33,109 nt of DNA. It comes from Archaeoglobus sp. (GTDB lineage: Archaea > Halobacteriota > Archaeoglobi > Archaeoglobales > Archaeoglobaceae). Shown one piece after another: positions 1 to 33,109 of the stretch. The translations under genes were made by a program, and so were the position numbers. The DNA lies in contig NZ_JACDNT010000020.1 in the NCBI RefSeq assembly GCF_017656475.1, positions 1-33,109 of the forward strand, written 5' to 3'. The notes under the pieces were generated by a model. The model searched no databases and was not told the DNA's origin. It worked only from the letters and a program-made list of their open reading frames with translations. Position 1 is the first letter of the stretch; each line of letters begins with the position of its first letter.

Positions 1-56
1 TAAAATTCGACGCCGTGCTGAAAGTTATGAGAGGGATTAGAACTCGAAATAAGAGT

Positions 57-129
57 GCCGAGGGGGGGATTCGAACCCCCGACCTCCTGATTATGAGTCA
101 GGCGCCCCAACCAGCTAGGCTACCTCGGC
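57..129 (-). tRNA. tRNA-Met (CAU), elongator type
   Basis: Read on the minus strand this is a 73-nt cloverleaf. The acceptor stem is GCCGAGG/CCTCGGC, the anticodon stem CCTGA/TCAGG encloses the loop CTCATAA with anticodon CAU, and the T arm carries GTTCGAATC. The discriminator base is A and CCA is not encoded. The G1-C72 pair and the lack of three G-C pairs next to the anticodon loop argue against the initiator. The TCATAATC...AGGTC context resembles archaeal elongator Met rather than the modified-CAU isoleucine tRNA, but I cannot fully exclude the latter. No intron is seen. A TATA-like stretch lies at 152-160, about 26 bp upstream of the 5' end. Confidence 0.93.
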
Positions 130-149
130 TCAATCCACTTTTGGCCAAC

Positions 150-183
150 TTGAATTAAAACTCTTTCGCTCAAAGTTTTAAAC
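150..183. promoter_or_regulatory. Divergent promoters of tRNA-Met and gyrA
   Basis: The 74-bp gap between tRNA-Met and gyrA holds two AT-rich boxes. GAATTAAAA (152-160), read on the minus strand as TTTTAATTC, sits about 26 bp upstream of the tRNA 5' end. TTTTAAA (176-182) sits about 25 bp upstream of the gyrA ATG. The second spacing would put the transcription start at or next to the ATG, so gyrA is probably leaderless; no Shine-Dalgarno sequence is present. Confidence 0.5.
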
Positions 184-203
184 ACTCCTGTTGATTTTTT
201 ACA

Positions 204-2552
204 ATGGAACTACTCAGGGACATCAGCGAGGAGTTGAAGAGTTCTTACATAGACTACGCAATGAGCGTTATTGTTGGCAGAGCTCTTCCAGATGTGAGGG
301 ATGGCCTCAAGCCCGTTCAGAGAAGAATCTTATACGCGATGTATGAGATGGGGCTGTTCAGCAACCGCCCCTACAGAAAATCTGCCAGAATAGTCGGAGA
401 GGTTCTGGGTAAGTACCACCCCCACGGCGATTCGGCAGTTTACGATGCTTTAGTGAGAATGGCACAGGACTTTGCAATGCGCTACCCCCTCATTGACGGT
501 CAGGGGAACTTTGGAAGCATTGATGGCGACTCCCCAGCAGCGATGAGGTACACCGAAGCGAGGCTTACGAAGATTGCAGAGGAGATGCTTGCCGACATAG
601 ACAAGGACACTGTTGACTTCATGCCCAACTTCGATGCAACCCTTAAGGAGCCGGTTGTTCTGCCATCAAAGATACCGAACCTGCTGATCAACGGTTCAAG
701 CGGGATAGCTGTAGGAATGGCGACCAACATGCCACCTCACAACCTTACTGAAGTCTGTGACGGCATCATCGCCTACATCCAGAACCCCGACATTTCCGTT
801 GAAGGGCTGATGAAATATATCAAAGGCCCGGACTTTCCAACTGGAGGCGTTATAGTTGGAACTGACGGAATCAGAGAGGCTTATCTTACCGGAAAGGGCA
901 AGGTAATAGTCAGGGGAAGAGTTGAGCTTGAGAAAAACGCCATCATAATCAGAGAAGTGCCCTACATGGTAAACAAGGCAAGGCTTGTTGAGAGCATTGC
1001 AGAGCTCGCGAAAGACAAGATAGATGAAATAAGAACGATAAGGGACGAGTCGGACAGAGAGGGGATCAGAGTCGTCATAGAGCTTAAATCAGGATCTAAC
1101 CCCGAGACGGTTATTAAGAAGCTCTACGCTTACTCCAACCTCCAGACCACTTTTGGAGTCATAAACCTCGCTCTCGTTGACAATGAGCCGAGGATTCTCA
1201 ACCTTAAAGATCTCATTGCTCTCTTTGTAGATCACAGAAGGGAGATTGTGAGGAGAAGAACTAAATACGAGCTTGAAAAAGCTAAGGAGAGACTACACAT
1301 CGTAGAGGGTTTGAAGGTGGTTGTTGAGGATATTGACAACGCCATCAGCATTATAAAATCCTCCTCGTCTCCATCCGAGGCGAGGGAGAGGCTAATTGAA
1401 ACTTATTCCCTCTCCACAAAACAGACCGATGCGGTACTGCAGATGCGCCTTCAGAAGTTGACTGCAATGGAGATTGACGCACTTCTCAAAGAATATGAAG
1501 AACTCAAAGAGAAAATAGCGGAATACGAGTCCATTCTTGCAAGTCCTGAGAAGATAGATGCCATAATTGTAGAAGAGATAAAGGAGATAAAGGAAAAGTA
1601 CGGCGACGAAAGGAGAACGGAAATTGCTGGTGTTGTGGAGGAGATATCAACAGCCGATCTCATAGAGGAAGAAGAGAATGCAATTCTGATCACGGCCGAA
1701 GGATATGCAAAGCGCATGTCTCTGGATGAGTTTAGAGTGCAATCGAGAGGCGGAGTTGGAGTTATTGGAGCGAGCGTTCCAGAGGGTGACGAAATAGCAG
1801 TTTTCAGAGTATGCAACTCCACGGATAAGCTGCTGATCTTCACGAACACCGGTAGAGTATTCTGGATTAACGCATACGAGATTCCGAAAATGGACAGAAC
1901 GGCAAGGGGGACAACCATAAAAAGGCTGATAAGGCTCGAAAACGGTGAGAAGGTTATCTCTGCTCTGGGTGTTAGGGATTTCGACGAGAAGACGGTGGTT
2001 ATTCTCTCCCCGGATGGCTACATAAAGAAGGTACCCTTGGTTGAATTCGAGAATGCGAAGAGGGCGGGAATAAGGGCGTCTGCGGGAGAGATTCAGCAGG
2101 TTGAAGTTCTTGAGGGGGACAGCATATTCATCGCAACAGCTAACGGAAACGTTGTGAGGCTGAGGGAGTCGGATGTGCCTGAGTACGGCAGAAATGCGAA
2201 GGGTGTTATAGCGATTAAGCTTAGAGAAGGTGACAGGATAGCCTGGATGAGCGCTTCTGAAGGAGAGCACTTGCTTATGCTGACAGAAAAAGGCTACGGA
2301 AAAAGATGCAGAACTGATGAGTTCAGATTCATTGGAAGGGGTTCAATGGGTATGATAGGCTACAGAATTTCAGAAAAGACTGGCAAACTTGCCTTTATAG
2401 CAGCATGCAACGGAGAAGAGGTATTCATCATGAGTGAGGACGGATACTGCATAAGGATCGACTCCTCAACCATACCGGTGCAGGGCAGATATTCATCCGG
2501 TGTCGTTGTGGCAAGAAAAGGAGTAAAGAGGGTTGCGCTGAAAAAAGCTTAA
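204..2552 (+). CDS. gyrA: DNA gyrase subunit A (bacterial type)
   Basis: This is the breakage-reunion subunit of type IIA topoisomerase; with GyrB it introduces negative supercoils using ATP. The N-terminal winged-helix/tower part carries the catalytic tyrosine Y116 (AAMRYTEAR). The quinolone-region helix [10 protein letters not shown] has Ser77 and Asp81, the drug-sensitive pattern. The C-terminal half (about 490-780) is the six-bladed DNA-wrapping domain, with a GyrA-box-like QSRGGVG at 513-519; the usual box has a basic residue at the second and sixth positions. At 782 aa it lacks the acidic tail of the longer E. coli protein (875 aa). Start ATG 204 follows a TATA-like box at the leaderless spacing. 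No gyrB is visible in this window. The stop is 1 bp from the convergent reductase gene. Gyrase in archaea is a known acquisition from bacteria. Confidence 0.97.
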
Positions 2553-2553
2553 G

Positions 2554-3717
2554 TTAAAACAAATCCTTGAGATCCCAGAGAAGCTTCGGATGCGCCTTCA
2601 AAAGCTCCTTGACTATGGCAGCAACGCTCATTTCCCTCAAATTTTTGCCTGCAATCGCTCCGGCAAGCTTGTTGAGGAGAGCATCATCCATGTCGATGAA
2701 CTTCAGCTGAAGCTTTTTGTTCCGCTTGAGCTTCTTTCCGAAGTCATTCTTCCACAGCTCGTCGTACCTTCTAAGGAAGCTCGCTGAGAAATCGTTCTTC
2801 TGCACAGCCTCGGCAGCAACCTTTCCCGCATAGTAACCGGCAGACAGTGCGTTGGCTATTCCACCTCCGGTTATCGGGTCTGCGTGGTAGGCAGCATCAC
2901 CAGCAAGCATTATGTTGTCCGTAACTGCTGTTTCAATTTCCCCATAAACCGGCACAGCCCCCGCAACAAACTCGACGATTTTACCTTCAATCCCCTCTTT
3001 CTCGATGAACGCGTCAAGGTATTCTTTAGCTGTTTTTTCAGCCATCTTCGGCAAAACGCCAATTCCAACGTTAGCAGAGCCATTCCCTTTCGGAAATATC
3101 CATGCATAACCTCCCGGAGCAATCTCTCTGCCGAGATAGAAGTACGTGTAGTTCTCGTCAATGTCGAGCCCCGCCATTAGATATTGTGCGCAGCTTTCGA
3201 CCTCATTCAGCTTGAGTGTTTTTATAATTCCGGCTTTCCTCCCAATCTTGCTCTCAACACCATCAGCACCGATTAGAATCTTCGTCTCAACCTCCCACTC
3301 CTCTCCAAGCCTTCTCAACTTCAACTTTACTTTCCCATCCTTCCTCTCGAAGTCAACCATCGCAGTTTTAACGTAAACCTCCGCTCCAGCCTTAGCTGCA
3401 AGCCTCGCAACATGGCGGTCAAAGATTTTCCTCTCGAGGACGTAGCCAACCTCATTTCCTGCCATCTCTTCTGACATCACGATTTCCGTTTTATCGGGAG
3501 CGTAGATTTTCGCCCCTGTCACCTCAGCGGCAATCCACTTCTTATCCACTTCGAAGAACTTCTCGATGCTTTCTCTGCTTATCCCCTCAGCGCATCTTAC
3601 AGGTGTGCCGATCTCCTGCCTCTTTTCGACCAGAAGAACGTTCAATCCCTGCTCTGCAGCAGTCTTAGCCGCCATGCTCCCTGCTGGCCCTGCTCCTACA
3701 ACCACGACATCGTACAT
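2554..3717 (-). CDS. Geranylgeranyl reductase family FAD enzyme (archaeal lipid saturation)
   Basis: 387 aa if started at ATG 3717. This start follows the SD GGAGGTG and overlaps the ferredoxin stop as TGATG; an upstream extension would run into the ferredoxin gene. The FAD-binding N-terminus reads [11 protein letters not shown], with RCAEG further on; the motif YAWIFPKG and the second FAD motif [14 protein letters not shown] are those of the geranylgeranyl reductase family. In archaea these enzymes saturate the isoprenoid chains of (di)geranylgeranylglyceryl phosphate or related lipids at the membrane. The ferredoxin just upstream is the likely electron donor; a neighbouring ferredoxin plays this role for a Methanosarcina homologue. 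The exact substrate cannot be told from sequence, as Archaeoglobus has several paralogues. Confidence 0.9.
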
Positions 3718-3905
3718 CACTCCACCTCCACCATTGCCAGCGCTCCCATTGGACACATTTTCACGCAGATACCACAGCCAGTACACCTGTCATCGTAAAT
3801 TTCGAGAAAAGTTTCGACGAGTTCATTTGCATCTGCGGGGCAGACAGCCACACACGCCCCACAGTAAGCGCATTTCCTTCTGTCGACGATAGCCTTTCTA
3901 GCCAT
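3717..3905 (-). CDS. 2[4Fe-4S] ferredoxin
   Basis: A 62-aa ferredoxin with two complete C-x2-C-x2-C-x3-CP motifs: Cys12, 15, 18, 22 and Cys41, 44, 47, 51. It is a small soluble one-electron carrier. It is translationally coupled (TGATG) to the geranylgeranyl reductase, so it probably feeds electrons to that flavoenzyme. The ATG at 3905 has no SD but sits about 24 bp downstream of the AT-rich palindrome GCAAATATATTTGC (3922-3935), which contains a good TATA box, so it appears to be the leaderless first gene of a two-gene operon. Confidence 0.92.
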
Positions 3906-3921
3906 GGAAGAAAGAAAAAAT

Positions 3922-3935
3922 GCAAATATATTTGC
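3922..3935 (-). promoter_or_regulatory. Promoter of the ferredoxin-reductase operon
   Basis: GCAAATATATTTGC is a perfect 14-bp palindrome whose centre AAATATATTT is a good archaeal TATA box, 20-30 bp upstream of the ferredoxin ATG. The palindromic shape may be chance, since TATA boxes are close to palindromic. Confidence 0.5.
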
Positions 3936-3941
3936 TTTTCG

Positions 3942-5075
3942 TTATGCCTTTTCCTTAAGCTCCTTTACCTCAATGGCATCAACTGGACAGTTCACCACAC
4001 AAAGACCGCAGGCGGTGCAGGCTTCGCTCACCCTTCCAACAGCCTTTCCGTTGACGATTTCTATCGTGTTGCCGTTGTAGCTCACAGGGCAGATGCTCTC
4101 GCAGATTCCGCAGCCTATGCAAACCTCTCTAACTCTGATTTCCTTCTTTTTGCTCCTCTCAACCTTCCTGAACTCGACCTCTATTTCCTCTCTCAGCCTT
4201 CTGTTTATCTTTATTGCTTCGCCCGGACAGTATCTTTCACATGTGCCACAGAAGTTGCATCTGTCGCTGAAAACAACCCTCTTTTCCGGATCGTAGACAT
4301 AGGAAATGGCGCTGTTTGGACAGATGTCTCTGCAGACCGTGCAGTCCTCAACGCACCTCTCCTTGCTCCACTCCTGCTCTCCCTCAAATATCTTCTCAAC
4401 CTTTATTGCTCCAGTCGGACAGACCTCGCTGCACATTCCGCAAGTTGAGCAGGAGCTCTCATCAACTATAACCGTTCCAATGACTGCATCTTTTGCCTGT
4501 TCAAATATCCTGCATGAGTCACAGCGAACTGTAATGACGTCCATCGGGCAGATCTTCGAGCAGATTTCACAGTAAATACACTTGCTCTCGTCGATGACAG
4601 GCTTTCCGTGATAAATCTTAACCGCTTTAGTCGGGCAGTTCTCAACACAGAGCCTGCATTCAATACATCCTTCACCTATGCTTATTTCTCCTCTCCTCAA
4701 TTTCTTAAGATCGACGCTTCTCACAACTTTAATCGCATCTCTCGGACATGTTTTCATGCAGAGTGAGCATAAAATACAGTCCTGAGGATTTACATCTACT
4801 TTTTTAAATCCTAATTCCTCTTTCAAAATTTCGGTATAAATCCCACCTTCTTTACCGTTTCTATAAAACTTTAGGGCTCCAAACTGGCAGAAATCGCTGC
4901 AAGTTCCGCAGACAGCACAGTTCTCGCTTATCTCCACTTCGAATCCCTTGCCGTTCCTTATTACGCTAATCGCTGACTTAGGGCAAACCGACTCGCACAT
5001 TCCGCATCCGACGCACTTATCAGTGCTGAAGTAAAGGTAATTTCCCCTCTCCTCGTCTCTTGCGACCTCTATGAT
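3942..5075 (-). CDS. Polyferredoxin with ten [4Fe-4S] motifs
   Basis: A chain of ten ferredoxin-type motifs: KCVGCGMC, NCAVCGTC, DCILCSLC, GCIECRLC, KCIYCEIC, SCSTCGMC, RCVEDCTVC (an irregular C-x3-C-x2-C), RCNFCGTC, VCIGCGIC and ACTACGLC, nearly all ending x3-CP. Such proteins act as electron wires, as in the FwdF and MvhB polyferredoxins; no partner enzyme is adjacent. The first in-frame ATG (5000) falls inside the first cluster motif and must be internal. The frame stays open upstream, and a perfect SD GGAGGTGAT lies at 5079-5087, followed in frame by ATC (5073-5075) and ATA (5070-5072) but no ATG, GTG or TTG. I place the start at ATC 5075 by spacing; ATA 5072 is equally possible. The promoter is TATAAAA near 5112-5118. 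Confidence 0.85.
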   Translation of the reverse strand: MIEVARDEERGNYLYFSTDKCVGCGMCESVCPKSAISVIRNGKGFEVEISENCAVCGTCSDFCQFGALKFYRNGKEGGIYTEILKEELGFKKVDVNPQDCILCSLCMKTCPRDAIKVVRSVDLKKLRRGEISIGEGCIECRLCVENCPTKAVKIYHGKPVIDESKCIYCEICSKICPMDVITVRCDSCRIFEQAKDAVIGTVIVDESSCSTCGMCSEVCPTGAIKVEKIFEGEQEWSKERCVEDCTVCRDICPNSAISYVYDPEKRVVFSDRCNFCGTCERYCPGEAIKINRRLREEIEVEFRKVERSKKKEIRVREVCIGCGICESICPVSYNGNTIEIVNGKAVGRVSEACTACGLCVVNCPVDAIEVKELKEKA

Positions 5076-5078
5076 GCT

Positions 5079-5118
5079 ATCACCTCCTTTTTCGCCTCTG
5101 CCGGAAATGGTTTTATAA
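5079..5118 (-). promoter_or_regulatory. TATA box and perfect SD of the polyferredoxin gene
   Basis: On the minus strand TTATAAAA (5111-5118) is followed about 25 bp later by GGAGGTGAT (5079-5087), a full match to the 3' end of 16S rRNA. This fixes translation initiation just downstream of 5079, where only the isoleucine codons ATC and ATA are available in the open frame. Confidence 0.6.
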
Positions 5119-5176
5119 GCATTTTGGTTGGTATAACTCTTGCAGTATCGGAATGTATTTATACGTATAAGTTCGT

Positions 5177-6007
5177 ATGGTAAGGTTATTTAACTGGTGG
5201 CCAATTAGCCCCATGGACATCTGGGAATTTATAAAGGAGTACTATATTGATTCGATTGTTTACAAAGAGGGTTACAACATCGTGAACACACTCACGTGGG
5301 CCGCGATTCTGATTGTTGCCGTTTACGCCCTTTACAAGTTTCTTGGTAAAAGGCTTGAGTTTGACGAAAAGTTCGTTTATGCGAACATTCCTTACGTTCT
5401 CCTTGGGTCATCTGTGAGGGTTGTAGAGGATGCGGGATTTCTCAGCCCGCCCGTTTCCTACATCTTCATGACGCCTTTCATATACGTCCTTATTTTCCTG
5501 ATCGCCTTCCCGACGCTCCTGCTATCTCTTAAGTTTCATAGAGAGAAGTATTACAAACCCTATTCAGCTGTTGGAATTATTCTGGCTGCGGGAGTTCTTG
5601 TCCTCCTTTTCGCGAATCTTCCAGTAGTTAACGCTTGGGTCATTCCAGCCGGTGTTGGCCTTGCTGTAGTCTCCACTGCACTCTTCTATGCTGTCTCACT
5701 CAAACCAATGAAGAACAACCTCAGCATGCTGGTCATGTTCTCCCACATGCTTGACGGATTCGAGACGTTTTTTGGCATCTCATATTTGAGATACTGGGAG
5801 CTTCACGTCCTCCCCAGATACCTTATTGAAAAGTTTGGCCCAGCTTCGTTGCCAATGGTAAAATTTCTTGTGTTCTATGCTATTATTTACCTTCTGGATA
5901 CCTCCGAAGAAGATAAAAACCTCAAAAACTACATAAAATTCGTTCTGGTTGTCTTGGGTCTGGCTCCAGGATTGAGGGATGGAATAAGGATGATGTTCGG
6001 GACATGA
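5177..6007 (+). CDS. DUF63 family integral membrane protein
   Basis: 276 aa with about seven to eight hydrophobic membrane spans. The N-terminal YYIDSIVYKEGYNIVNTLTW signature is typical of the archaeal DUF63 family, whose function is unknown. It is the first gene of a plus-strand operon: its TGA overlaps the next ATG (ATGA, 6004-6007). The start is uncertain. ATG 5177 has no SD; ATG 5213 (MDIWEFIKEYY) fits the usual family N-terminus and sits better with the TATA-like TTTATAC at 5158-5164. Co-transcription with a SAM-cleaving enzyme and DUF61 gives no clear functional hint. Confidence 0.85.
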   Translation: MVRLFNWWPISPMDIWEFIKEYYIDSIVYKEGYNIVNTLTWAAILIVAVYALYKFLGKRLEFDEKFVYANIPYVLLGSSVRVVEDAGFLSPPVSYIFMTPFIYVLIFLIAFPTLLLSLKFHREKYYKPYSAVGIILAAGVLVLLFANLPVVNAWVIPAGVGLAVVSTALFYAVSLKPMKNNLSMLVMFSHMLDGFETFFGISYLRYWELHVLPRYLIEKFGPASLPMVKFLVFYAIIYLLDTSEEDKNLKNYIKFVLVVLGLAPGLRDGIRMMFGT

Positions 6008-6765
6008 AGGTAATAACGCTGCTCACGGACTTCGGGGACTTCTATCCGGGAGTGATGAAGGGGGTTATTCTCAGTCTGTCTCCTGAAGCGAGGATTGTCG
6101 ACATAACCCATGATATTGAACCCCAGAACGTCTTTCAGGGTGCTTTCCTCCTCTACAACTCCTACAGGTACTTCAGGGATGCCGTGCACGTGGCTGTTGT
6201 AGATCCAGGAGTAGGAACGGAGAGGAGAGCTGTGGTGATAGAGAGCAAAAACTACTTTTTCGTTGGCCCCGACAACGGAATCCTTTACCCTTCAGCGGTT
6301 GAGGACGGAATCAAAGCAGTTTACTCAATCAAAGAGGAAATCTCTAAGCTGGTCGGTGAGCTTTCCACAACCTTCCACGGGAGGGATATTTTTGCTCCCG
6401 CGGCAGCAATGGTTGCAAATGGGGATTACACATATTTCGAGGAGTTTGACAGCGGAGAGCTGAAAGAACTCGAACTCTTTGATTACTCAATTGGCGGCAA
6501 CAAAGTGAGGTGCAGGGTTGTTTACGTGGACAGATTCGGTAACATCATTACAAACCTGAGGGAGTTAAAGGGGAAAAGGAAAGGGTTTTACTTCAGGAAC
6601 ATTGAATTTCCCTTCGTGAAGACATACTTAGATGTGGATGTAGGAGAACCCCTCTCCCTGATAGGAAGCTTTGGAACCCTCGAGCTTAGTGTGAGAGAAG
6701 GCAGTGCTGCTGATATGCTTGGAATTAAGAGAGGAGGGGAATGGATAGAACTGGAGGTTTTGTAA
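6004..6765 (+). CDS. S-adenosyl-L-methionine hydroxide adenosyltransferase (SAM hydrolase, DUF62)
   Basis: 253 aa, a normal length for the DUF62 / SAM-dependent chlorinase-fluorinase-hydrolase superfamily. Family landmarks are LLTDFG at the N-terminus, DITHDI, VVDPGVGT, FVGPDNG and TFHGRDIFAP. The proposed hydrolase triad Asp-Arg-His maps to D67, R74 and H125. Archaeal members split SAM into adenosine and methionine with water; no halide-specific context is visible, so hydrolase is the better label. It starts within the stop of the DUF63 gene and is followed directly by the DUF61 gene, so translation is coupled in both directions. Confidence 0.9.
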   Translation: MKVITLLTDFGDFYPGVMKGVILSLSPEARIVDITHDIEPQNVFQGAFLLYNSYRYFRDAVHVAVVDPGVGTERRAVVIESKNYFFVGPDNGILYPSAVEDGIKAVYSIKEEISKLVGELSTTFHGRDIFAPAAAMVANGDYTYFEEFDSGELKELELFDYSIGGNKVRCRVVYVDRFGNIITNLRELKGKRKGFYFRNIEFPFVKTYLDVDVGEPLSLIGSFGTLELSVREGSAADMLGIKRGGEWIELEVL

Positions 6766-7170
6766 ATGGATGAGAAGACACTTGCAAGGATGATAGAGGC
6801 TGTGAACAGGCACATGCCTCAGAAAACGAGAACCTTGGCCGAGATGCTGAAAGAAAAAGACCCGACAATTAAGGCGAAAGATGGTAACGAGTACTACATA
6901 GAGAAGAGGGAGCTTGAGTTCATAGCCGAACATGTTGACGAACTCGACTGGCCAAGGTTCCGCATACCCGTAATACTCGAAATGAACGACATTGGTGGGG
7001 AGAGAGTTGTTTATGTACGAGATAAGCTTCATGCCGAATTTATAAAAAAAGCTTTTGGATTTGACAGAATCCTCAACGGCATTCTCACGCTTTACATGTA
7101 CGAACTGCCCGAAATCAGAAGGAAGCTCAGAACAGCAAGTCAGATAATCTTCCGGGTCTCACTGAAGTAG
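6766..7170 (+). CDS. DUF61 / UPF0216 family protein
   Basis: 134-aa soluble, charged archaeal protein matching the DUF61 (UPF0216) family: an N-terminal helix with LAEML, then a strand with FRIPVILEM and the conserved RDKLHAEFI segment. Function unknown. The ATG follows the preceding stop with no spacer (TAAATG), and an SD GGAGG lies at 6753-6757. The last 44 bp overlap the 3' end of the convergent RND gene, so the C-terminal 14 codons are read on both strands. Confidence 0.85.
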   Translation: MDEKTLARMIEAVNRHMPQKTRTLAEMLKEKDPTIKAKDGNEYYIEKRELEFIAEHVDELDWPRFRIPVILEMNDIGGERVVYVRDKLHAEFIKKAFGFDRILNGILTLYMYELPEIRRKLRTASQIIFRVSLK

Positions 7171-9322
7171 TCTCGTAGAGAATTAAGAACGCCGGAACAA
7201 CTGAAACTGCAGCCAAAAGACTGAAAATCACAGCAATGAATGCGAGAATCCCGAAATTGCTGAGAACCGGGAATGAGGAGAAGTAAAGAGCCCCAAAACC
7301 CCCCGCAGTGGTTAGGGCGGAGGTCAGAACAGCTTTTCCAGTTTTTTCGATTGTTTTCCTGACAGACTCTACAACGCCGAATTTTTCCCTTTCCTCGAAG
7401 TACCTCTCCGTGATGTGGATTGAGTAGTCTATTCCCATCCCGAGCACTATCGAGTTGAGAGCCACAGAGATCGTCGTCTGCTTAATACACATTACTACCA
7501 TGCAAATGTTCATCGCAGCCACAGCAACCGAGATGCTGATCAGAGGTATCACCGCTCTTAGAAGGGAACGGTAGGCGAGCAGAAGGAAGATGACAATGAG
7601 AGCGTACGCGACGGCAGTCATCAAGTTGAGGCTGCTGAACAGAACTTCGCTGAGGTGAGCGAGAATTACCGGAAAACCGGTTATGTAGTACTCCCCGTCC
7701 CACCCGAAAAATCTTATATCGCCCTCAAAGTTTTTTATCGCATGATGGACTTCCTCCTCAGTCTGTGTGTTGGTGTAGAGCAGAATGACCAAGTGGTTTC
7801 CGGAGATAAACCTTTCATACACGCTTTCAGGAATTTTAGATAGTGCCAGTGAAAGTTCCTTTTCGGAAGATGGAATACGTCCATAAAAACTCCTGAGAGT
7901 TTTTCCGAGAGTTTCGTAGCTGTAAACAATCTTTTCCCTCTGGGAAATGTAGTTTGCAAGCTCCTCGGCTTTTATCATGGTGTCTGCGTCAATCCTGTCA
8001 GCAGAGAGGACGACTGCATAAACGTACTGCGGGGAAACAGACCTTTCAAGCTCCTCAAACTTAACCAATGCGGGTAAATCAGGAGGGGCGTATTTCCTTC
8101 TGTTCGTCTCAAGCTGAACCTGCGTGGTTGCATATGCACCGAGTATGATTAAGACCGCTGCTAATGCCAGAATCTTTTTTGGATTTGCGGTTGTAAGCTT
8201 TGCTATTGAGGTAAGGAACTTTTCCAGAATCCTGGGTGAATGCTTAACGCCTTCATCTCCACTGTCTGTTATCTTCAGCATTGCTGGCAGAATTGTTAGG
8301 GAAAGAAGGAATGCGGAGACGAGACCAAGCGACATTAAGGTTCCGAACCAAACCAAAGAAGGGATAGACGGTGCAGCCATGGATGTGAAGCCTATAACTG
8401 TTGTAGCCATGGCCATGAAAAGCGGAAATCTTGTGGTTCTGATTGCCGTAAGAATTGAGTTTTCAACATCTTTACTCTCTCTTCTCTCGTCCTCAAATCT
8501 GTTTTGAAGTTGAGCGGCATAATCAATGGCAAGCCCTATGAGTATTGGGACCGTTGCGGACACGTACTCCGTCATCGTCAGGCCGAGAAGCGGCATCGAC
8601 CCTACCATAACTGAGACGGATAGCATGGAAATTACCAGCGGAAACAAAACCGTCAATTTTCTTCTCACAACGCCGCTGAAAACCACCACGAGAACAAAAA
8701 CCATGACCACGGAAGCTACGAAGAAGGTCCTGTAAACATCCTCAATCACAGCCTCTGTAATCTGATACATCAAAACTGCCCCACCCGTAACCTCAACTGT
8801 AACTCCTGGAGGTTGCTGTACGTAGGAAATGGATTTTTCTATGTTCTCTGCGACGTTCATCAGCTTATCGCTTTCCATTCTTCCAATCTGGACGGAAATC
8901 AGAGCCAGACTTTTATCTGGAAGCAAGCCTGATGATTTTTCCGCAATCATCTCCAGCAAATAGTCGTTATCGGGAATGCCGCCGTAAATCTCTTCAACGA
9001 AGGAGGCTGGGGAGGTTGTAGAAATAACGCCGTCTATTTGATTAATGGCGTTTTGAAGAGTCAGCATGTATTCAAACACATCTCTTGTCAGAACGTCGTC
9101 AGCTTTCACGAAAATATATACGTTTTCCGGAGCCAAGCCGAAATCCTTGTAGTATAGCTCGTACCTGAGATATATTTCATCCCAGGGTGGGAAGCTGTCT
9201 GAGTAGTCAGCAGAGCCAAACTTGAGATTTAAGGCAGAAATCAGAAAGAGAGATATAATGAAGGATATTATAAGGATTGTAAAGATAGGTCGATTAACAA
9301 CCAGTCTTTCAATCATCATCAT
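7127..9322 (-). CDS. RND superfamily (MMPL/HAE3-type) transporter-like membrane protein
   Basis: 731 aa when started at the first of three consecutive ATGs (9322, 9319, 9316), giving MMMIERLVVNRP; the longer open frame to 9415 would run into the divergent mutase gene. It has the duplicated RND plan: one membrane helix, a periplasm-type loop, five helices (about 200-380), then the same again. Landmarks are GLAIDYAAQLQNRF in the first half and GMGIDYSIHITERY in the second, the GxxxDY motif of proton-driven RND proteins. This family exports lipids, hopanoids or drugs; archaeal members lack an outer-membrane partner and their cargo is unknown. It shares the 56-bp divergent promoter region with the mutase gene. 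Confidence 0.88.
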   Translation of the reverse strand: MMMIERLVVNRPIFTILIISFIISLFLISALNLKFGSADYSDSFPPWDEIYLRYELYYKDFGLAPENVYIFVKADDVLTRDVFEYMLTLQNAINQIDGVISTTSPASFVEEIYGGIPDNDYLLEMIAEKSSGLLPDKSLALISVQIGRMESDKLMNVAENIEKSISYVQQPPGVTVEVTGGAVLMYQITEAVIEDVYRTFFVASVVMVFVLVVVFSGVVRRKLTVLFPLVISMLSVSVMVGSMPLLGLTMTEYVSATVPILIGLAIDYAAQLQNRFEDERRESKDVENSILTAIRTTRFPLFMAMATTVIGFTSMAAPSIPSLVWFGTLMSLGLVSAFLLSLTILPAMLKITDSGDEGVKHSPRILEKFLTSIAKLTTANPKKILALAAVLIILGAYATTQVQLETNRRKYAPPDLPALVKFEELERSVSPQYVYAVVLSADRIDADTMIKAEELANYISQREKIVYSYETLGKTLRSFYGRIPSSEKELSLALSKIPESVYERFISGNHLVILLYTNTQTEEEVHHAIKNFEGDIRFFGWDGEYYITGFPVILAHLSEVLFSSLNLMTAVAYALIVIFLLLAYRSLLRAVIPLISISVAVAAMNICMVVMCIKQTTISVALNSIVLGMGIDYSIHITERYFEEREKFGVVESVRKTIEKTGKAVLTSALTTAGGFGALYFSSFPVLSNFGILAFIAVIFSLLAAVSVVPAFLILYETTSVRPGRLSDLLF

Positions 9323-9378
9323 GGGCTCTAAGCTGGCTGAGTAAAAAACTTTTTGAACATTCATTCTGAATTGCTTCC
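9323..9378. promoter_or_regulatory. Bidirectional promoter region, RND / mutase
   Basis: These 56 bp separate two divergent ATGs. The central AT tract GTAAAAAACTTTTT (9341-9354) lies about 20-30 bp from both starts and could serve as the TATA element in each direction. No SD is seen before either gene, which suggests leaderless transcripts. Confidence 0.4.
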
Positions 9379-10719
9379 ATGAGAGCAGGAGGAGCAGGGG
9401 AGCTTTTTGGAACAAATGGCGTCAGAGGAATTGCAAATTCCGAACTTACGGCAGAAATGGCTCTCAACCTTGGCAGGACAATTGGGACGTTGAGACAAGG
9501 TAAAATTGCTATTGCATGTGATACGAGGATTTCAAGCTCAATGCTTAAATCTGCAGTCTCTTCTGGAATTATGTCAACGGGAAGCGATGTCGTTGATGTA
9601 GGCATCGCTCCCACACCGGCTCTTCAGTTTTATGTGAAGGAAACGGATTGCTCCGCCGGAGTAATTGTTACGGCGAGCCACAATCCGAGAGAGTATAACG
9701 GAATAAAGTTTGTTCAGGAGAATGGCGTGGAGTTCTACAGAGAGATGGACGAGGAGAGTGAAAGAGTCTACATGAGCAAGAAGTTCAAGATTGCAGCATG
9801 GAATGAGGTAGGCCAGCTTTACCCCGACAGTTCAGGGTTGAGGAAGTACATTGATGCTGTCGTCAATTCCGTCGAGCTTGACAGAACTTACAGGGTTGCG
9901 GTTGACTGCGGGAATGGGGCTGGTTGTTTCACAACACCGGAAATCTTAAAGGAGCTTGGATGTGACGTTTACGGGATAAACTGCAATCCTGACGGGAGGT
10001 TTCCGGCGAGAAATCCTGAGCCTGTTGAGGCCTCGTTAGACCTGCTGAAGAAGGCTGTTGTTGACTTCAAAGCCGATTTTGGCGTGGCGCATGATGGAGA
10101 TGCGGACAGAGCGGTTTTTGTTGATGAAAATGGGAACTTCGTCAATGAGGATGTGATGCTCGCATTAATGGCAAAGCACTACGTTGAGAAAAAAGGTGGG
10201 GGAGTTGTAGTGACTCCGGTGTCGTCATCAAAGTGTGTTGAGGATGCTGTCAAGATGGCCGGAGGGGAAATCGTTTACACTGCTGTAGGTTCTCCGGTTG
10301 TGGCAAAGGTGATGATAGAGAAAAATGCCGTTTTCGGTGGAGAGGGGAATGGCGGGCTGATTTTTCCCCAGCACTTGGTGGCGAGGGATGGAGGGATGAG
10401 TGTAGCAAAGGTTCTTGAGCTTCTGGACGAGACCGGAAAAAGGCTGAGCGAGCTTGTTGCCGAGATTCCGAGATACCACATTGTGAAGGGCAAGGTGGAG
10501 TGCAGAGAGAAAAAGAAGTTGCTTGAAGGTCTAAAGGGGGAATTTCCGGAAGCAAACCACATTGACGGGGCGAGAATAGACTTCGAAGACGGGTGGGTGC
10601 TGATTCGCCCCTCTGGTACTGAACCCATTGCAAGAGTTTATGCTGAGGCTAAAACTGAGGAAAGGGCAAAAGAACTCTACGAACTGGGAATAAAGGCAAT
10701 AAAAAAGATTTTAAGCTAA
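9379..10719 (+). CDS. Phosphoglucosamine mutase / phosphomannomutase (alpha-D-phosphohexomutase)
   Basis: 446 aa, full length for the family. All four signature loops are present: active-site phosphoserine Ser100 in TASHNPREYNG, the metal loop DGDADR (239-244), the sugar loop GGEGNGG (320-326) and the phosphate loop RPSGTEP (410-416). The enzyme interconverts hexose 1- and 6-phosphates through a phosphoserine intermediate. The GEGNGG loop resembles archaeal GlmM-like enzymes more than GEMSGH-type phosphomannomutases, so glucosamine-6-phosphate is a fair guess, but substrate use is often broad. A phosphomannose isomerase gene lies elsewhere in the window (24776-25675) and could belong to the same nucleotide-sugar metabolism. 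The 3' end overlaps the convergent gene by 9 bp. Confidence 0.92.
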   Translation: MRAGGAGELFGTNGVRGIANSELTAEMALNLGRTIGTLRQGKIAIACDTRISSSMLKSAVSSGIMSTGSDVVDVGIAPTPALQFYVKETDCSAGVIVTASHNPREYNGIKFVQENGVEFYREMDEESERVYMSKKFKIAAWNEVGQLYPDSSGLRKYIDAVVNSVELDRTYRVAVDCGNGAGCFTTPEILKELGCDVYGINCNPDGRFPARNPEPVEASLDLLKKAVVDFKADFGVAHDGDADRAVFVDENGNFVNEDVMLALMAKHYVEKKGGGVVVTPVSSSKCVEDAVKMAGGEIVYTAVGSPVVAKVMIEKNAVFGGEGNGGLIFPQHLVARDGGMSVAKVLELLDETGKRLSELVAEIPRYHIVKGKVECREKKKLLEGLKGEFPEANHIDGARIDFEDGWVLIRPSGTEPIARVYAEAKTEERAKELYELGIKAIKKILS

Positions 10720-11310
10720 CAAGCTCTGGAACTTTCTCGCCATCTTTATACCCTTTATTTTTAGCTTGCCTGTAATTATCAGTTTGAGCGTCTTCAGCAA
10801 CCCAGCCTTTCCTGTTGCGAGGGAGTTTATCGTCTCGAAGTCGGACGAGATGAGTGAATACTTACCTTTCGCCGGCATTCCGTTGTAAACCGTTATCCTG
10901 CCACTGTTAAACTCAACGGTCGCGGCTGCATTCATGTCGGTAACCTCAACAACCAGATTTCCCTTAAGGTCCCTAACAATATTGCCCTTTGACGGACTCT
11001 TGGTGATGGCCTGGTCAATGAGCTGGCCGAGAATCATCGCGAAACCCTGGTTCTCATACGTTACCTCTACTGGTTGAAGCGAAGCTTCGTACTTTTCGAG
11101 GAAAGCGTTACTGCCAACCTTGAAAACTGCAGCCAACAGGCCGAAGAACATTACGAAGAGCCCCACAAAGCCTGCAAGGAATGCAAGAATTCTGATTCCG
11201 GTAAAGAAGAGGAACATCCCCCCTACAACCAGCAGGGCACCAACCACGAACCAAACCAATCCAAACAGGAAGGCCTTGATCGCAAGCTTGAAGGCTGAAC
11301 CCCATTTCAT
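10711..11310 (-). CDS. Membrane protein with SCP2-like C-terminal domain
   Basis: 199 aa. The N-terminus has two hydrophobic helices (about 8-32 and 38-62). The C-terminal 100 residues are soluble and resemble a sterol-carrier-protein-2-like fold: a strand EFNSGRITVYNG, then a segment ending GLLKTLKLIITGKLKIKG, the glycine/lysine pattern seen near the end of SCP2 domains. This suggests lipid or hydrophobic ligand binding at the membrane, but it is an inference from short motifs. The TATA-like CTTTAAAAAATC at 11330-11341 lies upstream of ATG 11310 at near-leaderless spacing. It converges on the mutase gene. Confidence 0.7.
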   Translation of the reverse strand: MKWGSAFKLAIKAFLFGLVWFVVGALLVVGGMFLFFTGIRILAFLAGFVGLFVMFFGLLAAVFKVGSNAFLEKYEASLQPVEVTYENQGFAMILGQLIDQAITKSPSKGNIVRDLKGNLVVEVTDMNAAATVEFNSGRITVYNGMPAKGKYSLISSDFETINSLATGKAGLLKTLKLIITGKLKIKGIKMARKFQSLLA

Positions 11311-11400
11311 GTACAGATTGATGATGATGATTTTTTAAAGTTTTCTATGTCATTTCCAGCCAACCTAAAAGAATTTTATCCTGGAGAATGAGAACGCAGT

Positions 11401-12042
11401 ATGATTACCATAGAGGTTACAGAGAAGGTATTACTTGGTGTAAATGTCGTAAGAGGTGTGAGCGTTTCTGGGAATGGTTCTGATCTGTTGGCCGAGGTTG
11501 CCGGTAATCTGAGAGAAAAATATGAGTTGGATGATTTGAAGGTGCACCCTGTGGTGAGGGCTTACAGGGACTTTTACTGGAAAATAGGAATAGATCCGAC
11601 GAAGCAAAGGCCCAGCGGGGAGGCTTTGGTGAGGAGGGCTCTGAGGGGCAAAGTTCCGTCAATAAATAACGTTGTCGACGCAGGAAACGCGGCAAGCATG
11701 GAAACCTTTGTCCCAATTGGTCTGTATGATCTGGACAGAGTGAAAGGGAAGCTGAGGTTAAGGTATGCCAGAGAGGGCGAGCAATTCGTGCCTATTGGGG
11801 GAAAGGAGGAGAGGCTGAGAGGTAATCAGATAGTTCTTGCAGATGATGAAAAAGTTCTGCACGTCTTTCCACACAGAGACTCAAAGCTGACGATGATAAC
11901 CGAGGAAACGAAGAATGTACTGGTAGTGGCATGCGGTGTAGCTGGTGTGGATGCTGAAACCGTAATGAAAGCGTGCTCGAAAGCTTCGGAGTACATAGTA
12001 AAGCTAGCTGGAGGGAATGCGGAAAAGTGCGTGCTGGTGTAG
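11401..12042 (+). CDS. B3/B4 domain protein (PheT editing-domain-like)
   Basis: 213 aa matching the stand-alone B3/B4 domain family (COG3382), which is related to the editing domain of the phenylalanyl-tRNA synthetase beta chain. Recognisable parts are HPVVRAYRDFYWKIGIDP, the segment RPSGEALVRR, and NNVVDAGNAASMETFVPIG. Members are thought to act on tRNA or aminoacyl groups, but the reaction is unproven. The ATG lies about 25 bp downstream of AATTTTATCC (11370-11379) with no SD, so it is probably leaderless. Its stop codon lies within the RNA-like hairpin at 12035-12096. Confidence 0.85.
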   Translation: MITIEVTEKVLLGVNVVRGVSVSGNGSDLLAEVAGNLREKYELDDLKVHPVVRAYRDFYWKIGIDPTKQRPSGEALVRRALRGKVPSINNVVDAGNAASMETFVPIGLYDLDRVKGKLRLRYAREGEQFVPIGGKEERLRGNQIVLADDEKVLHVFPHRDSKLTMITEETKNVLVVACGVAGVDAETVMKACSKASEYIVKLAGGNAEKCVLV

Positions 12043-12096
12043 CTCCGCCAACCGACCCGGGATCATGCTTCTCACCCGGGCGTGAGGGGCGGAGCC
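12035..12096 (-). ncRNA. Candidate H/ACA-type guide RNA (or strong GC-rich hairpin)
   Basis: Read on the minus strand: an 8-bp lower stem GCTCCGCC/GGCGGAGC (12088-12095 with 12042-12049), an internal loop of 7 nt (CCTCACG) and 6 nt (TCGGTT), a 6-bp upper stem CCCGGG/CCCGGG (12075-12080 with 12056-12061), and a 13-nt apical loop starting TGA and ending TGAT, like a kink-loop. ACA follows the lower stem after one base (12038-12040). Fifteen nucleotides separate the upper stem from ACA, matching the 14-16 nt rule for archaeal H/ACA RNAs. The pocket would select a target of the form AACCGA-U-N-CGUGAGG. It might instead be a bidirectional terminator between two convergent genes. Confidence 0.5.
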
Positions 12097-12120
12097 ATTA
12101 CATCTTCTTTTCCAGCATAG

Positions 12121-12579
12121 TTAAGCTTTGCGGTATTGGAGAGCAAGAAGAGTTATCTCAACGGCTTTGCTCACAATCTCCATGCACTTCTTCCTCTGCT
12201 CTTCTGAAATTAAGTCAAGATTGGGGTTTAGGTCACCGCAGTTCGGACTTCCGTTTGCTTCGACAAATTTTTTGAAAACTTCAGCGCATTTGGCGTAGAT
12301 GGGCATGTACCTTTCAAGCGGGTTCTCAATCTCGCTCCTGTCTCCAAGCCTTTCCATCGTGTAAAGGCTCGTGATTGCGATCGAGCCCCATAAAGCTCCG
12401 CAGATGTGTCCTGAGCCAGAAATTCCACCTGCAAATCCTATAGCCATATTTTTCGACTTCTCATCAAGCTCAATGCCAAGAGCTTCTGCAAGTGCGACAA
12501 AGGATGAGTACGCGCAGTTCCTCGTCTCGTTGAGAAGCTGTACCGCTCTCGCTTTTGCACTCTCAACATTAATTTCCAT
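12121..12579 (-). CDS. C_GCAxxG_C_C family putative redox protein
   Basis: 152 aa. It shows the pattern of the C_GCAxxG_C_C family: Cys22 in RNCAYS, the glycine-rich centre GGISGSGHICGALWGS with Cys60, Cys114 in SPNCGDL and Cys132 in KKCMEI, plus an extra Cys98. Family members are predicted redox-active or metal-binding proteins of anaerobes; no reaction is established. ATG 12579 has no SD; the TATA-like CTTTATTA lies at about 12603-12610. It is a single gene facing the B3/B4 gene across the hairpin. Confidence 0.8.
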   Translation of the reverse strand: MEINVESAKARAVQLLNETRNCAYSSFVALAEALGIELDEKSKNMAIGFAGGISGSGHICGALWGSIAITSLYTMERLGDRSEIENPLERYMPIYAKCAEVFKKFVEANGSPNCGDLNPNLDLISEEQRKKCMEIVSKAVEITLLALQYRKA

Positions 12580-12722
12580 GATGTTTCGTGGTGTATTCCG
12601 TAATAAAGCTTTTGGATTCTCGGTTTACTTAGAAGCATTTCAACTCCTACCAAATGGAAAATATGTGTAAAATTCTACATCGATTCGAAAGGTTTATAGC
12701 ATATCCAGCAGGTTAATCAAAC

Positions 12723-14621
12723 ATGAAACTTTTCGAACCCATTGAGTTCGGAGGAATGAAAGTCAAGAACCGCATAGTGATGCCCGCTGCCGAACTAAAC
12801 TACCACACTCCAGACGGAAGACCGACAGAAAGGCTGTTGAGGTTCTATGAAGAAAGGGCAAAGGGAGGAATAGGCTTTGCAGTTGTTGGAGTTGCCAAGA
12901 TTGAGCCCCACTTCTTTGGCGGGATAGCTGCTCACTCAGACGAGTACATTCCCGATCTCAAAAAAATAGCTGATGTATTCCACAAGTACGATGTGAAGTG
13001 CGCTTTGCAGCTTTGGCATCCCGGCAGATATGAAGTCTCATTCGACCCCTCACGCACTCCTGTAGCACCCTCACCCATTCCCCCACCAATATTCTCCAAA
13101 CGCACACCTAAGGAGCTGACAAAGGAGGAAATCCTTCAGATAGAGGAGGAGTTTGCCGATGCTGCTGTAAGGGCCAAGAAGGCTGGCTTCAATGCTGTGG
13201 AGCTTATAGGCTCTGCTGGCTACCTCATATCGCAGTTCTTCAGTCCTGCCACGAATAAGAGAACGGACGAGTATGGAGGTAGCCTGGAGAACAGGACAAG
13301 GTTTGCCGTTGAGATTATTCAGAAAATCAAGGAGAAGTGCGGAGAAAGCTACCCAATCATGATAAGAATTCCCGGAGACGAGTTCGTAGAGGGAGGGAAC
13401 ACTGTAAAGGAGATGAAGCAGATAGCCAAGATTCTAGAGGATGCTGGAGTGGTGGCGATAAACGTCATGGCAGGGTGGCATGAGTCGAGAAAGCCTTTGA
13501 CAACGATGCTCGTTCCGAGAGGAGGGTTTGCTTATCTTGCTGCCGAGATAAAGAGTGCCGTAAGCGTCCCGGTCATAGCCTCGCACCGCATTAACGATCC
13601 GCTTGTTGCCGAGAAGATTCTGCAGGAAGGCAAGGCCGACATGGTTGCCATGCTGAGAGCTTTGATCGCTGATCCTGAGCTTCCAAAGAAGGCTAAAGAG
13701 GGCAGATTTGATGAAATAAGATACTGCGTCGCCTGCAACCAGGGTTGTATGGACATGGTTATGCAGGCTCAGCCTGTAACGTGTCTGGTTAATCCTACTG
13801 TTGGGAGAGAGGCTGAATTCGATAACCTGAAGACTGACACTCCGAAGAAGGTAGTGATAGTCGGAGGAGGGCCAGGAGGAAGCATAGCGGCAGAGCTTCT
13901 GGCGAGAAAGGGGCATAAAGTTGTGCTGTTCGAGAAGACCGACAGGCTTGGAGGACAGCTCAACTTGGCTGCGAAATCACCCCTTGCCTATGAGTTTGCT
14001 GAAGTCGGCAAGTACTTCATGAACGTACTGCCGAAGCTCGGTGTTGACATCAGGTATAACACTAAAGCTGATGCGGCAAAAGTTCTGGCAGAGGAGCCTG
14101 ATGTTGCTATCATAGCAGTAGGAGCCTCTCCACTGATACCGAACATTCCCGGTGTTGAGAATGCCGTGACGGCCTTTGACGTTCTCGCAGGCAAGGCTGA
14201 AGTTGGAGACAGAGTGGTCGTGATTGGTGGCGGAGGAGTTGGCTGTGATGTTGCAGCAGAGCTTGCAAATGAGGGCAAGAAGGTCACAATCGTCGAGATG
14301 CTCCCCAAGATAGGGCAGGACATAGGAATCTCCACAAGGTGGACTGTTCTGTTATACCTAAGGGAAAAGGGCGTGGAGATGCTCACAAACACGAAGGCTG
14401 TTGAGATAAAGAAGAACGCAGTTATAGTGGAGCAGAATGGTGAGAGGAAGGAGCTTGGCTGCGACACTGCTATTATTGCGGTGGGAACAAAGCCGAACAA
14501 TGGACTTTATGATGAACTTAATGGTAAGGTGAAAGAACTTTACAAGATAGGAGACTGTGTGAAGCCGAGAAAGGCTCTGGATGCAACAAGGGAGGCTGCG
14601 GAATTGGCTTTGAAGGTTTAA
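12723..14621 (+). CDS. Old yellow enzyme / 2,4-dienoyl-CoA reductase-like Fe-S flavoprotein (NADH oxidase family)
   Basis: 632 aa with three parts. Residues 1-330 are an FMN TIM barrel; a [4Fe-4S] site follows at Cys335, 338, 342 and 354; from about 378 come FAD- and NAD(P)H-binding domains (VVIVGGGPGGS and VVVIGGGGVGCD). Tyr167 (AGYLISQF) and His253 (GWHESR) align with catalytic Tyr166 and His252 of E. coli 2,4-dienoyl-CoA reductase. Members move hydride from NAD(P)H through FAD, Fe-S and FMN to an enoyl or dienoyl substrate. Archaeoglobus homologues were named NADH oxidase (nox), but the active-site match points to a reductase of unsaturated CoA esters or similar compounds. The TATA-like GTTTATAGC near 12693-12701 suggests a leaderless start at 12723. 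Confidence 0.9.
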   Translation: MKLFEPIEFGGMKVKNRIVMPAAELNYHTPDGRPTERLLRFYEERAKGGIGFAVVGVAKIEPHFFGGIAAHSDEYIPDLKKIADVFHKYDVKCALQLWHPGRYEVSFDPSRTPVAPSPIPPPIFSKRTPKELTKEEILQIEEEFADAAVRAKKAGFNAVELIGSAGYLISQFFSPATNKRTDEYGGSLENRTRFAVEIIQKIKEKCGESYPIMIRIPGDEFVEGGNTVKEMKQIAKILEDAGVVAINVMAGWHESRKPLTTMLVPRGGFAYLAAEIKSAVSVPVIASHRINDPLVAEKILQEGKADMVAMLRALIADPELPKKAKEGRFDEIRYCVACNQGCMDMVMQAQPVTCLVNPTVGREAEFDNLKTDTPKKVVIVGGGPGGSIAAELLARKGHKVVLFEKTDRLGGQLNLAAKSPLAYEFAEVGKYFMNVLPKLGVDIRYNTKADAAKVLAEEPDVAIIAVGASPLIPNIPGVENAVTAFDVLAGKAEVGDRVVVIGGGGVGCDVAAELANEGKKVTIVEMLPKIGQDIGISTRWTVLLYLREKGVEMLTNTKAVEIKKNAVIVEQNGERKELGCDTAIIAVGTKPNNGLYDELNGKVKELYKIGDCVKPRKALDATREAAELALKV

Positions 14622-14643
14622 TTTTTCTAGTTTGTTATTTTTT
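14621..14643 (+). terminator. T-rich terminator after the flavoprotein gene
   Basis: The stretch from the TAA onward is T-rich (ATTTTTCTAG TTTGTT then ATTTTTT). Its first 16 bases occur again exactly at 22155-22170, also downstream of plus-strand coding remains. T-runs end transcription in archaea, so this is a plausible terminator; it lies in the gap before, and inside the end of, the convergent PAS gene. Confidence 0.35.
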
Positions 14644-15585
14644 GCTATCAACTTCTAGACTACCAACTCTTGGAAACTCTTTATCTAAGGCCACCTCGCT
14701 TACCCCAAGTCTCTCTAAAAAGGTGAAAGCTTCGATGAGTTTATCCGCAAGCTTATCAACTTTTTCCCACTCCTCATCAAGAGTTCTCACGATCTCCTCA
14801 ATCGCATTAATCTGCTCATGAACTTTCTCATACACCTCTCCTCCCACCTTTACCTCTACCAGACCGTTTATCGCTGCGAGCGGATTTCTTATCCTGTCAA
14901 CAAGAAGTGCTAAGTTCTCAGAAGCCGCCTTTAATGCTATAAGTGAATTTCTTACAACTTTCCTTGACTCCAGCATGAGCATGTTTTTCGCCACACACTC
15001 CCCTATAATGTTGAAAATTTCCAGATCTTCATCACAGATCTCAAACCAGTCGGGCAGGGAGAGAGTGAGACTTCCCATAACTCTATCCTGAACTTTTACT
15101 GGTATTGTGATCTCACCAGCTCTAATCGTTAGTTTCTGAACTTCTTCCGAAAATTTTGCGTCGACGAAATATTTCCGGAGAATGTTTTCAAGTTCATCAG
15201 CCTCTCCCGGAACATTCTTCAAAAGGTCTACAGTGGCTCTCAGCAGAGTTTCAAAGGATGCTAACCTTGAAATATCCCTGCTTACAACAACAACATACTC
15301 TCCAACTTTTCTGGCAGTTGCTTCCACCCAAAATCTTCTGCCGTCCCTTCTCCTCCCAAGCACCCTAAATCTAAGTTCAGCACCATCTTTCAAGGATTTC
15401 AGAGTCTCGATAATTCTTTCCCTATATTTTTCATCAACCAGCTCGTAGATCTTTCTGCCGATAACTTCCGAAACCTCATATCCGAGCGCTTTCACTGATG
15501 GTGTTGCAAAAACTATTTCACCATCGCTGCGAAGCACGTAAACACGATCCCTGATATTTTCTAGGACCAGTTTTTGGTAGTCCAT
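14635..15585 (-). CDS. PAS sensor protein with degenerate kinase dimerisation domain, no ATPase domain
   Basis: 316 aa. Residues 1-112 form a PAS domain; about 113-205 look like a small GAF-like or linker region ending GSLTLSLPDW; about 215-290 form a long helical pair with LLVDRIRNPLAAINGL. That motif resembles the histidine-kinase H-box (HELRTPL), but aligning IRNPL with LRTPL puts Asp230 at the phosphohistidine position and Arg231 next to it. No HATPase domain follows. It therefore cannot autophosphorylate by the usual route and may be a sensory partner that dimerises with another kinase. A TATA-like TTTAAATATAAA lies at about 15600-15612, the leaderless distance from ATG 15585, so it has its own promoter. 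Confidence 0.82.
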   Translation of the reverse strand: MDYQKLVLENIRDRVYVLRSDGEIVFATPSVKALGYEVSEVIGRKIYELVDEKYRERIIETLKSLKDGAELRFRVLGRRRDGRRFWVEATARKVGEYVVVVSRDISRLASFETLLRATVDLLKNVPGEADELENILRKYFVDAKFSEEVQKLTIRAGEITIPVKVQDRVMGSLTLSLPDWFEICDEDLEIFNIIGECVAKNMLMLESRKVVRNSLIALKAASENLALLVDRIRNPLAAINGLVEVKVGGEVYEKVHEQINAIEEIVRTLDEEWEKVDKLADKLIEAFTFLERLGVSEVALDKEFPRVGSLEVDSKK

Positions 15586-15617
15586 ATATTATCTTGGTCT
15601 TTATATTTAAAAACTTT

Positions 15618-16004
15618 TCAGGTCGTATCTTCGAGCAGTTTCAGAACTTTTTCGAGAACTTGATCTTCTCTTAGCCCTGGATGGTCGTAGGCAACGGAAA
15701 GGTCCTTAAAGTGTATCACCACAATGTTTGAGTTTTTCAGGAGCTTTTCAACTCCAACCTCAATCTCCTTCGTTAGTACAATATGTGGGATTCTGCAATC
15801 ATTCCTGAAGGCGAGGAGTGGAATTACGTGTTCGAACCCCAGTCTCTCCAGAACAGTTACTGCAATTCTTTTTCCTTTTGGCCCCAATATCATGGCATCG
15901 AAAGTATGCTCGATCCCGGACTCTCCCCTAATTTTCCCTCTTTCCATAACCTTGTATCCTTTCTTTTCAAGCCCCTCTATGATTTTTTTGACGATATCCA
16001 TCAT
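15618..16004 (-). CDS. Small protein with restriction-nuclease-like fold features
   Basis: 128 aa, soluble. The segment GESGIEHTFDAMI (28-39), followed by a strand KRIAVTV (45-51), recalls the G-x-E-H-x-F-D part of archaeal PD-(D/E)xK / Mrr-like domains. However, the final E-x-K is not visible (AVTVLE), so catalysis is doubtful. Its ATG overlaps the KaiC stop as ATGA (16001-16004), so the two are translated together. A DNA-binding or sensory role next to KaiC is possible. I do not recognise a named family with confidence. Confidence 0.72.
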   Translation of the reverse strand: MMDIVKKIIEGLEKKGYKVMERGKIRGESGIEHTFDAMILGPKGKRIAVTVLERLGFEHVIPLLAFRNDCRIPHIVLTKEIEVGVEKLLKNSNIVVIHFKDLSVAYDHPGLREDQVLEKVLKLLEDTT

Positions 16005-17332
16005 CTCACCACAGGTTTCCTGTCCAAGATAAACTCCTTCACTTGGTTCGATGCTCTGGACATTCTTGCTTTTCGAACTGCAATTTCCCTCTTAAGCACA
16101 CCATCTCTCTCCACAATCCTCAGTTCAATTACGTTATCAACGATTGTGCTTAAAAGTGTCTCTTTAACGGTCCCGCCAATCAAACTGATAACAACAGTTA
16201 TCCCGTTCTTTTTCATCTGAAACACCACGTCCTTAACCACTCTGTGGAAAGCATCTCCGAATTCTCTTCTGATTGCATTCAGCCCGTCAATGAAGAGCAT
16301 TGTGCGGTGGTCGAGAATCGTCTTTGAGATGATATCGTACAGCGCCCTTAGAGACAACATCCTCGGATTCAGGCTCAGAATCTCAAGTCCCTCTGTTTTT
16401 TCATACCCCAAGAACTTCAAAGTCTCTTCAATCTGCTGCTTTGGTTCTTCGAAGGAGATGTAAGTAACGTTCTCGCCGTTCATAGCACTGTTGGCTGCAA
16501 AGCTCAGCATGAGCACAGTTTTTCCTGCCCCAGAGGGTCCGATGAATGCGGTTGCCGTCCCCCTAATGATCCCTCCATCTACAAGTTCATCAAGGCCATC
16601 AATGCCAGTAGTTATTCTGTCCTTAAAGTCTACATTTGATTCAAGTTCCTCTACTCCGTGCATCAGCACTCTTATACCACCAGGAGGCCCCATTTCAAAG
16701 TTGTACACGGCCCTGTCCAGTGGCTTTCCTCTGAGCTTCAGTACATTCATCGTCCTGACCGGAGCTCCAGCCTCAGGAACTTCAAGCCTGAGAACTATAA
16801 CTCCGTCAACAACAAACTCCTCAATTCCCTGTCCGATCTTCGTCTCGCCTATGGGCATCTCTTCAGTCATTAACACAACCGACTTCAGTTCCCTGCCTAT
16901 GGTTTTGAGGGCATTGTGCAGAATTGCCCTCGACGTCTCAGGATTCACTGAGAGTACAGGAGTGATGGAGTCGATGACAATTCTCGCTGCCTTCATCTCG
17001 AGAGCATTTTTTGTCAGCTCTCTCGATAGTTGCATGAGGGCATCTTCGGAAGTGGGTGTCAGCATCTCCACGAATTTAAAGGAACCTTTCCTCTCCAACT
17101 CCTCGAAATCCATTCCGAGATTCTTCATGTACTCGTAAAACTCATCTTTGGATTCTCCAATGCTTATGTAAAGTCCATTCTCACCAAATCTTTTGGCTCC
17201 TTCATAAAGAAATTTAGCGCAAAACGTCGTTTTTCCGGAACCCGGATTACCCGCGATAAGTATTATCTGCCCCCTGTAAAATCCTCCAAAAATATCATCA
17301 AACCCTTCAATTCCGGTTTTTACCGCCTCCAT
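16001..17332 (-). CDS. KaiC-like dual RecA-domain ATPase
   Basis: 443 aa with two RecA/KaiC domains. Domain 1 (1-230): Walker A GNPGSGKTT (28-36) and Walker B RIVIDSIT. Domain 2 (235-443): Walker A GPSGAGKT (265-272) and Walker B MLFIDGLNAI. The catalytic Glu pair of KaiC is intact in domain 2 (YISFEEP, E295-E296), but domain 1 has SIGES with only one Glu. Outside cyanobacteria, KaiC-like ATPases are signalling hubs rather than clocks. The ATG at 17332 follows the SD AAGGTGAT and overlaps the upstream small gene by 26 bp; the next gene overlaps by 4 bp. Location between PAS proteins, a histidine kinase and a receiver suggests a shared signalling module. Confidence 0.9.
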   Translation of the reverse strand: MEAVKTGIEGFDDIFGGFYRGQIILIAGNPGSGKTTFCAKFLYEGAKRFGENGLYISIGESKDEFYEYMKNLGMDFEELERKGSFKFVEMLTPTSEDALMQLSRELTKNALEMKAARIVIDSITPVLSVNPETSRAILHNALKTIGRELKSVVLMTEEMPIGETKIGQGIEEFVVDGVIVLRLEVPEAGAPVRTMNVLKLRGKPLDRAVYNFEMGPPGGIRVLMHGVEELESNVDFKDRITTGIDGLDELVDGGIIRGTATAFIGPSGAGKTVLMLSFAANSAMNGENVTYISFEEPKQQIEETLKFLGYEKTEGLEILSLNPRMLSLRALYDIISKTILDHRTMLFIDGLNAIRREFGDAFHRVVKDVVFQMKKNGITVVISLIGGTVKETLLSTIVDNVIELRIVERDGVLKREIAVRKARMSRASNQVKEFILDRKPVVR

Positions 17333-17669
17333 TTTGAATCACCTTGCTGTATAACTCAGCCACCTCAATCAACTTTGTGTTATCACCGTTTTTAAAGTTT
17401 TTCAGGATTCCGTATGCTTGTATGTTATACTTCTTCAAATAATTGCTGAGAAGGAAATCGAGAACGTCAACTGCAATCTCAGAATCAAAAAACTTTACGA
17501 GAAACTCGTATGTGAGTTTTGGATTCTTAAGGCTTGCCTCGGCAAAGCTCATGCCGACTTGTTTCTTGCAGTGAAAGTCCACTATTTCGTACAAGCTGGG
17601 TGCTATACTGGAGAGGAAATCTGAAAACAAATTCCCCAACTGATCAATGCTTCTCATTATAATGGTCAT
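17307..17669 (-). CDS. Small helical protein upstream of KaiC, unknown function
   Basis: 120 aa, mostly predicted alpha-helical, no membrane span. The middle part contains SLYEIVDFHCKKQVGMSF and LVKFFDSEIAVDVLDFLL. I do not recognise a family. It is the first gene of a three-gene operon (this gene, KaiC, the 128-aa protein), with its 3' end overlapping the KaiC start by 26 bp. A clear TATA box TTTATATATATC lies at about 17699-17710. The start could be ATG 17669 or ATG 17657; neither has an SD. It may be a partner or adaptor of the KaiC protein, inferred only from the gene order. Confidence 0.7.
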   Translation of the reverse strand: MTIIMRSIDQLGNLFSDFLSSIAPSLYEIVDFHCKKQVGMSFAEASLKNPKLTYEFLVKFFDSEIAVDVLDFLLSNYLKKYNIQAYGILKNFKNGDNTKLIEVAELYSKVIQNGGGKNRN

Positions 17670-17698
17670 GTTGGGTCCCCATGTGTGTTACGGCTTCG

Positions 17699-17710
17699 TG
17701 ATATATATAA
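17699..17710 (-). promoter_or_regulatory. TATA box of the KaiC operon
   Basis: GATATATATAAA on the plus strand (TTTATATATATC on the minus strand) is the strongest TATA-like stretch in the 115-bp gap between the kinase gene and the 120-aa gene. It lies about 30-40 bp upstream of ATG 17669, predicting a short leader. Confidence 0.5.
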
Positions 17711-17784
17711 ATTTAGGAGATTTCCAATGTAGATTTTCAGTGTGGATTTTTAGTATCGTAGTGTTACACTTTAAACCGCTTGTA

Positions 17785-18765
17785 TTACAAACTCCAAGAC
17801 CTCAACCTGAGAACGAATACTGATCCATTGGGTTGATTGTTCTCAACCCAGATCTCACCCCCGTACCTCTCAACAAGCTTTTTAACCAAGTAAAGACCCT
17901 GACCTGTTGATGCGGCCTTTCCGTATGCAAAACCCTCATCGAAAATCTTATCCTTTATCTCTTCGGGAATGCCCCTTCCGTAATCAACAACTCTTATCTC
18001 ACAAAAGTCTCCCACTCTCTTCATCCTTACCTCAATTCTGTCTGTTCCTCCATGCTGTATTGCGTTCTGGAACAGGTTTTCAAAGATCGTCCTCAACCCT
18101 CTATCAGCAACAACCTCACAGTCACACTCAACGACTACAGGTATATCAAAGTTTTTTGCAACGTCCTCAACAACATCCCTAACATCGATTTTTTCGAGTT
18201 TACCTTCCACTACGGCTTCTTCAAAATCTCTCAGATTCTTTATAATTTTAACAGCCCTTTCTATCGACATTTCGAGTTTCTGCAGAATATTGTAATTCTC
18301 ACAATCTCCGCAAAGCTCTTTGCTAAACTCCAGATATGACTCCGCAGCCGTGAGGGCGTTCAAGACATCATGTCTGAGAGCCCGGGTAAGGATAAGCAGC
18401 ATCACCTTCTGCTCTTCGAACTTTGTCACGTCCGAGAGCGTAATAATCCCGAATTTTTCTCCCATGAACTGCCCTACACCTCCCACAACCTGGTAGATTC
18501 TGTATCTGCCATACTTATCTTTCACCCTCACCGAATAGGGCTCCACTCTTTCTCCTGCCAGTCTTCTCTTCATCGCATCTTTTGCCCGCTTTCCGTCTTC
18601 AGGATGGACAAAGTCGAGAATACTTTTCCCGACTATCTCTTCTGCAGAGATTTCTTCCGACAATTCCCGAAAAGCCCGGTTTACGTAGACTATTTCGCCT
18701 TTTCTGTCGTAAACTATAAAGGGTATCGGCAAAGCATTTCCGAGTTCTCTCAGCAGGTTCAGCAT
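17785..18765 (-). CDS. PAS-domain histidine kinase
   Basis: 326 aa, cytoplasmic. Residues 8-118 form a PAS domain, about 125-185 the dimerisation domain with phosphoacceptor His132 in ALRHDVLNAL, and about 195-325 the ATPase domain: N box NLFQNAIQHGG (Asn234), G1 DYGRGIP (261-267), G2 STGQGLYL (286-293). It is the only protein of this block with a complete kinase core. It starts 4 bp after the receiver stop, with the SD-like AAGTGAT in front, and is the last gene of a three-gene unit (large sensor, receiver, kinase). The likely phosphotransfer partner is the adjacent receiver. Confidence 0.92.
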   Translation of the reverse strand: MLNLLRELGNALPIPFIVYDRKGEIVYVNRAFRELSEEISAEEIVGKSILDFVHPEDGKRAKDAMKRRLAGERVEPYSVRVKDKYGRYRIYQVVGGVGQFMGEKFGIITLSDVTKFEEQKVMLLILTRALRHDVLNALTAAESYLEFSKELCGDCENYNILQKLEMSIERAVKIIKNLRDFEEAVVEGKLEKIDVRDVVEDVAKNFDIPVVVECDCEVVADRGLRTIFENLFQNAIQHGGTDRIEVRMKRVGDFCEIRVVDYGRGIPEEIKDKIFDEGFAYGKAASTGQGLYLVKKLVERYGGEIWVENNQPNGSVFVLRLRSWSL

Positions 18766-18769
18766 GAGA

Positions 18770-19126
18770 TCACTTAAGGTATTTCTCTATCACTTCAATC
18801 AACTGCTTCCTGGTGAAGGGCTTTTCAATGACCTCAAGCGCTCCGGCCTCAAGTAGCTCTTTTCCCTTCTTTCTGGCGTATGCTGTGAGCCCTATGATTT
18901 TTGCCTGAGGGTCAATCTTCTTTATCTCCTTCGTCGCTTCAACACCATCCATTACTGGCATCATCACATCCATCAGCACAACTTCGGGTTTGAACATCTT
19001 GTACTTTCTGACAGCCTCCTCACCGTTTGTTGCTGGAATGATGTCATACCTATCGCCAAGCATAAGCTGCACGGTTTCGAGAACCGCGGCATCATCCTCC
19101 ACAACCATAATTCTACGTTTGCTCAA
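18770..19126 (-). CDS. Stand-alone response-regulator receiver domain (CheY-like)
   Basis: 118 aa if started at TTG 19126. That codon sits 8 nt after GAGG of the SD GAGGTGAT (19131-19138) and gives the usual MSKRRIMVVEDD N-terminus; ATG 19132 and GTG 19135 overlap the SD itself. Acidic pair EDD, phosphoacceptor Asp53 (VLMDVMMP), switch Thr81 (GLTAYA) and Lys102 (EKPF) are all present. There is no output domain, so it signals by protein contact or passes phosphate onward. It overlaps the 3' end of the large sensor gene by 14 bp and is followed by the kinase, its probable phosphodonor. Confidence 0.92.
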   Translation of the reverse strand: MSKRRIMVVEDDAAVLETVQLMLGDRYDIIPATNGEEAVRKYKMFKPEVVLMDVMMPVMDGVEATKEIKKIDPQAKIIGLTAYARKKGKELLEAGALEVIEKPFTRKQLIEVIEKYLK

Positions 19127-21449
19127 TACCATCACCTCTATTTTCCCTTTCTCTCCTCAAATACTCACTAATTGCTTCAGATTTAACCCATCCCTTTTCG
19201 AGCTGCTCGACCAACTCAACTATTCTGTCAAGCTGCTCTTTAATCTTTGTCTTCGCTTCCTCGTTGTCAACGTAAATTTCAACAAATCCCTGAGCAGCAG
19301 CAAGTGGATTGCGGATGTGATCGACGAGTATTGCGAACTGCTCGATGTTTTGTTCTATTTGCTCGTATGCTTTTCTTTTCGCCTCAAAAAGAAGTGCCTC
19401 ATGTACAGCTATTGCAAGCTGTCCCGCAATCATTCTCAAAAACTCGACATCCTTTTCTTTGCTTTCCCTGCTCGCGGCCAGGATCACTCCCAGTTTATCA
19501 CCCCTTGCAACTAGTGGTATTATGGCGTATCGAACCATTCCCGCTTTCAGCAGCTCAACTTCAAACTCGCTCAACGAATCTTTCTCAAGGAGGTTTACCA
19601 CAACCTCCTTTTCGGCGTCAACGCTCTTCACCATGCTTTCTCCAATTTCTGGGTATGAAACTGTAAAGCCATTATCTCCCAAGACCCTGATGGCGAGGAT
19701 GTCGCATCCAACCTTCTGCTTCAAAGCTTTTACGAGGTCTGAAAGCAAATCACGTATATTTTTGCCTTCAATAATACCGAGATCTATTGATCTGAGAATC
19801 TGGATTCTTTCAAGGGCATCCTTAAGCTGTGTTTCGGCAATTTTCTTATCCGTAACGTCTTCAAGTATGTTAACAAAAGCATAGGGGATGCCCTCTTTTT
19901 TCAGCAAGACTGGAAATACTCTGAGGTACCTCACATTTCCATCAACCTTTATCTCTAAATCCATCTCCTTGAATTCTCCACTCAGTCCGCGATAGAACTC
20001 CCTCATGAGTTCCGCGAGTTTGTCGGGGTCAAAAATGTTCAGCTCAGTCCATTTTCTGCCGATGACATCTTCTTTCCTCATCCCAACCATTTTAAGCACT
20101 GCATCGTTGCAGTCGAGAATTGTCATGTCCACCGAAGACAGAACTATGCCCAGAGGGGATTTTTCGAAAATTGCCTTGTATCTCTCTTCACTCTCTCTCA
20201 GTTTCTTCTCCAGATCTTTTCTCTGGGTGATATCTATGAGTGATACAACAACTCTCTTAGTTCCCGGAATCACAGAAGCTGTAACAATTGCATACCCCAC
20301 CCTACCGTGCCTGTCCGCGTACTTTATCTCATACTCATTCGGTGCTAACTCGGGTTTTGCAAGCCTGAGCTTGTGAATTTTGAGAATCTCATTCCGATCC
20401 TTTTCTGGAAGCAAGATTGTGAACGGCTTTCCCATCAACTCGTTTCTGCTGAAGCCTGAAAGCTCCTCTGCTTTTTTGTTGGCAAAGATTATCCGCTCGC
20501 TCTCTATAACTAGAATCGCGGTCCCCGTGTTCTCCACCGTAAGCTCATAGAGCTTTTCTAACTCCTCCCTTTTCTTCCTACTCCTAAGCGAGTATATCGC
20601 GTAGGAAATGCTATCAGCAAGCTCTTCGAGTAGGGAAAGCTCTTCTTCGTCAAACGCGTCCTTCTCCGAAGCGTAAATGTTCAATGCTCCTGTAACCTTA
20701 CCATTCACGCGTAGCGGTAATGATACTGAGGATCTGAAACCTCTCTTTAAAGCTTCTTCCTTCCATACTTCAAAGGACCCATCCTTTTCGATATCTCTTA
20801 CTACGTATGCTTTTCCAGTCCTGATTGCCATACCAGTTGGTCCCTGGCCTGTATCGCCATAATCCCAGGTGACTTTTATTGCATGCGCGTAATCACCTTT
20901 GCCAGCTGTAGCCACAACTCTAACACTCTTATCTTCTTCTGCATATCCAACCCAGACGTAGGCGTATCCCCCCTCTTCAACGATTATCCTGCAAACTTCC
21001 TTCAAGAGTTCCTTTTCATCCCCAATTCTCGTTATGGCTTGGTTTGTACGCCCCAATACTCTCAAAACCCTCTCAACTCTTCTTCTGGATTCGGCTTCTT
21101 CAGAGAGGAGTCTTTCGTAGACTCTTAGCATTTTCTTTAGAAAAGCGAGAACGAACTTTGCAAAGTTTTCTGCAACAACTTCGAACTCCTTGTGCTTCGA
21201 CAACTCTTTCGCAAGAAGTTCCATTCTCCTTATAACATCTTCCGGCCTGCTACCGCTTTCCCTAATCATTCTTTCTATAAACTCTTCATCAACTTTCTCA
21301 ACCACACTTTCAGGATCTTCGCCGGAGAGAATAGCGGTGATGTAACCTTTAATCCTTTTCCTGATATCATCTCTTAGTTCAGGGGGAAAGTCAGATGATA
21401 CCTCCTTAAACCAGTTTTCGAGGACTCTTTCGATTAATTTGCTTTCCAT
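19113..21449 (-). CDS. Multi-domain GAF/PAS sensor lacking a kinase ATPase domain
   Basis: 778 aa. In order: a helical N-terminal region (1-125), GAF (about 135-295), PAS (305-425), PAS (430-550), GAF (about 565-695), then a helical dimerisation-type domain (700-760) with ILVDHIRNPLAAAQGF. Aligning IRNPL with the LRTPL of a standard H-box puts Asp710 at the phospho-His site and His711 one residue later. The protein ends 67 residues after that His, with no room for an ATPase domain. It is probably a cytoplasmic sensor that works through another kinase, most simply the 326-aa kinase in the same operon. The same terminal motif, with His replaced by Arg, is in the 316-aa PAS protein (14635-15585). 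Confidence 0.88.
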   Translation of the reverse strand: MESKLIERVLENWFKEVSSDFPPELRDDIRKRIKGYITAILSGEDPESVVEKVDEEFIERMIRESGSRPEDVIRRMELLAKELSKHKEFEVVAENFAKFVLAFLKKMLRVYERLLSEEAESRRRVERVLRVLGRTNQAITRIGDEKELLKEVCRIIVEEGGYAYVWVGYAEEDKSVRVVATAGKGDYAHAIKVTWDYGDTGQGPTGMAIRTGKAYVVRDIEKDGSFEVWKEEALKRGFRSSVSLPLRVNGKVTGALNIYASEKDAFDEEELSLLEELADSISYAIYSLRSRKKREELEKLYELTVENTGTAILVIESERIIFANKKAEELSGFSRNELMGKPFTILLPEKDRNEILKIHKLRLAKPELAPNEYEIKYADRHGRVGYAIVTASVIPGTKRVVVSLIDITQRKDLEKKLRESEERYKAIFEKSPLGIVLSSVDMTILDCNDAVLKMVGMRKEDVIGRKWTELNIFDPDKLAELMREFYRGLSGEFKEMDLEIKVDGNVRYLRVFPVLLKKEGIPYAFVNILEDVTDKKIAETQLKDALERIQILRSIDLGIIEGKNIRDLLSDLVKALKQKVGCDILAIRVLGDNGFTVSYPEIGESMVKSVDAEKEVVVNLLEKDSLSEFEVELLKAGMVRYAIIPLVARGDKLGVILAASRESKEKDVEFLRMIAGQLAIAVHEALLFEAKRKAYEQIEQNIEQFAILVDHIRNPLAAAQGFVEIYVDNEEAKTKIKEQLDRIVELVEQLEKGWVKSEAISEYLRRERENRGDGIEQT

Positions 21450-21563
21450 ATCTGATCCCTTCTGACTCTGATTATTATGTGTATTACTATGTATATCAAC
21501 ATTTCGCCTAACTTTTCGTAAAGGAAGTGTAAGTTGACAGAAATCTATATTAACGGGATAAAG

Positions 21564-22106
21564 ATGGGTGAGGGTTCTGTAATGAAGGTCAACATTGAAC
21601 CGAATTCGGAGTCAACGGTTTTCGTCAAGGGCTACACGGGTTTTGGTCTCAAAGGTTGCAGAGTTCAGATTACCCATTGAGAGGTCTAGCCGGTTCAAAA
21701 CATACATTCTCTCCGGATTTAACACAGACACGTCTGAAAGAGTTGACTGCCTTCCCATTATTGGAGTCGGTGAGGGCGAGATAGGGAAACGTGATTGAAA
21801 GTTACACCGAAGTTATAACTATCGTTAAAATAAGGAACGAGAACATATTGTTTCACCCAATGTAAACGATACCATTATATTATTGAGATAACAGTGCCAG
21901 AGCGATTGATGATTGCAGCACTCCGACAACCAGTAAACCAAAATCAGAGAGCACGCTAACGTTCTCAGTGAGGCTGAACAACAGCTTGCTCCAAGAGTGG
22001 GGTATGAGCCACATTGAGAAGGGGAAGAAAACAAAGGTTAGGGTTGATACAACCAATCACGAAGTCGGTGGTAAAAATCGAGGATCATGATCCAGAAGGA
22101 GTCTAA
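21564..22106 (+). pseudogene. Degraded secreted/beta-rich protein gene
   Basis: This 780-bp space between genes has coding-like pieces in different plus frames. Frame A, 21564-21680, starts with ATG and reads MKVNIEPNSESTVFVKG before a stop. A second frame continues with FRLPIERSSRFKTYILSGF up to 21798. A third, from 21791, reads VIESYTEVITIVKIRN and stops at 21865. A fourth, from 21896, reads FSVRLNNSLLQEWGMSHIEK and TKVRVDTTNHEV, and after a one-base slip VVKIEDHDPEGV with a stop at 22104-22106. The pieces follow one another and look like one frameshifted gene. The fourth vaguely recalls LEA14/WHy beta-sandwich domains; I am not sure of the family. Confidence 0.5.
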
Positions 22107-22148
22107 GTTCACCACATGACTGCTGTTTACAACTTAATTGCATTTTAC

Positions 22149-22170
22149 TTTTTTATTTTTCTAGTTTGTT
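22149..22170 (+). terminator. T-rich stretch after the degraded gene
   Basis: CTTTTTTATTTTTCTAG followed by TTTGTT. The 16 bases at 22155-22170 are identical to 14621-14636 behind the flavoprotein gene. It sits about 45 bp past the last stop of the degraded gene and upstream of the next promoter, as expected for a terminator. Confidence 0.3.
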
Positions 22171-22252
22171 GAAAACACTCATTATCAAAATAACCAAAAA
22201 AGGCAAATTTTAAATAAAATCATTCTTAAATTTGCTAAATGGAGGTGGTTGT

Positions 22253-23623
22253 TTGGCTTACATAAGCAATTGCAGCGTTTATCTACCAGTATGGAAGCTC
22301 AGCAGAGATGAAATATCCGAGGAGACGGGAATGCCATCTCTCGGTGGAGAGAGGGCTGTAGCGCACTGGGATGAAGACAGCATTACAATGGCTGTAGAGG
22401 CAGCAAGAACCCTTGAAGGGAAGTTTGATGCTGTCATTTTTGCCTCAACCTCCCCGCCGTTCAGAATCAAACAGTGTGCAAGCCTCGTAGCTTCTGCACT
22501 CGATTTGCCAGAATCCACTTTCACGATGGACATCACGGACAGCATGAGGGCAGCTACTGATGCTCTCATCACGGCTAATGAGTTCGTGGATTCTGGCAGG
22601 TTTGACAGAGTTCTTGTTGTAGCCGCTGACAGAATTCCGACGAAGCCCGGAACTTTATACGAACAGCTTTACGGTGATGCTGCTGCCGCAATTGCGGTTG
22701 AAAAGGAGGGAGGGGCTAAAATTTTGGGCTACAACACGTCAACAAAACCCCTGCCCGGCTCATGGATGCTGGCCGGTGATGATACGGTCAGAGATTACGA
22801 CATGAGGGTTGATGCGAGATATGGTTACGCTACAAGCGTTCAGCAGGCTGCAATGCCGTTGTTCGCCAAACTCGGCTTAAGTCCTGCAGATATTGACAGA
22901 ATTGTTGCATCCGCACCCGACCCCAAAAGCTATTACGGACTCCTGAAGGCTGTTGGAGCAAGACCTGAGGAGTTCTACTTCAACAGTGTGGGTATTGCAG
23001 GCTGTGCGCACCCCCTCTTCCTGCTCGCAACGCAGATTGAAAAAACTGGCAGAATTCTGCTTGGTGGGTATGGAGAAGGAGCAGACGTTCTGGCAATTGA
23101 AATAGAAGACGCCATGGAGAGCAACGTTGGAAGGATGCTGGAAAGCAGGAAGGAAATAAGTTATGGCGAGTACCTCTACAACAGAGGGTTTGTTGGTATC
23201 AGAGATGCTCCTGACCGCCCCTCACTGACAAAATTCTGGAGAGATGAGAAGTCCATTATCCGCTTCTACGGTATGAGGTGCAAGAACTGCGGGACAGTAA
23301 GCTACCCCATTCAGCGTTGCTGCGTAGAGTGCGGGGCGAAGGATAACTACGAGGAGGTCAGGCTTGGCGATAGGGGGAGAGTTTACACCTTCACAATTGA
23401 CTATCTAGTCATGCCCGGAAACTACACCGGGGATGGTGTGCATCCGCACGGCGTGGCTGTTGTTGATTTGGATGGGGGAGGCAGAGTTCTGTTCGAAGTT
23501 ACCGACACAGTAAGGGACTTTGAAGGTCTTGAGTGCGATGCTGAAGTTGAGAGAACGTTCAGACTGCTTTTCGAGAAGAACAACTTCAGATACTACGGCT
23601 GGAAAGCCCGTTTGCCGAGGTGA
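22253..23623 (+). CDS. HMG-CoA synthase-like protein fused to DUF35 (zinc ribbon-OB)
   Basis: 456 aa from TTG 22253, which follows the SD GGAGGTGG (22241-22248) by 4 nt (7 nt after GGAGG); a longer frame from TTG 22232 would precede the SD. Residues 1-320 resemble the thiolase-fold HMG-CoA synthase family (FASTSPPFRIKQ, YGDAAAAIAVE, NSVGIAGCAHPL, GGYGEGADVLA). The catalytic-Cys region reads MDITDSMRAATDAL and has no Cys, unlike archaeal HMG-CoA synthases (ACKAGTA). The C-terminal 130 residues are a DUF35 domain: zinc ribbon CKNC...CVEC, then an OB fold (RGRVYTFTIDY). In archaea a separate DUF35 protein bridges thiolase and HMG-CoA synthase; here it is fused and the thiolase gene follows. It could be a non-mevalonate acyl-CoA condensing complex. 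The TATA-like TTTTAAATAAAA lies at 22208-22219. Confidence 0.85.
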   Translation: MAYISNCSVYLPVWKLSRDEISEETGMPSLGGERAVAHWDEDSITMAVEAARTLEGKFDAVIFASTSPPFRIKQCASLVASALDLPESTFTMDITDSMRAATDALITANEFVDSGRFDRVLVVAADRIPTKPGTLYEQLYGDAAAAIAVEKEGGAKILGYNTSTKPLPGSWMLAGDDTVRDYDMRVDARYGYATSVQQAAMPLFAKLGLSPADIDRIVASAPDPKSYYGLLKAVGARPEEFYFNSVGIAGCAHPLFLLATQIEKTGRILLGGYGEGADVLAIEIEDAMESNVGRMLESRKEISYGEYLYNRGFVGIRDAPDRPSLTKFWRDEKSIIRFYGMRCKNCGTVSYPIQRCCVECGAKDNYEEVRLGDRGRVYTFTIDYLVMPGNYTGDGVHPHGVAVVDLDGGGRVLFEVTDTVRDFEGLECDAEVERTFRLLFEKNNFRYYGWKARLPR

Positions 23624-23627
23624 TTTT

Positions 23628-24779
23628 ATGCGAGAGGTTGCGGTTATAGGTTGTGGTGTTACCAAATTCGGACACCACTGGGAAAAGGATCATGAGGATC
23701 TGCTTGTTGAGGCTACTTATGAGGCCATATCAGATGCAAATGTCGAGTTGAAGGATGTTGAGGCTGTTTGGTGTGGAACATTCTACCCCTCAACCGGAAT
23801 AAGTGGTAATGTTTTCAGCGACACTGTAAAGTTCTTCGGTAAGCCGATAAGTAGAGTGGAGAACTACTGCGCAACTGGAATGGACAACATAAGGAACGCT
23901 GCCTTTGCCGTTGCGAGCGGTGCTTATGACCTTGTCATAGCTGCAGGAGTTGAGAAGCTCATGGACGCGGGTAGCAGAGGCTTACCGCCAATCGAGGGTA
24001 TATTCAGCGTTGGCATGCCGTACGTCAGTGCTCCGGCAATGTTTGCCATGGCAGCAAACAGAGCATTCAAGGAGTGGGGATGGACGAGAGAGGATTTGGC
24101 ATTAGTTGCTGTGAAAAACCACTACAACGGAGCGAGACATCCCAAAGCGCACTTCAGGAGCGAGGTTACAGTTGAAAAAGTTTTGAAGGCGCCAATAGTT
24201 GCCTCTCCGCTTGGCGTTTATGACTGCAGTGCTGTAAGTGATGGTGCTGCCGCTGTTGTGCTCACTCGCCCCGAAATAGCCAGGCAGATTGTTGGGGATG
24301 ACTATGCGGTGATAAAAGCAGTTGGAATGGCGGTTGAAACCATGCACCCGTGGCATCGCCCCTCAGAGAGCTTTCTGAGCTTCCCTGCAACGGTTAAGGC
24401 GGCAAAGATGGCTTACAAGATGGCTGGAATAGAAAATCCGAGAAAGGAGCTTGACTTCGGCATCGTCCATGACTGCTTCACCATAACCGAGCTAATCAAC
24501 TATCAGGACATGCAGCTCTGCAAGCCCGGAGAGGGGGCAGAGTTAATAAGGAAGGGTGTGACCGCCATAGATGGGGATTTCCCGATAAATCCGGATGGTG
24601 GTCTGAAATCATTCGGCCATCCAATCGCTGCAAGCGGTGTGAGGATGGTTGCAGAGCTGACAAAGCAGGTTCTCGGCAAGGCAGAGGGTCTGCAGGTTAA
24701 AGATGCTGAAGCGGGCTTTGCTCACAACCTCGGAGGGCCGTATTCGGTTGCCACCGTCGCCATCGTTTCGAGACCCTAA
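23628..24779 (+). CDS. Thiolase family protein (acetyl-CoA C-acetyltransferase type)
   Basis: 383 aa. ATG 23628 is 4 bp after the previous stop and follows the SD GAGGTGAT (23616-23623); the longer open frame to 23520 overlaps the upstream gene and is not needed. Active-site Cys81 lies in NYCATGMD; His281 with Cys283 (VHDCFT) and His331 (FGHPIAASG) complete the thiolase / SCP-x-type thiolase motifs. It forms or cleaves a 3-ketoacyl-CoA. Because it is paired with an HMG-CoA-synthase-like/DUF35 fusion, it probably works in a complex channelling ketoacyl-CoA. The partner's missing Cys leaves open whether the pathway is mevalonate or fatty/aromatic acid breakdown. It ends 4 bp inside the convergent isomerase gene. 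Confidence 0.9.
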   Translation: MREVAVIGCGVTKFGHHWEKDHEDLLVEATYEAISDANVELKDVEAVWCGTFYPSTGISGNVFSDTVKFFGKPISRVENYCATGMDNIRNAAFAVASGAYDLVIAAGVEKLMDAGSRGLPPIEGIFSVGMPYVSAPAMFAMAANRAFKEWGWTREDLALVAVKNHYNGARHPKAHFRSEVTVEKVLKAPIVASPLGVYDCSAVSDGAAAVVLTRPEIARQIVGDDYAVIKAVGMAVETMHPWHRPSESFLSFPATVKAAKMAYKMAGIENPRKELDFGIVHDCFTITELINYQDMQLCKPGEGAELIRKGVTAIDGDFPINPDGGLKSFGHPIAASGVRMVAELTKQVLGKAEGLQVKDAEAGFAHNLGGPYSVATVAIVSRP

Positions 24780-25675
24780 GCTTTCAGATATATTCTCACT
24801 ATTTTTCCGCCTTCACTCTCTACCGTGAGGGATTCCGTTGTTGCAGGAACTAAACAGGAGTAGCCGCGATGCAGGTCAGCAACTTCTTTCCCCTTCAAAA
24901 TGAAGTAGCCCTCAGCAGCGTAAAGAATGTTCATCACACCACCAGTATTAATTTCGGCAGAGCCCGTAACCTCTATAACCTCAAGACCAAAGTTTTCCAT
25001 CTCTGCCTTTCCCTTCTTACCCTTGACCTCAAAATCCTCAACCTTCTTGGTGTTCAGAACCTTCTTCACCTTCTCGAAGTCCTCTTCGGTGAAGAAGTAG
25101 GCGAGGGTTGAGTTGGAGGAGACTTCGAGAACCCTCAGGTTCTCTCCCCCATGTGGCATGCCGGGTGGGATGACAAAGGTATCGTAAGGTGCGGTTTCAA
25201 AGCTGTTTAAGAGAGATTTGACGTCAAAATCCTCCTCCTTGAGCTTTTCTTCCAGCTCTTCAATCTTCACGTCCTCCTTAAATCCAGCATAAGCCTTTCC
25301 TTTGTTGAAAACCAGCCATACTGATTCAACCCCACCTTCCTTCTCTCCCAAGCTCTCAGCCGCTTTGTCGGAAGGATGAACATGAGCCGGAACGGGAGAG
25401 GATGCATCTATTAGCCTGACAAGGATAGGGAATTTGGTGAATTTTTCCGCAGCTTTGCCGAGCAACTCATCCTTGAATTTCGAGAATAATTCGAGCATTG
25501 TCATCTGCTGGCCTTTAACGAGGACGGTAGAGGGGCGTGATGGGTGGGCTGAAAACTCCCACGACTCGCCGATGCCTGCCTGCCTGAACCCCTTCAGAAG
25601 AGCGATCCACTCCCCTCCCCACGGCCTCTCAATCAAATTCTCCTGTGCCTGAAAGATAAAACCTGGAAGCTCCAT
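24776..25675 (-). CDS. Mannose-6-phosphate isomerase, type I
   Basis: 299 aa cupin enzyme resembling the short bacterial type I phosphomannose isomerases. Metal ligands are visible as His98 and His100 (HVHPSD), Glu117 (GGVESVW) and His175 (PPGMPHGG); RPWGGE and GESWEFS are family motifs near the N-terminus. It converts fructose 6-phosphate and mannose 6-phosphate, feeding mannosyl donors for glycolipids, glycoproteins or compatible solutes. The TATA-like TTTTATATATTCC at 25688-25700 lies about 20 bp upstream of ATG 25675 with no SD. It is a single gene converging on the thiolase gene. Confidence 0.88.
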   Translation of the reverse strand: MELPGFIFQAQENLIERPWGGEWIALLKGFRQAGIGESWEFSAHPSRPSTVLVKGQQMTMLELFSKFKDELLGKAAEKFTKFPILVRLIDASSPVPAHVHPSDKAAESLGEKEGGVESVWLVFNKGKAYAGFKEDVKIEELEEKLKEEDFDVKSLLNSFETAPYDTFVIPPGMPHGGENLRVLEVSSNSTLAYFFTEEDFEKVKKVLNTKKVEDFEVKGKKGKAEMENFGLEVIEVTGSAEINTGGVMNILYAAEGYFILKGKEVADLHRGYSCLVPATTESLTVESEGGKIVRIYLKA

Positions 25676-25891
25676 GCATCCAGTTGTTGAAGGAATATAT
25701 AAAACTTATGGGATAAATACATAGGCATGCGGGTGAGTTTGGTAAAATCGACTGATATCAGCTAACAAGCCAATACTTTTTTGTAGATTATTATTTACCA
25801 TCATTATTACCACAATTAGTATAGCAAACATTTGATATAAACCGATAGATTTTTATGCAAGCTAAGCGACAGCCAGTCAACGGGGGAGAAC

Positions 25892-26149
25892 ATGAAAAGG
25901 TCCCGTATGGAGATAATTTTTGAAATCATGAAAAACGTTGATGCTGGTGTCAGCACAAAAACGAGGCTTATGTACGCCTCGAACCTCGACTGGAGGAGCT
26001 TTAGCAAGTATATCAGCTTTCTCGAAGAAGAGGGTTTTGTTGTTTGCACCAATGACAGCTATAGGTTGACGGATAAGGGAAAATTGCTCCTCCAGAAGAT
26101 GAAAGAGGTTGCAGAAATACTCAGTTCGCAGGTAGCTCCAAAAATTTGA
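25892..26149 (+). CDS. Winged-helix transcription regulator
   Basis: 85 aa. A single winged-helix domain covers most of the protein: helices IIFEIMKNV, TKTRLMYASNL and FSKYISFLEEEGFV, then a wing CTNDSYRLTDKGKLLL. This is the small archaeal one-domain type (ArnR/DUF4364-like pattern), which usually acts as a dimer on nearby promoters. The start ATG 25892 is preceded by GGGGGAG. It lies about 300 bp upstream of, and on the same strand as, the secreted-protein operon and could control it through the stem-loop at 26351-26386. Its last 29 bp overlap the convergent small ORF. Confidence 0.82.
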   Translation: MKRSRMEIIFEIMKNVDAGVSTKTRLMYASNLDWRSFSKYISFLEEEGFVVCTNDSYRLTDKGKLLLQKMKEVAEILSSQVAPKI

Positions 26150-26297
26150 ACAGCGATTTTTTTATCTTTACTTCCCCTTTTTCAACGTCTACGAAACCAG
26201 CAACCTTGAATACTTCCAGAAATGTCTCATCAACTTTTTTCCCCTTTAATAATTCGAGTGCTGCTTTATCCAGTTCCGCAAGGATATGGGAATACAT
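26121..26297 (-). CDS. Small 58-aa hypothetical protein
   Basis: An open frame on the minus strand from ATG 26297 to TGA 26121-26123, reading MYSHILAELDKAALELL, then GKKVDETFLEVF, GFVDVEKGEVKIKK, ending LFKFLELPAN. The helix-strand-helix pattern, high charge and unbroken frame look protein-like. The AT-rich box AATTTAAAC at about 26315-26323 sits at the leaderless distance. It overlaps the end of the winged-helix gene by 29 bp in convergent orientation and is divergent from the secreted-protein operon. I do not recognise a family; a small partner of the adjacent regulator is a guess. Confidence 0.5.
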   Translation of the reverse strand: MYSHILAELDKAALELLKGKKVDETFLEVFKVAGFVDVEKGEVKIKKSLFKFLELPAN

Positions 26298-26350
26298 TGA
26301 ATAAAATTATGAAGTTTAAATTAATAAGGCTTTTGGTAAAATTTTACATG

Positions 26351-26386
26351 CTGCAAACATGTGCAAAAAGCACATTGTTCATGCAG
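26351..26386. promoter_or_regulatory. Imperfect inverted repeat (candidate operator)
   Basis: CTGCA-AAC-ATGTGC, loop AAAAA, GCACAT-(T)-GTT-(CA)-TGCAG: fourteen complementary positions with a one-base and a two-base bulge. It lies between the divergent promoters of the 58-aa ORF and the secreted-protein operon, upstream of that operon's TATA box (26417-26426). It is therefore better placed as a DNA operator than as a transcribed hairpin. The half-site CATGTG recurs at 26397-26402 within ATGCATGTG. Confidence 0.45.
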
Positions 26387-26416
26387 CGGTAATATGCATG
26401 TGTTTTATTTTCATAA

Positions 26417-26455
26417 TTTATATTAATACTGTGGAGTTAAGACTTATGAGGTGAT
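26417..26455 (+). promoter_or_regulatory. Promoter and SD of the secreted-protein operon
   Basis: TTTATATTAA (26417-26426) is a good TATA box. GAGGTGAT (26448-26455) is a strong SD 4 bp before ATG 26460. The implied leader is very short, with the SD close to the 5' end. Confidence 0.55.
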
Positions 26456-26459
26456 GTGA

Positions 26460-26945
26460 ATGAAGAAGTTCGGAGTTCTGTTCGTGGCCATGCTGGTGGC
26501 CCTCGGGCTGGTGGGTGCGACGTACGCCTACTGGGAGGATAGTCTGAGCATAACTGGGACGGTAGGCACTGGAACCTTAGAAGTGATATTCAACAGCACT
26601 GCAACATCAAGCGACAATGAGGAAACTTATGATGTTGGAAGTGTCCAGTGCGAGGTTGCTGATGACGGCAAAAGCGCGACAGTCACAATCACAAACGCCT
26701 ATCCGGGATATCAGGCAAACTGTACTTTCACAATTGAAAACACGGGAACAATCCCGGCTAAGATAAAGGCTATTAACAATGATGCAACTGACCCACTAAC
26801 TGTAGTGGTGGACGGGCTGAATGCTGGCGATGTGATAGAAACATCCAAAACGTTTAATGTCGTAACAACAGTCGGACAAAACGCCGCTGAGGACACACCA
26901 TATTCATACACGATAACCATCGACGTCGGCCAGTTCAACGAGTAA
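26460..26945 (+). CDS. TasA/SipW-substrate-type secreted fibre subunit candidate
   Basis: 161 aa. A signal peptide MKKFGVLFVAMLVALGLVGA runs directly into TYA-YWEDS, the TYAYFSDT-like junction of SipW-processed proteins (TasA, camelysin), with predicted cleavage after Ala23. The mature part is beta-rich, low in charge, and contains the GTGTLEVIF segment typical of TasA-like N-termini and a core NAYPGYQANCTFTIENTG. It has two cysteines (64 and 88) that could form a disulfide, and it ends IDVGQFNE. Being small, first in the operon and behind the best SD, it is the likely main subunit of an extracellular filament. Pyrobaculum bundling pili (AbpA) are made of TasA-like subunits. The filament role is inference. 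Confidence 0.78.
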   Translation: MKKFGVLFVAMLVALGLVGATYAYWEDSLSITGTVGTGTLEVIFNSTATSSDNEETYDVGSVQCEVADDGKSATVTITNAYPGYQANCTFTIENTGTIPAKIKAINNDATDPLTVVVDGLNAGDVIETSKTFNVVTTVGQNAAEDTPYSYTITIDVGQFNE

Positions 26946-26974
26946 CTTTTTCATTTTTTAAAAGGTGAACAGAA

Positions 26975-27640
26975 ATGTCAGCGAAGTATCTGCTGATTCC
27001 CGTAATGCTCCTCGCACTCAGCGTTACCTATGCTGGATTCAGTGATACGCTGTTCATCGGTGACTCTAACGCCCCGAACACTGTCACCACCACAGACATG
27101 GAATGGGTACTTAGTGGGGAACCTAATTGCTACGATAATATGACGACCAGCGACGTTTTCAATCCATTTAATCTGGCTGAAGACTCGTACGGTACTGTTT
27201 ACTGCACCAAAAGTGACGTAGCTGGTGGTAAAACAACGATCTCGGTTACCGTTGCTAACGCCTACCCCGGTTACGCCTTTGGAATTGACGTGCAGATAAA
27301 GAACACTGGCAACCTCCCCTCCAAGCTGAGGGATGTAGTGATAGACGCTCCTGAGGAACTTAGAAACAGTGCGAGGGTTGCGTACGAGCTGAAATACAGT
27401 CTTGATGGTAACAACAACGTAGTCACCAAGAGAAATAGTGGCTTGACCCTCGCTCAATTCGAAAACGAGATAGAAAGTGAACTGGACGGCAAAGTCTTCA
27501 CTCAAGGCGGTTACATATCTTTCGGCGACGAGGACAGCAACACAATCTGGATATACTTCCCACCAGACAGCAACCCACCGCAGGGTCGAACTTTGAACCT
27601 CAACATAACCTTCGTGTTCGGGCAGTTCAACGAACCTTAA
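26975..27640 (+). CDS. Second TasA-like secreted protein (paralogue)
   Basis: 221 aa. The signal peptide ends in LALSVTYA and is followed by GFSDTLF, again a SipW-type junction (cleavage after Ala20). It shares with the previous protein the core NAYPGY (95-100), a following strand IKNTGNLPSK, and the C-terminal GQFNE. It shares with the next protein VVIDAPEEL-like spacing and the peptide WIYFPPDSNPPQ. It is larger because of an insert near residues 110-190. SD AAGGTGA is at 26962-26968. The 29-bp gap after the first gene is T-rich (CTTTTTCATTTTTT) and may partly end transcription, giving less of this protein than of the first. It is probably a minor pilus subunit. Confidence 0.75.
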   Translation: MSAKYLLIPVMLLALSVTYAGFSDTLFIGDSNAPNTVTTTDMEWVLSGEPNCYDNMTTSDVFNPFNLAEDSYGTVYCTKSDVAGGKTTISVTVANAYPGYAFGIDVQIKNTGNLPSKLRDVVIDAPEELRNSARVAYELKYSLDGNNNVVTKRNSGLTLAQFENEIESELDGKVFTQGGYISFGDEDSNTIWIYFPPDSNPPQGRTLNLNITFVFGQFNEP

Positions 27641-27654
27641 TTTTCCAATTTTTT

Positions 27655-28416
27655 ATGAAACCCGCCTACCTTTTTATACTCCTCCTCTTCATTCCCACCA
27701 CCGCAGCACTTTTTCACGATCACCTCAAACTCGATACTGCCGTGACGGTCTCAACCTCCGACGTTGACTGGGAGGTTCTTCTACCATCCGAAACCCATCT
27801 ATGGAGACACCTACCCGACTATGGCGAGGCGAGGCTTGACGGTTGCTGGGTTGGTTGTATGGCAAAGTGCCTGTTTCTCCACACGAACTATTGCAATTGC
27901 GAAAAGCCTGACATAGCTAAAGCGAATCTCCTCAAGGTCGATGACGGTGTTATCTTCAGCATCGAAAACGCCTATCCATCATATGCGGCCGTTTCCCACT
28001 TCATATTCGTTAACAGGAAGCTACCTTCTGAACTCGATGATGTTGTCATCAACGCTGATGGGGATTTCAGAACAGTCTTCGTCGTTTTCTACGACACAAA
28101 CCCTCACGACTGCAGAATTGACGGCTTTGTCGCTGTTGGCTACAACTTAACGGAGACAGAAGAAATCCTTGAGAAAAACCTCAAAGGAAAGGTGTTCAGA
28201 AAGGGCGGGTGGATTGCCTTCTGCAAGCCTGATGGTGACTACGAGGCCAACCTCACAACCTATCTCAGCAACCGGAGCGGTCTGAATGAAGAGAGCTTGA
28301 AGGGTATGCTCGAAACCGACAGCTTCTGGATATACTTCCCTCCCGACAGCAACCCACCTCAGAGCAAGTCAGTAAGCTACGAGATAAGGTTCAGGTTCAA
28401 GGCCTTTAGACCCTGA
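27655..28416 (+). CDS. Third TasA-like secreted protein with a cysteine cluster
   Basis: 253 aa. A signal peptide of about 18 residues ends TTAA, then LFHDHLKLDT, an altered SipW-type junction. The same core appears as ENAYPSY (105-110) with NRKLPSEL, and WIYFPPDSNPPQ near the C-terminus is nearly identical to the second paralogue. Unlike it, residues 64-82 carry five cysteines (C64, C68, C72, C80, C82), and more occur at HDCRID and AFCKPD, so disulfides or metal binding are likely. The C-terminus (RFRFKAFRP) lacks GQFNE, which would fit a tip or cap rather than a repeating subunit. There is no SD; the ATG is 15 bp after the previous stop. Confidence 0.72.
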   Translation: MKPAYLFILLLFIPTTAALFHDHLKLDTAVTVSTSDVDWEVLLPSETHLWRHLPDYGEARLDGCWVGCMAKCLFLHTNYCNCEKPDIAKANLLKVDDGVIFSIENAYPSYAAVSHFIFVNRKLPSELDDVVINADGDFRTVFVVFYDTNPHDCRIDGFVAVGYNLTETEEILEKNLKGKVFRKGGWIAFCKPDGDYEANLTTYLSNRSGLNEESLKGMLETDSFWIYFPPDSNPPQSKSVSYEIRFRFKAFRP

Positions 28417-28428
28417 CGTAAGCAACCC

Positions 28429-28438
28429 ATATATATTC
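28429..28438 (+). promoter_or_regulatory. TATA box of the signal peptidase gene
   Basis: ATATATATTC lies about 24 bp upstream of ATG 28458, in the 41-bp gap after the third secreted protein. It predicts a separate leaderless transcript for the processing genes. Confidence 0.45.
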
Positions 28439-28457
28439 AAACCCGCACTTTTGAGCG

Positions 28458-29585
28458 ATGCTGCTCACACTCCTTGCTCTGCTGATTTACTCCGCAATTC
28501 CTTTCCTCCCTTCCCTGCTGTCCTTCTACGCCAAGATACCTGCCGGAATTTTTCTGGCCTTTTCAGCCTACTATGAGGCGAAATTCTCAAACATCCCGAT
28601 TTTCCGAAGGCCTGTAAGGCTCAAGAACTTCACATCACCCGTGAATCTTGCAATCTACGCCGCGATGCTCCAGATAGCCTTGCTGTTCACGCTCGGCGCT
28701 TTTATCGGCTTCGGGAAGAGCCCTTACTCATTCACCCCGCTCGGCATAACGACAAATTTCGCTTACGTTGCTTCAACGCTTTTCGGTGTGGAGCTGAGCA
28801 GAGCTCTTTTCGTAAGGATTTTTTCTCGCAAAATCGGCGAAAAGGCGGTTATAGCAGTTGCCACACTCTACTTCGTTCTTCTTTACCTAAATGACCTCAG
28901 GTTTTTCCCCACTGCACCTCTTGAAGTTCTCAAGTTTTTGGGCAACGATGTTATACCCCATTTCACCCAGCAGCTTTTCCTTACACTTCTGGCATACGTC
29001 TATGGTTTCAGGGCTTCGATAGCATTTATTTTCCCCATAACAGCCTTTGAGTGGTTCTGTCCAATACTGCCAAACCTAGACTGGACACTCAATGCAATGG
29101 TCAAAACAGCCGTTCCCGCTGTTGGCTACGCGATTCTCGAAAGGGAGCTAGAGCCGAAGAAGGTTGAACTAAAGAAGGAGAGCACATTATCATGGGTCGG
29201 ATTTCTGACCGCATGCATTTTGCTGCTGCTCTTCTTTTCCGGTTCCCTCGGCCTTCACCCATCCGTAGTCGGTTCCGGAAGCATGAGACCTGCGATAGAG
29301 GTCGGCGATGTCGTCATCGTCAAAAATGTTGGCCTTGATGAGATAGAGGTGGGAGATGTCATACAGTACTGGGAAGAGCACTACACCGTAACCCACAGGG
29401 TTGTGGAAATTCATTATGATGGAGAGCAAAAGATTTTCATAACAAAAGGTGATGCTAATGACGTGGCTGATGATCCGGTAAGCGGTGACAGGGTTATCGG
29501 GAAAGTTGTATTTGTGATTCCGAGAATAGGCCTCCTGTCCCTCATGCTCAGGGATTTGCTCAAGATGTGGGGTGTTCTGCCTTGA
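28458..29585 (+). CDS. Signal peptidase I (archaeal/SipW type) with N-terminal membrane extension
   Basis: 375 aa. Residues 1-225 hold about six to seven membrane helices, an extension not found in ordinary signal peptidases. A further helix at about 245-262 leads to the catalytic domain with Ser275 (GSGSMRP), His313 (VTHRVVE) and an acidic site near GDANDVADDP (Asp332-339). His in place of the bacterial Lys marks the ER/archaeal/SipW class. It cleaves signal peptides on the outer face of the membrane. Its position right after three SipW-type substrates makes it the probable dedicated processing enzyme, as SipW is for TasA in Bacillus. The next gene overlaps its stop. Confidence 0.88.
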   Translation: MLLTLLALLIYSAIPFLPSLLSFYAKIPAGIFLAFSAYYEAKFSNIPIFRRPVRLKNFTSPVNLAIYAAMLQIALLFTLGAFIGFGKSPYSFTPLGITTNFAYVASTLFGVELSRALFVRIFSRKIGEKAVIAVATLYFVLLYLNDLRFFPTAPLEVLKFLGNDVIPHFTQQLFLTLLAYVYGFRASIAFIFPITAFEWFCPILPNLDWTLNAMVKTAVPAVGYAILERELEPKKVELKKESTLSWVGFLTACILLLLFFSGSLGLHPSVVGSGSMRPAIEVGDVVIVKNVGLDEIEVGDVIQYWEEHYTVTHRVVEIHYDGEQKIFITKGDANDVADDPVSGDRVIGKVVFVIPRIGLLSLMLRDLLKMWGVLP

Positions 29586-30478
29586 AAATTACGAAGAGTA
29601 GTTTCAGAATTCTCGCTGGCACTTTGCTGGCAATCTCAATTCTCTGCATAGCAGGAGCGGTGCTGGTAAATCCTGAGAAGAAAGTTGAGGTTGTTAAGGA
29701 CACAGTGGTTTTTTCTGACAGCTTCTCCGTTAAGGCTAAATTGAAAGATAACACCCTTTTCGGCAAGGGTGAGATTCAGACTGATCGCATTTTTCTGAAC
29801 ATAACTGAGAGCTGTGAGGCATCTTACCAACTAAGCGTGGGCTGCAGTTCGTGTGATAAGAAAGGGAGTTATGAGGTTATAATCAGCCTGCAAACGAAAG
29901 ATTGGAGCAAGGTTGTTGAAAGTTTCTCTGGAAGCTTTGATGGCAGCTACACTCTCACTTTGCCCCTCGATCTCCACTACTACAACTCCCTCTATGAAAA
30001 AATTAGTAAGGAGCTCGACTACAAGGCATCGGAGCCAAAACTCGTTCTCACCATAAAAACCCATGCCGCCGGATATGACTACCAGAGAGAGGTTACAGCA
30101 TCACTAGGATCCAAAATATCGAACTTCGAGTACGAGCCATCAGCTACGAAGGAGTTTAAGGAAAATGAAGAATTCACCGTCGTTGATCCCTCGTTAAGGA
30201 TTTTGAAGTTCGTTCTTGTCCCGTTCTCCATAATTCCTGTCTTTGTGTTTGTATTGATGTTCAAAAAGTGGGAAATCGTTGAAGGAGACCCCTACGCCAA
30301 GTACTCCGATGTTGTTGTAAAAGCTCTGCATTTTGAAGACGGCAAAGTCGTGGTTGAAAGCGTTGAGGAGCTTCTGAAGCTTGCAGAATATCTCAACAAG
30401 CCGATTCTCAGGCGGGGTGACGAGTTTGCCGTATTCGACGAGGATGTTGTTTACGTGGTAAAAATAAAAAATGGATAG
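29582..30478 (+). CDS. DUF5305-type membrane-anchored protein
   Basis: 298 aa from TTG 29582, which overlaps the peptidase stop as TTGA and follows GGGGTG by about nine bases; a GTG at 29567 is the alternative. Topology: one N-terminal helix (about 10-30), an outside beta-rich domain (30-200) with a CSSC motif, a second helix (about 207-227), then a cytoplasmic tail of about 70 residues. This layout matches archaeal DUF5305 proteins, commonly found beside signal peptidases and SipW-type substrates. Function unknown; an assembly or anchoring factor for the secreted subunits is an inference. Its stop abuts the convergent peptidase-like gene with no gap. Confidence 0.78.
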   Translation: MKITKSSFRILAGTLLAISILCIAGAVLVNPEKKVEVVKDTVVFSDSFSVKAKLKDNTLFGKGEIQTDRIFLNITESCEASYQLSVGCSSCDKKGSYEVIISLQTKDWSKVVESFSGSFDGSYTLTLPLDLHYYNSLYEKISKELDYKASEPKLVLTIKTHAAGYDYQREVTASLGSKISNFEYEPSATKEFKENEEFTVVDPSLRILKFVLVPFSIIPVFVFVLMFKKWEIVEGDPYAKYSDVVVKALHFEDGKVVVESVEELLKLAEYLNKPILRRGDEFAVFDEDVVYVVKIKNG

Positions 30479-33007
30479 TCACCACCTCTTAATCCCCCAC
30501 TTCCAGTAAACGTACAGTTCGAGCACGTCTCTGGTGTTTATGACACCATCAGGCTTGAAGTCATAGTACTCCACATAATCCTGAAACTGCGGCTCATTGA
30601 AATGCCACTGGAAGCAGGCAATGTCATTAAAATCAAGTCTTCCATCTCCGTTGATGTCTTCGTAAAGCCCATCTCCATCCAAATCCTTGGATCCGGCTGG
30701 AAGTTCAGTCTCGTTCTTTGTAACCGTCACAACCTTCGAAATGCTACTGCTCAGCCCCGTTTCATCCGTTACGGTTAGAGTGACAGTATAGTTACCGGCC
30801 TCGAAGTTGTGTGTAGTATCGCAGCCGTTCCCCTGAGTTCCATCTCCGAATTCCCAGATGCAAGTCAACTGCTGCCCGTCAGCATCAGTGCTTGTGGAAA
30901 TAAAATGCACGCTCGAACCATTAACCTCAAATCTGAAGTCTGCAGCAGGTCTAAAGCTTGTTCTGAACCACCAAGTGTTGGAGTTGTAAACGGTTCCGTT
31001 GCAGTTTGCTTTTACCATCCACTCGTACTTTCTCCCCTCATCGAGACCGCTCCACTCCACACAAACATTCTTTCCCTCTCCGTAACCTATCAGGTTTCCT
31101 GAGGAGTAGAATTCAACGCTGCAACTCCTTGAAAGCGAAACACACAGCTCGACGTCAAGAGGCTGGCCGGTAGAGCCGTTTTGAGGGCTGATTGCAGTAA
31201 TGTTCATGCCCTCAACTTTAACTTCAATCTCACCCTGCACGCTATCGTTATTGGCTGAAACTGTGAAGATGATTCTGAAAATTCCCGACTCTGCAGGAAT
31301 CCACTTTATCGTCATGTTCTCACAAGAAACGCCGTCAGGAGCTGAAATTATGCTGCACTCGGCATCCAAGTTGGCGTTTATTTTGACTTCAAGAAGTTCA
31401 CCCACGTGTGCCGTGACATTGTGGGGGTAGCTTATTTCGAGCTCATCAATGGGAGAGGCGTAAAAGGCTAACCAGCTTTCAAGCTTACCATCGAAAACTC
31501 TCAGCAGGTACTTCCCCTCGTAGGGAGGGTCGAATGTATACTCACGCACATCTTTCGCCTTGTCAACTAACTCACCGAAAATGCTGTAGCCCTTGTCTGG
31601 AAGATATCTGTGTTCGAGGTAGAAAACTTTTGCAGAAACCGTCCTGTCAAAATTGAACGTTGTTTTCCCCTTGCAGACCGTATCAATGCAGTTGGGTGGG
31701 ATATCTATTTTTGGATGAGTTCTAGGCTGATTCCACTCAACGGCAGGGTACTGCAGTACGGGGTCGCCGATAAGCTCCGCCTCAAGGTAAATTCTCAGCA
31801 TCCACTCCTCCTTTTTGGTTGAGGGGTTCAGCCTAATTCCCTCATCCTCCAACACTTCTTCCAGTGCCGCTTTGAAGGCGTCTCCAATCCTGTTCCCGGG
31901 AAGATGCTGTATTGTCTTAATCAAAATGTTGTCAGCGTGCATCACTCCGGCAACTTCCACGTACCCGTTTTTCTCAGCAAACTGGTAGTCGCTACCAGCA
32001 GTGCCGGTAAAGCCGATAAATGCTACACCTCCTGCATCATTTGTCAACAAAAACTCACTCCACAATCCCGGAGCCCAGCTTGGAAGGTATATATCCCTTA
32101 TCTCATCATCAAAAGCCGCAGCGCTACATCCACTGCTGAGAACAACTGGTAGCAAGGGACGACTCTTGTCCAGCATGTTCATGTACCTCGTTGTATACAT
32201 TCCACCGTCATCAGAGTCTAGAGCATAGGGAACACCATGCCCGACGTGAAAAACCAACCCGTAACCCCCCGAAAATGCTTCATCCAGAGTTTGCTTTATA
32301 CTCGTCCACTCTTGATCGCTTCCCAGCGCTATCTCGCTATAAAAGCTCTCCGTAAAACCCAAGTCTTCTAGGAGTTTCACCGCAGTTTCACCCTGCCACA
32401 CTTCATAGTCGTCTATAGTTGCTTTGTCTGAGCTGAAGGGGGCGGCATAAATTCTCATGCCGACCAAAACAGCGTTTCTGTAATTTCCGCTGTTAAACTC
32501 CGAAATCCACTCCTTAACTTTGTTCAGGACTTTTTCAGCTTCATCTACGTTACTCACAGGTATCCTTCCCACCGCAAAATCTGGCTTGAGGTCGTAGTCT
32601 GGAGAGGCGTAGAAGAAGTCAGTTGGAAACAGCTCTCCATAAACAAGCTTTGCATAATAACTCGGAGGAACAACGTCTGCATCGCCAAAAATGGTTATGT
32701 GGCTGGCGTTAACGCTCCTCAGAAAAGAGATTACTTTTCTCGCGAGGGTGTAGTTGTATTTCTCGTAAACTTGCTCCGTGCTGTAACCTTCAACCGGAGG
32801 GTCTTCGGCAGCACTGTAATCTCTCCAAATTTGCTCCACCGTTACGATTTCTGATTTGACACCCAAATTTTCATGGATCTGCTTAAGCTCTTCTGCTTGG
32901 TTGATTAGCTTCTCGGAAGTTATTATTACCTCTTTTCCACAAGCCGTTCTAGGAAATAAAACAAGCAAAATGGCCAATAATACTATCACTGAGACTCTCA
33001 TAGTCAT
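30479..33007 (-). CDS. Secreted C25 (gingipain-like) peptidase with PKD and dockerin domains
   Basis: 842 aa. Signal peptide 1-24 (VIVLLAILLVLFP...ACG). Residues about 25-430 form a caspase-fold C25 domain with catalytic His257 (HVGHG) and Cys294 (SSGCSAA), also FGDADVVPP and DFAVGRIP. Beta-sandwich modules follow (about 450-670), then a PKD domain (about 675-760; WEFGDGT, GNYTVTLTVTD). The end (about 770-842) is dockerin-like: calcium loop DLDGDGLYEDINGDGRLD and a second, weaker loop DFKPDGVINTRDV. It would cleave proteins, or act on its own surface, outside the cell and attach to a cohesin. The start ATG 33007 has SD GGAG (33014-33017) and a TATA-like TTTAAATATTAG at 33022-33033. It is convergent with the secreted-fibre operon. 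Confidence 0.85.
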   Translation of the reverse strand: MTMRVSVIVLLAILLVLFPRTACGKEVIITSEKLINQAEELKQIHENLGVKSEIVTVEQIWRDYSAAEDPPVEGYSTEQVYEKYNYTLARKVISFLRSVNASHITIFGDADVVPPSYYAKLVYGELFPTDFFYASPDYDLKPDFAVGRIPVSNVDEAEKVLNKVKEWISEFNSGNYRNAVLVGMRIYAAPFSSDKATIDDYEVWQGETAVKLLEDLGFTESFYSEIALGSDQEWTSIKQTLDEAFSGGYGLVFHVGHGVPYALDSDDGGMYTTRYMNMLDKSRPLLPVVLSSGCSAAAFDDEIRDIYLPSWAPGLWSEFLLTNDAGGVAFIGFTGTAGSDYQFAEKNGYVEVAGVMHADNILIKTIQHLPGNRIGDAFKAALEEVLEDEGIRLNPSTKKEEWMLRIYLEAELIGDPVLQYPAVEWNQPRTHPKIDIPPNCIDTVCKGKTTFNFDRTVSAKVFYLEHRYLPDKGYSIFGELVDKAKDVREYTFDPPYEGKYLLRVFDGKLESWLAFYASPIDELEISYPHNVTAHVGELLEVKINANLDAECSIISAPDGVSCENMTIKWIPAESGIFRIIFTVSANNDSVQGEIEVKVEGMNITAISPQNGSTGQPLDVELCVSLSRSCSVEFYSSGNLIGYGEGKNVCVEWSGLDEGRKYEWMVKANCNGTVYNSNTWWFRTSFRPAADFRFEVNGSSVHFISTSTDADGQQLTCIWEFGDGTQGNGCDTTHNFEAGNYTVTLTVTDETGLSSSISKVVTVTKNETELPAGSKDLDGDGLYEDINGDGRLDFNDIACFQWHFNEPQFQDYVEYYDFKPDGVINTRDVLELYVYWKWGIKRW

Positions 33008-33109
33008 AGTTTCTCCTTTTCTAATATTTAAACATTTTCAAAATTAAAAAGGCTTGTAGTTTCCTAAAATTATTTCCCGCCATCGAACCACCTCCAGCAG
33101 TAACCCAAA

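Follow-up and report, generated by a model that had tools for sequence, protein, structure and literature searches.

The stretch from 26460 to 30478 of an Archaeoglobus sp. contig raises the question of whether it holds a complete secretion-assembly unit for a donor-strand fibre, as the first-pass annotation of the window (the whole 33,109-nucleotide stretch of DNA analysed) had proposed. TasA and ABP fibres serve as scaffolds in the biofilms of bacteria and archaea, and they assemble without a chaperone-usher system. Our analysis supports the proposal by homology to AbpX, a profile link to TasA, the best PDB match of a structure model, and a peptidase/DUF5305 gene order found across archaea and bacteria. 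The five genes together with their regulator gene very probably form a self-contained cassette for an extracellular fibre of the TasA/ABP type. The ORF check placed all five ORFs within 26460-30478 (Table 1), and with the profile matches it confirmed the layout of three consecutive secreted proteins (gA, gB and gC) followed by an S26 peptidase (gP) and a DUF5305 protein (gD), the last two overlapping by 19 nt. Only the start of the unit had to be moved, since the upstream HTH_45 gene belongs to it too. At the other end, strong orthologues of the convergent C25 protease also adjoin the DUF5305 gene in three other genomes (G126, G135 and G140).

Table 1. Features of the fibre cassette and its surroundings, in window coordinates
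Feature	Position	Strand	Basis
Winged-helix regulator, HTH_45 / Sso10a-like, 85 aa	25892..26149	+	PF14947, E = 7e-26
Putative TATA-like element TTTATATTAAT, 5' of gA	26417..26427	+	read from sequence
Strong Shine-Dalgarno of gA, GAGGTGAT	26448..26455	+	read from sequence
gA, small TasA/AbpX-type fibre subunit, probable major subunit, 161 aa	26460..26945	+	phmmer to AbpX 9sj2; Peptidase_M73, TIGR04088
Predicted donor strand, gA residues 24-38 YWEDSLSITGTVGTG, mature N-terminus	26529..26573	+	alignment to AbpX WSETLSLSATISTG
gA core motif NAYPGY...FTIENTGTIP	26694..26756	+	aligned with same AbpX stretch; family profile aligns motif with TasA
T-tract CTTTTTCATTTTTT, directly 3' of gA, possible partial terminator	26946..26959	+	T run of 6-8 in relatives
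gB, larger TasA/AbpX-type paralogue, 221 aa	26975..27640	+	homology to gA and gC; structure model; profile match to AbpX
gB core motif NAYPGY...IKNTGNLP	27257..27319	+	alignment
gC, second larger paralogue, same clade as gB, 253 aa	27655..28416	+	gB-gC homology; tree
gC core motif NAYPSY...FVNRKLP	27967..28026	+	alignment
gP, S26 Ser/His signal peptidase, multi-helix N-terminal domain, 375 aa	28458..29585	+	TIGR02228; S275/H313
gP N-terminal multi-TM domain	28458..29186	+	invariant N100, E112, R115, P167, G183, P202, P205; predicted TM segments
gD, DUF5305 protein, 303 aa	29567..30478	+	PF17231; model pLDDT 80
C25 (gingipain-like) protease with PKD and dockerin domains, convergent neighbour, possible accessory	30479..33007	-	PF01364, E = 5.6e-52; Dockerin_1 over cut-off

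The common core noticed earlier, NAYP[GS]Y and, after it, a strand with N..[IL]P, was found in all three secreted proteins. Among 60,000 shuffled proteins the 6-mer arose by chance in 2, and no shuffling gave it in all three together. Homology extends beyond this motif and includes the C-terminal strand, with pairwise E-values of 1.3e-8 (gA-gB) and 6.8e-18 (gB-gC). In the tree, gB and gC of Archaeoglobaceae formed their own clade (support 100/99), and gA fell together with its small-subunit counterparts in other Archaeoglobaceae (97/99). Searched as a single sequence with phmmer, gA recovered AbpX (PDB 9sj2; E = 3.7e-11), to which it is 42.5% identical over 80 residues by BLASTP. A profile of 31 subunits built without AbpX matched AbpX in the PDB at 2.8e-17 and then Bacillus subtilis TasA (5of1/8aur), aligned on the same core motif, at about 0.012, a weak match when taken alone. 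For a profile of gB/gC-type sequences only, AbpX was the sole PDB match (E = 2.9e-6); the match of profile A1, which itself included AbpX, is circular and was left out. In the PDB, the structure model of gB (pLDDT 85, pTM 0.81) matched the TasA fibre 8aur best (E = 3.6e-4, probability 0.85), with no other match below 1e-3. However, the superposition was poor (TM-score 0.26), so the structural similarity is topological at best. The nearest solved relative of the proposed TasA/AbpA-like family is AbpX and not AbpA; the family profile search in the PDB returned no chain named AbpA.

TasA, ABP and ABPx are donor-strand exchanged fibres (PMC11952670). The donor-strand segment of AbpX is conserved in the alignment at residues 24-38 of gA. 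In PDB chain 9rhp, the homologous AbpX strand sits at the C-terminus instead of the N-terminus and, judging by the chain sequence alone, this looks like a donor-strand-complemented construct. By homology, strand exchange between the Archaeoglobus subunits may be presumed as well. The SipW-type junctions assigned in the first-pass annotation were upheld with one correction. gA scored over the curated cut-off of TIGR04088, the model of SipW-type signal peptides, and gB and gC carry such a signal with an aromatic P2' residue according to the alignment alone. The cleavage site of gC is better placed at TTAA-LF than at AAL-FH, because Trp or Phe occupies P2' in every aligned subunit (31/31). An aromatic P2' is also the reason why E. 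coli LepB processes the TasA site poorly (PMC10269814).

The peptidase gP was confirmed as a Ser/His signal peptidase with an unusual multi-helix N-terminus. It scored over the cut-off of TIGR02228, archaeal signal peptidase I (97.7 vs 51.9 bits), and the second-ranking SipW model NF046067 was far under its own (62 vs 190 bits), placing gP outside the Bacillus SipW equivalog. Ser275, His313, D332 and D338 are invariant in all 12 aligned homologues. By comparing the cassettes, including other types in which the catalytic Ser could be located, 4-8 TM segments were predicted before this Ser in 13/13 AbpX-type cassettes vs 1-2 in the other types; the multi-helix N-terminus thus marks the AbpX-type cassette. 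Clear matches to the multi-TM peptidase occurred in only four of 295 genomes, the same four with gA/gB-type subunits. The N-termini of 12 homologues gave no Pfam match except scattered weak ones. A CPBP/CAAX identity for this domain was considered and dropped, as the invariant E-x-x-R does not fit that motif.

The following gene was also borne out as a DUF5305 gene. gD passed the PF17231 cut-off of 29 narrowly in a six-frame search (29.6 bits), but searched as an individual protein it stayed slightly below (28.4). Its predicted topology is a TM segment, an Ig-like beta-sandwich ectodomain, a second TM segment and a small cytoplasmic domain. The fold search returned only generic Ig-like folds (Asf1, UNC119, YEATS, GH2), and therefore no function is claimed from it. 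A DUF5305 profile search in the PDB gave no match, and our literature search found no paper on the family.

Gene order was conserved in relatives. A small subunit, then larger paralogue(s), a peptidase of about 400 aa and DUF5305 follow one another in other Archaeoglobaceae, and moreover in Desulfurococcales, a bathyarchaeon and Bacillota. All 12 cassette peptidases matched S26 and all 12 partners matched DUF5305, while HTH_45 was found in 10/10 tested genes upstream of archaeal cassettes. In 20/20 sampled DUF5305 loci an S26 peptidase was no more than 6 kb away (controls 0/20). The multi-helix peptidase and DUF5305 were kept in every case in which AbpX-type subunits lay in a recognisable cassette and the contig was long enough. 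These contigs were found by a scan with an alignment query that included the core motif; a scan with gA alone gave no match. One weak relative from uncultured Bacilli (L088), with no cassette partners on its contig, was left out. In haloarchaeal DUF5305 loci, a regular expression for SipW-type signals gave almost nothing. Two more cassettes in the same Archaeoglobus genome follow this plan but have different subunits. These data support the conclusion that subunits of the AbpX/TasA superfamily with SipW-type signals are accompanied by a DUF5305 protein and by an S26 Ser/His peptidase dedicated to them.

In the cassettes, the gene of the first subunit is usually followed by a terminator-like element. 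A run of 6-8 T was present at this place after four of five first-subunit genes of Archaeoglobaceae, and strong hairpins took its place in 4/4 Bacillota loci. A T-tract alone is weak evidence: of 123 short codirectional gaps, 26 have one within 40 nt of the stop codon, and many of these belong to cassettes.

We hypothesize that gA, gB and gC would be exported via Sec and cleaved by gP one residue before the aromatic P2', which would free the N-terminal strand. Each subunit could then donate this strand to the next, and so the fibre would grow. The strongest ribosome-binding site and a terminator-like element behind the gene make gA the probable major subunit; gB and gC may be minor subunits acting as cap, nucleator or adhesin. 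With its Ig-like domain close to the membrane, gD would hold the base of the growing fibre or present subunits, and the HTH_45 protein would regulate the cassette. Filament formation here, the subunit stoichiometry and the role of gD are what we infer from these genes; the likely use of such a fibre would be cell-cell or surface attachment. More tentatively, and with slightly less than even confidence, gP and gD may be the dedicated assembly machine of AbpX-type fibres, common to archaea and Bacillota, in which gP couples signal-peptide release to strand handover and the Ig-like domain of gD holds the fibre base. A single archaeal genome would then have three such machines, for AbpX, TasA/camelysin and DUF1102 types.

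It could be argued that the secreted proteins have the TasA fold and do not polymerise, as S-layer-associated or enzyme-like exoproteins. TasA itself is a self-complemented monomer before assembly (PMC9674648), and gA exceeds the curated cut-off of Pfam Peptidase_M73 (TasA/camelysin), a family named for the camelysin metallo-endopeptidase. However, this match spans only residues 2-47, the signal peptide and N-terminal strand; gA has no histidine and therefore no HExxH site, which led us to reject it as a camelysin zinc protease, and its closest solved relative is a fibre subunit. We regard non-polymerising exoproteins as very improbable. The balance is about even for a fibre built by gA alone, with gB and gC as separate adhesins or TapA-like chaperone/nucleator proteins at one end. 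The separate grouping of gA and of gB/gC in the tree and the terminator-like elements after the first gene agree with this, and TapA is a chaperone of TasA filament formation (PMC10151520); on the other hand, signal junction and core motif are retained in gB and gC, which could therefore enter the fibre too. Such an arrangement is a refinement of the donor-strand fibre cassette and not its opposite. DUF5305 might also be a sensor instead of an assembly part, its C-terminal domain informing the cytoplasm of secretion stress or of the state of the fibre, in line with the topology of gD and with cassettes that bring their own regulator. This seems unlikely to us, as the domain search found no known signalling domain in the cytoplasmic part of gD and the PDB profile search was empty.

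Among known systems, the AbpX fibre of Pyrodictium abyssi (PDB 9sj2, 9rhp), an ABP-like donor-strand fibre (PMC11952670), has a homologous subunit with the N-terminal strand and core motif of gA. The Archaeoglobus cassette differs in the paralogues gB and gC, whose long insertion is absent from AbpX. The TasA-TapA-SipW system of B. subtilis has in common with the cassette a weak TasA resemblance of the subunits (profile and predicted structure), a dedicated S26 peptidase, the aromatic P2' and several subunits per operon; its gene order differs, and Archaeoglobus adds the multi-helix domain of gP, DUF5305 and HTH_45. The AbpA bundling pili of Pyrobaculum calidifontis are, as far as the citation of Wang et al. 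2022 in PMC9674648 conveys, likewise archaeal TasA-like donor-strand fibres, although the Archaeoglobus subunits are nearer to AbpX. The thread filament of Sulfolobus acidocaldarius (Saci_0406), recovered by no search of this analysis, is donor-strand complemented, and its subunits are exported via Sec and cut by signal peptidase I. Its gene cluster has no definite chaperone-type factor (PMC9715654), whereas the Archaeoglobus cassette has two conserved membrane partners. Our literature search found nothing on donor-strand or bundling fibres of Archaeoglobus.

The cassette names two candidate assembly partners for TasA/ABP-type fibres, the multi-helix peptidase and DUF5305. It links archaeal with bacterial systems and makes the question of assembly testable by gene deletion. 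Furthermore, we suggest that HTH_45/S26/DUF5305 cassettes may serve as a guide to new archaeal surface fibres, such as those of DUF1102 proteins.

The five genes that the first-pass annotation had proposed as a TasA/AbpA-like fibre cassette with its own peptidase are real, codirectional and closely packed open reading frames. The gaps from the first subunit gene (gA) through gB and gC to the signal peptidase gene (gP) are 29, 14 and 41 nt, and gP overlaps the gene of the DUF5305 membrane protein (gD) by 19 nt. The fibre-system reading is supported and extended by this analysis. No description of the variant with multi-helix peptidase, DUF5305 and HTH_45 was found in the literature searched, which was without the two most relevant papers (AbpA and the Pyrodictium structure).

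Pairwise comparison showed homology between gA and gB (E = 1.3e-8) and between gB and gC (E = 6.8e-18). The alignment confirmed the common core NAYP[GS]Y..N..[IL]P, whose first six residues are almost never produced by shuffled sequences, and extended the homology to the mature N-terminal strand and the last strand. In a single-sequence search, gA matched archaeal bundling protein X (AbpX; 9sj2, E = 3.7e-11; 9rhp, 1.4e-6), the nearest solved match, which is reported to form an ABP-like donor-strand fibre in Pyrodictium abyssi (PMC11952670). Subunit profiles were built without AbpX to avoid circularity. The profile of 31 subunits matched AbpX across most of its length (2.8e-17), with the two sequences of TasA next (about 0.012), aligned at the same core stretch, and AbpX was the sole match (2.9e-6) of the profile from gB/gC-type rows alone. 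The predicted gB structure (pLDDT 85, pTM 0.81) had TasA fibre 8aur as its top match in the PDB, no other entry falling below 1e-3; over their whole length, however, the two structures superposed poorly (TM 0.26). The AbpX segment WSETLSLSATISTG, whose gA counterpart is YWEDSLSITGTVGTG, lies at the N-terminus of fibre chain 9sj2 but at the C-terminus of 9rhp, as would be expected for a donor-strand-complemented construct. gA, gB and gC are newly recognised members of the AbpX/TasA fibre family.

Among the proposed SipW-type signal peptides, that of gA passes the SipW-type signal model. The second mature residue (P2') is Trp or Phe in 31/31 aligned subunits, and of the 30 subunits aligned with their signal peptide, 29 have Ala at P1. 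LepB acts poorly on the TasA site because of its aromatic P2' (PMC10269814), in keeping with a dedicated peptidase. gP matches the model of archaeal-type S26 enzymes, and all aligned homologues keep its Ser275 and His313. Its unusual multi-helix N-terminus is general in AbpX-type cassettes (13/13), where 4–8 hydrophobic segments precede the catalytic Ser at position 274–301; in other cassette types with the Ser located, it lies at 34–48 after 1–2 segments. Among 295 genomes, gP residues 1–243 gave clear matches only in the window's own genome (G000), G135, G140 and G275, the same four with strong gA/gB-type matches. One more marginal match (8.2e-4) carried several internal stops.

gD is predicted to contain a beta-sandwich ectodomain (pLDDT about 84–96) between two TM segments, followed by a small alpha/beta cytoplasmic domain, and its fold matches were generic Ig-like folds. 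From linkage and topology, gD is most likely an anchor or assembly platform. Elsewhere in the phylum, DUF5305 genes have an S26 gene within 6 kb in 20/20 loci, compared with 0/20 control stretches from the same genomes. This was seen in every sampled haloarchaeal and related locus (L146–L165), in which the subunit profile recognised no secreted partners except in L163.

Cassette loci were collected by motif profile and by genomic place. The order subunits, S26, DUF5305 is kept in Archaeoglobaceae and is also present in Desulfurococcales, one bathyarchaeon (with two additional subunits between S26 and DUF5305), Ammonifex thiophilus and other Bacillota. Among aligned proteins, 12/12 peptidases matched S26 and 12/12 proteins at the gD position matched DUF5305. 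HTH_45 was confirmed in all ten upstream genes tested in archaeal cassettes; Bacillota cassettes have other upstream genes. At L089 one subunit set is divergent from the peptidase and DUF5305 genes; next to it, and converging with it, lies another set with its own HTH_45 gene. Both sets appear to share the single peptidase and DUF5305 genes, a duplication of the subunit module. In the unrooted peptidase tree, Archaeoglobaceae are grouped (100/99) and have the bathyarchaeon and Bacillota as their neighbours (99/99), while Desulfurococcales branch outside; transfer between domains is possible.

As a hint on stoichiometry, the best Shine-Dalgarno among the cassette genes, by sequence reading, is that of gA. 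In 4/4 Bacillota loci, the leading subunit gene of the conserved pair is followed by a strong hairpin (z −3.0 to −5.7); the other gaps there have z about −1 or higher. A run of 6–8 T follows the first subunit in 4/5 Archaeoglobaceae sets, which is suggestive only, such runs being frequent in these genomes (26/123 gaps).

Coordinates of cassettes and associated features
Feature	Locus	Position	Strand	Content
Proposed fibre cassette	window	26460-30478	+	gA, gB, gC, gP, gD
C25 gingipain-like protease	window	30479-33007	-	PKD and dockerin domains; convergent to cassette
C16 cassette	L033 (G000:C16:12000-28000)	5490-12060		HTH_45, four TasA/camelysin-type proteins, S26, small SipW-type protein, second S26, DUF5305
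C3 cassette	L051 (G000:C3:26000-42000)	3336-8302		HTH_45, DUF1102 proteins, S26, secreted beta protein, DUF5305-like protein
Double subunit set	L089 (G140:C16:6000-25000)	5122-11535		two converging subunit sets, one HTH_45 gene each
Glycosyltransferase/ABC exporter/AglB cluster	L140 (G004:C1:36000-55990)	about 2400-18240		at the cassette's chromosomal site
Bacillota hairpin	L076	8520-8599		after first subunit gene
Bacillota hairpin	L077	8619-8704		after first subunit gene
Bacillota hairpin	L086	8520-8624		after first subunit gene
Bacillota hairpin	L087	1002-1063		after first subunit gene

The C25 protease has strong orthologues beside the cassette in G126, G135 and G140. In the closed genome of the same genus (G004), the equivalent site is flanked by a mannose-6-phosphate isomerase-like gene (86% identity) and a C25 protease (77%), truncated to a match over residues 21–411 only but marking the same site. 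The cassette is absent there; the site instead carries glycosyltransferase, ABC exporter and AglB/STT3-type genes over about 16 kb, one surface-structure locus standing where the other would be. In the near relative G001, the left flank is followed by the HTH_45 gene (87%), and the contig then ends.

The window's own genome contains three cassettes of one plan, in the window and on contigs C16 and C3. In the C16 cassette, a type also present in G004 (L034), a subtilase-PKD protein comes after DUF5305. In the C3 cassette, two DUF1102 proteins exceed the cut-off and a third is similar, the S26 enzyme carries a C-terminal extension, and the DUF5305 match is below the Pfam cut-off. This arrangement suggests a subunit role for the DUF1102 proteins in a further surface structure.
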